Shown here: piece after piece, positions 1 to 41,834 of the stretch
Layout: every line of letters starts with the position of its first letter
Position numbering within the stretch: the stretch's first letter is position 1
From: Candidatus Bathyarchaeota archaeon
GTDB taxonomy: Archaea; Thermoproteota; Bathyarchaeia; Bathyarchaeales; Bathycorpusculaceae
Assembly: GCA_022865455.1 (NCBI GenBank)
Contig: JALHSY010000046.1
Coordinates: 1-41,834, forward strand
Length of the DNA: 41,834 nucleotides
Direction: 5' to 3'
Translations under genes and position numbers: made by a program
The notes under the pieces: model-generated
What the model was told of the DNA's origin: nothing
Seen by the model: only the letters and a program-made list of their open reading frames with translations
The model's database searches: none

Positions 1-1854
1 CCCCTAGACTTTGATTATCGGAAGCTTCCGCTTGGAGTTAAACATCCGAAGTATGTTTACATGGGCGTTGTGGCAGGCATAGGAAGCTATGGTAATAATA
101 TGGGAATTCCGACGGTTAATGGAGCCATATACTTTGACGAAAGCTACACGGGAAATGTGATTGTTTACTGCGGTTGCATAGGACTTCTACCGCTGAAAAA
201 GTTCAGAAAAAACGCAAGGCCACCCGATGTCATTCTTCTGGCTGGCGGAAAAACAGGGCGCGACGGCATTCACGGAGTGACATTCGCGTCTGCTGAACTC
301 ACTGAGAAATCTGAAGAGGTTTCAAGACCGGCTGTGCAGATTGCAAATCCGATTGAGGAAGAGAAGCTCAAAAGAGCCATAATCGAGATTCGAGACCTTG
401 AATTGGCCTCTGCAATCACAGACTTGGGCGGCGGTGGCTTGTCGTCAGCAGTGGGTGAAACTGCTCAGAAGTTCAAATGCGGCGCTGAGGTCGAGCTTGA
501 CAAGGTCCCGCTGAAGTATGCCGGTCTGGCTCCGTGGGAAATTTACGTTTCAGAGGCGCAAGAAAGGATGCTTCTGACTGTGCCGCCAGCAAATCTTGAG
601 GTGGTTCTGAGAATTTTTGAGAGGGAAGATGTTGAAGCGACAGCTATTGGAAAATTGACTTCAGACAAGATTCTGCGGCTTTACTATCGAGGTGAAAAGG
701 TTGGCGAGATGGGCGTTGGATTCCTTTTTGAACCGCCTGAAATCGTGAGAATAGCTGAGTGCACTCGTTCAGACTTTGAGGAACCTCAGTTGCCTGAAGT
801 AGGCAACCTTACTGAAACACTTCTGCAAATATTGTCTTCGCCGAACATCGCAAGCAAGGAAAGTGTGGTGCGCACTTATGACCACGAAGTCAAAGGAAAC
901 ACTGCACTGAAGCCTTTGCAGGGTGAATTCGGCGGTCCGAATGATGCGGCGGTGCTAAAACCTTTGAACAACTCATGGAAAGGGGTAGCCGTTTCATGCG
1001 GGATGAACCCGAACTACGGGAAGATTGACACTTATTGGATGGCAGCCTCTGCGATAGACGAGGCAGTTAGGAACAACATGGCTGTTGGCGGAAGAAGAAT
1101 AGCGTTGCTCGACAATTTCACGTGGGGCAATCCTGAAAAGCCTGAAAGACTCGGCAGTCTCGTGAAGGCATGTGAAGCATGCCATGACGTTGCAGTAGCC
1201 TTCGGAACGCCGTTCATTTCAGGCAAGGACAGCCTCTACAACGAATCGCCGCTCGGACCAGTCACGCCGACCCTCTTGATCACGGCGCTGGGCATTGTTC
1301 CAGACATCCGGTTGACCGTTTCAATGGACGCTAAGGCTCCTGGCGACTCAATCTACATCGTAGGGTCGACGTTCAAGGAATTAGGCGGCTCAGAATACTA
1401 CAGACTGAAAGGTTTTCTCGGGGAAACTGTGCCTAGGGTTAGGTTTGTTCAAGCTCGAAAAGTTTTTGGGGCTGTCTCAAAAGCGATTGGTTCTGGATTA
1501 GTGAGGGCATGCCATGACTTGTCTGAGGGAGGGTTGGCTGTGGCCACTGCGGAGATGGCTTTTGCAGGCGGGTACGGCCTAGAGCTCGACTTGCGAAAGG
1601 TTCCTCGCGAAGGTTGTGACCGCGACGATTTCCTTCTGTTCTCGGAGTCAAACACCCGTTTCTTAATAGAAGTCTCAGGCAAGTCGAAAGAGGAGTTTGA
1701 GGAGCTGATGAAGGGAAAAAGCTGTGCTGGGATAGGCAAGGTTACGCGAAACCCGCGGCTATGCATTCGCGGATTGGATCGCAGCGTCGTGGTGGATGCT
1801 TCATTGACTGAGTTGCTGAAAAGCTGGAAGCGAACGTTGGGTACGGAGGCTTGA
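1..1854 (+). CDS. purL: Phosphoribosylformylglycinamidine synthase, large subunit PurL (5' partial)
   Basis: PurL uses ATP and ammonia delivered by PurQ to convert FGAR to FGAM, step four of de novo purine synthesis. The frame is open from base 1, so the gene begins before the window; the first ATG here (61) is internal. About 617 residues are visible, compared with a little over 700 for the stand-alone archaeal/Bacillus-type protein. Family signatures seen are GVVAGIGSYGNNMGIPT near the visible start, GGKTGRDGIHG, and CHDLSEGGLAVATAEM in the C-terminal AIR-synthase-like domain. purQ starts 3 bases after the stop, so the two subunits are co-transcribed and probably made together. A PurS gene is not visible and may lie upstream. 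Confidence 0.96.
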   Translation, partial: PLDFDYRKLPLGVKHPKYVYMGVVAGIGSYGNNMGIPTVNGAIYFDESYTGNVIVYCGCIGLLPLKKFRKNARPPDVILLAGGKTGRDGIHGVTFASAELTEKSEEVSRPAVQIANPIEEEKLKRAIIEIRDLELASAITDLGGGGLSSAVGETAQKFKCGAEVELDKVPLKYAGLAPWEIYVSEAQERMLLTVPPANLEVVLRIFEREDVEATAIGKLTSDKILRLYYRGEKVGEMGVGFLFEPPEIVRIAECTRSDFEEPQLPEVGNLTETLLQILSSPNIASKESVVRTYDHEVKGNTALKPLQGEFGGPNDAAVLKPLNNSWKGVAVSCGMNPNYGKIDTYWMAASAIDEAVRNNMAVGGRRIALLDNFTWGNPEKPERLGSLVKACEACHDVAVAFGTPFISGKDSLYNESPLGPVTPTLLITALGIVPDIRLTVSMDAKAPGDSIYIVGSTFKELGGSEYYRLKGFLGETVPRVRFVQARKVFGAVSKAIGSGLVRACHDLSEGGLAVATAEMAFAGGYGLELDLRKVPREGCDRDDFLLFSESNTRFLIEVSGKSKEEFEELMKGKSCAGIGKVTRNPRLCIRGLDRSVVVDASLTELLKSWKRTLGTEA

Positions 1855-1857
1855 GCC

Positions 1858-2676
1858 ATGAAACGCGAAGAGATTAAGGTTTGCATTCTGCGCGTAGGCG
1901 GAACAAACTGTGACGCTGAAACAAAACGCTCATTTGAGGAGTTAGGTGCGCATGCTGAAATTGTTCACGTGAATGAGATTGTTAGACGCCGAAACCTTCT
2001 CGAATACAATGCACTTGTTTTTCCAGGCGGTTTCAGTTTTGGCGATTACGTGCGCGCTGGGGCGATATGGGCCAAGTGGGTATCAGCAAAGTTGAGCAAG
2101 GAACTGAAAATGTTCACAGATGACAATCGACCTGTTCTCGGCATTTGCAACGGCTTTCAAGTGCTCGTTGAGGCTGGTTTGCTGCCTGGCTTTGAAGGAG
2201 TATCATCCTACCCAGAGGCAACTCTCGCCACCAACTTCCCACCAGGATACAACTGCCGCTGGATCAACCTTAAGCATGAAAATAGAGGAAAATGCGTGTT
2301 CACTCGGAAGGTCCCGAAGGGAAAAATTCTGCGAGTTCCTGTGGCGCACGGTGAAGGCAGATTCGTGTTTGCCAAAGAAAAGGAAAAGGGGCTTCTGGAG
2401 AAGCTTCGCGAGAACGACCAGCTAGTCTTTCGCTATTGCCACAAGAATGGTGAATATGCAGAGGGCAGTTTTCCAACAAATCCGAACGGCTCTTTCCGTG
2501 ACATTGCGGGCATATGTAACCCTGATGGAACAGTGTTTGGCTTGATGCCGCATCCCGAGAGAGCTTTCTACTGGTGGCAACAGCCTGACTGGACAAGACA
2601 GACGAAGATGTCTGAATATGGTGATGGAAAGCTAATCTTTGAGAGTCTAATTGAATATCTAGCCAAGAAGCCCTAA
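1858..2676 (+). CDS. purQ: Phosphoribosylformylglycinamidine synthase, glutaminase subunit PurQ
   Basis: This class-I glutamine amidotransferase supplies ammonia to PurL. It has 272 residues. The nucleophile is Cys97 in GICNGFQVL, and the His232/Glu234 pair is in MPHPERA. FPGGFSFGDYVRAG near residue 55 is the usual PurQ glycine-rich segment. It is a little longer than the roughly 225-residue bacterial form, in line with archaeal homologues. It follows purL by 3 bases and converges with the leftward sugar kinase gene, sharing 18 bases of 3' end with it. No terminator fits between the two. Confidence 0.96.
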   Translation: MKREEIKVCILRVGGTNCDAETKRSFEELGAHAEIVHVNEIVRRRNLLEYNALVFPGGFSFGDYVRAGAIWAKWVSAKLSKELKMFTDDNRPVLGICNGFQVLVEAGLLPGFEGVSSYPEATLATNFPPGYNCRWINLKHENRGKCVFTRKVPKGKILRVPVAHGEGRFVFAKEKEKGLLEKLRENDQLVFRYCHKNGEYAEGSFPTNPNGSFRDIAGICNPDGTVFGLMPHPERAFYWWQQPDWTRQTKMSEYGDGKLIFESLIEYLAKKP

Positions 2677-3573
2677 ATCCTTCAAACGCGGGAGTCCCGC
2701 CCTAGCTCCTATTTTCATCACGCATCTTGACGCAACAAAATTGCCGATTCTTCCGCACTCGTAGAGGCTCTTGCCCTTGATTAAACCGTAGAGGAAGCCA
2801 GCATCAAACGCATCGCCGGCACCAGTTGTGTCAACAACCTTCACTTTGAAAGCCTCTATCTGATGACTTTCAGTTCCATCTGTAACGTAGCAGCCTTTGC
2901 TTGCAAGCTTGACAGCCACTATGTTCACGCCTTTCTTGAGGAGAACCTTTGCGCCCGCTTGATAGTCTGCCTTGCCTGTGAGCAGTTCAAGCTCCCCAGC
3001 GTTTGGCATCAAAACGCATGACCGCTCCACAAGCGATTCCAATTTGTTCAGTCCCATCCCCGCATACAGCGCGCCTGGGTCAAGGCTCACTTTGACTTCT
3101 CTAGGAAGCGCTTGCAGTAGTTTCTTCTGAGCCTCGAAGGATTTTGGCCCAACAAAAGACGTCAAGTGCAGAAATCTTGCTTGAAGCGCATATGTGGCAC
3201 TTATGTCCTTAGATTCTATTGTGTCATTTACGCTAGGGTCAATGTACAATGCTCGCTCGCCTTTTTCGTCCACGAAGCCCATGACCGTGCCGCTTCTCCC
3301 GTGTTCTGCCTTGACTATGCCGTTTGTGTCAACGCCTTCTCTGCGGAAATCTTGAACCAGCATTTTGCCTTCTTTGTCGCCCCCAACCTTTCCTACGAAG
3401 CCGACTCTGCAGCCCAACCTCGCCAAGCCCACCATGGTGTTGGCTGCTGAGCCGCCGCAGGCCTCTTCATAGCCTGTTATGAAGCTTTCCTGTTCGGCCT
3501 CGGCTATTCTATTCACTCTGAAGAGTCTGTCTACATTAAGTGCGCCAAATCCCACTGCATCGAAGACTGTCAT
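2659..3573 (-). CDS. PfkB/ribokinase-family sugar or nucleoside kinase
   Basis: This 304-residue carbohydrate kinase transfers phosphate from a nucleotide to a sugar or nucleoside hydroxyl. The PfkB signatures are the N-terminal GG pair in ACGGSAANT (residues 39-45) and the C-terminal DTTGAGDAF (248-256), with Asp254 as the expected catalytic base. The exact substrate cannot be read from the sequence. As last gene of the purF-purD-HAD-ftr operon, a nucleoside or ribose substrate feeding purine metabolism is plausible. Its ATG overlaps the ftr stop by 4 bases. Confidence 0.88.
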
Positions 3574-4484
3574 GGAAACAGCTCACGCAGATAGATCTTG
3601 TAGTCGCCCAGCTTTCCACCATAGTTGCCAGCAGAGATTTTCACCACGCCGTCAGTCTTTGAGGCCGCCTCTATACCTGCTTTCATAGCGTCTTTCACTG
3701 CGCGCATCGACACGCCGTTGATCACTATTTCTGGAATAAACCCTACTCCTTTGGGCACTTTAGTTTCGTTACTCAATTTCTCTTTTAGAGATGGACAATA
3801 CGGATGGTTCGTAGTCGGTCCTATAAGTGGGAAACATGTTTCAGTCTTTGAACCTGCTGAGCAAATGTCGAAGGGGGTTATGACGCCTTCAATTTCGCCT
3901 ATGACTTGCAAAGCTTTTTTCCCAGCTTCCACGACTGCTTTCTTGGTTTTGCACATGTACCAGAAGTTGCCCCCCGCAGTTCCGCGGGCATATCCAACGT
4001 ATCGTTCTATAAGAAAGTCTGGAACCATAATTGGAACCACGATCATGTTGCGACCATAGAGTTGCTTCTCCCACTCGTATCCGTCTCCGCAGTGGCCGAC
4101 TCGCTCCATCATGTCTATTTTGCCTTCAGGCTTCACTGACAACGCATCAAAGAGAGCCGTGAAGGGTTTGACAAGAATGTCTTGGCGAATCCGGTAAGAA
4201 AGCTCTTTTTCAAAACGGTTGACCATGTCTTGCAGAGGCTTCCCTTTGTCCAGACCTTTCCAGAACTGCAAGATTGCTCCTTTTCGTTTGTCAGGTGTTT
4301 CTTTTTCACCTAGCCACTTCTCAATTCCATTGTCGAGTCTTCCGATGACCCCAGATGGCGTTGCAGTCGCGTCTTCCGCTGCCCGCCGTAATGTTTCTTC
4401 GTCGTCTGCGGTGACGAGGAGTCGGCAGTAGAGACCGTCGAAGACTTCTGCGTAAGTGTCTTCGATCTCGACTTTTCCAGCCAT
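3570..4484 (-). CDS. ftr: Formylmethanofuran--tetrahydromethanopterin N-formyltransferase
   Basis: Ftr moves the formyl group between formylmethanofuran and tetrahydromethanopterin in the archaeal C1 (methyl-branch) pathway. The 304 residues match the family length of about 297. Conserved stretches include [13 protein letters not shown] at the N-terminus, [10 protein letters not shown] in the middle, [16 protein letters not shown], and the C-terminal signature [19 protein letters not shown]. The start lies 2 bases after the stop of the HAD gene and the stop overlaps the kinase start, so it is an internal operon gene. Its presence implies a cell with H4MPT-type C1 carriers; on its own it does not imply methanogenesis. 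Confidence 0.93.
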
Positions 4485-4486
4485 CT

Positions 4487-5569
4487 TTATCCCAATCTCC
4501 CGATTGCTTCTCCTCTGACCTTTTTTCTGAACTCGCTGCTTTCTTTCGCCAGAGCTTTCATATTTTCGCTTGTTATTATTTTAACTTTAGGCAGTTCCTT
4601 TGGATACAACTTGAAAAGGATGCTGAGTAAGTTTCGGTTGACATGGCTCTCAACTAATGTCCTGCGGTTCCACTTCTCCGCGAGGCTTAGGACTTCTTGT
4701 TTCCCAAACCTGCAGAAAACATCTGTAATTACCGCTGTCACTATGCCTGTTGCTGACAAGACTGCGATTTCAGCGTTTTCCACCGCGTATTCGTTGCCAT
4801 TAAAGGACACAGTCAAGCCGCCGTTTTCCTTTACAAGTCTGAAAGCCTGCTCGTCCGTTATGCTATCACCTACATACATAACGTCTGCCAACTTAGCACT
4901 TGACCTTTCAACTGCGTCCTCTATCGATTTGGCCTTCTCACTGCCGCCTACAGGGTTGACTCCAGAGAAGATTCTGCTGGACTCCATGTCTATTATTTCT
5001 TTCCAGAAAATCTCGTCTAGTCTTCGAATTTCCCTCAGAGTCTTTTCGGAAAAATCAGTCAAGGATTTTGTGTTTGCGGGGATTTCGAATGTAGGCATAA
5101 GTGCGATTTCCTGCGCGATCTTCTTGAGTTTGGTTTTCTCCTTTTCTGGCATGTGGAGCCTATCGACGTGCAGTTTTGTGCAGTAGGTGTTCTTGTATGG
5201 AAAGTGCAAGATGCTGCACAGGGCTTTTATGTAGTGTTCGTAGCTCGTGCTGACGATGAAGGCGTTGGCGATTCTTCTTGCGTGGCGCAGGGTTTCCTTT
5301 GCATTTTGAATCAGAACAAGGTTTTGGGCTGAGAACTCCTGCATCTTGCGGTCGGTGACGCCATAGGCCTTCAGGAAAGGCAGGATCAATTTTAGAGTGT
5401 CGCCTGCCTTGTAGTGCGGTCTCTTTACAACGTCGGCGAGCACATCATCGTATCGGCTTATGACCGTGAACAGTTTGTCGCCGTTTGGCACGAAGGTTGA
5501 CGTTATTTCGAAGGCGTTGTCGTTTTTTGAAATAGGGCCCTCACAGTCCGAGATGAAAACCTTTCTCAC
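4487..5569 (-). CDS. HAD-superfamily protein related to EhaR (COG4030-type)
   Basis: This 360-residue HAD-fold protein has motif I as ISDCEGPIS (Asp8 and Glu10), a second-motif-like STS at 107-109, and the acidic motif YVGDSITDE at 232-240. The N-terminal [15 protein letters not shown] and the [12 protein letters not shown] segment resemble archaeal proteins annotated as energy-converting hydrogenase A subunit R, whose real reaction is not settled. Motif I has Asp-x-Glu rather than Asp-x-Asp, which is typical of this subfamily as I recall it. It overlaps the purD stop by 4 bases and lies directly before ftr, consistent with a role in C1 or cofactor metabolism. No other Eha subunits are in the window. 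Confidence 0.72.
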
Positions 5570-6981
5570 TTTTCACGCCTCAGCGCATCCATGTGTTTTA
5601 TGCTGCTTTCTATGTGCTGTTCCGAGGCTACGTCTGTTCTATGCCAAAGCGCTCCTCCCTTGATTGCTGCCACTCCTTCAAGAGAGATTTGTCTGGCCGC
5701 CTGAATGTCTTCCCCAACGCCTACGACACACACAGCTCTGGACTTGAGGGCAAAGGTTCCATTTCCACGAAGCTCCATGGAGCCTGGATAGACTCGGATT
5801 TTGTCACCGTACTTCTTGCTTAGTGCATACGCTTTTTTCAGGTCAACTGGCTTGTCTACTTCCTCAGGATTCACCAAGCTTGGAAAAGCATCGGCATATC
5901 CCCCATAATTCGGCGGAGCCTCGTAGGTTACGACTGTTGCAGCCTCTTCCAATGCGATGCGTGTCAGGTTGCCTTCCAAGATTCTGTAGCAAACGTCAAC
6001 GAGATCGTCTTTCATGATTGGCAGAACGTTGATGATTTCAGGGTCTCCGGGTCGACTGTTGTTCTCAAGAATCTTCGACCCTTTGCCAGTGTGCATGAAA
6101 GCCACGTAAAGCGGAACTCCTCGCAAGGCAGTCTTGTCTTCCGCTGTGGTTTTCCATTTCTCAAAAATCCTAGTGACTATTTCCTCTTCTCTCGCCCTTT
6201 CATCTCTGGTCAAGAAGGGAAGAACGTAGCCTGTGCTTTTGTATGAGCCCATCCCGCCAGTGTTCGGGCCCTTGTCGCCGTCAAAGGCTCGTTTGTAGTC
6301 TCTCGTGTCTGGTAGCGGCACCAAGTGCTTTCCGTCGCAGAAGGCTTGGAAGCTTGATTCTTCGCCTTCTATTTTTTCTTCTATAATAACAGAACCGTAC
6401 TGGTAGTTTGAGAGAAAATGCTCGAAAAGCTGCTCGCGATTCGAGAAGTGGTCTCCCCAGACGCCGACGCCTTTTCCCGCCGCTGGTTTGTCTGGTTTTA
6501 CGACTGCTTGATTGTCAAGTGTGTCAAGCCAGTCGTAAACCGCTTTCTTTACTTCTGACGTGTTCTTGTAGTCTTTTGGATCGTAGATTTTGAAGCGTGG
6601 ATTTACACTCGGCACTATCTTCTGGAACAGCAGTCGTTGCTGGACTTTGCTTTCCTCGATGGCGTATTCTTTGGTTGGGCATATCATCGGTATGCCCGTT
6701 TTCTTTTCGATGAGGTCGCGGATGCCTTCGATGATAGGCTTTTCCGGGCCGACTATGCCGAAGTCTATGCGGTCTTTGTTTGCTTCTGCGAATTTTGAGA
6801 TTTCGTTGATGTTCAGGTCTGGGATGACGACGTGTTTTGTGGAGTTTCTGAGGTTGAAGGGGTTGAGTTGTTTGTCGGCGACGTAGAGTTCAGTGTTGTA
6901 TTCTGTGCTTCTTGTGAAGGCGTCGACCATGGCTACTTCTCTTGAGCCGTAGGATACTACGAGTATGCCAACTTTCTCCAT
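5566..6981 (-). CDS. purD: Phosphoribosylamine--glycine ligase
   Basis: PurD (GAR synthetase) joins glycine to phosphoribosylamine with ATP. The protein of 471 residues starts at the ATG at 6981 (MEKVGILVVSYGSREVA). The frame stays open upstream, but that extension is Arg/Gln/His-rich, has no family similarity and overlaps purF in antisense-frame style, so I reject it. ATP-grasp features include VVKPDKPAAGKGVGVW, EEKIEGEESSFQAF and the signature FDGDKGPNTGGMGSY. The gene lies 50 bases downstream of purF and overlaps the HAD gene by 4 bases. It is slightly longer than bacterial PurD (about 430). Confidence 0.95.
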   Translation of the reverse strand: MEKVGILVVSYGSREVAMVDAFTRSTEYNTELYVADKQLNPFNLRNSTKHVVIPDLNINEISKFAEANKDRIDFGIVGPEKPIIEGIRDLIEKKTGIPMICPTKEYAIEESKVQQRLLFQKIVPSVNPRFKIYDPKDYKNTSEVKKAVYDWLDTLDNQAVVKPDKPAAGKGVGVWGDHFSNREQLFEHFLSNYQYGSVIIEEKIEGEESSFQAFCDGKHLVPLPDTRDYKRAFDGDKGPNTGGMGSYKSTGYVLPFLTRDERAREEEIVTRIFEKWKTTAEDKTALRGVPLYVAFMHTGKGSKILENNSRPGDPEIINVLPIMKDDLVDVCYRILEGNLTRIALEEAATVVTYEAPPNYGGYADAFPSLVNPEEVDKPVDLKKAYALSKKYGDKIRVYPGSMELRGNGTFALKSRAVCVVGVGEDIQAARQISLEGVAAIKGGALWHRTDVASEQHIESSIKHMDALRREK

Positions 6982-7031
6982 AATTGACCCGTCAGACTTT
7001 GATGAACTTGAATGATTAGTTTGCCCTTGCG

Positions 7032-8672
7032 CTATGATGTCTCGACGGCTTCTTCTATTTCGTAGATTCTGCCTGTTTCTTCGTAGCCTTCTAGGAATTT
7101 CTTCTTCATTTTGTCGGCGATTTTCTGAGCCTGCGGCGTGGGGTATTCGCCTGTTATGCATGCGGTGCAGAGCTGATTTCGTGTAAAGCCTGTTGCCTTG
7201 ACTAATCCTTCTATTGATTGGTAGCATACGGCGCTGGCGCCTATGATTTTGGCTATTTCTTCTGGAGTGTGTTGTGAGCCTATGAGTTGGCCGTATGTTG
7301 CCATGTCTATGCCGTATAGGCATGGGCCGATTATGCGTGGGAATGTTACAAACATGTAGACTTTTTTGACGCCCATTCTGCGGAGTTTTTCTACTGTGAC
7401 TCTGGTGGTGTCTCCTCGGACTATGCTGTCTTCGACGAGTATCACTCGTTTTTCTCTGATTTTTGGCGCGAGGATGTTGATTTTTCTGTCTATGGTTGAC
7501 TGTCGTTCCTTGTTGAGAAGGATGAAGGCTCTTTCGGTGACATATCTGTGTCTTCGTGAGGCTCTTTCCCATCTCAGTCCAGATTGTTCGTGGACGCCCA
7601 TGGCGGGGTCGTCGCCTGTCTCAGGCACTGAGAGGATTATGTCAGCGTTCTTGACGATTTCGGGGTTTTCTCTTACGAGGTTTCTGCCGAATTCTTCGCG
7701 TATCTCGTAAACGTATTTGTCATCGAATATGGAGTCTGGTCTTGCGAAGTAGGCGAATTCGAACGCGCAGAAAGCTTTTCTTTCGCCTTCGACGAGTTTT
7801 TGTCTCATGAATCCGCTTGGCGAGACCTTTACGAGTTCGCCTGGTTCGAGTTCAAAGTCTCTTTCGAAACCGTTTATGTCCAAGCTTACGGTTTCTGACG
7901 AGAAAGCGTAGGTTGACCCGTCCCTGCTGTGGCCGGCGCATAATGGCCTTATTCCGTGGGGGTCTTTGAAGGCGAAGAATTGGCCGTCCCGTGTGACGCA
8001 TGCTACGGAGAAGGCTCCGTCTATTTCTTGCATGCATACCTTGACGGCGGAGGCGATGCCCTTGCCCTTTAGCATTTCAATCATGAGCTTGTGGCAGACG
8101 AGTTCGGCGTCGCATTCGTATGAGAATGCTGGAAATTTTGTTTTGATTTCCTTTGAGAGTTGGAATACGTTGACGATGTTGCCGTTGAAGGAGATGGCGA
8201 TTTTCAGCCCGTTTTTGGAGGCGGTTACGGGTTGTGTGCCCCTTATTAAGGATTTTTCGTCTGTTTTTCCGGATGTTGTGTATCTGACATTTCCGATGCC
8301 TAGGTTTCCTGGGAGTCGCCCGAACCATTCTTGGATGGCGCTTGACTTTATTTTGGGAACGAGGTCTAGGCTTCGGTGGATGTGGAACTTCCCTTCGTGA
8401 AATGTGAGGAAGCCGTGTGATTGGTGGCCTCGATGGTTTTGAGCTCGGAGTCCCCAGTATATGTATGAGAATATGGGTTGGTTTTCGTAGTTGATTGCGG
8501 CGAAGACTCCACAGCCTACGTTGGTTTCCCCCTCTCTGATGATTCGCAAGTAAGAGGAGGGATGTTTATCAGCTTTTAGGACATTTTCAAATAAAACTGT
8601 TATCTCCACTATATTATCTCCACTGATTTCTCCCGCGCAATCCCCTCTTTTTTTGTTTTCAAGCGCGCACAC
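7032..8672 (-). CDS. purF: Amidophosphoribosyltransferase PurF
   Basis: PurF makes phosphoribosylamine from PRPP and glutamine, the committed step of purine synthesis. The N-terminal Ntn glutaminase domain begins at CGVFAAINY (Cys54 in the longest frame), followed by WGLRAQNHRGHQSHG and the oxyanion element SFNGNIVN. The phosphoribosyltransferase domain carries the PRPP loop VILVEDSIVRGDTTR at 410-424. In this family the Cys becomes residue 1 after propeptide removal. The 53 residues before it in the longest frame are unusual, so a TTG start at 8549 (12-residue propeptide) or a GTG at 8609 is possible. First gene of the leftward operon. Confidence 0.94.
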   Translation of the reverse strand: MCALENKKRGDCAGEISGDNIVEITVLFENVLKADKHPSSYLRIIREGETNVGCGVFAAINYENQPIFSYIYWGLRAQNHRGHQSHGFLTFHEGKFHIHRSLDLVPKIKSSAIQEWFGRLPGNLGIGNVRYTTSGKTDEKSLIRGTQPVTASKNGLKIAISFNGNIVNVFQLSKEIKTKFPAFSYECDAELVCHKLMIEMLKGKGIASAVKVCMQEIDGAFSVACVTRDGQFFAFKDPHGIRPLCAGHSRDGSTYAFSSETVSLDINGFERDFELEPGELVKVSPSGFMRQKLVEGERKAFCAFEFAYFARPDSIFDDKYVYEIREEFGRNLVRENPEIVKNADIILSVPETGDDPAMGVHEQSGLRWERASRRHRYVTERAFILLNKERQSTIDRKINILAPKIREKRVILVEDSIVRGDTTRVTVEKLRRMGVKKVYMFVTFPRIIGPCLYGIDMATYGQLIGSQHTPEEIAKIIGASAVCYQSIEGLVKATGFTRNQLCTACITGEYPTPQAQKIADKMKKKFLEGYEETGRIYEIEEAVETS

Positions 8673-8695
8673 CCGATTCGGAGAGTCAGACTGAC

Positions 8696-8929
8696 ATGTG
8701 CCGCTGCAACATTTGCGGTCCTGTTTCGCGTAACGAGGCCGACTTTGACGTTAGCATTGGCAGGGAGGACCGTTTACTACGAGTATGCCGCTGGTGCAGT
8801 CAGGATCTAACGCTTTTCGGCGTAAGGCTTAATCAGGTTGTCAAGTTGCCGCGGGTTCGAATCCCTGTGAACCTTCTGGCGGCCGTCCTGGGGCCCGTTT
8901 ACAGTTTTTGGGAGGCAAAAAAGAAATGA
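8696..8929 (+). CDS. Small Cys-rich (putative zinc-binding) protein
   Basis: The 77-residue product begins MCRCNICG and has a second Cys pair in VCRWCSQDL (around residues 31-34), suggesting one zinc site. The rest is hydrophobic and basic, with no recognised family. Support for it being real is the ATGA overlap with the next gene and a GGAGAG 11 bases before the ATG. A short perfect inverted repeat (GTCAG-A-CTGAC, 8685-8695) abuts the start codon and could be an operator. It is the first rightward gene after purF and probably marks the start of the viral block. Codons near 8853-8866 happen to resemble a tRNA T-arm. Confidence 0.55.
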   Translation: MCRCNICGPVSRNEADFDVSIGREDRLLRVCRWCSQDLTLFGVRLNQVVKLPRVRIPVNLLAAVLGPVYSFWEAKKK

Positions 8930-9063
8930 CTGGGAAGAAGTTGCGGGTTAAGTGGGTCTGTACCGTGCGGTACTGCGGCAACAATCCTCCGCGTTTTTCG
9001 CCTAGGCCCAGTGGCAAGTGCAGCACCTTGTATCATTGCGGGAATGTGAGGTGCAAAGTATGA
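8926..9063 (+). CDS. Small Cys-rich protein, 45 residues
   Basis: This gene is too short for usual ORF cut-offs. It starts at the ATG overlapping the stop of the previous gene (ATGA) and ends at 9063. The product has Cys residues arranged as CTVRYC, then single Cys at about 32, 38 and 43, within a basic chain (MTGKKLRVKW start). The Cys density and the translational coupling argue for a real zinc-binding peptide. Function is unknown. Confidence 0.5.
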   Translation: MTGKKLRVKWVCTVRYCGNNPPRFSPRPSGKCSTLYHCGNVRCKV

Positions 9064-9087
9064 AGTTGCGAAAGTGGAGGCTTCCGT

Positions 9088-9276
9088 TTGAGCAGTAATG
9101 AAATGCGCCAGACGCAACAGTACTGTCCAGGCACAGATCACGTTGTAGTACTCAAAATTGAAGGTGTCGTTAAGGGCACCTTAGTTGAAGGTGAAGTTGT
9201 TGACTGTAACCGTGTATGCGCTAAAGACAAGCCTTTCTGCTGGAAAAAACGCCACATTTCAACAAGCCTATGGTGA
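9088..9276 (+). CDS. Small Cys-containing hypothetical protein
   Basis: The 62-residue product starts at TTG with a good Shine-Dalgarno (GGAGG at 9076-9080, 7 bases upstream). It contains QYCPGTDH, then DCNRVCAKDKPFCWKK, giving four Cys. No family is recognised. The stop at 9274-9276 lies only a few bases before the likely start of the following zinc-ribbon gene, so the two are probably translated together. Confidence 0.45.
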   Translation: MSSNEMRQTQQYCPGTDHVVVLKIEGVVKGTLVEGEVVDCNRVCAKDKPFCWKKRHISTSLW

Positions 9277-9280
9277 TTTT

Positions 9281-9424
9281 TTGGCAGGGAAAATCACGGT
9301 AAAATGTTCTTTCTGCGGCCACACCTGGACACCTAGGGTTCCAAAACCGAAGGAATGCCCGCGCTGCAAGAGAAGGCTGGACCGAGTCCGGAAGCGTCTG
9401 CCAAAATGCTTCAGAAACATGTGA
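9281..9424 (+). CDS. Zinc-ribbon protein (CxxCGHTWTPR type)
   Basis: The core reads KCSFCGHTWTPRVPKPKECP followed by RCKRRLD, a classical two-knuckle zinc ribbon of a kind common as tiny stand-alone proteins in archaeal genomes and viruses. I place the start at the TTG at 9281, just after the stop of the upstream gene and 4 bases after a GGTGAT, giving 47 residues. The frame is open back to an ATG at 9185, but that stretch is in a shadow frame of the preceding gene. The role may be nucleic-acid binding, but nothing here shows a target. Confidence 0.62.
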   Translation: MAGKITVKCSFCGHTWTPRVPKPKECPRCKRRLDRVRKRLPKCFRNM

Positions 9425-9432
9425 GTTGACGA

Positions 9433-9891
9433 TTGTTGGGCGAAGATAATAGTAGAAAAGAGATAGATAGAAAGAAAGAAGAATTAATAATTAATATTAA
9501 TAATAAATCTACTATCAACGCGTTCAGCTTTCCCGCGAATAAGTTAGAAATACTTGAAAAATTCAGGCAGATTGCCAGGCGAGAGAAAGGCCACCGAGGG
9601 TTCAGTCTCAAACTTCAAGAAATGATAATAAAAGAGGTTGGAGAGCATTGGCGTGGCAACGAGCAGTTACTTATGGATCATTATGTAAACCCTGACGCTC
9701 CAAACCCGAACCATTCTCTCTGCAACTATCAGCGCGGCCACAAAAGAGACGGAAAAGTTTTCTGCACTAATCCCTCAGCGGTTCCAAGACACAATATGAT
9801 TGTTGACAAGGGAATCGAAGGCATGTGGATCCCCGGCGTGTCGTGCTACAGCTGCAAAAGCAATCGTCTCAAGAGGGCGGACAAAAAATGA
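9433..9891 (+). CDS. Hypothetical protein with helical basic N-terminal half and C-terminal Cys cluster
   Basis: The 152-residue product starts at TTG (9433 or 9436). The N-terminal part is very polar and Asn/Ile rich. A helical basic segment follows (KLEILEKFRQIARREKG, then FSLKLQEMIIKEVGEHW), which could bind DNA. The C-terminal third has SLCNYQRGH, VFCTNP and SCYSCKSN, a probable zinc site. The stop is shared in ATGA fashion with the next gene. No family is recognised; by position it is an early viral regulatory or replication accessory gene. Confidence 0.5.
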   Translation: MLGEDNSRKEIDRKKEELIININNKSTINAFSFPANKLEILEKFRQIARREKGHRGFSLKLQEMIIKEVGEHWRGNEQLLMDHYVNPDAPNPNHSLCNYQRGHKRDGKVFCTNPSAVPRHNMIVDKGIEGMWIPGVSCYSCKSNRLKRADKK

Positions 9892-10088
9892 TTTACTACG
9901 ACCATGGGTGTACTCGTAGTAAGGGCCCTTTTTCGTCTGTGAAACCCTGCGCAATCGGTGTTTCTAGGCCTCGGCCGGGGCATGGGAAAAGTCCATGCAT
10001 TTCACGATCATGCATTCTGGGGTTTGTTGGTGTAGGGCAACAGGGCCTAGTCTCTTATGTTGTTGATGTTGGTGGTTTCGATGGTTGA
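9888..10088 (+). CDS. Small hypothetical protein, 66 residues
   Basis: It begins at the ATG overlapping the previous stop (ATGA at 9888) with MIYYDHGCTRSKG, and holds four Cys with no clear CxxC pair. The C-terminal half is hydrophobic and Gly/Val rich (GFVGVGQQGLVSYVVDVGG), possibly one membrane segment. The downstream winged-helix gene starts inside its 3' end. Coding status rests mainly on the overlap pattern. Confidence 0.4.
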   Translation: MIYYDHGCTRSKGPFSSVKPCAIGVSRPRPGHGKSPCISRSCILGFVGVGQQGLVSYVVDVGGFDG

Positions 10089-10593
10089 GCAGTCTACACA
10101 AGAATCTACCGTAGGGCCCGCGCAGACCATGGGAAAAACTGTTAAAAAACGCAGTCAAGAGGAGAAAGTTGGGCGACTTAAGTATAATCAGCAGCTCCTC
10201 AAGCGGATCCTATCGGAGATCCAGCAACTTCGGGGGACGCAGCGGATAATTCTTAACGGTTTGAAGGGCGCCGGCTACTTTCATTTTAGTATACCGATGC
10301 TTCATAAGATTTCTTGCGTCGACCAAGTTGATATCGAGATCCTAGAAGCGGTTCACGAGGCTGGCGTGCAGGGCATTTACCCGAAGGACGTTGCGAGCCA
10401 ACTGAAGCAGTACGGCTTGAGGCATTGGCACGTTAGCCGTAGAATCTTGCGTATGAACAGGCGTCTGGAATATGAGACTGGCGAGAAATTGTTTGAGAAG
10501 CGAGGCTGGAAATGGGCCCTAACGCGGTTTGCGTTCGACGTTTGGGGCGAAACTGAGGCGATTGTCGGTTCTGGCGAATCGCAACTGTTATAA
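10081..10593 (+). CDS. Winged-helix DNA-binding protein
   Basis: I choose the ATG at 10081 (MVEQSTQEST), which overlaps the preceding stop, over the upstream in-frame ATGs in the overlap; this gives 170 residues. The N-terminal half is basic and helical (GRLKYNQQLLKRILSEIQQL). Residues after about 85 form a winged helix: DIEILEAVHEAGVQGIYPKD, then VASQLKQYGLRHWHVSRRIL and a wing-like RRLEYETGEKLFEKRGW. It could be a viral transcription regulator closing the left operon. A small terminase role is possible but less likely, since a better candidate sits next to TerL. Confidence 0.6.
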   Translation: MVEQSTQESTVGPAQTMGKTVKKRSQEEKVGRLKYNQQLLKRILSEIQQLRGTQRIILNGLKGAGYFHFSIPMLHKISCVDQVDIEILEAVHEAGVQGIYPKDVASQLKQYGLRHWHVSRRILRMNRRLEYETGEKLFEKRGWKWALTRFAFDVWGETEAIVGSGESQLL

Positions 10594-10600
10594 ATTAACT
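10585..10600 (+). promoter_or_regulatory. Candidate archaeal TATA-type promoter for the head operon
   Basis: TTATAAATTA occurs at the end of the winged-helix gene, with the next gene starting about 125 bases on. A TATA box here would place the transcription start near 10615, just ahead of the stem-loop at 10626-10668. This is based on sequence resemblance only. Confidence 0.3.
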
Positions 10601-10625
10601 CTTACGTATTACTATATCGAACAGA

Positions 10626-10668
10626 CAGCCTGGGAAAACAGTGAGCTTCAACGCTCAATCCCGGGCTG
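10626..10668 (+). other. Two-tier stem-loop in the leader of the head-protease gene
   Basis: The arms CAGCCTGGG and CCCGGGCTG pair over 9 positions (one G-U). They enclose a second stem, TGAGC with GCTCA, around a TTCAAC loop. The element lies in the 127-base gap before the protease gene and would be part of its 5' leader if the promoter is at the TATA-like site upstream. It has no U-tract, so it is more likely a leader structure than a terminator. Confidence 0.45.
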
Positions 10669-10720
10669 CTTCGAAGCTTATTGTTTTCTCCGGGCTGACC
10701 CACAAGTATGAGCCTTTGAT

Positions 10721-12043
10721 ATGCCCTGGGAAGATAGTCAAGATTACGTTCGGTCTGGCCATAGAAGCCCTGACGATTTTGAGAAGGACAGTTTTCGGAC
10801 TATAACTATTGATGCTGAGAAGGGGATTAAGGCTGTTATTGGTAAGCCGAAGGGCAAGGATACGACGGAGGTGCAGAGTTATCTTTTTGCGAAAGATAAG
10901 GACTGGACGGTTGATAAGGCCAAGGCTTGGTTTGAGAACCACAAGAGCGAGGCTTTGCATAGCCACAGTTTGTTTTTTGATGTGAAGTTTTTAACGGAGA
11001 AAGCTGATCCTGAAGCGCGTATTTTTCCGTGGAGTATGCCCGCGCGGTACTACGTGAAGCCTAGCTGTATGCTGATTTATGGCACTGCATTGACAGCTGG
11101 CAAGACTCGTAAAGGCGATGTTTTCAATTGTGAAGAGCTTAGACGTGGAGCTCGCAGTCTAATTGGTGGGCCTATTGAGGTTTTTGAGCATACGTGGGAT
11201 GTTGGTGAAAGTCGGTGGTTGCCTTTCCCTGATAATGCTGTTTTGGATGGAGAAGAAGTTGATGGCAGGGTTGAATACATTGCCGGTGTCAGCGAGTCTA
11301 GAGTTCAGCAACTGATTCGCGAGGGCGTAATTAACCAGGTTAGTGTTAACGCGATTTGCCGTCATGTTCCGGCTGATAACCCGGGGCAATGTAACGGCAT
11401 GATTCTGAACGGTTTCTGTCTGCTGCATAAAGATAGTCTTGCAGCAAGCCCAGGGACCAATGTCAAAGTTTGGAATTGTTTAAGGGCTGATGCCCGTCGG
11501 CTGGAAGGCGGTAAGCCTCCAGAGTCCGAAGTGAACAAGATGAGTGAAAACAAAAATGAAGGAAGTACGTCGCAAGCTGATCCTTCGCAGAAGACTCAGC
11601 AAGTCAGTGGACATGGCCCAGTGGCTGGTCAAGCTGAGCCTAGCATTGAAGACCGCGTTAAGGCCCTTGAAGACAACTTCAAAAGGCTGGAAGACTGGAT
11701 GACCAACCAGTTCACATCGATCAACGCAAAGTTGGATACGCTGATTCTGGTTAAATCCGCTGCGGTTGCCGTGGCGACTCCGCCTGCGCAACCTCCATCT
11801 CCAACGATTGTGGCTGCTCCTGCAACGGCTTCTGCTGAGAAAACTGAGCAGGTGCCTTGTGGATGTCAAAAGACGGAGAATGTCGTTGCAGCCATTAAGC
11901 CAGTCGAGCCAGTTCAGCATATGGTTGTTTTGACTGAGCAGGAGATTCTTGGGGTTTTAACTGACAAACGTAGATTCACACCGGCTTTGCAGTTGAATGG
12001 GATTTTGGATTTGCTTGAGGCCAAGAAGAGGGAGGTTGCCTAA
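10721..12043 (+). CDS. Capsid maturation protease fused to scaffold-like domain
   Basis: The 440-residue product begins with a region typical of phage prohead-protease genes (VQSYLFAKDKDWTVDKAKAW, 51-70). A protease-like domain follows at about 115-255: YGTALTAGKTRKG, then FEHTWDVG with His157 and NQVSVNAI with Ser208 as candidate catalytic pair. The last 180 residues are Glu/Gln/Pro/Ala rich with a coiled-coil stretch near EDRVKALEDNFKRLEDWM, as expected of an internal scaffold. It would guide capsid assembly and then cleave itself and possibly the capsid protein. Position, two genes ahead of the decoration and capsid genes, fits the HK97 order. The catalytic residues are inferred. Confidence 0.72.
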   Translation: MPWEDSQDYVRSGHRSPDDFEKDSFRTITIDAEKGIKAVIGKPKGKDTTEVQSYLFAKDKDWTVDKAKAWFENHKSEALHSHSLFFDVKFLTEKADPEARIFPWSMPARYYVKPSCMLIYGTALTAGKTRKGDVFNCEELRRGARSLIGGPIEVFEHTWDVGESRWLPFPDNAVLDGEEVDGRVEYIAGVSESRVQQLIREGVINQVSVNAICRHVPADNPGQCNGMILNGFCLLHKDSLAASPGTNVKVWNCLRADARRLEGGKPPESEVNKMSENKNEGSTSQADPSQKTQQVSGHGPVAGQAEPSIEDRVKALEDNFKRLEDWMTNQFTSINAKLDTLILVKSAAVAVATPPAQPPSPTIVAAPATASAEKTEQVPCGCQKTENVVAAIKPVEPVQHMVVLTEQEILGVLTDKRRFTPALQLNGILDLLEAKKREVA

Positions 12044-12045
12044 AG

Positions 12046-12258
12046 TTGACTAGGCGCATAGAGGTTTTGTTGGCCGACATTAAACGGTTACGAGCACAGA
12101 TGCAAGCTGCTGGAACGCTCAGCGACGAATCGAAGCCTGAAACTCAGCTTGTTAAGGTTGTGGATGAGCTTGCTTTCATTGTGCAGGGCCAGTTTGGCGA
12201 GATTGGAAAGTTGAAGCGTGAAGTTCGCAAGTCTGCGCGGAGAGCTGTGAAGAGATAG
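12046..12258 (+). CDS. Small coiled-coil protein in the head module
   Basis: The 70-residue product starts at TTG 3 bases after the protease stop. It is a highly charged helix (RRIEVLLADIKRLRAQMQAA and GEIGKLKREVRKSARR) with a basic C-terminus. Its size, charge and place between protease and decoration protein suggest a minor head or scaffold component. No family is recognised. Confidence 0.55.
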   Translation: MTRRIEVLLADIKRLRAQMQAAGTLSDESKPETQLVKVVDELAFIVQGQFGEIGKLKREVRKSARRAVKR

Positions 12259-12333
12259 TTATGCTCACATTGGAGGGATTGAGGGCGACCGCTTCCAAGT
12301 GCGGAAGTAAACTCGAAATAAAAGGTGATGGTT

Positions 12334-12774
12334 ATGGCTGTTGGTGAATTGCTGCCTAAAATTTTTGAGGGTCCTGTAGGACCTGAGAGTCAAGTGGTCG
12401 ATAAGATTGCAGCAGGGGCTATTGACTTGTGGTCCCCGGTGATTCTGGTTGCACCTGGTACAGGGGAAGATTTGGCAAGAGTTAACACTACAACGACCGC
12501 AAACAACGTTCTCTGCTATGGCGTCGTAGTTGGTCCCATTCGAGCAAGTGGTAAGGCTGCTGACGCTGCAGGCGACAAAGTGAATGTCTGCGTATTTGGA
12601 AGATGTAAGGTGAAAGTCAATGCTGCCTTGGCTGTTGGCGCGATGATTGCCACTACAACCACTGCTGGCAAAGCTGGAGCTGCAACTCCTGCTATTGGCG
12701 CTGTAATTGGAAAGCTTGAGGCTGCTTCAGGCGCTGATGGCGACATAGTGCCGTGCTTCGTGGATGCCGCTTAG
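12334..12774 (+). CDS. Capsid decoration (head cement) protein
   Basis: The 146-residue product is Ala/Gly/Val/Thr rich and predicted to be all beta: GAIDLWSPVILVAPGTGEDL, GVVVGPIRASGK and KVNAALAVGAMIATTTTAGK. This matches the small trimeric capsid-cement proteins encoded next to the capsid gene. I choose the ATG at 12334, which has GGTGA 5 bases upstream, over the GTG at 12325 and ATG at 12328. The capsid gene follows after 6 bases, so both are made together at high level. Confidence 0.72.
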   Translation: MAVGELLPKIFEGPVGPESQVVDKIAAGAIDLWSPVILVAPGTGEDLARVNTTTTANNVLCYGVVVGPIRASGKAADAAGDKVNVCVFGRCKVKVNAALAVGAMIATTTTAGKAGAATPAIGAVIGKLEAASGADGDIVPCFVDAA

Positions 12775-12780
12775 GTTAAG

Positions 12781-13821
12781 GTGTCTGTTATGGACGGAAT
12801 TGTTGATAAATCACTGCTCTTTAATCCTGAGACGCAGTCTGAGCTTCAGAAACTTCATGAAAAAGCTGGCGATAAATTCTTTGATGCTTGGGATTTCGGG
12901 GTTTGTGTCCATAGAATAGCAGGGTTTGGTCATCATCCTAATCCAATGTACCTTGGGCGTATGCCATTCAGTAAGATAACGAGGCCTGAAGACTTGTGGA
13001 TGGTTCCGATGCAGGAAACCGTAAACGTAGGCGCTGCCTTGATACAGCAAAAAGTTCTGGCAGATGTGTTGCATGGGGCAGAGGCAAATAAGGCTTGGAA
13101 GGACTGGGTTAAGGTTGCGGAAATGGATGAGCCAAAGGATCAGATTGCCACGATAACCGAGGATGATTTCATAATTGTTGAAGGAACTGCCGGAGCTAAA
13201 GGTCGTTATACTGGCGGTAAATTCGGTTCCGTATCCTTGGACTGCAGCGAAGACAAAGGCATGCACAAGGTCATTCTCGGAATCAAAAAGACATGGATCC
13301 AAGACAACAAATGGAATAGCATCCAGGAAGCGACAACTGTTGCTGGTTCAGCCATGTATAAACACGTGGCCACAGACATTGCAGTGAAGTTGCTTGCGTC
13401 GATCGGCGGAACAGAAACGTTCGACACAGACCTCTACAAAACAATCGTTAAGGCAATAAGCACAAACAGAAAGGCAGGTTTCAATCCTGACGCTATCCTA
13501 GTGAACCCCGATCAAGAGGCTACGTTGATGGCGATGGACAAATTTCTTTCAATCGATTTTCTCGGGCGTGTTGGTCGACTTGCTGAGGAAGGTGTGATCG
13601 GAAACTTCTATGGTACAATACCTGTCTACAGCACAAGCGTTTGCGGTGCTAACCCGCTTGTTTACACTAGAGCAAAAGGCGTGGTGGCCGGTCTAAGGCA
13701 AGACATTCAGATCGAAGATTACGATGATCCGATTCAAAGCCTCGAGGGCGCCGTGTTGACAATGCGCTTCGACTTGGCAGCGGCCTTTACTGCAGCAATC
13801 CGTAAAGTCAACACTGCTTAA
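12781..13821 (+). CDS. Major capsid protein, HK97-fold
   Basis: The 346-residue product starts at GTG. Features in keeping with an HK97-type capsid are the helical N-terminus, the central RYTGGKFGSVSLDCSEDKG segment, KAGFNPDAILVNPDQEATLM in the P-domain spine region, FYGTIPVYSTSVCGANPLVY near the A-domain, and a closing VLTMRFDLAAAFTAAIRK. It has the expected size and lies between decoration and portal genes. A T-rich terminator-like tract follows the stop, which would allow this gene and its upstream partners to be expressed apart from the portal gene. Confidence 0.86.
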   Translation: MSVMDGIVDKSLLFNPETQSELQKLHEKAGDKFFDAWDFGVCVHRIAGFGHHPNPMYLGRMPFSKITRPEDLWMVPMQETVNVGAALIQQKVLADVLHGAEANKAWKDWVKVAEMDEPKDQIATITEDDFIIVEGTAGAKGRYTGGKFGSVSLDCSEDKGMHKVILGIKKTWIQDNKWNSIQEATTVAGSAMYKHVATDIAVKLLASIGGTETFDTDLYKTIVKAISTNRKAGFNPDAILVNPDQEATLMAMDKFLSIDFLGRVGRLAEEGVIGNFYGTIPVYSTSVCGANPLVYTRAKGVVAGLRQDIQIEDYDDPIQSLEGAVLTMRFDLAAAFTAAIRKVNTA

Positions 13822-13837
13822 ACATAGTCTCTTCATA

Positions 13838-13858
13838 GCCTTTTTTCCCCTTTTTTAG
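13838..13858 (+). terminator. T-rich archaeal terminator after the capsid gene
   Basis: Two runs of six T separated by CCCC lie 20 bases after the capsid stop. Archaeal RNA polymerase terminates at such T tracts without a hairpin. No comparable tract follows most other genes of the viral block. Confidence 0.55.
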
Positions 13859-13885
13859 TCGTTTTGAAAATGTGGAGCAGTTAAC

Positions 13886-14137
13886 GTGAGAAGTCTCGAG
13901 GAAAGGTTAACCCTTGCAAAAACTATTCTGCGTGAACTTAGCAAGGAGCCTTTACCTCGCATTATTCTTGATAAAAGAACTACTTACGAGTTTGGGACAC
14001 ACGCAACTTTTGAGGGCATGTTTCAGTGGCTGTTTCAGAAAGGCTGCCTTGAGAAAAGCGGGCAGAAGAAGCGTGATCCTTACTGCATAACTGCGAAGGG
14101 CAGAAAGTTTTTGGATGCCTTGGAGGCCTTGCCTTGA
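13886..14137 (+). CDS. Winged-helix protein between capsid and portal genes
   Basis: The 83-residue product starts at GTG. Its layout matches single-domain archaeal winged-helix proteins: helices SLEERLTLAKTILRELSK and ATFEGMFQWLFQKGCLEKSG, then a wing and a final DPYCITAKGRKFLDALEAL, which is the typical C-terminal wing-helix of the HTH_45-like group. The stop overlaps the portal start by 4 bases. A transcription factor inside the structural module is unusual and may control the switch after the T-rich tract. Confidence 0.65.
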   Translation: MRSLEERLTLAKTILRELSKEPLPRIILDKRTTYEFGTHATFEGMFQWLFQKGCLEKSGQKKRDPYCITAKGRKFLDALEALP

Positions 14138-15408
14138 GCGTTTTCAGACAGATATACAATGCATTGAAGTCTGATGCTTATGCGAAGGCCCTTAAGCCTT
14201 CTAAGGAAGGTGTCGGTGAACCTCCGAGAATCACCTTCAAGAAGCAGATTGATGCTTACTTCAAGGATGCGGCTGCCAGAGATTTTGTTGAAGTTTTGGC
14301 TATGCAGGCTGTGGGCATGGGTTTCTACACTACTTGTGCCAGCCAGGAGAAGTATCCTAAAGCTGAAGATGCCAAGAACATTGTGGACGCGTTCAATGAA
14401 GACAACGATATCGATGATTTGCTGCAGGATACAGGGCGTGAGTTGGTCGCAACTGGGAACAGTCTGTGGCAACTTTTGACTCCTAGAAGCGTGAAGAATG
14501 TTCTGCTCATACCTATAGTGAGTTTTCAAAGTGTCTTCACGAATGAATTTCTGAAGTTTACAGAGACTGAGCTCACGCGACAAAAGAAGATTAAGCTTGG
14601 TTTTAAGCAGACAACGGAGTATGGAGGAAATCTGATCCCTCCTGATAGCGTCTGGTTTTTCCGGCTCAACACTCTTGATGGTTCAGGTTGGGGGTCCGGT
14701 GTTATACGTGTTCTCTTGGAAGAGTACAGCTGGCAAGAGTATGAGAAAAACACCGGGCAATATACTACGCGTACTCGTCCAAGCCTTTTGGAGATTAAGG
14801 CTAAGCTTGACTTGGACCTTATTGAGATTTTTGAGAAGTTTGCGGGTCCGCTTGAGGCTTATGTTACTGAAGATAAGAAACTGGCTGAAAGAATAGAAGC
14901 TGAATTGAAAACTCTGCCTAAATATGGCGGTAGGCTGGTTGCTTGTGGCAAAGGCGGATTGGAAATCAAGACCCCGCCATTAGAGCCTAGGGCACGTTTT
15001 GGAGAGAGCATCGAATACTTGTGGAATCAGTTCTGTTTGGGCGGCTTGACACCATTACCTAAGCTGTTCACGACGCCAGGTTTTACGGAAGCGAGCGCGA
15101 AAGCAGCGATTAATATTGCCGATCGTTTAGTTTTACCAACTCAACGATTAATAAAGCGTCGTGTTGAGGGTCTTTGGCGAAAGGTGATCGTTGCTGCTGA
15201 TTCAAGTCTTGACCCTGTGAAGGCGTCTGTTCGACTTAATTGGGGGGCGCCTGAAACTCCAGAGGTTATTGCAGCCGATCTAATTCATGCTGCTGAGCTG
15301 GATTTAATTCGTTCTGAAGAGTTCCGCAAGAATGCGGTTAAGTTTGGATGGGAGTTATGGGAAGCCACCCAGCAACAGTCCAATGCTTCTCAGGAGGCTC
15401 AAAAGTGA
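14134..15408 (+). CDS. Portal protein
   Basis: The 424-residue product starts at a TTG that overlaps the previous stop. It has the usual portal pattern: a helical N-terminus, RDFVEVLAMQAVGMGFYTTC, the GRELVATGNSLWQLLTP core, DSVWFFRLNTLDGSGWGSGV, and a long helical stem region (KLDLDLIEIFEKFAGPLEAY). A conserved-type FGESIEYLWNQFCLGGLTPL and a Gln/Ser-rich tail close the protein. It would form the dodecameric DNA gate of the head. Its position after protease, decoration and capsid genes is a reversal of the common portal-first order. Confidence 0.82.
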   Translation: MSVFRQIYNALKSDAYAKALKPSKEGVGEPPRITFKKQIDAYFKDAAARDFVEVLAMQAVGMGFYTTCASQEKYPKAEDAKNIVDAFNEDNDIDDLLQDTGRELVATGNSLWQLLTPRSVKNVLLIPIVSFQSVFTNEFLKFTETELTRQKKIKLGFKQTTEYGGNLIPPDSVWFFRLNTLDGSGWGSGVIRVLLEEYSWQEYEKNTGQYTTRTRPSLLEIKAKLDLDLIEIFEKFAGPLEAYVTEDKKLAERIEAELKTLPKYGGRLVACGKGGLEIKTPPLEPRARFGESIEYLWNQFCLGGLTPLPKLFTTPGFTEASAKAAINIADRLVLPTQRLIKRRVEGLWRKVIVAADSSLDPVKASVRLNWGAPETPEVIAADLIHAAELDLIRSEEFRKNAVKFGWELWEATQQQSNASQEAQK

Positions 15409-15446
15409 TTTACTCTCCTTTCTCCTCGATGTCGGCATGCCTCCTG

Positions 15447-15462
15447 GGAAACGGGCGTTTCC
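15447..15462 (+). other. Short perfect hairpin
   Basis: GGAAAC and GTTTCC form a 6-bp stem around a GGGC loop, in the 100-base gap between the portal and the next gene. It could attenuate transcription or protect an RNA end. No T tract follows. Confidence 0.35.
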
Positions 15463-15508
15463 TTCATGCTCACCCGGAAGAGGTGGGAAGAGGAGGTGAA
15501 AACGTAAA

Positions 15509-15943
15509 ATGAGGAAAATGGCTTTTGCGGTTATCTTCTTTATGGTTGTAAGTTTGGTTATGGCATCGGCGGCTTTGGCTTTCGCTCAAAACGGGAACGA
15601 GACCGGGACCGTGCCTACCTCAGGCTTTCAGCCAATCTATGATGTCTTCAAAACCTTGGGATACGCTGCCCCTATAGCTGTTCTCGTAGGCTTGGTGACC
15701 TGCATCTTTGGTTACTTAAAATCGACACCGCCAGAGGAGTTTAAGCTTGTTGAGTTCATCTACACATCCCTAATCAGCCTCATAATTGGGATAGCTACAA
15801 TCTTTGGTGGATGGACTTACGCTGAGATTTCGCAATGGCTTGCGAATGGTTGTCTGAGTGTTTGGCTCTATTGGATTGCGAAGATAATTGCAAAAAAGTT
15901 AAGCTGGATACCACAAGCGACAGGCCCTCCGGCAACAGTTTAG
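15509..15943 (+). CDS. Small membrane protein with signal peptide
   Basis: The 144-residue product has an N-terminal hydrophobic signal (AFAVIFFMVVSLVMASAALA, about residues 5-24). Membrane segments follow near 52-68 (APIAVLVGLVTCIFGYL), 87-107 (LISLIIGIATIFGGW) and 115-130. A strong Shine-Dalgarno, GGAGGTGA, lies about 10 bases before the ATG. Topology and size would suit a holin-like or virion membrane protein, but no family is recognised and the gene is next to surface-protein genes, not an obvious lysin. Confidence 0.65.
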   Translation: MRKMAFAVIFFMVVSLVMASAALAFAQNGNETGTVPTSGFQPIYDVFKTLGYAAPIAVLVGLVTCIFGYLKSTPPEEFKLVEFIYTSLISLIIGIATIFGGWTYAEISQWLANGCLSVWLYWIAKIIAKKLSWIPQATGPPATV

Positions 15944-16012
15944 AATTGTATTTCCCTTGGAGTTGCCTAGTTTCCCTTTTTGTTTGTTTAAAGTCATGGT
16001 GAGAGTGAAAAA

Positions 16013-16240
16013 ATGAGTCAAGAAGTCCCTACTGAGCATCTGCAGTTACAGTATATTCGTGCTGCCTTAAGCGACATTATGGCTCCGCCCAAGGACAAGA
16101 AGGTCACGAAAGTTGCCTTTACTTGGTATGGGGATAAGACGCTTGAGACTTTGAAGGCGTATGATGGCGGTGAGCTGCTTTTCACTCTCACGTTCTCGTG
16201 GAATGCTGAAGGCACATTGAAAGAGGTGGCTCGAACATAG
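16013..16240 (+). CDS. Small beta-rich virion-associated protein
   Basis: The 75-residue product has a helical start (TEHLQLQYIRAALSDIM), then beta strands in KVTKVAFTWYGDKTLETL and LLFTLTFSWNAEG. Proteins of this shape often sit beside tail-fibre genes in tailed viruses; I know of no assigned function. A TTTAAAG about 23 bases upstream and GGTGAG close to the start could give it its own promoter and ribosome site. Confidence 0.5.
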   Translation: MSQEVPTEHLQLQYIRAALSDIMAPPKDKKVTKVAFTWYGDKTLETLKAYDGGELLFTLTFSWNAEGTLKEVART

Positions 16241-16291
16241 TCAGCATGCCTGACTGTGCGAGAAACCGAAGATAAAGGAGGAATAAAAGAA

Positions 16292-16777
16292 ATGAGTTTA
16301 AACCAAAACGTAAAACTGGCAGTCAAGTATCGCGTGATTAAGCGAAAAGTCGGCGCAAGAAAACCTTACGAAATCCTTGAAACCAACCAAGACAAGTTTC
16401 TGGTGGAAGGCATGAACCTCATGTGGGAGTTGATTTGCGGTGCTGGAGGAAACGCTTACAACAATGCTAACGCAAGAATAGGTGTTGGAGATAGTTCTAC
16501 AGCAGAGGATGAAACTCAAACAGGTTTACAGGCGGCAACCAATAAACTTTGGAAAGGCATGGTAGCAACATATCCACTGCATAATGTTGATAAGAAAATC
16601 ACCTTCAGAAGCGTATTTGTGAACGGCGAAGCAGAGTTTGCATGGAACGAAGTTACCATTGTAAATGCTTCAGACGATACCGGACAAAACATGCTCAGAA
16701 TCGTAAGCGCTAAAGGAACGAAACCTGCTGGCGAAGAGTGGACTGCTGAAATAGAGTGCACGCTAGCGAACCCGTAA
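16292..16777 (+). CDS. Virion structural protein, fibre/adaptor type
   Basis: I choose the ATG at 16292, which has AAAGGAGG 9 bases upstream, giving 161 residues. The pattern NARIGVGDSSTAEDETQTGL followed by a beta-rich region (KITFRSVFVNGEAEFAWNEV) is typical of a small phage structural protein family found beside tail fibres. It is followed by a discoidin-type protein, so both probably sit on the virion surface. Confidence 0.6.
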   Translation: MSLNQNVKLAVKYRVIKRKVGARKPYEILETNQDKFLVEGMNLMWELICGAGGNAYNNANARIGVGDSSTAEDETQTGLQAATNKLWKGMVATYPLHNVDKKITFRSVFVNGEAEFAWNEVTIVNASDDTGQNMLRIVSAKGTKPAGEEWTAEIECTLANP

Positions 16778-16863
16778 ACGGAAGGATAACTAATGACGTT
16801 GGAGCGTGTGCATTCTGCATTATCAAGAGATAAGCAGATGCCATGCTCTATGAGGTGAAACTG

Positions 16864-17925
16864 ATGGCTGATTGGACTACGCCTTCTGCTATTCACAGCA
16901 AATGTGGACAAACAAGCACTTACTATGCCACAAAAGCTATAGACACCGACACAGGAACGTATTGGAATCATAACGTCACTGAGCTGCATTGGATTATTTT
17001 TGATATGGGAAGCACTAAAACAATCACTAAAATCAAACTGTTTCAAGTCGCAGGCTATAGATGGGGTGAAAGTTCAGGTCTTACCGTGTATGTGGGCGAC
17101 GACCCCGCAAATCTTGGTGCCTCAGTTTGGGACGGAGTATTAAACGCTGACGGTTGGCAAGAGAGTGGAGCTTTCAGCAAGGATGGTCGATACATTAAGT
17201 TGGTGACCAAGACCCCAGCTTCATATCAACGTATGTATGAGTTTCAGGCTCTTGTAGAGACGGCGATAATCAAATCTTGGGCTGGAAGTCTAAACGTAGG
17301 TCACGCTTTGAGCAGACCATATCGTTCCATGAAGTTAATACCAACCTTGAACGCTACACACACGTTTACACGACCAACACGCTTTATGAAGTTGACGCAA
17401 ACCGCAAACTTGACTCACACCTTCTTGAGACATCGTTTCATGCGGTTCACGCAAGCATTACAAGCACTTCATACATGGACGGTAACTAAACCCGGATTAA
17501 TTCTTAAACAATGGGCTGCGACTTTACAATTATCACACACTTTCAAAAGACCTTTAAGACTAATGAAATTTACTCAGACACTTCAAGCCGTCCACACTCT
17601 CACATTAAAACGCCTCTTCAAATTCGCCCAAACCCTAAACCCTTCACACATCTTCAGGAGACCACAACGGAAAATAGGTTACACACAAACCTTGCGAACC
17701 ACACACATCTTTAGCAGACCATTCCGAGTAATCACGTTTCCAGTATCATTACAGTTAACCCATCTCTTCTCGAGACCTTCACGGGTAATCACTTGGCTGC
17801 AAACCGTAGGGCCTATCCACGAATACTACGTGATTAAGCCTGGCGTGGAACCCATGAAAATCATGCTACTGCTGGGCAACATTGGAATCAATCCTAAAAC
17901 AGGCGAGATTATATTCGTTCTGTAA
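16864..17925 (+). CDS. Discoidin (F5/8 type C) domain protein with about ten 19-residue repeats
   Basis: The ATG at 16864 has GAGGTGA 4 bases upstream, giving 353 residues. Residues 3 to about 130 form a discoidin-like beta sandwich (DTGTYWNHNVTELHWIIFDM, then KTITKIKLFQVAGYRWGE), a fold that often binds glycans. Residues about 134-330 are around ten repeats of 18-21 residues with consensus TQTL-x3-HxFxRPxRxMKF. Repeats 1-3 and 7-9 are most regular; repeats 4 and 6 lack the RP. The DNA of the repeats has diverged, so the expansion is old. A receptor-binding fibre or spike is likely. I recognise no named family for the repeats. Confidence 0.68.
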   Translation: MADWTTPSAIHSKCGQTSTYYATKAIDTDTGTYWNHNVTELHWIIFDMGSTKTITKIKLFQVAGYRWGESSGLTVYVGDDPANLGASVWDGVLNADGWQESGAFSKDGRYIKLVTKTPASYQRMYEFQALVETAIIKSWAGSLNVGHALSRPYRSMKLIPTLNATHTFTRPTRFMKLTQTANLTHTFLRHRFMRFTQALQALHTWTVTKPGLILKQWAATLQLSHTFKRPLRLMKFTQTLQAVHTLTLKRLFKFAQTLNPSHIFRRPQRKIGYTQTLRTTHIFSRPFRVITFPVSLQLTHLFSRPSRVITWLQTVGPIHEYYVIKPGVEPMKIMLLLGNIGINPKTGEIIFVL

Positions 17926-18407
17926 TGATTAATCAGATTACCTTATTTTTTAATGCTTATTGTCCCGCAAGAATGCTTACGTTTTCGCACTCGTATCTTA
18001 CTATTAAATATACGTTGTTGGAGCCTTGGCTGTTGGTTGCCGTAACGCCTGAAAGTGTTCGAGAACGCATAAACGTCAATGCAGCTGAAGCGCCTGACGA
18101 TGTTGTCAACCGCTTCATAACCGATGCTGCTGTAACGGTTGAAAGCGAAACTGGGCTTGAGATTGACCCTGCAAACTGTACCGATGCGGAGGCTGTGGCT
18201 ATCCGAAACTTGGCAGCTATCTATTGTGCTTGTCGAATAACTGGCGGCTCGGCTGCTGGGCTCAGCTTTCGCGTGGGCGACCTTGCTGTCAACGAGTCTA
18301 GTAGCTCCTCGCCTAGTGGATTGAGCAGTAGCAACCTTGAGTTCTTGTATAATCAAGCCCTCAAGATAATTGACAATTTGAAGCAGCCCTACGTGGGAAG
18401 GGTATAG
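17925..18407 (+). CDS. Head-tail connector (gp6-like adaptor)
   Basis: From about residue 40 the chain matches the helical head-tail adaptor pattern: TPESVRERINVNAAEAPDDV, VVNRFITDAAVTVESETGLE and CTDAEAVAIRNLAAIYCACR, then a Ser-rich linker and a last helix. This is the usual ring bound to the portal. The first 35 residues (MINQITLFFNAYCPARML) look unlike the family, so the true start may be the in-frame TTG at 18034. ATG overlaps the stop of the repeat protein. Confidence 0.62.
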   Translation: MINQITLFFNAYCPARMLTFSHSYLTIKYTLLEPWLLVAVTPESVRERINVNAAEAPDDVVNRFITDAAVTVESETGLEIDPANCTDAEAVAIRNLAAIYCACRITGGSAAGLSFRVGDLAVNESSSSSPSGLSSSNLEFLYNQALKIIDNLKQPYVGRV

Positions 18408-18409
18408 CC

Positions 18410-20032
18410 ATGGGCACCGTTCCCGACGCTTATTACGACTTTGTCATGCATTATGCGCCTTGGTTTTATGTGATAACTACTGCTATGGCTGCTGATCCGC
18501 CTGCTGGCCAGAAGAATGTCACGGTTGCGGATGGCACTAAATTTAGTGCTGGCATGCCCTGCGAAATCAAAGACTCAGCTCACAGCGAATGGAATGAAGT
18601 TGATTCTGTTGCTGACAATGTTGTGACCATGAAAAACAATCTAGCCCATACTTATTATGTGGCTAAAGGCGGAACCGTGGATCACGGGGATAAGAGTTTT
18701 GGAAAGGGCGCTTTTCCAGCTGCTTTTGCCATCGAGTTTCTGTCTGAGGCTTATTCTGTTCCTCAGTTTACTTCTTTGCAAGCGACTATTTTGACGAAGA
18801 TTGTGGAATTGGCTACTTGGCTTCTTACTCAACAATCCACTGATCCAGCGAAAAAAGCTTATGGCGGGTTCAAATCCGCTGAGTCGAGTACTCAGTATTG
18901 GGCTGTTGATGCGGGTCGTGTCATTCCTGCTCTGTTGAAAGCGTATGCCCTGACGTCGACTGCAGGCTATTTGGATGCTGCTAAGCTCGCTGGTTACACT
19001 TTTCTCTACACGATGCAGCAACAACCAAGCATTCTGGGCATTCATGACAAATACTATGGTGGCTTCGCAAACTACGTCAGCATAACCGATACATGGGACA
19101 CTGTGATGAGCATTGAAAACTTATACTGCTTGATCGCCTTGAAGCTCTTGGCGGACACGTACGATGTGGCTAATGCCTCTCGGTACAGTGTCATGATGGC
19201 AGATGCTGCAGGCTTCCTCAGGGATGGGTTTGAGCAGCTCTATTTGTATTATCAACCTCCGCCTTCGGGTTCTGGCGTCTGGTACCGAGTGGGAATTAAT
19301 GATACCGAAGTCTATGATGATCCTGTGAGCTTCGCTCTGCTGGGGCTGTACGTGTATGAAGGCTGGAGTTTCACGTGTCAACGCGCCTACAACTTCATTC
19401 AGTCGATTAGGGCTTCGGGGCAATATCCTGCTTATTGGCCAGAGATCTGTTGGCCAGGCTATGTTGATGTGGTTACGAGGTTCCCAGCATGTGCGTACTA
19501 TGATGCGATCACTACGGGAATCTTGTGGAAGATCAGGAAAGAGCGAGATCCTCCAAGCTTCAAGCTTGGCCACGATGTCGTGAGCAAGTATAGTGACGAG
19601 TTTCTTTATTGGGGCCCTGTTTTCACGGATTATAGTCCGATCACGGCGCAGAAGGCTATGGCAAATGTCACATGGCTAGCCCGCATGTTTCTCAACTACG
19701 AGGAGCCCTTGACTAGGTTCATGAAGATTTTGAATAGCAAAGGCGAGGCTGTCCTCCTTTACCCAATCCGTCAAGCTGTTGAGACTGTTTCTTATGGCGA
19801 GGCTTTGGACTTATTGGCGATTGTTTCGCTTGTCAGAGCTGAAGAGGTTCTCTTGGAGGCTGGATATTTGCTGAATGACTATCTTGCCGTCTATACTTTC
19901 GTGCCGGTTCGCAATCATGACAAGATACATCGCAAGGGCGAGGATTACGAGCTACAGAGCGTTCAACCTTTCACTTTCGAGAATCAGACGATTTATTTCA
20001 AATCGATTGCGAGGAGGTTGTTAGCGGCTTGA
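18410..20032 (+). CDS. Neck protein with inserted alpha/alpha-toroid (six-hairpin glycosidase-like) domain
   Basis: The 540-residue product has three parts. Residues 1-95 carry a small beta domain (KNVTVADGTKFSAGMPCEI). Residues 100-440 are helical hairpins typical of six-hairpin glycosidase folds (YWAVDAGRVIPALLKAYALT, IENLYCLIALKLLADTYDV). The C-terminus, VPVRNHDKIHRKGEDYELQS then PFTFENQTIYFKSIARRLL, resembles the end of phage head-closure (stopper) proteins. This implies a neck protein carrying a carbohydrate-active or glycan-binding insert. Catalytic acids cannot be assigned by eye. It lies between the connector and a tail-terminator-like gene, as a stopper should. Confidence 0.55.
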   Translation: MGTVPDAYYDFVMHYAPWFYVITTAMAADPPAGQKNVTVADGTKFSAGMPCEIKDSAHSEWNEVDSVADNVVTMKNNLAHTYYVAKGGTVDHGDKSFGKGAFPAAFAIEFLSEAYSVPQFTSLQATILTKIVELATWLLTQQSTDPAKKAYGGFKSAESSTQYWAVDAGRVIPALLKAYALTSTAGYLDAAKLAGYTFLYTMQQQPSILGIHDKYYGGFANYVSITDTWDTVMSIENLYCLIALKLLADTYDVANASRYSVMMADAAGFLRDGFEQLYLYYQPPPSGSGVWYRVGINDTEVYDDPVSFALLGLYVYEGWSFTCQRAYNFIQSIRASGQYPAYWPEICWPGYVDVVTRFPACAYYDAITTGILWKIRKERDPPSFKLGHDVVSKYSDEFLYWGPVFTDYSPITAQKAMANVTWLARMFLNYEEPLTRFMKILNSKGEAVLLYPIRQAVETVSYGEALDLLAIVSLVRAEEVLLEAGYLLNDYLAVYTFVPVRNHDKIHRKGEDYELQSVQPFTFENQTIYFKSIARRLLAA

Positions 20033-21018
20033 GCGAGCTCGAAGATCCCATCATAACTCTGCTGCGGTTGATTACTACGAGGATCCGTGTAGTCAAGGAT
20101 AACGGTTCGCATGCCAGCATTCTGGCGACGAAAGAGGCTTATGATCGGGAGCTGCTCAAGGAATATGACGCTCAAATAACAATGGGGCTCGACAGCAGCC
20201 AGGACCAGAAACTTGAGCTTGCTGGACGTCTGAGACGTCGCTCTATGGTTTTCAGATGTAACATCTACACGGTAGACAAGACGGCTCCTGGAGCTGATGC
20301 GGGCAAGGTCATGCGAGATAAGGTGACTGCTCAAATCAACGCTATCATCCGCGAGAACCGAAACTTGCCATATCAGACGGTTTACAATTTCTATGGGCTC
20401 GGATATCCTAGCGGAGATCCGCACAAGGCTTTTGCTGCAGGTGCAGCCACTGAGCTCTCGCCTTCGAGCACTTCTTGGGCTGAGCTCACAAACCTAGAGT
20501 ATCAGAAGATCTGGTCCAGCGACGATGTTCGCCACAGCAAAAGCGTGAGCGTTAACGGCCAGTACGGGTTGATGTTGTTTAGGCTCAAGCTAGGCCCACG
20601 GGAGAACTGCGTCAAGAAGATAGTTCTCAGTTTCGAAGGATACGGGACTTCCCCCGGGGGAAATGGAGTTACGATTAAGATTTGGAATCATGTCGCTTCC
20701 GCCTGGCAAGAAGCCCAGTCTGGGACTGGCGGTGGAGATGAAACTCTTACTATCACGATTTCAGCTAACTGGCCTAATTTCATTGATTCGAGCGGCTATG
20801 TTTGGCTTCTGGCCAAGACTGCGAACCCAAGCAATGGGTCTACGCCTGCGGTTCTCTATTGTGATTTTGTTCAGTGCACGATTCAGGTTTATGGATTAAC
20901 TCATTGTGACGTCGTGAGCTACAGGAATATTGACGTCACGGATGTTAAGCCGTACCTTTCTAGAGCCGAGTTTCTGTTGAAGGGTTGGCTTTTCGAGTCG
21001 ATTTCAGGAGTATTCTAG
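20029..21018 (+). CDS. Tail-terminator-like neck protein with inserted beta-sandwich
   Basis: The 329-residue product starts at a TTG overlapping the previous stop. Residues 1 to about 130 and the last 40 residues (SYRNIDVTDVKPYLSRAEFL) look like parts of one neck or tail-completion domain. Residues about 140-290 form a beta-rich insert with KIVLSFEGYGTSPGGNGVTI and an aromatic/Gly pattern (SSGYVWLLAKT) like carbohydrate-binding modules. The family call depends mainly on position before the tube gene. Confidence 0.5.
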   Translation: MSELEDPIITLLRLITTRIRVVKDNGSHASILATKEAYDRELLKEYDAQITMGLDSSQDQKLELAGRLRRRSMVFRCNIYTVDKTAPGADAGKVMRDKVTAQINAIIRENRNLPYQTVYNFYGLGYPSGDPHKAFAAGAATELSPSSTSWAELTNLEYQKIWSSDDVRHSKSVSVNGQYGLMLFRLKLGPRENCVKKIVLSFEGYGTSPGGNGVTIKIWNHVASAWQEAQSGTGGGDETLTITISANWPNFIDSSGYVWLLAKTANPSNGSTPAVLYCDFVQCTIQVYGLTHCDVVSYRNIDVTDVKPYLSRAEFLLKGWLFESISGVF

Positions 21019-21039
21019 TCATGGAGGAATGAATAGAAA

Positions 21040-21906
21040 ATGGTTGATACGTATGGAGTTGACGAAGAGCGGTTCTACTATGCGACCGAAACTGTCTTTG
21101 GCACTACGCCCACGAATCCGTCAATGTTAAGCGTGCCCTGTGACGTCATTGACCCGGGATTTGATCCCAGCAACCTCAAACTTAGAGGCGCTGGTAGCTA
21201 CGACCTGCAAGCAATAAAGAAGGGCCTTCGGAAGCCCAGCCTCAAGGTTGGCTATGTGTTGCCTTCTGCAGCGCCTATTGAACTGCTTCAATGGGCAAAG
21301 ATGGACCTAGACAAAAGCCTTAGCTGCCAAGTAATCTATTACAAGGGAACCTTCGCCTCTGCCACGGATATCATTTCATTGCTTTTCAAAGGCATACGCA
21401 TCAGCAAGGTCTCGGTCGAGTGTAGCATTGAAGATGTCGTCAAGGCTGTGATGGAGCTTGAAGGTCAGGATCTCGAGACAGGAACTGCAAAGATTACAGG
21501 AGCAACCTACACGGACCATGGTGGCGCAGTTGCTTTTCATGAAAGCTATGTGAAGAAGGACACAACAGTTCTGGACCGCGTTACCGATTGGAAATTTGAT
21601 ATCATCAATAATCCAAGAAGAGTACCAGTAATTCGCACGTCAAACGGACATCTTGCGAAGTACATTCCATTCGGACACAGAGAGCTCTCTGGAGAACTCA
21701 CGTTTGAATTTGAAAGCAAGGCAGAAATGGATGAAGCATTAGTCGATACGGAGTTTACGTTGGAATTTGGGTTAAGTGGGACGAACAAGGCTGTTTTCAC
21801 CTATTGTAAATGGGATAACATAACGCATTCGAAATGGCTTGAGGATCTGATCTGCGCTAAGGCTCGGTTTGTCGCCAAGGGCCCTGTTGCGATCAGCGCC
21901 AGCTAG
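21040..21906 (+). CDS. Major tail tube protein
   Basis: The 288-residue product fits the tube-protein pattern: an N-terminal GVDEERFYYATETVFGTTPT, a LRGAGSYDLQAIKKGLRKPS strand pair, and HRELSGELTFEFESKAEM near the C-terminus. It is followed by two small chaperone-size genes and a tape measure, the standard tail order. A long tube protein in a single copy suggests a non-contractile (siphovirus-type) tail, since no sheath gene is seen. Confidence 0.7.
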   Translation: MVDTYGVDEERFYYATETVFGTTPTNPSMLSVPCDVIDPGFDPSNLKLRGAGSYDLQAIKKGLRKPSLKVGYVLPSAAPIELLQWAKMDLDKSLSCQVIYYKGTFASATDIISLLFKGIRISKVSVECSIEDVVKAVMELEGQDLETGTAKITGATYTDHGGAVAFHESYVKKDTTVLDRVTDWKFDIINNPRRVPVIRTSNGHLAKYIPFGHRELSGELTFEFESKAEMDEALVDTEFTLEFGLSGTNKAVFTYCKWDNITHSKWLEDLICAKARFVAKGPVAISAS

Positions 21907-21917
21907 GGGGAACAGAA

Positions 21918-22124
21918 GTGGCTATTGAAGTTAGTGTTTTGGAGAATTTCGGGCGAGAAGCTGACTTAAGAAAGAAATGGTTGAAGATGTGGAAAAATCT
22001 GGGAGCTCGCATTCTCAAACTTCCCAAGTGGATGCAAGACATCGTGCTCGAAGACATTAACACAGCCATCAAAAACCGAATAGCCACCATGGAGATGATT
22101 CAAAATGCAAACAGAAAACATTGA
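21918..22124 (+). CDS. Small tail-module protein, 68 residues
   Basis: It starts at GTG. The chain is helical and charged (ENFGREADLRKKWLKMWKNL, then ILKLPKWMQDIVLEDINTAI). It overlaps the next gene by 20 bases. Location between tube and chaperone genes suggests a tail-assembly factor; no family is recognised. Confidence 0.55.
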   Translation: MAIEVSVLENFGREADLRKKWLKMWKNLGARILKLPKWMQDIVLEDINTAIKNRIATMEMIQNANRKH

Positions 22125-22569
22125 GCTTGACGAAAGATTCGGCAAAGAATACGCTGGACGCTACCTGTTCCAAGAGATCACTTGGGCTAAGCGGAACCGC
22201 ATCATTCAGAAGTACACGAAGTACAGTAAGGTCAGTGGTGAAGTTGAAAGCAGCGACTTCATCCCAATTCAAGCAGAGACGATCTGGGCGGCCCTCAAGG
22301 AGCAGCCAGAGAGCAAACCTATTTCACTTGAAAAGCTAGTGGGCGAGGATATCGGGATTCCCGTTGAGCTTGGTGAATTATTCTCAAAGATTGCAAACAA
22401 ACTCAATGGCATGAGCCACGAGGATCTCCGTTTTTTACTCTCGCAATTAGACGAGGAAAGCCGCATCCGGCTCTTTCAGAGTTTCGGCTTTGTCAAGCCT
22501 TCGGATGGCTCCCAACGCAGCTCGCAAGACAGCCAGCAAAAACCATCCAACAATTCTGTGTTATCTTGA
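22105..22569 (+). CDS. Tail assembly chaperone candidate
   Basis: The 154-residue, acidic, mostly helical product (FGKEYAGRYLFQEITWAKRN; ELGELFSKIANKLNGMSHED) lies between the tube and tape-measure genes, where lambda gpG/gpGT-type chaperones sit. Its end is polar (GSQRSSQDSQQKPSNN). The -1 frame is open through this end and continues past the stop to 22640 as a Lys/Glu-rich helix, so a frameshifted longer form is possible. Confidence 0.55.
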   Translation: MQTENIELDERFGKEYAGRYLFQEITWAKRNRIIQKYTKYSKVSGEVESSDFIPIQAETIWAALKEQPESKPISLEKLVGEDIGIPVELGELFSKIANKLNGMSHEDLRFLLSQLDEESRIRLFQSFGFVKPSDGSQRSSQDSQQKPSNNSVLS

Positions 22570-22574
22570 ATGTG

Positions 22575-22640
22575 ATGGATCAGATGGTCCTCGAGGAAAA
22601 GGAAAAGGCGGAGAAAGAGGCGAAGAAACATGGCCGTTGA
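22575..22640 (+). CDS. Short Lys/Glu-rich peptide or -1 frameshift extension of the chaperone
   Basis: From the ATG at 22575 the frame gives 21 residues (MDQMVLEEKEKAEKEAKKHG plus R). The same frame is open upstream into the chaperone gene, in the -1 register relative to it, from at least position 22470. It ends 11 bases inside the next gene. It may be an independent peptide, but a translational fusion is the more familiar arrangement in tail operons. GCAAAAA at 22536-22542 is only a partial slippery site. Confidence 0.35.
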   Translation: MDQMVLEEKEKAEKEAKKHGR

Positions 22641-22998
22641 AATAACCTGCGACATCGAAGGTGTTGAAGAGTTTCAAGTGGCTATGCAGAGGTTTGACTC
22701 TGCAATGCAAAATCAGGTCTACCGCTTTCTAGCTAGTTGGGCGGCTGACGTCAAGGGTGCAGCGATGCGGAACGCTCCAGTCCGCTCTGGCTACCTTCGC
22801 AGCACAATCTACGCAACGATTAAGGATTGGGTTGCCCAGATCGGCGCTGAAGCCACTTATGCTCTCTTCGTGGAGATGGGAACACGGCACATGCAAGCTC
22901 GGCCCTTCCTGTATCCAGCCATCCAGGAATACCTTCCTATGCTCGAAATGAATATCGTCGGGGCCCTCGAGCAGGCTAAAGCGGAGGCTGGCTTATAG
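22630..22998 (+). CDS. HK97 gp10-like neck/minor tail protein
   Basis: The 122-residue product has the family's hallmark NAPVRSGYLRSTIYATI and YALFVEMGTRHMQARPFLYP segments, followed by a C-terminal helix. The family joins head to tail or completes the tail. Here it lies after the chaperone gene and not among the neck genes, which is out of the common order. The stop shares a base with the GTG start of the next gene. Confidence 0.82.
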   Translation: MAVEITCDIEGVEEFQVAMQRFDSAMQNQVYRFLASWAADVKGAAMRNAPVRSGYLRSTIYATIKDWVAQIGAEATYALFVEMGTRHMQARPFLYPAIQEYLPMLEMNIVGALEQAKAEAGL

Positions 22999-23540
22999 TG
23001 TCATTTCGGGAAATTGCAGTTACGATTCGAGCGGTTAACCGGGCTAGTGCAGAGTTCTCCAGGATTCAGACCGACGCTGAGGCCCTCTCTGTGAGGGTGA
23101 AGAGTCTTGGCGCCGCTATTGCTGGTTTAGGCGCGACTGGGCTAGCTATCGGGCATATTGCTCACCAATTCGGCATATTAAATGATGAGCAAGCTAAAGT
23201 CTTCAATTCTGCTATGATGGTTGTCACGGTTATGGGCATGTTTATGCGGACTAGTATGGGCGTGGCCATCGCTCAGAAGGTCTACGCTGCTGCATGCTGG
23301 ATCGCTACTGCGGCCCAGAACAGCCTCAACATTTCTTACGCAACATTTCTAGCTCTAACAGGGGTCGGGATTGCCGTGATCGTCGCGGCTGCCGCAGCCA
23401 TGTGGTCTTTCGCAAGCAGCATGAATGCAGCCACATCTAGTGTCCAAGGCTTCAACGCAGCCACTAGCGAGGTGCCTTCCCGTAGTCGTGGCGTTCAGAG
23501 AGCTGGAGAGCAAGCCATGTATCGCAGAGGAGTTGAATGA
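22998..23540 (+). CDS. Short tape-measure-like protein
   Basis: The 180-residue product starts at GTG. The opening (EIAVTIRAVNRASAEFSRIQ, then DAEALSVRVKSLGAAIAGLG) is that of tape measure proteins. Two hydrophobic stretches follow (VIVAAAAAMWSFASSM and MMVVTVMGMFMRTSM). At 180 residues it is far below the usual 600-2000. It would set a very short tail, or it is the remnant of a longer gene cut off near SEVPSRSRGVQRAG. The next gene overlaps its end by 8 bases. Confidence 0.6.
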   Translation: MSFREIAVTIRAVNRASAEFSRIQTDAEALSVRVKSLGAAIAGLGATGLAIGHIAHQFGILNDEQAKVFNSAMMVVTVMGMFMRTSMGVAIAQKVYAAACWIATAAQNSLNISYATFLALTGVGIAVIVAAAAAMWSFASSMNAATSSVQGFNAATSEVPSRSRGVQRAGEQAMYRRGVE

Positions 23541-25161
23541 AACGTCTGTAGAGATTCCAAAGTGTGCCATTGCTTTTGGCGCCGTTGCGCCGCCTCAGGG
23601 CGACATAGTAGATCTTCAAGTCCATCTGGGCTGCACGAAGGAAGTAAGCAGTTTCGAGGTTCTGTTGCAGAATTGGGGTAAGAAGTACAGTCCCGGCGGA
23701 GCGACGCCCATCCTTGTTGGAGTGGACGGGCACATCGACATTGGCAGAGGCGTGTTTGTTCCGCAGTTGATTACTTGCCGTGTTGAAAGCGTCAAGTGCG
23801 AATCAACTCCAACCGAAAACTACATTCGTGTTAGTGGTCGTTGTTGGGGAGAGAAGCTTTTCCGCAGAACCGTGACCAAAACTTACGAGAACAAAAAAGG
23901 CGAAGAGATCATCAAGGACTTGCTCGACTATTACGTTGGATTGAGCCACGTTCGCTATTTTGATGGCACGGGCGTTGAGCTGGTGGAAGATACTGATACA
24001 ACCTTTACAAAGCTGGCCTATGAAAACACGCCTGTCTGGGACATAATCAAATACGTTGCAGAGTCATCTGACTTGGCTGGCGTTATCGGCTACGATTTTC
24101 GTGTAGCGTTTGATGGTAAGTTCGAGTTTTTTGCAAAGAACAGTAAAGCTTCAGAAGTTAGCATCTCCGAGAAAATCGAGGCGAGCGAGTATCGCAAGGA
24201 CATCCATCGCATAAGAAACAAGATAACCAGTCAAGGAGCAAATGAAAAACAATATCCATCCGATGCGAATGATGACGGCTTAACGGAGACCACAACCGAC
24301 TGGACGGGCAGTGACCCGGTGATTCTGAGCAGCACCCACGTTATTGAGGATGGACAAAAAAAGTACACGGACTCGTATAGCATCTCCAACGACGCGTACG
24401 GTACGGTGCTAGAAAGATGGCTGCATAGAACGTTTTCGGCAATAAAAATGCGGGGACCTGACGGCTATAAACAAGTCGTGTTCTGGCATCACTGGACCGG
24501 GACTCAGGATGCGTTAGCCTCAGCGAAAGTTAGGCTCTATTCAGGGGCTAGTTACTTCGAGACTGACATTCTACCATTGGTTAGCTCTAAGGGAGCTTGG
24601 GTTAAAGTAACACTGCAGACGCAGACACCCGACTGGACCGTAAACGGCACGCCCAACTGGGACGCCATAGATGCCATCCGCTTCATAATCGCGTATCCGG
24701 CGATAGGCATAGCATACATTCGCATAGATCATCTGCGTTTCTGTGACTGCCGCTACTCCGCAGTGGCAGAGAATGAAGGAAGCCAAACTGCTTATGGCTT
24801 GCGTGAGCTCGTCGAGGTTGACGAGGAGCTTTACAGCGATAATGAGTGCCTGTTAAGGGCTGAAGCACTGCTTGCCTACTTGGAGGACCCGGCTGAATAC
24901 CTGACGGCAAGGAGCACGGTTATCGATTATGGTAGCACACCTATCTGGCAAGCCGACAAAATCCATGTCACACTGCCTAACGAGAACGTAGATGCTGATT
25001 TCCGTATAGAAAGCGTTGAGTATCATGTGGACGCTAAAACGCAGACGCTTGAAGTGACGCTGGAGCTTGGCAAGGTTCCTCCGATGCTTGCGGATTACCT
25101 GTATGCTCTCTGTAGCAAGACGGACCATTTGAGCCGTTACAAGGTTGCGAGGTTGATATAA
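23533..25161 (+). CDS. Tail tip/baseplate protein (Gp37/late-control-like)
   Basis: I place the start at the TTG at 23533 (LNETSVEIPKCAIAFGAVAP), giving 542 residues; the frame is open further up but overlaps the tape-measure gene without family-like sequence. The chain resembles phage Gp37-like and gpD-like hub proteins: SSFEVLLQNWGKKYSPGGAT, then RVSGRCWGEKLFRRTV and VWDIIKYVAESSDLAGVIGY. A beta-sandwich insertion follows at about 290-430 with an aromatic-rich FWHHWTG, then the C-terminal domain ending VTLELGKVPPMLADYLYAL. It should form the distal tail hub. Confidence 0.66.
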   Translation: MNETSVEIPKCAIAFGAVAPPQGDIVDLQVHLGCTKEVSSFEVLLQNWGKKYSPGGATPILVGVDGHIDIGRGVFVPQLITCRVESVKCESTPTENYIRVSGRCWGEKLFRRTVTKTYENKKGEEIIKDLLDYYVGLSHVRYFDGTGVELVEDTDTTFTKLAYENTPVWDIIKYVAESSDLAGVIGYDFRVAFDGKFEFFAKNSKASEVSISEKIEASEYRKDIHRIRNKITSQGANEKQYPSDANDDGLTETTTDWTGSDPVILSSTHVIEDGQKKYTDSYSISNDAYGTVLERWLHRTFSAIKMRGPDGYKQVVFWHHWTGTQDALASAKVRLYSGASYFETDILPLVSSKGAWVKVTLQTQTPDWTVNGTPNWDAIDAIRFIIAYPAIGIAYIRIDHLRFCDCRYSAVAENEGSQTAYGLRELVEVDEELYSDNECLLRAEALLAYLEDPAEYLTARSTVIDYGSTPIWQADKIHVTLPNENVDADFRIESVEYHVDAKTQTLEVTLELGKVPPMLADYLYALCSKTDHLSRYKVARLI

Positions 25162-25562
25162 TGAAGAATAAGCAGGTTTTGAAGCAGCAGCTTAGGGGTT
25201 TGGACCCTGGTGATTTGGTTTGCGTGGAATGGAGCGATGCATCGGTGGGTAAGAGCATGCATGCTGGCGCTGGCGGCATTGAAGTTCCTGTTTCCAGTTG
25301 GGGTATTTTTATTAGCTTGCTTGGTAAAAACCCTGAGCATATTGTTTTGGCGCAGAATAATTTTCGCTATGCAGACGGGCTTTATGATATTGACTATACT
25401 GCTATTCCTGCTCCTTGGGCGTGCAAGGTGTCTGTGCTGATTAAGGGGCATGTTGATTCGGAGACTGCTAGGCATTTGCTTGAAAGTTTTCTTTTGCATG
25501 GTAGAGCTCGTATTAGTAAGAGTTGTGGGCACCAGCAGAGGTTGAGGGTTCATGAAGCATGA
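25161..25562 (+). CDS. Conserved hypothetical viral protein
   Basis: The 133-residue product has an SH3-like start (LRGLDPGDLVCVEWSDASVG), then VSSWGIFISLLGKNPEHIVL and FRYADGLYDIDYTAIPAPWA. I recall similar proteins in archaeal proviruses but no function. It follows the tail hub by a one-base overlap and precedes a small membrane protein. It may bind nucleic acid or belong to the tail tip. Confidence 0.6.
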   Translation: MKNKQVLKQQLRGLDPGDLVCVEWSDASVGKSMHAGAGGIEVPVSSWGIFISLLGKNPEHIVLAQNNFRYADGLYDIDYTAIPAPWACKVSVLIKGHVDSETARHLLESFLLHGRARISKSCGHQQRLRVHEA

Positions 25563-25797
25563 TTGGGTTAGGCGTGCCTTGACTAGACACCTTATACATA
25601 AGGGACGCGTGCACATTGTTGAGCCTGATGAGAAGCTTGTTTTGGGCGTAAAATTCGCCATAGCCATGACACTGTGTCTCTCAGCTCTCGAGATTGCCCA
25701 CATTGCTTTTCTGGGCAGCTGGAACAGCGAGATATTTGCGGGTATTACCGGCTTAATTGGCACGGTTTCAGGTATTCTAATTTCGCAAAAAAGCTAG
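25552..25797 (+). CDS. Small membrane protein with two helices (FAGI motif)
   Basis: The 81-residue product has a basic N-terminus, then membrane helices near 30-50 (LGVKFAIAMTLCLSALEIAH) and 61-78 (EIFAGITGLIGTVSGILI) and ends QKS. The hairpin topology is holin-like and the place between tail and terminase genes is reasonable for that. The second helix is close to that of the protein encoded at 33001. It overlaps the previous gene by 11 bases. Confidence 0.6.
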   Translation: MKHDWVRRALTRHLIHKGRVHIVEPDEKLVLGVKFAIAMTLCLSALEIAHIAFLGSWNSEIFAGITGLIGTVSGILISQKS

Positions 25798-25838
25798 GGG
25801 GGTAGGGGCTGCGAAACATTAGGGTCAGACCATTTTTT

Positions 25839-26141
25839 GTGGTGAGAAGGGCGCGGGAAAGGCTTCAAAGGGACATGCAGAAGACCCGGTTGAAGCTTCT
25901 GCGGGATTTGGAAGATATGTTTAACATGGCTAAGGGCTACGCGCAGAATAAGGAAATAACCAAGACAGATGAACCTGTTGTTTCTCCAAAGCAAAAGCAG
26001 ATTTGGATTCGCATTATGGCTTACACTGGACAAGTCATGAACAGCATAAGCAAAAGTTTCGATGAAGCCCAAGTCACGAAGGATCTTGAACGTTTGGAGA
26101 AGTTGATTAATGAAGCAATGGCAAAAGAAGAAAGTAGATGA
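25839..26141 (+). CDS. Putative terminase small subunit
   Basis: The product of about 100 residues starts at GTG (25839 or 25842). It is helical and highly charged (RRARERLQRDMQKTRLKLLR; EAQVTKDLERLEKLINEAMA) and has no clear HTH. Its 3' end overlaps the large terminase gene by 32 bases, the best evidence for a TerS role. An upstream ATT start in frame cannot be excluded. Confidence 0.5.
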   Translation: MVRRARERLQRDMQKTRLKLLRDLEDMFNMAKGYAQNKEITKTDEPVVSPKQKQIWIRIMAYTGQVMNSISKSFDEAQVTKDLERLEKLINEAMAKEESR

Positions 26142-27570
26142 GTTAAAGGAAAAAGTTGAAGGTTTGATCCAAGCTAAAGCCAGAAGGATTCCCGAGAGTT
26201 TTGAGGAGTTTTGCGAGAAATGGCTTGGGCTTAAGCTTACGGATTATCAACGTGCAGGCGCAGAGCTGATCAAAAGAAAAGATAGTGTAGCTTTAAGGTG
26301 GTCTCGGCAAAGCGGCAAGACGCACATGGTCAGTGCGTGGCTGCTGCATTACGCCTTAAGGCATCCTGGGAGCCAAATTGCAATTGTGGGTCCTAGTTGG
26401 CGTCAAACAAAAATTCCAATTCGCAAGATTAACGGATTCCTTCCGAAGCTTCCGAAAGGCTTGTATAAAAAACCGCAGGCAACAATGGTTACCACGAGTA
26501 ACCATAGCCTTATCCAGGCTTTTCCTTGCAATCCTGAAACCATCAGGGGGTTTACGCTTAATGTGCTGTATGCTGACGAATTTAACTACGTTCCTCTGGA
26601 TCAAGAGCTTTATGACGCCATAGTGTTCACGCTTTCCACGACCAATGGCAAATTTGTTTGTAGTAGCACTCCTGGCGCCACGGATAGCATGTTTTGGAAG
26701 TTTTTCAATCGCCCTCAATATCGCCATTTTGCGAAGAGTCATGTGACGTGGCAGCAAGCCTTAGAGCCTAATGGTCCGTTGAAAAAGCGGAAAGTTGAGC
26801 AGCTGAAGGAAGAGTATTGTGATGATCGGTTCAGATGGCAGAGGGAGATGGAAGCCGAGTGGGCTGAGGATGAAGCGGTTTGGCTGCCACTTAGTTTGAT
26901 TACGAAATGTCAGGATGCGAGCCTAGAGTTGTGGGACTCTGAAACTGTTCATCAAGGCAGCTTTTTTGGGGGTGTAGATTTTGGTAAGGAGCAAGATTAT
27001 AGCGCTTTTGCAGTGGCTGAAAAGGTTGGTAGTAAATCCTTGTTGCGTCATCTTAAGGTGTGGCCATTGGAGACGAAGTATGCAGCGGTTATCGGTTATG
27101 TTAAGACGTTTGCGGATCGTTGGCAAAGCTTCGAGAAGATCCGTTGCGATATTACAGGAGTTGGTAACTATATTGTTGAGGACATGATTAATGGCGGAAT
27201 CGAAAATGTGGAGGGTGTTAGCTTTTCTCATCCTCGAAAACAAGAGATGGCTAGCCTGCTTAAACAACGTATGCTGAACAGCGCATTTGCTTACCCATAC
27301 GCTGAAGTTAATGTGTCGCCCTCGAAAAAGCTGAATTTCTCGACGGAGCTCAACACGGAGAGATTCGAACTTAAAAAGGATGGTACTTACCGATTTTTCC
27401 ATCCTCAGAACCAGCATGATGATGTTTTTTGGGCTACTGCCTTGGCGCTTTATGCGACTGTTGAGATGCAGCCAGAGCCGTTTTTGGCTGTTATTCCTCG
27501 TAGGGCTAATAAGTTGCACCGGGTCCGTAAGGGATTGGCGAAACGTAAGGTTATGGGTGATGGCCGCTAA
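26110..27570 (+). CDS. terL: Terminase large subunit (packaging ATPase-nuclease)
   Basis: The 486-residue motor protein has the ATPase parts Walker A SRQSGKT (65-71), Walker B LYADE (153-157) and coupling motif SSTPG (185-189). The RNase-H-like nuclease has Asp290 in GGVDFGKEQDYSAF, Asp347 in RCDITGVG and Asp437/Asp438 in HDDVFWATALA. It cuts and pumps viral DNA into the head through the portal. All catalytic positions are intact. The terminase genes lie at the far right of the structural block, opposite the common terminase-first order. Confidence 0.92.
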   Translation: MKQWQKKKVDELKEKVEGLIQAKARRIPESFEEFCEKWLGLKLTDYQRAGAELIKRKDSVALRWSRQSGKTHMVSAWLLHYALRHPGSQIAIVGPSWRQTKIPIRKINGFLPKLPKGLYKKPQATMVTTSNHSLIQAFPCNPETIRGFTLNVLYADEFNYVPLDQELYDAIVFTLSTTNGKFVCSSTPGATDSMFWKFFNRPQYRHFAKSHVTWQQALEPNGPLKKRKVEQLKEEYCDDRFRWQREMEAEWAEDEAVWLPLSLITKCQDASLELWDSETVHQGSFFGGVDFGKEQDYSAFAVAEKVGSKSLLRHLKVWPLETKYAAVIGYVKTFADRWQSFEKIRCDITGVGNYIVEDMINGGIENVEGVSFSHPRKQEMASLLKQRMLNSAFAYPYAEVNVSPSKKLNFSTELNTERFELKKDGTYRFFHPQNQHDDVFWATALALYATVEMQPEPFLAVIPRRANKLHRVRKGLAKRKVMGDGR

Positions 27571-27772
27571 AAACTTGTCTTACCCTAGCTTTCACCTACC
27601 CCTACCCCCTACTCTTTTTTCGTCTGGCAGTGATTCTGACATGACAGAACAATCATGTACCGCACAGCTTCCAATCAATCAAGTTCTGGTGGGCGACTGC
27701 AGAACGCGCGCGGCTTATGTAAAAATGTCGATTGAACGATTAGAATCAACGCCTGAACCAGACAAAGAGTGA
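27560..27772 (+). CDS. Small hypothetical protein between terL and the ABC-GNAT gene
   Basis: From the ATG at 27560, which overlaps the terL end by 11 bases, the frame gives 70 residues. An ATG at 27641 would give a 43-residue form (MTEQSCTAQLPINQVLVGDC) after a pyrimidine-rich stretch. The short form looks more protein-like; the long form's first half is Pro/Leu/Ser rich (FHLPLPPTLF). No family is recognised. Confidence 0.4.
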   Translation: MAAKNLSYPSFHLPLPPTLFSSGSDSDMTEQSCTAQLPINQVLVGDCRTRAAYVKMSIERLESTPEPDKE

Positions 27773-27779
27773 TTTCAAC

Positions 27780-29252
27780 TTGAGAAGACACAGAGAGTTT
27801 TTCCGCATCCGCCAGCTTCGCAGGGTCTACGACAGAAGCCAGAACAGGTTCACCTTCAACATTTCGTATGAGACAGCTGCCAAGACCACGCCGAGGAGTA
27901 TAGCGGTTGCTGAGGCGTTCGGGCTTGGGTTAGACGAAGAGAAACGCTTCGTGATTTATGATAACGTGGAGTTGCAGGTGAAGCCTGACGACGTCGTCAT
28001 GGTCACGGGCGACAGTGGATCTGGGAAGAGCGTGTTACTACGAGCATTACGGGAGGATCTCGGCTCCGAAGCTGTGGACATGACAGAACTCGAGATTTCT
28101 AGCACTAAACCGTTAATCGAGACTGTAGGAGAGACGGTTGAAGAGGGCATTGAGACTCTAAGTCGCGTTGGCTTGAATGACGCATTTCTCTTCCTCAGGT
28201 CTTATGACCAGTTGAGTGACGGGCAGAAGTACCGTTACCGCATAGCCAAAATGGTTGAGAGTGGCAAACAGTGGTGGGTCGGCGATGAATTCTGTGCAAC
28301 GCTGGACCGCGATACGGCGAAGATTGTGGCGTTTAACGTGCAGAAGCTTGCAAGAACCTTGGGAAAGGCTGTTGTTGTGGCCACGACTCACACGGATTTG
28401 TTTGAGGATTTGAAGCCCAGCGTACACATCCACAAGAGGTTCGGCAAGGAAATCTGTGTAGTGTACTATACAAACGAGCCTGCAAGGGAATGCAGCCTTG
28501 TCAGAGAGATGCGTGTTGAAGAGGGTACAATGCAGGATTGGAACCAGCTCGCCGGCTTTCATTATCGTAGTCACAGGGTAGTTGCGCCTCGCAAAATCTT
28601 CTGTCTTAAGCGGGGGACCGAGGTGTGCGGAGTGATCGTTTATTGTTATCCGCCTCCCAGTGCCTACGGTCGAAGAATGGTTCTGCCCCGAATGAGCATG
28701 AAGGAATTGAATGAGAAGTTGAGCATTATCAACCGTGTGGTTGTGCATCCGAAGTATCGGAGTGTCGGTTTGGGTGCCAGGCTTATTCGTGAGTCGTTGG
28801 GTTTGGCTGGGACAGAGTTTGTGGAGATGATTGCGGTGATGGCTAAGTACAATCCTTTTGCAGAGAAGGCGGGGATGAAGAAGGTTACTGAGCAGGAGCC
28901 TCAGAGGGAGATTTTACGGGCTTCCAAGGTCCTTGAACAAGTCGGGTTTAATGTTCAGCTGCTTGGAAGCGGGAACTATGTATTTCAGAAACTTCAAGCA
29001 CTTAATGCCGACGGCCTGGAAAGGGTTAGGGAGGCCTTCGTCAAAGCTGACCATCCGCGCTTCTCAAAGTTTTTCAGCTCAGGGCTTCCATTCGGGCATA
29101 TGGGGGATTACGAGAGAAAGGTGAATGCTGCAACCTTGGAGCAGCTTGCAAGCCTTATCAAGATCTGCGGTTTTCTGATGCAGACGAAGGCTTACCTTTT
29201 CTGGAAATCCAAAAATCTTTGGAACAAATCTGGAATCTCTATAAATCTCTGA
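27780..29252 (+). CDS. ABC-type ATPase fused to GNAT acetyltransferase-like domain (COG2401-type)
   Basis: The 490-residue product starts at TTG. The ABC ATPase has Walker A GDSGSGKS (77-84), signature LSDGQKYRYRIA (145-156), Walker B WWVGDE (165-170) and switch His204 in ATTHTDL. A GNAT-like domain follows at about 250-400, with the acetyl-CoA loop region VVVHPKYRSVGLGARLI (320-336). There are no membrane segments, so it is not a transporter. Fusions of this sort occur next to terminase genes in mobile elements, and their reaction is unknown to me. The C-terminal 90 residues are extra. Confidence 0.78.
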   Translation: MRRHREFFRIRQLRRVYDRSQNRFTFNISYETAAKTTPRSIAVAEAFGLGLDEEKRFVIYDNVELQVKPDDVVMVTGDSGSGKSVLLRALREDLGSEAVDMTELEISSTKPLIETVGETVEEGIETLSRVGLNDAFLFLRSYDQLSDGQKYRYRIAKMVESGKQWWVGDEFCATLDRDTAKIVAFNVQKLARTLGKAVVVATTHTDLFEDLKPSVHIHKRFGKEICVVYYTNEPARECSLVREMRVEEGTMQDWNQLAGFHYRSHRVVAPRKIFCLKRGTEVCGVIVYCYPPPSAYGRRMVLPRMSMKELNEKLSIINRVVVHPKYRSVGLGARLIRESLGLAGTEFVEMIAVMAKYNPFAEKAGMKKVTEQEPQREILRASKVLEQVGFNVQLLGSGNYVFQKLQALNADGLERVREAFVKADHPRFSKFFSSGLPFGHMGDYERKVNAATLEQLASLIKICGFLMQTKAYLFWKSKNLWNKSGISINL

Positions 29253-29259
29253 AGTAAAG

Positions 29260-29329
29260 GTGCTGTAAAGTCTTCGGTGAAAACGAGCCCACTTGAGTCC
29301 TGTAAAAAATCGGTGAAAAATCGGTTGAT
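29260..29329 (+). repeat. 70-bp inverted repeat, left copy, flanking the restriction-modification cassette
   Basis: Its reverse complement recurs at 32864-32933 with two differences in 70 bases by eye. Read on the minus strand, each copy contains two versions of a motif of the form ACCGAnnnnTTnACAGnAC, at 29295-29314 and 29260-29278. The copy starts 7 bases after the ABC-GNAT stop and ends 24 bases before the methylase start, so it also occupies the likely promoter of the cassette. Confidence 0.93.
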
Positions 29330-29353
29330 GATTCTCTGACGTGAGAGCCCTAT

Positions 29354-31459
29354 GTGGAGGTGAGAATAACGTTAAATTCCGAAGAGGAACAAATACCTGC
29401 AAAGGTAACCGAGATGCCACCTAAGAAGAAGAGAAAACAAGAGGCACTCACAGTCTCAAGGCTCATACACGAAGTCTTAGTAAGCCAACTGAGCATCCCA
29501 CTACACCAAATCGTGAATGACACAACGTTTGCAGAGTACACTGGGTCAAAACGTCCTGACCTCTTAATTTCTGAATTTGAGTACGATCGAGTGAAGAAAA
29601 ACGATGCCCAATTCATCAATAATCTTGTTGCTTACGCGGAAGCCAAAGACGACTGTATTGTGAAAGGTGTAGATTGGTTAGATGCGATTCAGCAAGGTCT
29701 GACGAAAGCTCCGAAGCTCAAGCTTCCTTATTTCATCGTAACGAATGGTAAGACCAGCATATTTTACAATGCCAAGACTCAGAATGAAATAAAACTCAAT
29801 GGTAATCCGATTAGAGAATTTCAGACAATAGATATTCTTAGGTTAATAAAGAATCGGCTTTCAAAAGACCCTGATTTAGATAACATAATCACTAACGTAG
29901 ATTCAATCTCGGTCATCTCAGAAGCGATATTCAACAAGAAACTATGGGAACTCGCAAAGATTTACAGGAACATAAATTTCGAAAACAATGTTCAAAAAAT
30001 AGACTTCACGGTCGGCTTCATTTCACTGGAGTATTTTGAGGAAAGAGAAACGATAAAGGGAGTGAAAGACGCAACCAAGATTTACTGGTCAGATTGCTCA
30101 AACCATGCAGCGAATTATCCCTCTGAGAAGATTGTGGCAAGTCTTTCTCGGTATATAGAAAGACTGGAACAGGAATCGCAATTTGGCGAGTTTGTTGATT
30201 TAATGGAAAAGGTTCACATTGCGATAGCTGGAAAAGGAACAGTTAAACCATTAGTCAGCCATGACGAAGTGAAACAGGTCTATGAATTGATAGATTCGAT
30301 GAAACCTCTTCATGGTTGTGGCTTCGACCTCTTTGGGGCTGTCTATGAAATGTTCGCTAGTAGCAAGGAAAAGAAGGATTTTGGCGAATACTTTACTCGT
30401 AGACATTATGCACATATTCTTACAAAACTACTCCTTCGCAACGAACAGTATTTTGATGAAAACAGGAAATTTAGGATACTTGACCCAGCTTGCGGTACAG
30501 GTGGATTCTTGACAGAAGGTTTCAAAGTACTGCGAAATGCTTATGCTAAAACTAACACGCTGACTGCAAAAGCTGAAAAATTTCTAGAAGAAGATTGTTT
30601 CTATGGAATTGATGTAAGAAGAGAGAATATTTCCAGAACGAAACTTAACATGTTCTTGGTTGGAGATGGACACACAAATATGGAGGATATTAATACTTTA
30701 ACGAAGAAATTCGGCAAAGGAGACCTATGGGATTATGTTATTACGAATCCACCAGTTGGTGCAGGAACAATCAGAGCTGAAACATCTGTAGTTTCATCCA
30801 ACCGTACCGAAGTTTGTTTCCTATACAAAGTTATTAGCCTGCTCAAAGATGGCAAAAAGGCTTGCATCTTACTCCCTGATGGTATTCTAGAAAATGCACA
30901 ATTTACAGAACTTAGAAAGGATTTGTTGGAGAAATGCGATATAGAAGCAATCGTGTCTCTTCCGAAATTTGCTTTCGCCCCCTACACAAAAGAGAAGATG
31001 TATGCTGTTTTCTTTACGAAAAAGAACGAGGCAATGACCAAAATCCAGAAACAACCGATATGGATGTACATCATAGATAATGACGGTTTGGCAAATTCCG
31101 ACAAACGCTTTCCCACGAAATTGCGGAATAATCAAAACGGATGGTTGCATGATGAGATTTCAGGATGGGTAAGTACTGATGGTGAAGAAATGGTTGGATT
31201 GCTTGAAGAAAGGTGGCTCAAGTCTGATGATTCTTCAACAGATGGCACACAATGGATTGGTGAGAAAGGACAAGCTGTCAAATTCAGAAAAGGAGGACTC
31301 ATATCAATAACGGCAATTACGGAAAAGAAGTCACAGTATTGCCTTCTGCCAGAATATTATCTACGCCCATTCAAGCCAAATTTCATAACTGCCGAAGAAT
31401 TATCTGAAGAGATCAGCTTGATTGAACAAGAAGTCAAAAACTTAGAGGCAATCGCATGA
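29354..31459 (+). CDS. Restriction-modification protein: HsdR-N-type nuclease fused to N6-adenine methylase
   Basis: The 701-residue product starts at GTG. Residues about 35-145 form a PD-(D/E)xK nuclease of the HsdR N-terminal type, with Asp69 in KRPDLL and Glu96/Lys98 in AYAEAKDD. Residues about 300-600 are an HsdM-like methylase with SAM motif I LDPACGTGGFL (376-386). Catalytic motif IV reads NPPV (465-468), where the family nearly always has an aromatic residue after NPP. A fused nuclease-methylase plus separate specificity subunit resembles BcgI-like type IIB systems. No translocase HsdR gene is visible. It overlaps the specificity gene by 4 bases. Confidence 0.8.
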   Translation: MEVRITLNSEEEQIPAKVTEMPPKKKRKQEALTVSRLIHEVLVSQLSIPLHQIVNDTTFAEYTGSKRPDLLISEFEYDRVKKNDAQFINNLVAYAEAKDDCIVKGVDWLDAIQQGLTKAPKLKLPYFIVTNGKTSIFYNAKTQNEIKLNGNPIREFQTIDILRLIKNRLSKDPDLDNIITNVDSISVISEAIFNKKLWELAKIYRNINFENNVQKIDFTVGFISLEYFEERETIKGVKDATKIYWSDCSNHAANYPSEKIVASLSRYIERLEQESQFGEFVDLMEKVHIAIAGKGTVKPLVSHDEVKQVYELIDSMKPLHGCGFDLFGAVYEMFASSKEKKDFGEYFTRRHYAHILTKLLLRNEQYFDENRKFRILDPACGTGGFLTEGFKVLRNAYAKTNTLTAKAEKFLEEDCFYGIDVRRENISRTKLNMFLVGDGHTNMEDINTLTKKFGKGDLWDYVITNPPVGAGTIRAETSVVSSNRTEVCFLYKVISLLKDGKKACILLPDGILENAQFTELRKDLLEKCDIEAIVSLPKFAFAPYTKEKMYAVFFTKKNEAMTKIQKQPIWMYIIDNDGLANSDKRFPTKLRNNQNGWLHDEISGWVSTDGEEMVGLLEERWLKSDDSSTDGTQWIGEKGQAVKFRKGGLISITAITEKKSQYCLLPEYYLRPFKPNFITAEELSEEISLIEQEVKNLEAIA

Positions 31460-32598
31460 CCGAGTTTCTAGATATTTTTAAGCCAATTCAAAAGGGCAAT
31501 TTCGGTCTTACTGATGAAGCCATTTATAGATCAATTCAGCATGGGGGTCAATTCATCCCTGTATATGGTGGAACAAAAGAACACACTACGACAGACCGAT
31601 TCGTTTCAGAATATGGAAAAACGAAGTATGATGGATCTATTACGATTTTCACTGGTGATGGGATAATCATCAGTCTTGATGGGAGTTCAGGATGCATGAC
31701 CTATGTAATGGCTAAAAGATTCGCTCTAAATCATCATGCGGGATTCTTTCAGTTAAAAGAGGATGCAAAACAAGTAATTGACCCAGAGTTCTTCAGTCTC
31801 TTCTTTGAGAAACAACTTCAGGAAGCGAGCGTTAGCGAAGGCTCTAAAACATTGACCCTAAGTATGATAGAATCTATGGATTTTGATATGCCTCCGTACA
31901 GTGTCCAAATGAAGGTCATGTCAAGAATAAGATCACTTTTGAAAGTGAAAGAGAGAGTCAATAACCTGATCTCAAGAATAAATTCCGTCAAAGAAAGAAT
32001 ACTTTTGGTTGAATATCGAGATTATCAAGCAAAAGATGTTTCTGTTGGAGATGTTCTGGATTGCATGAGTGGAAATTCTGGACTTACAGAAGAGTATCTA
32101 TATTCGCAAATTAAAGATAATTCCGAAAAAAAATATCATATTTTGACAGCTAGCACCGAGCATGAATTGAGTCAGTATGTGTCTAGATGCAAACATCCAA
32201 AGGATTCAAGCAAAATGATAACAGTCGTGGAAGGAAAACCTGTGATTCATGTCGTACGAATCGGAAAAGCAGGCTCTGTCACATATTTTGAAAACGGCGA
32301 TTATACCACCACTGAAAATGCCTATCTTCTTTATTTGAAGGATAATTTGAAATACGATCTTAGCCTCAAATGGCTAACGTATGCACTAGCACCAGAGTTT
32401 TCGGAGTATTCCAACATTGCGGAATATGGAACTTGGAATATGACTGGTTTTTTCGAGCGTGTAAAGATTGCTATTCCATCTTATGAAGAGCAACTCGAAC
32501 TTGTTGAGAAGTATGAACGCCTTGAACTACTACAAGCAAAGTTACAAAGCATTTTGACAAAGATTGACCAACTCTTCACTAAGCAAATAGTTATCTAG
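31456..32598 (+). CDS. hsdS: Specificity subunit (HsdS-like)
   Basis: The 380-residue product has two target-recognition halves, each closed by a helical coiled coil: QMKVMSRIRSLLKVKERVNN near residues 153-172, and EQLELVEKYERLELLQAKLQ near the end. The first half ends SMIESMDFDMPPYSVQMKVM and the second NMTGFFERVKIAIPSYEEQL, the repeated -PPY/IPSYEEQ- hallmark of HsdS. It would direct the fused nuclease-methylase to a bipartite DNA site. ATGA overlap with the upstream gene. Confidence 0.85.
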   Translation: MTEFLDIFKPIQKGNFGLTDEAIYRSIQHGGQFIPVYGGTKEHTTTDRFVSEYGKTKYDGSITIFTGDGIIISLDGSSGCMTYVMAKRFALNHHAGFFQLKEDAKQVIDPEFFSLFFEKQLQEASVSEGSKTLTLSMIESMDFDMPPYSVQMKVMSRIRSLLKVKERVNNLISRINSVKERILLVEYRDYQAKDVSVGDVLDCMSGNSGLTEEYLYSQIKDNSEKKYHILTASTEHELSQYVSRCKHPKDSSKMITVVEGKPVIHVVRIGKAGSVTYFENGDYTTTENAYLLYLKDNLKYDLSLKWLTYALAPEFSEYSNIAEYGTWNMTGFFERVKIAIPSYEEQLELVEKYERLELLQAKLQSILTKIDQLFTKQIVI

Positions 32599-32664
32599 AA
32601 CAATATTTCAGAGAATCCAAAGGCATATATTTCAAGAATGGGAACAGTATTTTGGTGGTTTTAG

Positions 32665-32853
32665 ATGGCGAAGTGCCCAGAGTGCAAGAAAGAAGTAGCC
32701 AAATCTTCTAAGAAATGGAAATATTCTGCGTTCACTGTCGAACTATTCGAATGTGCTTGTGGAACGAAGTTTAGAGAGTACTCAAGAAATAGCAAGCATA
32801 TCTTCACCTTAAAGTTCAAGAAAGGTAAAGACAAAAGTTTCGTTAGAGCTTGA
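32665..32853 (+). CDS. Small zinc-ribbon protein in the restriction cassette
   Basis: The 62-residue product opens with MAKCPECKKEVAKSSKKWKY and has a second knuckle ECACGTKFREYS, so four Cys for one zinc. It lies inside the inverted repeats, 10 bases before the right copy, and is the last gene of the cassette. It may be a DNA-binding partner or a controller; no evidence distinguishes these. Confidence 0.65.
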   Translation: MAKCPECKKEVAKSSKKWKYSAFTVELFECACGTKFREYSRNSKHIFTLKFKKGKDKSFVRA

Positions 32854-32863
32854 TTTTGTTCCT

Positions 32864-32933
32864 ATCAACCGATTTTTCACCGATTTTTTACAGGACTCAT
32901 GTGGGCTCGTTTTCACCGAAGACTTCACAGCAC
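32864..32933 (-). repeat. 70-bp inverted repeat, right copy
   Basis: It is the reverse complement of the left copy, 68 of 70 bases by eye. On the plus strand it shows the paired motif ACCGATTTTTTACAGGACTC (from 32879) and ACCGAAGACTTCACAGCAC (from 32915), 36 bases apart. The 3.67-kb segment between the outer ends holds exactly three rightward genes. Confidence 0.93.
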
Positions 32934-33000
32934 TCTCATTGTAAAAGCTTTTATGAGCTAGACATTAGTATCTACCTTTGAAATTAGGTGGCGTTCTAGT

Positions 33001-33264
33001 TTGAGTAAAGACGAAGAATATGCTGAAGAACCATTCTTTGACCAGTTGTCCAGATTTATAAAAACAAACGAGAAATTTCTACTTGAGTTGATTGGAAAAT
33101 TTACAAAACAATCCTCACGACAATTCTATGCTAAGATTGGCGTGGTCGTAGCAATCTTGTTCTTTAGTAGCGTTCTATGTGGCTACGGAAGAATAAGTGG
33201 GGAGACTTTTGCAGGCATAGTCGGTGTTGTACTTGGTTATATTTTGGGCAAGGGCGTTCTATAG
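33001..33264 (+). CDS. Small membrane protein with two helices (FAGI motif)
   Basis: The 87-residue product starts at TTG with AGGTGG about 12 bases upstream. A charged cytoplasmic N-terminus (EPFFDQLSRFIKTNEKFLLE) precedes helices near 45-62 (AKIGVVVAILFFSSVL) and 67-85 (SGETFAGIVGVVLGYILG). The second helix matches that of the viral gene at 25552 (E-x-FAGI-x-G pattern). Function unknown. Confidence 0.6.
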   Translation: MSKDEEYAEEPFFDQLSRFIKTNEKFLLELIGKFTKQSSRQFYAKIGVVVAILFFSSVLCGYGRISGETFAGIVGVVLGYILGKGVL

Positions 33265-33310
33265 AAGCAAAATTAGTAATGCCTATTTGGTTAATAGTAT
33301 CCTCTTATCA

Positions 33311-33366
33311 ACCGAAAAGTAACACGTTCAAGAAAAAGACTCATCAATCGAAGAGGTAACAGAACC
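33311..33366 (+). repeat. Paired intergenic motif, copy set c
   Basis: ACCGAAAAGTAACACGTTC (from 33311) and ATCGAAGAGGTAACAGAACC (from 33347) lie 36 bases apart, the same spacing as in the right inverted repeat. The preceding bases TATCAACCGA are shared with that repeat as well. Confidence 0.6.
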
Positions 33367-33434
33367 TTTCATCCACTAACCATTTATTCGAGATGTACCT
33401 CAAGTATTAGCTGCAATAAAGGAGTTAACAAAAG

Positions 33435-33839
33435 ATGTTGAAAGACGAAATCATTGCAGCTCTGAATGAATTATTTGTAAAGTTCAAGGTGCCAATGAAG
33501 ATCAAAGATCTATTCCTGTACCGACCAGTTTTCCATGAAGTGCCTTTTGAGGATTTTGAACCTATTAATGAGGCTAACCGATTGACAAGTTGCGATCCTC
33601 TCTGTATCGAGTTAGACTATGAATGTGATGGCTATATCTTCTCCTATCATATGGAGTGTTCGAATAAAAAAGGTATTTTCAGAATCAAGGAAAAATGGCT
33701 AAAACATTCGGACATTTTCCCGAGAGATACGAAAGGCATTGAAGTGAATGAAAAAGATATAACTAGAAAAAGTAGGATAGATGTCTTTTCTTGGGTGTTG
33801 CTGAGACAGTTGGGTCTTTTAGCCAGAGATACGCATTAG
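33435..33839 (+). CDS. Hypothetical protein, 134 residues
   Basis: It starts at ATG with AAAGGAG about 13 bases upstream. The chain is acidic and soluble (FHEVPFEDFEPINEANRLTS; CDPLCIELDYECDGYIFSYH) with a helical end DVFSWVLLRQLGLLA. No family is recognised. It converges on the ArsR-type regulator, overlapping its 3' end by 4 bases. Confidence 0.5.
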   Translation: MLKDEIIAALNELFVKFKVPMKIKDLFLYRPVFHEVPFEDFEPINEANRLTSCDPLCIELDYECDGYIFSYHMECSNKKGIFRIKEKWLKHSDIFPRDTKGIEVNEKDITRKSRIDVFSWVLLRQLGLLARDTH

Positions 33840-34141
33840 CGTTTGAGAAAGTCAGACAGTTTGCTTTTTGTTTCCTCGTATTTAGGAGTTAAGTTAAAGA
33901 ATCGACCTGCTTTGCCCTTTGAATGAGGTTCTTCAACTACTTTGAATGCACTTTTTAAGAAGCCATTGTTTTGGAGTACACCTAAATGAAATGATATTAG
34001 CCGTCTATCCACGCCTGTTCCTTCAGCTATTGGCTCAATGTACATTTCTCCTTTCTCTTCCAGAATACGTAATATCTTTAGGCGTATTGGATGTAGCATT
34101 ATGATGCCTGATTTAACTAGTTCTGAATTTATATTTTCCAT
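33836..34141 (-). CDS. ArsR-type winged-helix regulator
   Basis: The 101-residue product is a single winged helix: LHPIRLKILRILEEKGEMYI (helix 1-2), EPIAEGTGVDRRLISFHLGV (recognition helix region), VLQNNGFLKSAFKVVEEPHS (wing), and a C-terminal helix. No Cys is present, so it does not use a Cys-based metal sensor. It is read leftward and its start overlaps the end of a small Cys-containing frame upstream. A (TA) tract about 140 bases upstream is the probable TATA box. Confidence 0.75.
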   Translation of the reverse strand: MENINSELVKSGIIMLHPIRLKILRILEEKGEMYIEPIAEGTGVDRRLISFHLGVLQNNGFLKSAFKVVEEPHSKGKAGRFFNLTPKYEETKSKLSDFLKR

Positions 34142-34263
34142 CGTATTCTCTCTCCCTTGACATAGAGTATATAATCAGTAGGTATGACATAAACTTTGTG
34201 GAACATTTTTCTAGCTGGTAACAGTCTTACCATCTGATTACACCTTGTACAGCTACAAAACAT
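34129..34263 (-). CDS. Possible small Cys-containing protein upstream of the ArsR-type gene
   Basis: From the ATG at 34263 the frame encodes 44 residues beginning MFCSCTRCNQMVRLLPARKM and ends 13 bases inside the regulator gene. The CSCTRC cluster suggests a metal site. The TA-rich tract at 34275-34287 is too close to the ATG for a normal leader: transcription would start just inside the frame. The gene is therefore uncertain. Confidence 0.35.
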   Translation of the reverse strand: MFCSCTRCNQMVRLLPARKMFHKVYVIPTDYILYVKGERIRWKI

Positions 34264-34274
34264 GTCGTGCGTCA

Positions 34275-34287
34275 ATATATATATATA
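34275..34287 (-). promoter_or_regulatory. TATA-like tract for the ArsR-type gene
   Basis: An alternating AT run lies upstream of the leftward small frame and the ArsR-type gene. By normal archaeal spacing the transcript would begin near 34255-34260 and carry a leader of about 115 bases ahead of the regulator. Confidence 0.4.
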
Positions 34288-34348
34288 GTTGATGAAAACA
34301 GAATCTGAATCCAAAGACTATGTCCCTTAAGTTAATAGTATCAGTCAT

Positions 34349-34399
34349 CCGACGAAAGTTCACATGAACCCCTAATCCGACGGAGACTACACAGAACCC
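34349..34399 (+). repeat. Paired intergenic motif, copy set d
   Basis: CCGACGAAAGTTCACATGAA-CCC (34349-34371) and CCGACGGAGACTACACAGAA-CCC (34377-34399) are tandem degenerate copies 28 bases apart, in the gap between two leftward genes. An imperfect hairpin (AGAAC with GTTCT plus CC with GG) overlaps the end of the second copy and the stop of the gene at 34404. Confidence 0.55.
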
Positions 34400-34403
34400 A
34401 CTT

Positions 34404-34913
34404 CTAGGGTGTTCTTAACTGTTTCCTGAACGAGACTTCAAGGCGATCAACAAGCTCATTGTACCTATCTCTAACCTCTCCATTTTGACGTATTACATTT
34501 TCAACCAGATGGATACTGATGCGACCATAGTCATGTGGTGTCTCCCTAAGCTGTATCAGTTTTTCTTTGCCGAAGTCAAATTTCCAAAAAGTCTCCATTA
34601 GAGATCTTAGTTCTTTCGTATGAATTTCTTCGATAAAAATTCTGTTTCGATTAACCATTTCTTCTGTTTTCTGAAGCTGCTCTGCAAATCTCTTAAGATT
34701 GTCGACGTTTGCAACTTTCCATAGTTTGTCTGCGGTTACTTTCAGATCGTATAAACTGCCCCACAATGATTTGTAAAGATCAAATTGCGATTGGTTATAT
34801 CTTGCTTTGTTCTCAAGTCTGCTCCTGTATTTTTCGACTGCTAGGGTTGATGCTGCTCCCACCACCCCTCCTAGAATCGCTCCAGCTACCGAAGCGACTA
34901 TTGTTTCTGACAC
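34404..34913 (-). CDS. Membrane-anchored coiled-coil protein
   Basis: The 169-residue product starts at GTG. The N-terminal helix ETIVASVAGAILGGVVGAAS (3-22) is a glycine-zipper-like membrane anchor. The rest is long charged helix (NVDNLKRFAEQLQKTEEMVN; QNGEVRDRYNELVDRLEVSF) facing the cytoplasm or outside. A TATATAA lies about 38 bases upstream and GGAG near the start. No family is recognised; small Gly-anchored coiled-coil proteins are common in defence islands, but that is only context. Confidence 0.6.
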   Translation of the reverse strand: MSETIVASVAGAILGGVVGAASTLAVEKYRSRLENKARYNQSQFDLYKSLWGSLYDLKVTADKLWKVANVDNLKRFAEQLQKTEEMVNRNRIFIEEIHTKELRSLMETFWKFDFGKEKLIQLRETPHDYGRISIHLVENVIRQNGEVRDRYNELVDRLEVSFRKQLRTP

Positions 34914-34946
34914 CGTTCCAAACTCCTTGAAAGCGTTTTAAAGCGT

Positions 34947-34956
34947 CTTATATAAC
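34947..34956 (-). promoter_or_regulatory. TATA box for the coiled-coil membrane protein gene
   Basis: TTATATAA on the minus strand lies about 38 bases ahead of the GTG at 34913, predicting a short leader that includes a GGAG. Confidence 0.45.
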
Positions 34957-35007
34957 TAGCATTTAAGATTATCTACATAGCGTGGGCTAAGGGCTAGTTT
35001 CTAGGTT

Positions 35008-35060
35008 ACCAAACGAAAGTTTACAGGGAGAACAACCAAACAAAGAGTTTACAGAACCCC
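35008..35060 (+). repeat. Paired intergenic motif, copy set e
   Basis: ACCAAACGAAAGTTTACAGG (from 35008) and ACCAAACAAAGAGTTTACAG, then AACCCC (from 35035), are tandem copies 27 bases apart. They sit between divergent promoters of the genes at 34404-34913 and 35112-35540. Confidence 0.65.
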
Positions 35061-35074
35061 AAAGAGAAAACCTT

Positions 35075-35084
35075 ATTTTTAAAA
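35075..35084 (+). promoter_or_regulatory. TATA box for the PUA/EVE-like gene
   Basis: TTTTTAAAAT lies about 32 bases before the ATG at 35112, predicting a leader of only a few bases. The repeat pair lies immediately upstream. Confidence 0.4.
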
Positions 35085-35111
35085 TCACTCACTTCTATCA
35101 TTGGTGAGATA

Positions 35112-35540
35112 ATGAGTGAGATGATGCGTTATTGGAAAATAGTTGCAGGACACCATGAACGCAGGGAACAAGCACCAGATGACATTAGATCAATACTACT
35201 AGGAGATTGGCTTCGCAAAAACTATATCGCAATAGGATGGGGGAAAGATAACCCACAACACAGAGTTTTCAGAGATGAAATGAAAATTGGCAATAGAGTA
35301 GTAGTCGTAGCTGACGGGTTCATATGGGCTATAGGTGCAATAACAGGCGAGTTTAAAGAAAAGACAAAGTTGCCTCAAGGTTCGCGTCTTTACGAATTTC
35401 AAAGAGAAGTGGTCTGGTACAAGATCACAAAACTAAGTTATTCAAATTTTGAAAAATCTCTCAAGAACAAACTAGGGGCAAACCGCACAATAAACGAATT
35501 AAGTTCCGACCAATGGGAAAGCATAGTTAATCGCGTTTGA
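35112..35540 (+). CDS. Stand-alone PUA/EVE-like domain protein (McrB N-terminal-like)
   Basis: The 142-residue product begins MMRYWKIVAGHHERREQAP and has WLRKNYIAIGWGKDNPQHRV, then EMKIGNRVVVVADGFIWAIG and REVVWYKITKL. This order (YWKI, IAIGW, KIGDxVV, iwaiG, VxW) matches the PUA-like domains at the N-terminus of McrB-type and related proteins that read modified bases. Here no nuclease or GTPase is attached. It may be a reader partner for other proteins of this region. The assignment is by pattern memory. Confidence 0.55.
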   Translation: MSEMMRYWKIVAGHHERREQAPDDIRSILLGDWLRKNYIAIGWGKDNPQHRVFRDEMKIGNRVVVVADGFIWAIGAITGEFKEKTKLPQGSRLYEFQREVVWYKITKLSYSNFEKSLKNKLGANRTINELSSDQWESIVNRV

Positions 35541-35553
35541 TTTTATAAAAAGC

Positions 35554-35613
35554 GCCGATGGTTAACAGACCTCTCAATAAAGCCTTGAAGTGCCGAAGAG
35601 TTAACAGAACCTC
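35554..35613 (+). repeat. Paired intergenic motif, copy set f
   Basis: GCCGATGGTTAACAGACCTC (from 35554) and GCCGAAGAGTTAACAGAACC, then TC (from 35592), lie 38 bases apart between convergent genes, which argues against a simple promoter role. Confidence 0.65.
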
Positions 35614-36010
35614 ATTCCTTAAACCTTAAATCTTGCCTTAGTTTGAAAGCGCCAGGTCTTATTTGTTGCAGAATCCTCAGGTAATCGCGAAACTTCACAG
35701 TAAGAATGTCTCGCTGTCTTATACCAAAGAAAAGACTGATCTTGTACTGGGTAAGAATGCCGTAAGAAGGCTTGTGGAGTTCTTTGCTTCCAATGTAGGC
35801 CAGACAAGCTTTAACAACATCAGCTGATTTACCGGATAGAAACGCGGCGCCAGTTCCTCTCTCGGATTCATACTCGTAAATCAGTTTGATCCATGAAGCG
35901 ACCTCGGCAGCATCTTCAAGCGTAAAGCCTAACTCACGCAGTTCCCGATAGAACTGTTTACAATCAATGCGCAAGCAGGCAAAGCAGACCTTTTCAGGAG
36001 TTTCAGGCAT
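35612..36010 (-). CDS. Possible TFIIB-like cyclin-fold protein
   Basis: The 132-residue product has Cys at KVCFACLRIDC near the start. The region from about residue 38 (VASWIKLIYEYESERGTGAA), continuing SGKSADVVKACLAYIGSKEL, KPSYGILTQYKI and FGIRQRDILTVKFRDYLRIL, follows the pattern of one TFIIB cyclin repeat (G-rS-x-vvaAclYia, then a helix ending in a DNA-contact helix). It has only one repeat. It could be a TFB-derived regulator or a chance resemblance. Confidence 0.42.
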   Translation of the reverse strand: MPETPEKVCFACLRIDCKQFYRELRELGFTLEDAAEVASWIKLIYEYESERGTGAAFLSGKSADVVKACLAYIGSKELHKPSYGILTQYKISLFFGIRQRDILTVKFRDYLRILQQIRPGAFKLRQDLRFKE

Positions 36011-36176
36011 TTCCTCACAAAATTATGTAAGAGTAACTGTTTTCTTTAAGTCTTGTGTAGCGCGCATGCTTGTTCCTAAATTGTCTAAAATGATTTTTGT
36101 TCGTGTTTTACGAATTGAGGACGGTCTTGGACTTCGCATTGTTCCTGAATTCCTTGCCGCAACCAGCCTTCTCGAA

Positions 36177-36198
36177 CCAGCGAAAGTTTGCAGAACGG
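36177..36198 (+). repeat. Single intergenic motif, copy g
   Basis: CCAGCGAAAGTTTGCAGAAC followed by GG matches one unit of the paired motif. I could not find a partner unit 27-38 bases upstream. It lies in the 211-base gap between two leftward genes; the rest of that gap holds nothing I can name apart from GCGCGC at 36060. Confidence 0.4.
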
Positions 36199-36221
36199 AA
36201 CAAAAACCATTTTTAACCATT

Positions 36222-36485
36222 TTAGGAACACGCATACGTGCTAAGCTTCTGGACAGTGACTTTCAATCCTAGACCCTTTTCTCTTGATTTCATGTACCTT
36301 GTTTCAAGCTTGACTACCTTCACATCCTTTCTTCCTTCTACAAATCTCATCACGTCATACCTGACGTCTCCGAGGGCCGTGAGCGTCACTCTTTCGTCTG
36401 TTTGCAGGCGCTTCTCAAGCTGCTCCTTCCATTTTCCATCACGACCGCAAAATATCATGCCTTTGGGTCTCTCATTGTCACTCAT
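36222..36485 (-). CDS. Hypothetical protein, 87 residues
   Basis: I take the ATG at 36485 (MSDNERPKGMIFCGRDGKWK) over one five codons up. The chain is basic with a helix EQLEKRLQTDERVTLTALGD and a strand-rich end VKVVKLETRYMKSREKGLGL. It looks like a small nucleic-acid-associated protein but matches no family I know. Confidence 0.45.
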   Translation of the reverse strand: MSDNERPKGMIFCGRDGKWKEQLEKRLQTDERVTLTALGDVRYDVMRFVEGRKDVKVVKLETRYMKSREKGLGLKVTVQKLSTYACS

Positions 36486-36610
36486 AAGCGTCTCACACAC
36501 CGACTTGCTTGCTTAGTATCGACTTGACAGAAACCCGTACTTGGCTTTTTCCATTAAACAATGCGATTTAGCAACGCCCCAGCGCGCATTTGGAAATTGA
36601 CAGTCAGTTC

Positions 36611-36617
36611 TAAATAT
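36611..36617 (+). promoter_or_regulatory. TATA box for the nuclease-pair operon
   Basis: TAAATAT is centred 24 bases before the ATG at 36638, the spacing expected for a leaderless archaeal transcript. Confidence 0.5.
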
Positions 36618-36637
36618 GCAAAGCATGTACTACTATC

Positions 36638-37120
36638 ATGGACACCGAACAGTTAATCAAAAACATGAAAGCATCTCTCTTGATTGCGCGATGTCCAAAA
36701 TGCGACGAAGAGTTCAAGCTTTCTGACTCACTGCTTTTTGATGGCATGAAAAGATTCCCAGATGCTGCCGAACAGATCAGGATACAGCTTGCCGAAGAAC
36801 TAGAGAAGAAAAAGAAGGAACTTGAGAAAAGAAAAATATCAGTTGATGTGACTGCTGAAAAGAAAGCGATTGAGGTAGGCTTCGGTAAGATGATAGAGAA
36901 ATTTCTTCCGGCATACAAGGATCTTGAACTGCAATTTGCCGAATGCAGACCTTTGTATGATCCTATTGACGTGTTGGTTTTCAATGGGTTGTTAAACAGG
37001 AAAGTTGACAGCATTACGTTCCTAGAGATAAAATCAGGAAATTCAAAGCTAAACAACCATCAAAAGATGATAAAAGACGCTATACTAGACAAGAAAGCCG
37101 ACATGAGGGTTCTAGGATGA
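36638..37120 (+). CDS. Holliday-junction-resolvase-like endonuclease (active-site intact)
   Basis: The 160-residue product has one zinc-type knuckle CPKC (19-22), a charged coiled coil (LAEELEKKKKELEKRKISVD), then a resolvase-like PD-(D/E)xK domain. That domain shows PLYDPIDVLVFNG with Asp108 and Asp111, and SITFLEIKSG with Glu130 and Lys132. This resembles COG4741-type proteins, distant relatives of archaeal Hjc. It probably acts on branched or damaged DNA. It overlaps the next gene, a degenerate paralogue, by 4 bases (ATGA), suggesting a heteromeric complex. The transcript appears leaderless. Confidence 0.72.
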   Translation: MDTEQLIKNMKASLLIARCPKCDEEFKLSDSLLFDGMKRFPDAAEQIRIQLAEELEKKKKELEKRKISVDVTAEKKAIEVGFGKMIEKFLPAYKDLELQFAECRPLYDPIDVLVFNGLLNRKVDSITFLEIKSGNSKLNNHQKMIKDAILDKKADMRVLG

Positions 37121-37623
37121 AAGAATCGATAGATGTTTTCCAACAGTTTAGAAAAATCCTTTGCGTCTGCCCTTGCTGTGGGGAGATAGTAAGACTGAGT
37201 GACCTTCATCTCAAATACTCTGGCAAAACACCGAAAACTTGGCTTGACAAGCATGAGCTCCAGCTCCAATCCTTGGAGGAAAAAGAACAAGTCTTTGAAC
37301 AGAAAGAAGGAGAATTGCGGAAGAAATCAATAGAGCGCGGACGACGAAAGGTGCCTTTGCTGGTCAAGAAATGCCTCTGTCCAGAGTTCCAGGAACTGAA
37401 GTACGACCCATATGACATTAAGGCAGTTATGGATCCAGTGGATTTTGTGGTGTTTGATGGGCTTAATGAAGGAGAGGAGATAAGAAGCATTACGTTTCTA
37501 TCTCGAAAACCTAGTGCAGATACAGGCGTTGTGACCGAATCAATCAGAAAAACAGTGAAAAAAGGCAACTATGACTGGAAAGTGGCCAGAATAACAACAA
37601 CAGGAAAAGTCAGTCTCGAATGA
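37117..37623 (+). CDS. Holliday-junction-resolvase-like paralogue lacking the catalytic Glu
   Basis: The 168-residue product has the same layout as its neighbour: a Cys knuckle (CVCPCCGE), coiled coil (EEKEQVFEQKEGELRKKSIE), and nuclease-like fold with MDPVDFVVFDG (Asp106). The catalytic strand reads SITFLSRKPS, so the expected Glu is Ser129 while a Lys is kept at 131. It is probably a non-cleaving partner subunit. Identity with the neighbour is low outside these motifs. Confidence 0.7.
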   Translation: MKESIDVFQQFRKILCVCPCCGEIVRLSDLHLKYSGKTPKTWLDKHELQLQSLEEKEQVFEQKEGELRKKSIERGRRKVPLLVKKCLCPEFQELKYDPYDIKAVMDPVDFVVFDGLNEGEEIRSITFLSRKPSADTGVVTESIRKTVKKGNYDWKVARITTTGKVSLE

Positions 37624-37650
37624 TGTAGCCATTTTCTGACAAAACGTACA

Positions 37651-37678
37651 GCGCGCGCTAAGGGTGCAGTAGAGACCC
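37651..37678 (+). repeat. GCGCGCGC-hairpin element, copy A
   Basis: GCGCGCGC, then TAA, then a 4-bp stem GGGT/ACCC around a 9-base loop ending TAGAG. A second copy at 38326 keeps the octamer, loop length and TAGAG but has stem GGGC/GCCC, so one base pair has covaried. It lies 27 bases after a stop codon. Confidence 0.6.
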
Positions 37679-37691
37679 ATTAAACCAGAAC

Positions 37692-37698
37692 TTTTATT
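37692..37698 (+). promoter_or_regulatory. TATA-like box for the transglutaminase-like gene
   Basis: TTTTATT is centred 26 bases before the ATG at 37721, consistent with a leaderless start. Confidence 0.35.
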
Positions 37699-37720
37699 CA
37701 GATTCACTGAGAAGTAAGAC

Positions 37721-38323
37721 ATGGAGTGGTTAGAAATGGCTTCACCAGTAGCTTCACCGCAAGAGTCACCTTTTCCAAAAGGAAGGCGCAATCTTCACGG
37801 ACTTTTAGTAGCCTTAATAGTGGTATGTGTTGTGGGATTGCCTATTTCATTTTTTGTAGGGCGTTCCAATGGATACGATTCAGGTCACTCCGATGGATAC
37901 GGCTTAGGTTATTTCATTGGGTACGAATCTGGAAGGTTTGACTTCTATTATATTAAACCTGAGCAGAAATATGGAGCCTACGATCTGAGTGATTGGCTGA
38001 ACAAGTGGAAGTGGATAAAACCTTATCAAGAAGGAGTTTTTGATTGCAGCGAAATGAGTGCCTATCTTGAGTGGAAATTGGAGAATGAAGGATGGCACAC
38101 GAGGATTATTGTTGGAGATAGCCCATTTGGTTCAGGACGACATGCATGGCTGCTTGTTGAAACAAGCAATGGCAAATACATGCCTGTAGAATCAACAAAC
38201 ATGGCTGTAGTGTTGTGGGATTCTCCTCACTTTGACAACTACTTCAAGTATGACCGTACCTTTGAAACGATACAGGATGCTTTGAAATATAGCGAAACAG
38301 AATTTGATTGGTGGAAGAGTTGA
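37721..38323 (+). CDS. Membrane-anchored transglutaminase-like cysteine peptidase
   Basis: The 200-residue product has a basic N-terminus, one membrane helix (HGLLVALIVVCVVGLPISFF, 26-45), then a Gly/Tyr-rich linker with GYxxG steps (50-70) and a soluble domain. Cys109 in VFDCSEMSAYLEWKLENEGW, His141 in GRHAWLLVET and Glu157 in MPVEST fit the Cys-His-acid triad of transglutaminase-like folds. The domain would face outside the cell and may cleave or crosslink peptide bonds at the envelope. The third residue is usually Asp; Glu here needs a structural check. Confidence 0.62.
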   Translation: MEWLEMASPVASPQESPFPKGRRNLHGLLVALIVVCVVGLPISFFVGRSNGYDSGHSDGYGLGYFIGYESGRFDFYYIKPEQKYGAYDLSDWLNKWKWIKPYQEGVFDCSEMSAYLEWKLENEGWHTRIIVGDSPFGSGRHAWLLVETSNGKYMPVESTNMAVVLWDSPHFDNYFKYDRTFETIQDALKYSETEFDWWKS

Positions 38324-38325
38324 TA

Positions 38326-38356
38326 GCGCGCGCCAATTGGGGCTAAATAGAGGCCC
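38326..38356 (+). repeat. GCGCGCGC-hairpin element, copy B
   Basis: GCGCGCGC, then CAATTG, then stem GGGC/GCCC around a 9-base loop ending TAGAG. It starts 2 bases after the stop at 38323. See copy A for the covarying pair. The remainder of this 238-base gap shows no other clear element. Confidence 0.6.
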
Positions 38357-38576
38357 TACTGAAACACAGTTAGTGTCCATCGGTTTCTTATCATTCGCTA
38401 TTTGCCGCTGGATAGACATAACCTAAGTTGCCAGATGACACTGGATTATCAGTCCTTGCGGTTTCGATGTTAAATTTGACAAGCTCTGACTGACTTCGGT
38501 TTCTTACGCTGTTTTTAGCATAGGAATCGAAGAATCTCGAAGCCGACAAAGCCATATTAGCTTGAAAGGCGAGAGC

Positions 38577-38954
38577 ATGTTTCGGGCGGTAACTATGATC
38601 AAACAATCCTGCAACCCTGAATATGATCTATTTTCAGATCTTTCTCGGAGCAAATATGATGTATTGGATGAAGTGAAGAGTTTTCTTGACTCGAATGACA
38701 TAATCTGGGATCATCTTTCCCAGCTTCTCTTCAAATCTACCAGTGCCTGTTTTGACTACAGCTTCGGAGACATAGCCATTAGTTTCTCACGACGTGGATG
38801 TTGGCCTGAGAAAAATGATGAGCATGTGATTCAGCTGTCGATTGAGAACCAGAAAGGCAATGTTGAAAGGAAAGTGACGTATGAATACAACCTCAGAGAG
38901 CTCGCTAAGCTTAGGAAGAGAAAGCAATCGACACTGGACAGTTATGGTGAGTAG
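38577..38954 (+). CDS. Hypothetical protein, 125 residues
   Basis: I take the ATG at 38577 (MFRAVTMIKQSCNPEYDLFS), though a TTG at 38562 is in frame. The chain is soluble with SKYDVLDEVKSFLDSNDIIW and a basic C-terminal helix YNLRELAKLRKRKQSTLDSY. No family is recognised. The S27ae-like gene starts 3 bases after its stop, so they are co-transcribed. Confidence 0.5.
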   Translation: MFRAVTMIKQSCNPEYDLFSDLSRSKYDVLDEVKSFLDSNDIIWDHLSQLLFKSTSACFDYSFGDIAISFSRRGCWPEKNDEHVIQLSIENQKGNVERKVTYEYNLRELAKLRKRKQSTLDSYGE

Positions 38955-38957
38955 AAC

Positions 38958-39125
38958 ATGAAACAACATTACACTGTCAAAGATGGCAAACTCTTTAGGA
39001 GTAATCCTTTTTGTCCCAGATGCGGAGAGGGTGTCTTCATGTCAGATAAAGGACAATGGTGGTCATGCGGAAAATGTGGCGACCGATACAACAAGAAGAC
39101 CTTCAAGTTCGTAACTCCAAGATGA
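38958..39125 (+). CDS. S27ae-like zinc-ribbon protein, 55 residues
   Basis: It is too short for common ORF cut-offs. The sequence HYTVKDGKLFRSNPFCPRCG, then GVFMSDKGQWWSCGKCGDRY, closely follows the archaeal ribosomal protein S27ae pattern, with the zinc ligands Cys19, Cys22, Cys37 and Cys40 all present. In this accessory setting, away from ribosomal genes, it is probably a duplicated or captured copy; it may be the only copy if the chromosome lacks another. It lies 3 bases after one gene and 6 before the next. Confidence 0.72.
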   Translation: MKQHYTVKDGKLFRSNPFCPRCGEGVFMSDKGQWWSCGKCGDRYNKKTFKFVTPR

Positions 39126-39131
39126 GCACGC

Positions 39132-39752
39132 ATGCCCAAAGTCTTTTGCGCCTTGTTAAGATGGCCACGCAACGAGGATGACATTCGACCCGATCCCAAG
39201 TATGAAGAAGGCAGTTTTGGCAGTACTGGGTGTCATTCACGCAATTTGTTAAGCGATAGGGGATTCAGAAACGGCAGAATCCAGAGAGGAGATCGACTTA
39301 TGTTTGTTCAAGGAAGCAAAATAGTCTTCATTGCTCCTGAACTGAACCTTGTAGACAAAGACGAAAAAGGTCATGTAGTGCTTCATTGGGATCCCAGCTG
39401 GAGGTGCAAACAAAAGAGACCGTTGAAGATTAAACATGCCATGGAACTTGACCTATTACACGCGCAGATGATAAACCCACGGATATTCAACCTCAGATTG
39501 ACCAGTTCTTACTTAAGGAGTTACAGTCTGCCGGCTGTGAATCCAGATAGGTTGCTCAGAGACTATGAAAGCTTGTTGAAGGAAAAGCAGGAAAGATTGA
39601 AGGACGAAATATTCGTCAATCTATATTGCGAAACTTTCTGTGCGGGAGGCAGTTGCCATAGGTGCGAAAAGTCAACCAGAACATCTAGATTTCGCACGAG
39701 GGCGGAACTAGGAAGAAATGAGGAAAAGCCGAGACTTAATAGCCACAGATAA
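39132..39752 (+). CDS. Conserved hypothetical protein with GSFG-TGCH motif
   Basis: The 206-residue product has DIRPDPKYEEGSFGSTGCHS, NLLSDRGFRNGRIQRGDRLM and FVQGSKIVFIAPEL. This pattern recalls small PUA-like or Nmad-type domains linked to DNA modification, but the match is loose. The C-terminus has a Cys cluster (NLYCETFCAGGSCHRCEKS) that may bind zinc. It is followed 24 bases later by an Nmad3-like gene, which strengthens a shared role. Confidence 0.5.
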   Translation: MPKVFCALLRWPRNEDDIRPDPKYEEGSFGSTGCHSRNLLSDRGFRNGRIQRGDRLMFVQGSKIVFIAPELNLVDKDEKGHVVLHWDPSWRCKQKRPLKIKHAMELDLLHAQMINPRIFNLRLTSSYLRSYSLPAVNPDRLLRDYESLLKEKQERLKDEIFVNLYCETFCAGGSCHRCEKSTRTSRFRTRAELGRNEEKPRLNSHR

Positions 39753-39776
39753 GCATACAAGACCTTGGGGAAAACT

Positions 39777-40643
39777 ATGAAAAGTTTGCTCATTCGTGTT
39801 GCGATAGATTCAGGAAATATGGGTTACATAGGACCGATTGATGAAAGAACAATGGAATACGTGTATATACCTATCCCTACTATTGAAACGGCTCTCACAA
39901 AGCGGACATACAACACTGAAAGAGTGTGGCCGCGAAACACAGTTTTTGAAGGCAAGGTGTTGGCTGACTTCATGCACACTGACAGGGCAGAGGTTCGTTT
40001 GGATTACGACTGGATAGAACAAGTGTGGATTGAACGAAAACTCCCTGCAAATAGTCTGAAAATTCACTTTGATCCTGAGTTTGATGGGAATACTTATGGA
40101 GATTCTTGGGGAAACAGAATACCGTCAGACCTCATTTTGCCTAGTGCTCTAGATGAGGAGATTCATTTGTTCTTTTATGCGGGACTTGCACCTTATCCCA
40201 AGTGCTTCGAAAAGCGATCACAGCACCAAATCATAAGCAGTCAAAAATATAGTATGAACGTCTATGTTATTGGCCACTTTGAAATCGAAGGAATCTACAG
40301 TATCAGAAAAGAGGGAGATCTATCAACCTTCGAGAAAGAATTGGGAACGAATGCGCATTTCATTGAGAAGGAACACCTCAAGGGACTTGAGAAGTATCCG
40401 ATCAAAGCTGAGCGAGAGCATTTTTCGAACTTGGTGATTGTCAAGGGTAAGAAGAAGGAATCAAGAGGGCTCTTATCCAAGGCAATACAATTAACCAAAT
40501 GGAGTGAAAGAAAAAGAGCTTACATCCCAACAGAACTTGGCGAGATAGTAGGACTAAAACCGAATAGAGGGATCAGGCAGACCCCACACCTGGATAGTAA
40601 CAGTACCAGCTCCCTTTTGGACGAGATTGACTCGACAATCTAG
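39777..40643 (+). CDS. Nmad3-like (nucleotide-modification-associated) protein
   Basis: I take the ATG at 39777 (MKSLLIRVAIDSGNMGYIGP), 288 residues, over one four codons up. Matches to the Nmad3 pattern as I know it are the N-terminal strand with D-S-G-N, YIPIPTIETALTKRTYNTER, KIHFDPEFDGNTYGDSW, HLFFYAGLAPYP and MNVYVIGHFEIEGIY. The late segment NLVIVKGKKKESRGLLSKAI also fits. This domain was proposed from genome context to work with modified bases; its reaction is unproven. The C-terminal 20 residues are Ser-rich. Confidence 0.55.
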   Translation: MKSLLIRVAIDSGNMGYIGPIDERTMEYVYIPIPTIETALTKRTYNTERVWPRNTVFEGKVLADFMHTDRAEVRLDYDWIEQVWIERKLPANSLKIHFDPEFDGNTYGDSWGNRIPSDLILPSALDEEIHLFFYAGLAPYPKCFEKRSQHQIISSQKYSMNVYVIGHFEIEGIYSIRKEGDLSTFEKELGTNAHFIEKEHLKGLEKYPIKAEREHFSNLVIVKGKKKESRGLLSKAIQLTKWSERKRAYIPTELGEIVGLKPNRGIRQTPHLDSNSTSSLLDEIDSTI

Positions 40644-40652
40644 GTCGTTTCT

Positions 40653-40671
40653 GTGGGCTCTACCCGCCCAC
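40653..40671 (+). terminator. Hairpin after the Nmad3-like gene
   Basis: GTGGGC and GCCCAC make a 6-bp stem around TCTACCC, 9 bases after the stop. No T tract follows directly. In the same 225-base gap I see GCGCGC at 40704 and a T-rich stretch at 40728-40740, and nothing else. Confidence 0.35.
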
Positions 40672-40883
40672 TTCAAATCGGTCAAGTTGTGAATTGGAAA
40701 TCGGCGCGCTATCCCAGCGACTTCATCTCACTTTTATTCTACACTCTGTGCAGTTGTCAGATGTCTTTTCACAAGAGCGTTTTTAACGGCTTTGCACCCA
40801 GGTAGACACAGAGAGTAGAGCGGAGGCTCTCTCGCAGCAGACGGTTGTTGAATAGAGGTGTATGATGTTTGGTTAGATTGCAG

Positions 40884-41090
40884 ATGCGGCTTGCGAGAAA
40901 GAGGTATCTGAAGAGCAAAAGAGTATACGAGTACGAACGAATTTCTCTACATATCCCAAGGAAGCTTCACGACGCCATCAAACCCTATCTAAAGGAGGAC
41001 TTGGACCTGAAAGTCGCAACCGAAAAAGGCTCTCTGATTCTTATTCTGACTCCGCAAAAACGTTTCTGCCCGCCGAATACACCCCGCTAA
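40884..41090 (+). CDS. Small basic archaeal protein
   Basis: From the ATG at 40884 the frame gives 68 residues (a TTG at 40869 adds five). The basic start RLARKRYLKSKRVYEYERIS leads into SLHIPRKLHDAIKPYLKEDL and a strand GSLILILTPQ. This looks like a small DNA-associated protein, though no named family fits. Its last codons overlap the first of two exact 17-base repeats. Confidence 0.5.
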   Translation: MRLARKRYLKSKRVYEYERISLHIPRKLHDAIKPYLKEDLDLKVATEKGSLILILTPQKRFCPPNTPR

Positions 41091-41202
41091 AATCAGCCCC
41101 TGAACGGCTTCAGACACTTGAATTTTAACACGAAAATGCAAATGTTGCTTAAATATCTGCCAGCCGAAAGATTTTCCGCTAGGGGCGTTTCTGCCCGCCG
41201 AA
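41061..41202 (+). repeat. Exact 17-base direct repeat
   Basis: CGTTTCTGCCCGCCGAA occurs at 41061-41077 and 41186-41202, 125 bases apart. The first is in the end of a gene and the second is in the following 209-base gap. The gap also contains a TTAAATAT at about 41151 that could be a TATA box. Confidence 0.6.
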
Positions 41203-41299
41203 ACGTTTTGCCGAGGGTTTCAGCACACAAAAACATGTCTATTAATGTAAATAGCAACTTCCGCGCAAGTTTTCTTGACCGGGCCATGGTGTTTAGCGT

Positions 41300-41761
41300 G
41301 TGGCGAGGGGCAAGAGGAACTGCGGAAGAATCTCGGTTTTCAAGGGCCGAGAAGCCAAACTCAACCACACCATATTCCAAACCCTCGCCAAAAACGACCC
41401 CCTGACCATCTACGAGGCACACAAACAAATCAAAAGCCTGAGAGGCTTCAGACACACAAAGTACACGAACGTCAACCGCCGAGTAAGAACCCTCGAGGAG
41501 TCAGGCTACCTTGAGAAGGCAGGGATCAGGAGTACCCAAGCAGGCGGCCAAGCAACGCTCTATCAGCTGACGACTAGAGCCCACGTTGCCCTCTTGCTCA
41601 GTCAGATCAGCCCTGACACATTCACGAAGGAAGCCGATGAAGACGCACTGATCGCAGAGTTAGCCGCGTTGATGCTCTTTCTGGAAAAGAGAGAGCGCGC
41701 GCGAAACGCAAATGAACCAAAAGAGCACCCAAAGTCAGGTATCAAACCTATCGATCACTAA
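41300..41761 (+). CDS. Winged-helix regulator
   Basis: The product of about 153 residues starts at GTG. After a basic N-terminus it has FQTLAKNDPLTIYEAHKQIK, YTNVNRRVRTLEESGYLEKA and QAGGQATLYQLTTRAHVALL, a winged helix with wing and C-terminal helix. The C-terminal tail is acidic then basic (EADEDALIAELAALMLFLEK). It is the last gene before the third repeat copy and may belong to the accessory island. Confidence 0.65.
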   Translation: MARGKRNCGRISVFKGREAKLNHTIFQTLAKNDPLTIYEAHKQIKSLRGFRHTKYTNVNRRVRTLEESGYLEKAGIRSTQAGGQATLYQLTTRAHVALLLSQISPDTFTKEADEDALIAELAALMLFLEKRERARNANEPKEHPKSGIKPIDH

Positions 41762-41774
41762 TATTTTGCGGGAA

Positions 41775-41824
41775 GTGGCTCTGAAGTCTTCGGTTGATAC
41801 GAGCCCTTGTGAAAAATCGGTTGA
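41775..41824 (+). repeat. Third, shortened copy of the cassette-flanking repeat
   Basis: It has the same orientation as the left copy at 29260. The ends GAAGTCTTCGGT and GAAAAATCGGTTGA and the core ACGAGCCC are kept, while about 20 bases of the centre are replaced by TTGT. Its two motif units on the minus strand lie 27 bases apart, the shorter of the two spacings seen elsewhere. Confidence 0.75.
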
Positions 41825-41834
41825 CGACAGAACG

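Follow-up and report, generated by a model that had tools for sequence, protein, structure and literature searches.

Why do two successive proteins in the neck of a presumptive archaeal virus each carry a domain of carbohydrate type? This question is raised by a 41,834-nucleotide stretch of DNA from a Candidatus Bathyarchaeota archaeon (hereafter, the window), which forms one contig (C181) in a 2.0 Mb metagenome-assembled genome. The left 7-8 kb of the window comprise cellular genes for purine biosynthesis and related functions, and beyond them lie major-head-protein-like, tail and terminase genes. Because of this arrangement, the window most likely represents an integrated provirus, the host of which would be a member of Bathyarchaeia. 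How viruses cross the surface coats of archaea is poorly understood, and the uncultured Bathyarchaeia offer little material for such work. The neck module consists of the following genes, in this order:

17925..18407, + strand: head-tail adaptor (gp6-like connector) with weak Pfam Phage_connect_1 and PHROG head-tail adaptor matches; its real start may lie further in
18410..20032, + strand: toroid-stopper fusion of 540 aa, identified from an AlphaFold2 model, fold searches and 121 distinct relatives
20029..21018, + strand: tail terminator of 329 aa with an inserted jelly-roll (AlphaFold2 pLDDT 87.7)
21040..21906, + strand: tail tube protein, the anchor of the module (Pfam Phage_tube_2, E 9.6e-13)
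22630..22998, + strand: undecorated HK97 gp10-like neck or tail completion protein (Pfam PF04883, PHROG 5)

The stopper and terminator genes overlap by 4 bases, the terminator gene is followed by the tail tube gene after a 22-base gap, and the adaptor gene is kept directly 5' of the stopper gene in relatives. Just 5' of the adaptor, at 16843-17925, the window encodes a protein that combines an F5/8 type C (discoidin-like) domain with a repeated TQTLQ..HTF.RP-like motif; homologues of this protein are present in only four of 101 loci. A 180-aa protein at 22998-23540 is conserved in 129 loci at the position expected of the tape measure and gave no family match; if it is the tape measure, it would set a very short tail of roughly 25-30 nm, and a collar would lie near the cell surface. 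Lower-GC DNA 3' of the terminase gene (29354-32598) carries type I restriction-modification methylase and specificity genes.

The 540-aa product of the stopper gene was modelled with AlphaFold2 from 50 aligned sequences (pLDDT 86.9, pTM 0.89). Residues 1-437 have the fold of a six-hairpin (alpha/alpha)6 toroid and match toroid enzymes at Z 21-26.5. The best match is CPF_2247 (Z 26.5 over 292 residues), followed at Z 21-24 by GH76 mannanases, GH88/GH105 unsaturated glucuronyl hydrolases and sugar 2-epimerases. Residues 437-540 have the small beta-barrel fold of stoppers of the SPP1 gp16 type, and a C-terminal stretch of ~113 residues matches the Pam3 neck protein (8hdr_A) with a TM-score of 0.75 by target length. 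In a viral structure library, the strong matches are mostly proteins of ~100-170 aa, several of which carry the name head-to-tail stopper or head-tail adaptor, and the top BFVD match is F9VHN7, with 585 aa. In the window as well as in relatives, the stopper gene lies between the adaptor gene and those for the terminator and tube. The protein is divided as follows:

18410..18484, + strand: residues 1-25, toroid helix 1, common to short and long relatives; structural matches to the toroid start at residue 1
18485..18688, + strand: residues 26-93, variable Rider-like beta domain between toroid helices 1 and 2, absent from short relatives
18689..19705, + strand: residues 94-432, remainder of the (alpha/alpha)6 toroid (VIA-align Z up to 26.5)
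19718..20029, + strand: residues 437-540, complete head-to-tail stopper domain, matched by a naked stopper (L102, below), the Pam3 neck protein and viral stoppers

The border between toroid and stopper is set by L102 (genome G064), a locus with the same gene order in which a 113-aa stopper and a 153-aa terminator are both undecorated. The full length of this bare stopper aligns to window-protein residues 437-538 at 25% identity (E 2e-14), and it matches PHROG 939 (E 8.6e-8). Because the bare stopper covers these residues only, end to end, the alignment indicates that the toroid is an N-terminal fusion to the stopper and not an insertion in it. Between its major capsid and adaptor genes (5081-7238), L102 has genes that by eye are NAD-dependent sugar-epimerase-like and glycosyltransferase-like. 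Profile searches that sought one enzyme family for the toroid gave marginal matches only, to C5-epimerase and GH88; for C5-epim_C (Pfam), the window protein reaches 13.4 bits against a cut-off of 23.3, which is passed by the toroid stoppers of two relatives. No relative of the toroid stopper was found by protein search in 50,697 phage records, a DNA search of phage records gave no match, and sequence searches with the stopper fusion and the terminator as single proteins returned no relatives among solved structures. In L170 (G170:C11), the end of the stopper reads into another frame and is joined to the terminator as one 795-aa frame, and in L166 (G054:C10) the toroid is split at residue 402; these breaks may reflect frameshift decay, sequencing error or recoding.

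The product of the second decorated gene has the core fold of a tail terminator of the lambda gpU, SPP1 gp17 and T5 p142 type, matching T5 p142 (Z 13.7) and T4 gp15 (Z 11) in fold searches. The 147 residues aligned to T5 p142 are spread over model residues 2-325, and the matches to a beta-sandwich span residues 115-288:

20371..20892, + strand: residues 115-288, inserted CBM-like jelly-roll

The best structural match of the jelly-roll is a baseplate domain of Staphylococcus phage phi812 (9eui_D, 9euf_H; Z 14.4), and CBM29, CBM22 and CBM16 are matched at Z 8-9. A naked 148-aa terminator (L061) aligns to residues 1-114 (44% identity) and 289-329 (51%) and to nothing between; since only the two flanks are matched, the sandwich is a true insertion. 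The jelly-roll is absent in eight of 122 terminators, and a toroid stopper occurs without the sandwich at seven loci (L061, L121/L180, L175, L186, L194, L195 and L199). Phage relatives of the jelly-roll are found in a baseplate protein (phi812, by structure) or beside baseplate genes (a relative by sequence), which suggests a role of the domain in host attachment.

The initial annotation of this locus had described a toroid inserted in a stopper-like protein and a beta-sandwich inserted in a terminator-like protein of an archaeal virus, each between ends that still look like neck proteins. Models and fold searches recover two successive neck proteins with one carbohydrate-type domain each, and the archaeal virus as well as the identities of stopper and terminator are borne out by structure prediction, fold search, gene order and naked orthologues. 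The insertion in the terminator also holds, both by its absence from the naked L061 relative and by the predicted neck-like flanks on its two sides. For the stopper, the toroid fold stands but its insertion does not: the predicted neck-like end is C-terminal only, corresponding to the bare L102 stopper, and the N-terminus is the toroid itself.

The same annotation had missed the beta domain at stopper residues 26-93. The relatives form two classes, long and short, and because members of the short class align only to residues 1-25 and 94-540, residues 26-93 are, as judged from the alignments, a separate insertion in the toroid. Weak Pfam K1-lyase_Rider matches were obtained for this domain in 21 of 50 members. 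It is present in 58 of the 107 relatives mapped on a tail-tube tree, with at least seven changes of state, while the terminator sandwich shows at least four, counts in which gain and loss are not distinguished. A tail protein of L102 (12430-14439) has a Rider-like domain with 36% identity over 47 residues to window residues 26-93, and G083:C8 (49693-52219) encodes two related domains, one of them in a 1357-aa frame. In L060 (5694-6206), a further domain of ~160 aa is nested inside the toroid of the stopper; its homologue in L023 (7391-7897; 42% identity) is nested in the sandwich of the terminator, and distant relatives are found in Acidovorax and Aeromonas phage proteins. The decorations are modular and recur across different neck proteins.

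Relatives of the toroid stopper were found in 226 viral contigs with an alignment query, of which the best 80 were kept, and in 28 of 100 related genomes with a single-sequence query. Since the viral contigs had been retrieved through their similarity to the toroid protein, that set is biased. For this reason, presence rates were taken from a tube-anchored set, in which the tail tube was found in 31 of 256 genomes of the class and the genes upstream of it were read. The toroid is present in 42 of the 43 recognisable stoppers of this set, the sole bare one being that of L102; as for the other loci, L201 lacks a recognisable stopper, three lie at a contig end, and L182 lacks the module around the tube. 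In a survey of 398 genomes from the phylum, every near-full-length toroid lies in the same gene order and, except for broken or cut copies, in a frame long enough to include the stopper; no free-standing cellular version was seen. Relatives in named genomes belong to Bathyarchaeia with three exceptions, one being a record titled only 'Crenarchaeota'. The other two, L106 and L107, with toroid stoppers 57-58% identical to that of the window, lie in Gallionella and Bipolaricaulis bins, possibly as a result of misbinning or of a wider host range. L108 lies on JAAKEZ010000002, the contig of the published provirus BATPV1, and the toroid-stopper gene was thus already in public sequence. Between adaptor and tube, L201 encodes a 450-aa protein (3189-4541, the same as L304 13189-14541, G168:C21), residues 3-278 of which recur in frames of 318-409 aa (relatives L305-L308) and are TIM-barrel-like by eye; its C-terminal part is terminator-like, with a weak match to the terminator profile, and it may be a further case of an enzyme-type domain in a neck protein.

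Could this architecture be a product of gene calling, misassembly or an over-read predicted fold? We give this reading practically no credence. The few split or frame-damaged copies (L166, L170) are what it would produce, but the architecture is uninterrupted in about 120 distinct sequences from independent assemblies, both models have high confidence, and the domain borders fit the naked orthologues. Chance is excluded because the same architecture is conserved in 121 distinct stoppers. Gatekeeper ring proteins thus prove able to tolerate a 430-residue fusion and a 174-residue insertion.

In the 121 distinct stoppers, mean pairwise identity is 62.5% for the toroid versus 55.7% for the stopper domain, and in the terminators it is 57.6% for the jelly-roll versus 50.4% for the core. 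The near-invariant acids of the toroid are D94 and the following:

18908..18910, + strand: D167, at the start of an inner helix
19316..19321, + strand: the pair D303-D304, at the start of an inner helix
19502..19504, + strand: D365 of a YYD motif, before an inner helix, in a segment with pLDDT <50 (353-365)

On its mouth side, the toroid has near-invariant positions that include these five acids together with R170, W291, R293, Y363, Y364 and W401; invariant residues are also found away from the mouth (E317, R376 and D380). First-turn positions are invariant in 29% of cases in inner helices versus 9% in outer helices, and when the mouth side as a whole was compared with all other positions for enrichment in invariant residues, the p-value was 0.077, which is suggestive only. 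Mouth segments 335-341, 353-365 and 407-411 are modelled at low confidence. Judged by residue conservation, the pocket of the toroid is under constraint, and it is plausible that the toroid is an enzyme. The initial annotation had suggested a search for catalytic acids: near-invariant acids lie at plausible positions, but they could not be matched to the catalytic residues of any established enzyme family. D167 and E236 were considered as a pair of acids of the GH88 kind and dropped, since E236 is V, L or I in distant members. AGE-type epimerases use a histidine-based mechanism; no near-invariant histidine was seen in the toroid of the 121 stoppers, which argues against such a mechanism.

The unmatched catalytic set, the variable position of E236 and the pairing of the toroid with a CBM-like ring are all compatible with a toroid that has lost catalysis, such that both decorations bind glycan and neither cuts it. 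We consider this rather unlikely, in that D167, D303, D304 and D365 are nearly invariant, while a pure adhesin that faces host change is expected to be variable. The decorations could also be free of any ligand and serve to widen or brace the junction of head, neck and tail, with the N-terminal part of the stopper contacting the adaptor. A toroid that is highly conserved, almost universally retained and invariant at E317, R376 and D380 would fit this role, and in the siphophage R4C, N-terminal extensions of the stopper bind the adaptor (PMC10276861). However, a bare stopper and a bare terminator work in the syntenic L102 provirus, the sandwich came or went at least four times, both rings recruited folds of carbohydrate proteins, and the mouth bears conserved acids and aromatics; a purely structural role is, therefore, unlikely. 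During siphophage assembly, the stopper is added at head completion, and the presence of the toroid in such a component would agree with an intracellular function at head closure, be it in the handling of cell wall or host glycan at exit or as an aid to folding or docking. This is a very improbable alternative, as a complete bare stopper exists in L102 and carbohydrate folds in two successive rings would be left unexplained.

Based on these data, we favor, as somewhat probable, a model in which the virus wears a two-tier glycan-interacting collar built from its own gatekeeper rings. In this model, the collar parts, as identified computationally, are the N-terminal toroid of the stopper, which is of the glycosidase/epimerase type, and the CBM-like jelly-roll of the terminator. 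In siphophages such as R4C, the stopper and the terminator each assemble into a hexameric ring (PMC10276861), and if the same is true here, about six toroids and six jelly-rolls would encircle the head-tail junction and form a collar that faces outward. By analogy with their relatives, the jelly-rolls would bind a host surface glycan, and the toroid, with its conserved acid-lined mouth, would bind and possibly trim the same or a neighbouring glycan. As a result, the particle would hold the host coat, be it the glycan of the S-layer or a different surface polysaccharide, ahead of or during engagement of the tail tip. The S-layer is one candidate target, which none of these data single out. We infer that the most likely function is decoration of the virion with glycan-active domains at a distance from the tail tip, because the sandwich has relatives among phage baseplate modules and the head of the archaeal virus HFTV1 bears a glycan enzyme-like domain. 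The two-tier collar is supported by the carbohydrate folds, the neck identity of both proteins, the naked orthologues, the retention of the toroid in the tube-anchored set, the conserved acids and the precedents discussed below; it is weakened by the p-value of the mouth-side test, the low-confidence parts of the mouth, the lack of a matched catalytic set and the existence of L102 without both domains. More specifically, it is possible, though doubtful, that the genome-sealing stopper is also an active glycan-processing enzyme, present in about six copies per virion and working together with the CBM ring of the terminator. If so, sensing of the host coat could be coupled to the DNA gate. To our knowledge, no tailed virus has been described in which the stopper includes an enzymatic ring. 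Glycan handling at the neck is testable with this system, since both proteins are expressible and have well-defined borders, undecorated orthologues serve as natural controls and specific residues are named.

Neck-borne CBMs and head-borne glycan enzymes are already known kinds of decoration. In the lactococcal 936 and P335 siphophages, the neck passage structure (collar, whiskers) carries CBMs at the neck, and one of these bound the host in assays (PMC6669499). The similarity is in function only. The lactococcal structure is made by a protein of its own, which is dispensable and has a BppU-like N-terminal ring as its base as well as coiled-coil fibres (PMC6669499), whereas the domains described here are not carried by such a protein but are covalent parts of stopper and terminator, and one of them is an enzyme-type toroid. 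HFTV1, which contacts its host head-first (PMC9973310), has a turret head protein, gp31, with galactose-binding-like and polysaccharide-deacetylase-like domains, for which binding and degradation of S-layer glycan have been proposed; according to its authors, no carbohydrate-degrading structural protein was known earlier in archaeal viruses (PMC12494034). Like the virus predicted here, HFTV1 is an archaeal tailed virus with glycan-type domains on the virion away from the tail tip, but in HFTV1 these are in separate turret proteins on capsid hexons rather than in the neck, and their folds are different. Individual parts likewise have counterparts elsewhere. T5 p142 shares the terminator core but is without the inserted jelly-roll; the Pam3 neck protein and the SPP1-type stoppers share the fold of residues 437-540 but have no N-terminal toroid. 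CPF_2247, GH76, GH88/GH105, the sugar 2-epimerases and glucuronyl C5-epimerase, the last with the marginal sequence match, share the toroid fold but are cellular, about 10% identical and without a neck domain, and their catalytic residues are not matched. The phi812 domain that is the best match of the jelly-roll lies at the tail tip of a bacterial phage and not in a terminator. The combination was not found in phage records or among the PDB and BFVD matches listed, and a word search of the main text of two papers on Bathyarchaeia viruses (PMC10848311, PMC11705971) found no mention of it. What appears to be new from these searches is an enzyme-type toroid fused to a genome-sealing stopper together with a CBM inside the terminator, a pair kept through a group of archaeal viruses.

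Follow-up and report, generated by a model that had tools for sequence, protein, structure and literature searches.

In the window, that is, the whole 41.8-kb stretch of DNA that was analysed, a viral gene encoding an ABC-type ATPase with a GNAT domain (27780..29252, + strand) is followed, 7 bp downstream, by a unit of three genes enclosed by long repeats. An inverted-repeat search located the two arms at 29260-29329 and 32864-32933; they are 70 nt long, inverted, identical at 68 of 70 bases (97%) and separated by 3534 nt, and in a blastn self-comparison of the window they form the only inverted repeat of at least 20 nt at E<=1e-3. The near-perfect bracketing of three genes proposed in an earlier sequence-only reading was thus confirmed, as was the placement of the left arm, which begins 7 bases past the stop codon of the ATPase reading frame, with the methylase reading frame starting at 29354. 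Including the match to the element HMM, the left terminal inverted repeat (29259..29329, + strand, E=3e-8) has the structure GGTGCTGTAAAGTCTTCGGTGAAAA-spacer-CTGTAAAAAATCGGTGAAAAATCGGTTGA, and the right one, found by both searches, occupies 32864..32934 and is read on the - strand. By sequence, a palindrome, CTCATtgtAAAAGCTTTTatGAG, adjoins the right repeat (32935..32957), and a similar palindrome (CGTCTTgc..AAGACG) adjoins a related transposon end in genome G043.

The three reading frames between the arms (29354-31459, 31456-32598 and 32665-32853, all on the + strand) are open, and a domain search of these enclosed frames found no transposase or recombinase domain, which bears out the absence of such a gene noted from the sequence. 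The first encodes a predicted fused nuclease-N6-adenine methylase subunit of a restriction-modification (RM) system, 701 aa long (PF02384, E=2e-31; HSDR_N_2 below threshold); an ATG at 29414 may be its true start. In a fold search, model residues 188-624 align with residues 208-912 of the BsaXI RM subunit, and the N-terminal 180 residues gave no separate nuclease match; the nuclease assignment is based on the PD...ExK residues P68, D69, E96 and K98, invariant in 17 relatives, together with weak HSDR_N hits. Methylase motif IV reads NPPV in the window copy, whereas all 24 relatives covering the motif have NPPY, and the first 25 codons resemble a splice from another cargo gene. The second frame encodes a specificity (S) subunit of 380 aa (PF01420 Methylase_S, E=1e-12), whose L069 homologue, from a Thaumarchaeota metagenome-assembled genome, is half its size (187 aa). 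The third encodes a zinc-ribbon protein of 62 aa, a conserved passenger that aligns with a 59-aa ORF placed after the same RM genes in L069 and with a 74-aa ORF of L119, a related virus.

Judged by its domains, the passenger is a two-subunit, BcgI/BsaXI-like system with a predicted RM function. As in the Type IIB enzymes BcgI and BsaXI, nuclease and N6 methylase share one chain and specificity resides in a separate subunit, and the nuclease residues recall the N-terminal PD-(D/E)xK site of BsaXI (PMC11997821). The window subunit differs in being shorter (701 against 916 aa) and in its NPPV, where an intact Type IIB methylase motif would be NPPY/F; cleavage is a prediction. Assignment to the MADS defence system was rejected, the MAD2 methyltransferase model NF047738 giving only 83.8 bits against a curated cut-off of 720.

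The G+C content of the segment is about 39%, compared with 48-50% in the viral genes to its left. The A+T richness that had been remarked on therefore holds on that side, but beyond the right repeat the G+C content stays at 37-39% over a long distance, so that composition delimits only the left boundary. To the right of the unit we found five further, diverged ends of the same family that the first reading had missed. Four are solo ends on the - strand: 33305..33366 (box GATTGAT/GGTTGAT, HMM E=6e-5), 34345..34398 (box TCGGAT, E=2e-7), 35007..35058 (box TTTGGT, shared with the outer end of the L098 unit, E=7e-8) and 35554..35611 (box GGCACTT/GGCGCTT, E=3e-5). The fifth, on the + strand, lies at the edge of the contig, which ends there (41775..41834, box GGTTGA, E=8e-10). 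A mechanical search of the window revealed neither partners nor duplications for these five.

The repeats are members of a dispersed family of ends built in two parts, GGTTCTGTnAAGTCTTCG-box-spacer-TGTnAAAAnTCG-box; a sequence-only model (R1) and an HMM of 31 members both recovered this bipartite element in the window as well as throughout the family. The search for the 70-bp repeat in related genomes, which had been suggested as a check, thus showed that it is not confined to this locus, and neither of the outcomes named beforehand as fatal to a mobile cassette (a repeat found only here, or relatives all carrying the genes without repeats) was observed. Strict-repeat, exact-pattern scans of public genome and viral contigs gave no match, since the ends diverge fast, and it was the profile search that succeeded. 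In relatives, such ends enclose complete transposons of 2.6-7 kb with cargo and an IS6/IS240-type transposase, often fused to a SWIM domain; DDE_Tnp_IS240 is present in all transposases inside paired terminal repeats, and a copy in the window's own genome scores 132.9 bits with NF033587 (cut-off 125). Perfect target duplications of 8-9 bp flank 19 units, against a chance expectation of 0.0013 per unit when a freedom of +-3 bp is allowed, and the left repeat of the window unit has the same bipartite plan as the ends of these 19. The family occurs in archaeal chromosomes and tailed viruses. An integron reading, to which the common orientation of ends located after small genes had pointed, was set aside because pairs with duplications and a transposase exist; moreover the boxes are direct and not inverted as in attC sites, and the ends fold no better than shuffled sequences.

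At least ten units carry RM or related DNA methylase genes, and GmrSD, TIR-domain and toxin-antitoxin genes also occur as cargo in the family, so the proposal to look for other cargo between repeats of this kind was fruitful. Across 90 family genomes an N6 methylase lies within 4 kb of the transposase at 3 of 32 loci, where about 0.12 would be expected (P ~2e-4). Three cases bear directly on the window. In L069 the same RM system (methylase identity 75%) lies between 101-nt repeats together with a transposase, the unit comprising methylase, S subunit, TBP, zinc ribbon, TIR-domain gene and SWIM-IS6 transposase. The sister virus L098 (IMGVR_UViG_3300049995_000112) is about 90% identical in nucleotides to window positions 25096-29205 and then enters the end of an autonomous transposon, with a SWIM-IS6 transposase and an AlwI-nuclease/N6-methylase as cargo; the inner 35 nt of the window's right repeat are identical to the end of this transposon. 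Finally, unit 1 of L162 contains a 975-aa RM gene alone between 39-nt terminal repeats, has no transposase and adjoins an autonomous unit; an intact 8-bp duplication, TTCTTGAG, is found on each side, which indicates that cassettes made only of RM genes do move. Further RM cargo was found in L161b, L163, L164, L166, L181 and L184. It should be noted, however, that in an end-HMM scan, which also missed the ends in L069, element-type ends were absent near the RM relatives in most of the 27 listed loci; the RM system therefore spreads by other routes too.

We propose, from this comparison of assembled sequences (the evidence used throughout), that the unit at 29259-32934 is probably a non-autonomous cargo transposon resembling a mobile insertion cassette (MIC), with two intact family ends, RM and zinc-ribbon passengers and a transposase acting in trans. 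This reading is based on the family ends, the same cargo accompanied by a transposase elsewhere, the autonomous version in the sister virus and the mobile RM-only cassette. Comparative evidence consequently supports the original suggestion that the defence genes travel together as one cassette by this means. With respect to the IS6/IS240-type family, the window unit has terminal repeats of the family type and lacks the internal transposase present in relatives and the 8-bp duplication of the 19 units. With respect to MICs, it combines passengers and ends of a known family without a transposase, and movement is supported for the analogous L162 unit 1 only.

The direct check for a target duplication was negative, the arms being flanked by GAAGTAAA on the left and CTCATTGT on the right. 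Neither an empty site nor a second copy of the unit was found, and no empty site can be demonstrated because the viral relatives share the gene on the left flank and nothing directly to the right of 32934. The host genome is archaeal, a TBP having been found in it, and is tentatively placed in Bathyarchaeia. In its 95%-complete assembly no intact SWIM-type transposase was found; there were only remnants and a single intact transposase, which belongs to the GATACTG-end subgroup. Among the remnants, a transposase C-terminus on G000:C206 is 80% identical to that of L098 and lies near a related end. The lack of a duplication, together with NPPV in place of an otherwise invariant NPPY, suggests that the window copy may have undergone rearrangement and be in decay.

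The same observations, with the spliced first codons and the decayed ends close by, would also fit a dead remnant, in which the RM genes once belonged to an autonomous transposon that lost its transposase by internal deletion and was rearranged after insertion, the present form never having moved and never moving in future. We regard this as quite possible, although we lean against it, given that the ends are both intact and match each other at 97%, that the three frames are open and that an RM-only cassette with an intact duplication is known. It is rather improbable that an RM operon brought by the virus came by accident to lie between two solo ends from separate insertions: the arms share no duplication, the region is rich in solo ends and different accessory methylases occupy this position in viruses of the group, but the two arms agree at 97% over their 70 nt while the window's remaining ends differ strongly from each other, and L069 has the same cargo, zinc ribbon included, between such ends. 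Inversion at the 70-bp repeats to switch expression, or insertion by a site-specific recombinase, is very improbable and the earlier idea of an invertible cassette was not supported, since, although long inverted repeats are so arranged that homologous inversion could occur between them, no recombinase gene was found inside, the repeats are transposon ends that occur with IS6-type transposases, and they do not fold like attC sites.

Under the non-autonomous transposon reading, the unit, having lost its own transposase, would need one from elsewhere. An autonomous copy in the cell, residing in the chromosome or in a second provirus, or arriving with a virus, would produce the family transposase, which may bind the two direct boxes within each end; both ends would then be joined to the target, leaving an 8-bp duplication, and the RM genes would move as one block. 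Insertion would have taken place after the terminase/ATPase genes of a tailed provirus, at a hotspot for accessory genes (the flanking ATPase gene has 32 viral relatives, and the accessory genes downstream vary in the seven loci listed), and a later rearrangement may have removed the duplication.

The archaeal clades of IS6 (IS6/IS26) share with this family a DDE_Tnp_IS240/IS6 transposase, ends starting with GG and having G at position 7, and 8-bp duplications. However, IS6 elements normally have a single gene, while the units described here measure 2.6-7 kb and contain several cargo genes, many of their transposases possess an N-terminal SWIM zinc finger, and their ends span 50-100 nt with paired direct boxes. 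In a 2021 review of IS6, ISDsp3 is the one member named as carrying a passenger gene (PMC7986276), and Harmer and Hall considered that archaeal members should be placed outside the IS6/IS26 family (PMC6807381). According to a survey of 20 thaumarchaeal genomes, composite DNA transposons with passengers are one of the element classes that have not been detected in archaea (PMC6563490). In the literature searched, archaeal IS6-type transposons with cargo appear to be undescribed. Like MICs and other non-autonomous transposons, the window unit has ends around passengers and no transposase, but the MIC examples that we met are bacterial, such as the qnrS2 cassette (PMC5444012), whereas this unit is archaeal/viral, carries RM cargo and lacks a duplication. 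Tn7-like transposons also take defence genes as cargo (PMC8649781); they differ in their transposase set and ends, and their machinery is targeted and multi-protein.

More broadly, IS6-type transposons with cargo, often SWIM-fused, may form one large and diversified family common to archaea and their viruses, a main vehicle for RM and other defence genes or toxin-antitoxin genes, in which the boxes change together with the transposase and RM-only cassettes are mobilised in trans at a cost to autonomous copies; we hold this tentatively, the case being nearly balanced. There is as yet little explanation of how RM genes hop among archaea, viruses and distant lineages, and this family provides a vehicle with exact duplications. 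Its defined ends and defined transposase make it amenable to a transposition assay, and reading between family ends is a simple route to more defence cargo.

The 70-nt inverted repeats reported by the sequence-only reading are real (29260-29329 versus 32864-32933, 97%), and in a blastn self-comparison of the whole window they are the only inverted repeat of at least 20 nt at E<=1e-3. Its statement that no transposase or recombinase lies between the arms also held in domain searches, which detected an N6 methylase domain and a weak HSDR_N nuclease domain in a 701-aa ORF, followed by a Methylase_S protein of 380 aa and a zinc-ribbon ORF of 62 aa. The A+T richness ascribed to the segment does begin at the left repeat, but it continues beyond the right one; within this tract an Nmad3 nucleotide-modification-associated domain protein is encoded at 39765-40643. 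Going by the sequence comparisons reported here, the unit is a candidate mobile insertion cassette belonging to an IS6-type transposon family. A palindrome at 32935-32957 adjoins its right end and is also present, with stem bases changed, in a related genome (G043, right flank of locus L008); it is possibly a preferred target or a terminator.

The structure of the 701-aa restriction-modification (RM) protein was predicted with a mean pLDDT of 76. Residues 185-674 of the model resemble HsdM-type methylases (Z about 22), and the BsaXI RM protein matches from its own residue 208 onward (381 aligned residues, Z 18.2, rmsd 4.7). A BcgI/BsaXI-like enzyme fits this predicted fold, the PD...ExK residues and the presence of S as a gene of its own. 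Membership of MADS was rejected, as it fails the curated cut-off.

The window is the entire contig C181 of a 2.0-Mb genome in 257 contigs, and BLAST found a diverged copy of the repeat on another contig of this genome and one in a relative. A sequence-only model of the ends recovered many more in 14 of the 90 family genomes, and an HMM located five further ones inside the window (33366(-), 34398(-), 35058(-), 35611(-) and 41775(+)). Compared side by side, the ends follow a common plan, GGTTCTGTnAAGTCTTCG plus a box, a spacer, then TGTnAAAAnTCG plus the same box, so that the two halves of each end are direct repeats. Boxes vary by element (GGTTGAT, TCGGAT, TGGGAT, TTTGGT, GTGAAAA and others): they differ between units, but within a unit the two halves of each end, and the two ends themselves, have nearly identical boxes, as if the box co-evolved with the DNA-binding part of the transposase. 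That the ends are attC sites is argued against by the fact that they form no hairpins.

The end pairs belong to transposons. On contig G071:C32 of a related genome, two ends 4.8 kb apart, with GGATTTAG on either side, enclose a SWIM + DDE_Tnp_IS240 transposase, and relatives of the transposase of the sister virus (L098), used as query, occur in 29 of 256 class genomes. Reading the surroundings of transposase loci, we found perfect 8-bp duplications outside the terminal repeats of 14 units and 8-9 bp duplications at three more; with one viral-contig unit (L190, CTTGCCTA) and an intact 6-kb transposon in the window's own genome (G000:C206:20167-26145, that is L004 12168-18146; 9-bp duplication GCCATCACC), the total is 19. 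In trials with random anchors and equal freedom, an 8-bp match turned up 0.13% of the time. The own-genome transposase is assigned to the IS6 family by NCBIfam (132.9 bits, cut-off 125), and the L056 SWIM form (123.7) and a partial L067 copy (121.0) fall slightly below this cut-off. In L161 and L162, two units each stand head to tail and have one duplication sequence in common (CTTTTGAA and TTCTTGAG, respectively), which points to repeated insertion of new copies beside old ends.

A counterpart of the window unit is in L069, a Thaumarchaeota MAG locus, where 101-nt inverted repeats with the same kind of double boxes enclose a SWIM-IS6 transposase together with the same RM subunit (75%), an S subunit of half the size, a TATA-binding protein and a zinc ribbon related to the window unit's third gene. 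The TATA-binding protein gene of this RM transposon lies at 5844-6401; such a protein is also encoded in the window's genome, which marks that genome as archaeal. L098 is about 90% identical to window 25096-29205, and a transposon end begins 239 bp beyond the end of this homology. The inner 35 nt of that end match the window's right repeat at every base, and the transposon contains a SWIM-IS6 transposase as well as an AlwI-nuclease/N6-methylase gene running off the contig. G000:C206 also carries a related end near a C-terminal transposase remnant 80% identical to that of L098. Unit 1 of L162, a 3.4-kb RM gene within 39-nt repeats, has no transposase, is flanked by TTCTTGAG on each side and abuts an autonomous unit that shares this duplication; it is the cleanest sign of movement by RM-only cassettes. 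In L032 (G150:C29), a decayed piece of the same MTase (81%) is joined to a piece of S at 1501-1980, and a family end follows at about 2000-2051.

The window unit itself could be partly dead, both as a DNA element and as an RM system. Its flanks show no duplication (GAAGTAAA/CTCATTGT), a search with the L098 transposase found no intact SWIM transposase in the assembled host genome, and an empty site was looked for and not found. Methylase motif IV reads NPPV (30746-30757, residues 465-468) versus NPPY in all 24 relatives covering the site, making activity of the methylase doubtful; a sequencing error is an unlikely cause because two base changes would be needed. Nuclease residues P68, D69, E96 and K98 are invariant. 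An unrelated cargo gene of transposon L180 has an N-terminus similar to that encoded by codons 1-25 of the RM ORF (29354-29428; 52%), which suggests a spliced 5' end of this ORF and mosaic assembly.

The wider finding is a cargo-carrying archaeal transposon family. In a review of IS6, ISDsp3 is the only member listed with a passenger gene (PMC7986276); Harmer and Hall doubt that archaeal elements belong in the IS6 family at all (PMC6807381); and a Thaumarchaeota survey describes passenger-carrying composite transposons as a class undetected in archaea (PMC6563490). No description of cargo-carrying archaeal IS6-type transposons was found in the literature searched, many subscription journals being outside its reach.

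Besides the window, RM or N6 methylase genes are carried by L069, L098, L161b, L162 unit 1, L163, L164, L166, L173, L181 and L184. Pairwise methylase identity, in a comparison that left out L161b, L162 unit 1 and L184, is mostly 22-33% (exceptions: L166/L181, 42%; window/L069, 75%), and given these low values several independent captures are likely. Other cargo includes a GmrSD type IV restriction protein, a UPF0175 protein, a DUF3368/PIN-like protein and a 401-aa unknown in the own-genome unit, a TIR-domain gene in L069, and Panacea-like antitoxins in L173 (above the cut-off) and L098 (sub-threshold Pfam score). Of the 32 transposase loci in the 90 family genomes, 3 have an N6 methylase no more than 4 kb away, versus about 0.12 expected by a rough Poisson estimate.

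Follow-up and report, generated by a model that had tools for sequence, protein, structure and literature searches.

The locus and its paired motifs

The window analysed here is the whole stretch of 41,834 nucleotides from a Candidatus Bathyarchaeota archaeon (GCA_022865455.1, JALHSY010000046.1:1-41834). At 29259-32934 it carries adenine-methyltransferase and specificity genes bracketed by ends that are 97% inverted, and four more right ends (R2-R5) follow, with one or two genes between consecutive ends. The features below were located using a profile of the complete site built from sequence only (the R1 profile), a BRE/TATA matrix, Pfam and open reading frames.

29240-29245, minus strand: TATA-like TTTATA, 14 bp beyond the left tip and reading leftwards (BRE/TATA matrix, exact register, 0.3% of background positions)
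29259-29329, minus strand: left end of the restriction-modification element (R1 profile match; 97% inverted repeat with 32864-32933; end alignment); tip at 29259, type II half-site at 29259-29277, type I further in, one extra partial half-site
29354-31459, plus strand: N6 adenine methyltransferase with a weak HSDR_N-type start, cargo (Pfam N6_Mtase, 2.3e-31)
31456-32598, plus strand: type I specificity subunit, cargo (Pfam Methylase_S, 1.3e-12)
32665-32853, plus strand: small ORF of 62 aa within the element (ORF only, no family)
32864-32934, plus strand: right end R1 of the restriction-modification element, tip at 32934 (R1 profile match, inverted repeat)
32949-32954, plus strand: TATA-like TTTTAT beyond R1, ahead of ORF 33001-33264 (matrix, exact register, 0.2% of background)
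33001-33264, plus strand: 87-aa ORF in the R1-R2 interval (ORF only)
33306-33366, plus strand: solo right end R2, variant ATCAACC, spacing 36 (R1 profile match, 33.4 bits)
33435-33839, plus strand: 134-aa ORF in the R2-R3 interval (ORF only)
33836-34141, minus strand: ArsR-like winged HTH protein in the R2-R3 interval (Pfam HTH_20, 5.1e-08)
34347-34398, plus strand: solo right end R3, variant ATCCGAC, spacing 28, with no clear TATA outside by the matrix (R1 profile match, 32.2 bits)
34404-34913, minus strand: 169-aa ORF in the R3-R4 interval (ORF only)
35007-35058, plus strand: solo right end R4, variant ACCAAAC, spacing 27 (R1 profile match, 33.3 bits)
35072-35084, plus strand: TATA-like CTTATTTTTAAAA beyond R4, ahead of ORF 35112-35540 (matrix, exact register, 0.05% of background)
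35112-35540, plus strand: 142-aa ORF in the R4-R5 interval (ORF only)
35550-35611, plus strand: solo right end R5, variant GCGCC/GTGCC, spacing 38 (R1 profile match, 38.1 bits)
35626-35631, plus strand: TATA-like TTAAAT beyond R5 (matrix, exact register, 0.2% of background)
41775-41824, minus strand: further, left-facing end with its tip at about 41775, whose element would extend past the contig edge (R1 profile match, 34.0 bits)

The first-pass annotation of the window had described a degenerate motif arranged in pairs, and a reading of 28.5-41.8 kb, together with a consensus scan, recovered the motif and its pairs to within a few bases. Five window matches have at most three mismatches, compared with 0.12 expected in shuffles, and the pairing of half-motifs described below arose in none of 200 simulated windows, scored with a position matrix that included the window's own sites. 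A copy that had been counted at 36177 proved to lie instead within a separate 186-bp repeat (36058-36243), an inverted-repeat element with copies elsewhere that have, for example, CAGAAGTTTGCAG, and it was dropped from the set. The viral and host part, where the motif had not been noticed, contains no pair but does contain one unpaired, weaker match at 22504. No Rfam or tRNA match was detected in the window, and an RNA gene was rejected on that ground.

Each site consists of two half-motifs in fixed order

The pair had been read as two copies of a single motif. In the aligned sites it is composed of two related but distinct half-motifs in invariant order, type I (CCGAnnnTTNACA, with a 14-base core) and then type II (CCGAAGASTTNACAGAACC, with a 15-base core), which are direct repeats in every case. 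The distance from type I to type II is 26-28 bp or 35-39 bp: across 105 sites, 79 belong to the shorter class, 24 to the longer and only 2 to neither, so the two spacing classes hold; shuffled upstream sequence gave 0.86 sites in total. Relative phase is preserved between the classes, as had been proposed, but 27 and 37 bp correspond to about 2.6 and 3.5 helical turns, which would place the two half-sites on approximately opposite sides of the helix and not on one face. We consider that the phased pair is probably recognised by a protein. The bases preceding the two half-sites match within one site at 6.0 of 8 positions, compared with 4.05 ± 0.12 for re-paired sites, and agreement this high occurred in 0 of 2000 shuffles. 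This points to one protein per element, with a specificity that would differ between subfamilies.

Ends are about 50-90 bp long and contain two or more half-sites. Column counts over 116 ends (final C in 108, C in 107, ACAG nearly invariant) include the GG at the tips and the CTGTt inside that are a hallmark of IS6/IS26.

The paired motif as a transposon end

The exact type II pattern has 20 matches in 163 genomes of the order, compared with 1 for the reversed control pattern; an independent genome test outweighs the simulation of 200 windows, since the matrix used there contained the window's own sites. With the R1 profile (18 training sites, 7 of them from the window) we detected 180 sites at E values of 0.01 or less per genome, spread over 63 of the 163 Bathyarchaeota genomes of the order, all but a few of the sampled genomes being metagenome bins. 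A check had been proposed for one regulator gene that always accompanies the sites. One protein family does co-occur with them, but it is a SWIM/IS6-like transposase and not a regulator: among the matches listed, 34 genomes have both ends and transposase, 21 ends only, 2 transposase only and 106 neither, and sites are present in 34 of the 36 genomes with the transposase (Fisher p about 3e-18). Named relatives of the transposase come from Bathyarchaeota and also from many Thaumarchaeota.

Outward-facing inverted pairs of ends bracket 0.4-5.7 kb, and most complete elements contain the transposase. This protein is about 375 aa in length and combines a SWIM zinc finger at its N-terminus with a zinc ribbon of IS1 type and a DDE domain of IS6/IS240 type, in which the DDE residues are invariant. 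It scored 62.2 against Pfam DDE_Tnp_IS240, exceeding the cut-off of 27, and 123.7 bits against the curated NCBIfam IS6 model, just under the cut-off of 125; comparison of its profile with solved structures gave weak matches to integrase cores only. An exact 8-bp target duplication, with zero offset, lies outside the GGTTCTGT...ACAGAACC-type tips of 15 complete elements of 0.6-5.7 kb (L082, L087, L090, L092, L132, L135, L136, the outer pair of L172, L175, L181, L189, L196, L208, L209 and L219). L090 is a 0.6-kb remnant and the remaining fourteen span 2.4-5.7 kb; in L132, L181 and L196 the left and right ends are of unlike variants and the duplication is still there. Transposase remnants just inside solo ends lie on the same strand in 33 cases and on the opposite strand in 5. 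Many solo ends have C-terminal fragments close by on their inner side, some of only 20-30 residues, and C-terminal fragments outnumber N-terminal ones by 47 to 6; this excess may partly reflect detection bias, the C-terminus being better conserved, and we do not count it as proof. Taken from sequence, these features firmly support identification of the paired motif as the terminal inverted repeat of an archaeal family of IS6/IS240-like DDE transposons.

Within the window, we detected no transposase remnant in the cassettes above the level of shuffled sequence, no 8-bp target duplication around the element at 29259-32934, and no match between the 8-mer at its left tip and those beyond the other right ends. 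The missing duplication could possibly result from intramolecular rearrangement of the kind produced by replicative IS elements. In the window's own genome the transposase is present only as a fragment (C206), 85% identical over 112 residues; the copies in the window therefore seem to be remnants, or else would depend on a transposase in trans. Each of the solo ends R2-R5 is of a different variant, and they would most simply be the remains of further insertions.

Position of the ends relative to core promoters

Counting outward from the tip, 40 of 129 flanks have the first base of a TATA hexamer at +14 or +15, whereas 0.39 would be expected per position; BRE-like bases (R at +8, A at +10 and +11) also appear in the flanks. 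The same peak is seen in other archaea (7 of 21 flanks). For ten of the 15 elements with exact duplications, one side but not the other shows a strict TATA hexamer starting between +14 and +16, in either orientation (L082, L090, L132, L172, L175, L181, L189, L196, L208 and L219). When each locus was left out of the matrix used to score it, 48 of 144 ends exceeded the 99% background level, compared with 4.3 expected. Both flanks of the window element score as TATA targets, as do R4 and R5 (0.05-0.3% of background), and R1 and R4 each precede plus-strand genes. The register is shifted by 3 at the R2 tip (33366), and TATA is weak or not clear in register at 34398 (R3) and 41775. The TTTATA beyond the left tip lies inside the 3' end of ORF 27780-29252 and is perhaps not a true promoter. 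As had been noted, the sites are not simply promoters: they orient either way relative to genes and occur in convergent gaps too.

Unlike ends join homologous flanks at the identical base (L041/L095, L132/L248, L082/L287 and L091/L259). At the thermosome promoter, three genomes (G150, G151 and G152) bear three different ends at one base, and the relatives G143, G145, G146, G154 and G155 have no end there, giving five empty sites. We also observed head-to-head ends 8 bp apart which, given a fixed promoter-linked target, would represent elements arriving one after another at a single target. The 8-mer CTCATCAG of L094 separates two elements and recurs ahead of the TATA. Together, these data strongly support the view that insertion is positioned relative to the promoter, with the tip at a fixed distance upstream of BRE/TATA.

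The thermosome locus is the clean empty-site case. At the L092 locus, uninterrupted relatives were found, with a junction alignment too loose to prove a single-copy 8-mer.

The register could instead arise if AT-rich or bent DNA were preferred as such, with no recognition of the promoter or of promoter proteins. The 8-bp target is AT-rich in its middle, and the left tip of the window element faces a TATA within the 3' end of a gene, as such a preference would allow; yet the signal is oriented (40 forward and 11 reverse hexamers at +14/+15), holds to within 1-2 bp, and has the R at +8 and the A at +10 and +11. We regard this alternative as possible but rather doubtful. At a little short of even odds we place the proposal that TBP/TFB assembled on BRE-TATA is what the family recognises, integration then occurring at a constant distance upstream, with promoter reuse and tip exchange building gene-by-gene arrays.

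Rows of ends in the same orientation

Among neighbouring ends less than 1 kb apart, 17 pairs have the same orientation, 2 face outward and 4 are head-to-head. Within rows, 10 of 17 outer ends face a TATA, compared with 3 of 17 inner ends. Nested insertion, in which each inner end would face the promoter of the gene that follows, predicts TATA outside the inner ends and was rejected as the general origin of rows on that count, although R1 and R4 of the window are still consistent with it. In genome G011, two contigs share a flank (97% over 1,063 bp) that abuts the tip of a different end on each, one contig having a single gene-end unit and the other two; the contigs may represent two strains in one bin.

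We lean towards repeated insertion into a single target, combined with loss of the end that faces inward, as the likely origin of rows. The main rival is end-to-end exchange, in which a circle of a gene and one end would join a resident tip, cassette-like, as in the conservative reaction of IS26. The G011 contigs, the 17 same-orientation pairs against 6 others, and the difference between outer and inner ends in facing TATA all speak for exchange; however, serial insertion with loss of the inner-facing end yields an identical picture, intact stacks exist (L094), and the ends within one row are of different variants. Exchange seems to us unlikely, though well short of implausible.

Cargo genes

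Passenger genes are usual in these elements, the majority being short and without an assigned function. The 79 proteins taken from elements and rows, of which a few lie just outside ends, include 5 with an N6 adenine methyltransferase domain, 5 with a specificity domain and 2 that match AbiV-type HEPN. Methyltransferase and specificity genes occur in five separate elements (the window element, L132, L135, L208 and L209); the methyltransferases are mutually only 23-42% identical, and hence such cargo has probably been acquired more than once. In the window's own genome, a CAP12/Pycsar-type TIR protein adjoins the other end (C206).

Discussion

The best explanation, to which we assign a probability of roughly 0.8, is that the paired motifs are ends of IS6/IS240-like transposons inserted at a promoter-fixed position, and that the window holds an element without transposase together with solo ends. 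Each end consists of a GGTTCTGT-type tip and two or more half-sites, which the transposase would bind in a set order, the phasing being 27 or 37 bp. The sequences show that insertion generates an 8-bp target duplication and that the tip comes to lie, in either orientation, where BRE begins about 7 bp and TATA about 14 bp beyond it; a target can be reused by later elements, leaving ends 8 bp apart. Target choice may operate through TBP/TFB on the promoter or through the TATA-like DNA itself. The stretch 29259-32934 would then be an element that retains its ends and restriction-modification genes and has lost its transposase.

Several observations sit less easily with this explanation. The window element has neither duplication nor transposase remnant, and its left-tip TATA may not belong to a promoter. 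TATA is unclear at R3 and 41775 and displaced by 3 at R2, and it is faced by 3 of 17 inner row ends.

The first-pass annotation had suggested a protein that binds the sites and had asked about a regulator gene. In an operator model, a regulator would bind the pairs ahead of promoters and control defence-type genes, mobility being secondary. Phased half-sites, a constant distance upstream of TATA and the good preservation of some solo ends would suit operators. However, exact target duplications, inverted pairs and a transposase would not; nor would ends facing convergent gaps, conserved promoters that lack ends in empty relatives, or inner row ends from which TATA is mostly missing. Duplications, transposase and empty sites led us to reject an operator as the main reading, and we judge this account very improbable. 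The sites behave as transposon ends, with 8-bp target duplications and at loci that differ between genomes, and the earlier interpretation is supported only in part.

If the transposons do recognise the assembled core promoter, cargo that includes defence genes would be added next to active genes, leaving those genes unbroken, and this would explain how cargo transposons spread through compact archaeal genomes without disrupting genes. In Bathyarchaeota and Thaumarchaeota, the ends would offer a means of locating cargo genes and defence genes, and a role of TBP/TFB in target choice becomes directly testable.

Comparison with known systems

The family resembles IS6/IS26, including its archaeal clades, in a DDE domain of probable IS240 type, an 8-bp duplication, a GG tip with CTGTt and, as in clades h and i, a zinc-finger extension (PMC7986276). 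It differs in its extra SWIM finger, routine cargo and promoter-fixed insertion, and in size: known members have one terminal repeat of 14-20 bp and a length of 700-900 bp, whereas here ends are about 50-90 bp and 14 of 15 elements are 2.4-5.7 kb. The same review lists a single passenger-carrying member, ISDsp3 (PMC7986276), the membership of archaeal and long forms in IS6 is disputed (PMC6807381), and IS-like transposons in a survey of thaumarchaeal mobile elements typically have one or two genes (PMC6563490). The open-access literature, with few subscription papers covered, yielded no report of multi-part ends or routine cargo in such IS6-like elements.

Mobile insertion cassettes and passenger-carrying IS (tIS) share with these elements IS-type ends and passenger genes, and the stretch 29259-32934 has IS-like ends, a passenger gene and no transposase, as such a cassette does; restriction-modification cargo and a promoter-linked target set the present family apart. 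A casposon, with its Cas1 integrase and 14-15 bp duplication, does not fit the 8-bp duplication and DDE transposase. Integron cassette arrays work alike, in that rows of genes are separated by sites in the same orientation and gene strand is free. Here, however, the sites are DDE transposon ends with half-sites that are direct rather than inverted in all aligned sites, and there are no attC-type inverted cores; an integron attC was rejected on this ground.

A parallel in how the target is chosen comes from yeast, where Ty3 and Ty1 integrate at a fixed distance upstream of the core promoter and spare the gene. The likeness is one of working only: Ty elements are retroelements, whereas the present family is an archaeal DDE DNA transposon known from sequence alone. 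We found no report in the open-access literature of promoter-fixed insertion by an archaeal or bacterial transposon, absence there being weak evidence. Promoter targeting of this kind, new for archaea and bacteria as far as could be found, would be a habit already known from the yeast elements.

Surroundings of the row of transposon ends

Left of the row of same-orientation transposon ends, the block at ~9000-28000 of the window resembles a provirus: Pfam and PHROGs matches identify genes for tail, head and terminase proteins in it. Host purine genes flank it on one side and the row on the other. An Nmad3 protein and two Holliday-junction-resolvase-like nucleases (Endonuc_Holl), encoded at 36638-40643, adjoin the row, which suggests that the region around it is part of a larger defence or mobile island. 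Window positions 36237-36569 and 40704-41457 match contig C64 of the same genome (L010) at 95% and 84% identity, respectively, and constitute a further repeated block. A 186-bp element at 36058-36243, bounded by terminal inverted repeats (TAGCGCGCATGC...), has ~88-91% identical copies elsewhere in this genome (C81), in the sister species G032 and in G075; the single motif copy at 36177, listed in the first-pass annotation, lies inside it by chance.

Sequences shared among relatives

One intergenic block recurred, identified by sequence identity:
L092 left flank (a complete element's locus), G048:C3 ~42700, and relatives: ~30-bp block (query 308-336, around TATTTAAG)

This block is ~90-97% identical across many genomes of the family and lies upstream of a gene that probably encodes a small-molecule transporter; it is perhaps a conserved regulatory site.

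Two contigs, L296 (G005:C37) and L301 (G116:C128), are 99.8% identical and their host genomes are placed in different families, probably reflecting a binning error. One gene block, 94-98% identical in three genomes of different genera and families (L084 1706-2345, L288 and L081 5866-6504), adjoins different transposon ends in each; we conclude that it was recently transferred.

Follow-up and report, generated by a model that had tools for sequence, protein, structure and literature searches.

A tandem pair of active and inactivated PF10107 nucleases in archaea and their proviruses, with a possible role in defence

The window, which is the whole stretch of 41,834 nucleotides analysed here, carries two neighboring nuclease genes on the same strand, gene A (36638–37120) and gene B (37117–37623), which overlap by the four bases ATGA. 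The features of the pair are listed below.

36608–36617, plus strand: TATA-like TTCTAAATAT, about 21–30 nt 5' of the A ATG, read from the sequence
36638–37120, plus strand: gene A, PF10107 nuclease of 160 aa with intact E87, D111 and E130-x-K132 (PF10107 E = 3.6e-19)
36692–36703, plus strand: A Cys motif C19-x2-C22 (among the 19 A proteins, C22 in 18 and C19 in 17)
36968–36970, plus strand: A catalytic Asp, D111 in PID, invariant in 19 A proteins
37025–37033, plus strand: A E130-I131-K132 ([E/D]130 and K132 in all 19 A proteins)
37117–37120, plus strand: ATGA in which the stop of A and the start of B overlap, read from the sequence
37117–37623, plus strand: gene B, PF10107 pseudo-nuclease of 168 aa, D109 kept and both Glu absent (PF10107 E = 2e-15)
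37162–37179, plus strand: B Cys motif C16-x-C18-P-C20-C21 (C18 in 19/19; C16 and C21 in 18/19)
37441–37443, plus strand: B Asp, D109 in PVD, retained in the pseudo-site and invariant in 19 B proteins
37501–37509, plus strand: B S129-R130-K131 in place of ExK (the usual B motif is [ST] then [KR])

The coordinates and the ATGA overlap given for both genes in the preliminary description of this DNA are exact. The overlap is likely to couple the translation of A and B; among the 19 tandem pairs collected here, the A-to-B gap is −4 in 10, −1 in four and 0 in two, so that 16 of the 19 abut or overlap. The position of the TATA-like TTCTAAATAT makes a leaderless or near-leaderless transcript of the archaeal type plausible for the window pair. 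The earlier proposal of such a transcript thus fits the window, but no constant promoter-to-start spacing was seen in the other A–B pairs.

Both proteins match the Pfam profile PF10107 (Endonuc_Holl, COG4741), with bit scores of 69.6 for A and 57.4 for B against a curated cut-off of 23.8. The name Holliday resolvase comes from the Pfam label only, and COG4741 lies nearer to YraN in a published profile analysis (PMC1189080). Among the Pfam matches of A and B at E up to 1, PF01870 (Hjc/Hje) was absent, although the HMMER filters may miss remote kin. The common layout previously ascribed to the two proteins is borne out, as each has a short Cys motif along with a long helix and the nuclease core.

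The four catalytic residues of A are kept in all 19 A proteins: E87, the Glu of the helix preceding the core Asp, together with D111, [E/D]130 and K132. The COG4741 motif E-(V/I)D-E(V/I)K described by Feder and Bujnicki (PMC1189080) is accordingly found in A (19/19). Glu130 and Lys132 had been recognized from the outset, whereas the catalytic Asp had been placed at position 108, which varies among D, E, N and K; the conserved residue is D111, within P[IV]D.

Conversely, B has lost most of this site. Ser129 of B aligns with Glu130 of A, as first described, and the ExK Glu position is occupied by Ser, Thr or Ala in 18 of the 19 B proteins, usually with K or R after it. The possibility that homologues of B usually keep the Glu is not borne out, as it is present in a single, basal member. 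By comparison, an acidic residue at this position is absent from none of the 19 A proteins, and [E/D]xK is kept in 76 of 78 other PF10107 proteins. The helix Glu is also missing: the residue aligned with E87 of A is K85 in the window, and K, R, N, Q or T, never an acidic residue, in the 19 B proteins. Two further assignments required correction. Asp106, named as the matching Asp of B, varies among D, N, H and S, and the conserved Asp is D109 (19/19); Lys131 is indeed present in the window B but is kept in only some homologues, so the ExK Lys is not a conserved residue of B. Because the Asp alone is invariant, B is certain to retain one of the four catalytic positions. It lacks the COG4741 motif, of which 18 of the 19 B proteins retain the Asp only, and is thus a homologue rather than an active member of the family. 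It has conserved features of its own, namely TWLD and a C-terminal strand with Y-x-W. We also considered whether the Glu of B had moved to a neighboring position. An E or D occurs a few residues later in three loci (L070, L071 and L140) but is absent from the window B and others; therefore, B has no conserved replacement Glu.

The 19 tandem pairs are distributed over several archaeal phyla, with hosts among the Bathyarchaeota, other Thermoproteota/Nitrososphaerota, Thermoplasmatota (including Methanomassiliicoccales) and Nanoarchaeota/Pacearchaeota, and one lies on a viral contig. Of the 256 searched genomes of the class to which the window belongs, seven carry the pair, including that of the window, and nine have other PF10107 matches. 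The remaining pairs came from a phylum search, a GTDB profile search (Bathyarchaeota, Thermoplasmatota, Methanomassiliicoccales, Nanoarchaeota, Pacearchaeota and Thaumarchaeota), a Nanoarchaeota search with the pair in 2 of 327 genomes, and one IMG/VR contig; the collection is a sample, not a census. In agreement with the expectation that the pair is adjacent elsewhere, A lies immediately 5' of B in 19/19 loci, and no intact B without A was seen in the sampled genomes. A decayed N-terminal fragment of B occurs at about 1500–1640 of L086 (genome G721), with no recognisable A in the stretch read.

Scans of viral contigs yielded a single pair-bearing contig (IMG/VR, L073), and phage records gave just two matches, from Acinetobacter phages (E 8e-3), to a COG4741-like protein. 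At 9642–10004 of L073, the A nuclease domain follows another N-terminus, which has neither the Cys motif nor the coil. The accompanying B is intact, but its Cys motif is altered in the second half. This joint change, a single case, is compatible with joint use of these parts by the two proteins.

A forms one clade (support 96/85) and B another (100/99) in a 72-protein tree, which shows that a single duplication gave rise to both. The divergent pair of genome G534 (L127 9814–10835, minus strand) is basal in both clades and has ExK in both proteins, ELK in A and ESK in B. Since this basal B keeps ESK, the loss of the Glu was not original to the pair. G534 may preserve the state before the site of B was lost, although long branches make its placement less sure. 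Two single-gene relatives, L010 and L128, lie near A in the tree, with a Cys motif and no membrane helix. The L128 gene (9530–10012, minus strand, genome G537) is a lone soluble Cys-motif relative of A with DAK, about 250 bp from a gene recognized by eye as cas6-like. A strongly hydrophobic N-terminal stretch, taken as a membrane helix, is found in 31 of 34 sampled single-gene PF10107 members and in none of the 19 A or 19 B proteins.

The identity distances of A and B are strongly correlated (r = 0.85, or 0.80 without G534), and none of 20,000 permutations reached so high a value. Together with the mixing of phyla in both halves of the tree, this correlation suggests that the pair was most likely transferred between archaeal lineages as a unit. 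Mean identity over the 19 pairs is 45% for B and 47% for A. The dN values are 0.12–0.26 for A and 0.13–0.21 for B, with dS at least 1.3 and often saturated, which gives a dN/dS of about 0.1 for both proteins with dS near saturation. B is under purifying selection comparable to that on A.

The pair resides in defence-rich regions, as the first description of its neighbors had suggested. Within a few kilobases, we identified an N4/N6 methyltransferase and a BglII enzyme (L068), an Eco57I/TaqI-type enzyme (L138), a C5 methyltransferase and a Vsr-like gene, the latter named by eye (L070), a D12 methyltransferase (L065), an N6/N4 methyltransferase (L140), a Dam-like gene and an EVE domain (L127), an NgoFVII-like PLD nuclease and Schlafen AlbA (L064), a NucS-like gene (L069), XPB-DUF790 (L061), AbiEii (L062) and DUF4268/DUF5655 (L029). 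Cas genes, recognized by eye and by mutual similarity, lie near L061 and L062. With three methyltransferase families as markers, 8 of 18 genomes have a methyltransferase no more than 7 kb from the pair, against 1.0 expected (P = 1.5e-6), and 4 of the 18 have one no more than 5 kb away, against 0.75 expected (P = 0.005). Such enrichment is expected of any gene living in defence islands and does not imply joint action with the methyltransferases. No third gene common to all pair loci was found. In PADLOC-DB 2.0.0, B is unmatched and A gives partial weak matches only, the best (E 1.1e-5) covering positions 286–412 of a 752-position model.

In the window itself, the pair lies in the cargo region of an archaeal head-tail provirus, with the following features.

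9433–41761, approximate limits: head-tail provirus; HsdM, HsdS, Nmad3 and the pair lie in its cargo region
22630–22998: neck protein
23425–25161: tail protein
26110–27570: terminase (PF03237, 1.1e-12)
27780–29252: ABC ATPase fused to a GNAT-like domain, adjoining the terminase
29354–31459: type I-like HsdM
31456–32598: HsdS, overlapping HsdM by 4 bp
39765–40643: Nmad3 (nucleotide modification associated domain 3) gene (E = 2.5e-13)

The match to a major-head protein is weak. The structural genes are followed by ABC-GNAT, HsdM, HsdS, small genes, the pair and Nmad3, and no HsdR was found within the window. Nmad3 is possibly a DNA modification cargo of the provirus. The ABC-GNAT gene and two small right-side genes are seen again beside the L029 pair and beside the pair of the viral contig L073; therefore, the pair is provirus or virus cargo in the window, L029 and L073.

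An AlphaFold2 model of B (27 rows; mean pLDDT 78, pTM 0.44) has a helix-hairpin N-terminus, a long helix (42–86) and a small alpha/beta core. For an A–B fusion, we used the in-frame genes of L063, with the intervening TAA read as Gly. This model (mean pLDDT 67.5, pTM 0.40) has a like layout in both halves; at a pTM of 0.40, the relative placement of the halves is not fixed, and no reliable interface is predicted. Foldseek, with the fusion and B models, and VIA-align, with the B model, returned no significant match, a negative from which we draw no inference; a PDB sequence search with the A and B profiles likewise gave none.

We propose that A and B together are an obligate heterodimeric PD-(D/E)XK nuclease and a mobile two-gene unit that most likely acts in defence against foreign DNA, a reading that we favor by a cautious judgment of the genomic evidence. 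The location of the pair among antiviral genes points to a probably one-sided DNA-cutting enzyme for defence. The asymmetric A–B dimer proposed at the outset is the best inference, but it is a prediction, with no interface in the fusion model. Also weighing against the reading are the replaced N-terminal part of A in the viral contig, the ESK retained by the basal G534 B, the structure searches without a significant match, and the methyltransferase enrichment being no more than any resident of defence islands would show. More tentatively, and with rather less confidence than the general reading, the pair could be an undescribed archaeal defence system in which an obligate active/inactive heterodimer nicks foreign, branched or modified DNA and moves between phyla and head-tail proviruses.

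In the proposed mechanism, the ancestor would have been a soluble protein with a Cys motif, related to the COG4741 nucleases, most of which are membrane-anchored. After one duplication, copy B would have lost the Glu residues that bind metal and kept the fold, the Asp, TWLD and the Y-x-W C-terminal strand. The two chains would probably dimerize via their long helices and Cys-motif ends, with A giving the sole active site and B giving DNA binding and positioning. A single site per dimer would then cut one strand per binding event, producing a nick, or a cut where the DNA is branched, damaged or modified. The pair would spread among archaea and proviruses as a self-contained two-gene unit.

The main alternative is that B, as a dead partner, inhibits A or gates it conditionally until infection or damage releases the nuclease, in a system resembling abortive infection or a toxin–antitoxin switch. 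We consider this unlikely. Antitoxins are rarely paralogues of their own toxin, and B retains a complete nuclease fold with its PVD Asp, which is beyond the needs of an inhibitor. The constant order of A followed by B also argues against a gate, whereas the constant coupling of the two genes and the lost site of B are in its favor. Restraint of the nuclease HamA by HamB provides a known precedent (PMC12278908).

Alternatively, the pair may be a DNA repair or recombination enzyme, such as a flap, branch or replication-fork nuclease resembling XPF-ERCC1 or MUS81-EME1, merely carried by mobile elements and islands. The combination of a catalytic protein with a dead paralogue is the design of the eukaryotic branch nucleases, and one pair adjoins the XPB-DUF790 couple and another the NucS-like gene. 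However, the sporadic distribution in the class and Nanoarchaeota searches is unlike that of housekeeping repair, and the mixed phyla of the tree and the restriction and CRISPR neighbors also argue against it. We regard a repair role as slightly less probable still than a gate.

The pair could instead supply the nuclease for modification enzymes encoded nearby, for example, for HsdM–HsdS, which have no R gene in the window; methyltransferases adjoin several other pairs as well. This appears quite improbable, since the methyltransferases are of unrelated types and vary in distance and strand, the one at L068 already has its own BglII enzyme, and many pairs have no methyltransferase nearby. Finally, the loss of catalytic residues might mark B as a decaying, functionless duplicate, but this is ruled out for practical purposes by its A-like conservation, the dN/dS of about 0.1 and its intact state in 19/19 loci against the one decayed fragment.

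The heterodimeric defence nuclease that we favor would be a candidate module for defence in archaea that are difficult to cultivate, and it provides a strong genomic context for PF10107, a family without a tested function in the literature found. The G534 pair, with ExK in both proteins, would allow the change from a homodimer to an asymmetric enzyme to be watched.

Close analogies in design are XPF-ERCC1 and MUS81-EME1, in which a catalytic PD-(D/E)XK-type subunit is joined by a paralogous subunit with a lost site. The A–B pair is alike in being paralogous, with one member dead yet conserved. These enzymes, however, are eukaryotic, carry HhH domains and act in repair, whereas A–B is archaeal, mobile and located in defence-rich regions; no sequence relation between them was found. 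The archaeal tRNA splicing endonuclease likewise combines an active with an inactive paralogue in a heteromer, but it has an RNA substrate, an unrelated active site and a core function; it appeared in the Foldseek list as a non-significant match. Compared with Hjc/Hje (PF01870), a symmetric dimer with two active sites, the A–B dimer would differ, as B lacks the site in 18 of 19 pairs; an A homodimer is possible.

Within archaea, COG1395 (P. abyssi PAB2104) links a Holliday-resolvase-like domain to another that has been inactivated (PMC1189080). It resembles A–B in combining an active and an inactivated domain, but it is a single polypeptide of a different family with an HTH between the domains, and not a two-gene mobile pair. 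The restriction enzymes BspD6I and BbvCI are heterodimers of strand-specific subunits that nick if one site works (PMC6261011, PMC6326814). They share with A–B the use of two different subunits; as described there, both subunits of BbvCI have an active site and the large subunit of BspD6I nicks alone, whereas B is naturally dead. PF10107/COG4741 itself shares the homologous nuclease domain, with its motif present in A (PMC1189080). The other members seen here are single genes, mostly with a membrane helix, in contrast to A and B, which have no helix, carry Cys motifs and form an active/inactive pair. No description of the A–B pair was found in the literature consulted. The design of an active protein with a dead paralogue is known from other families, and nucleases built in this way are well known in eukaryotes. 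The A–B pair is a new case of this design; being small, mobile and archaeal, it would offer a simple system.
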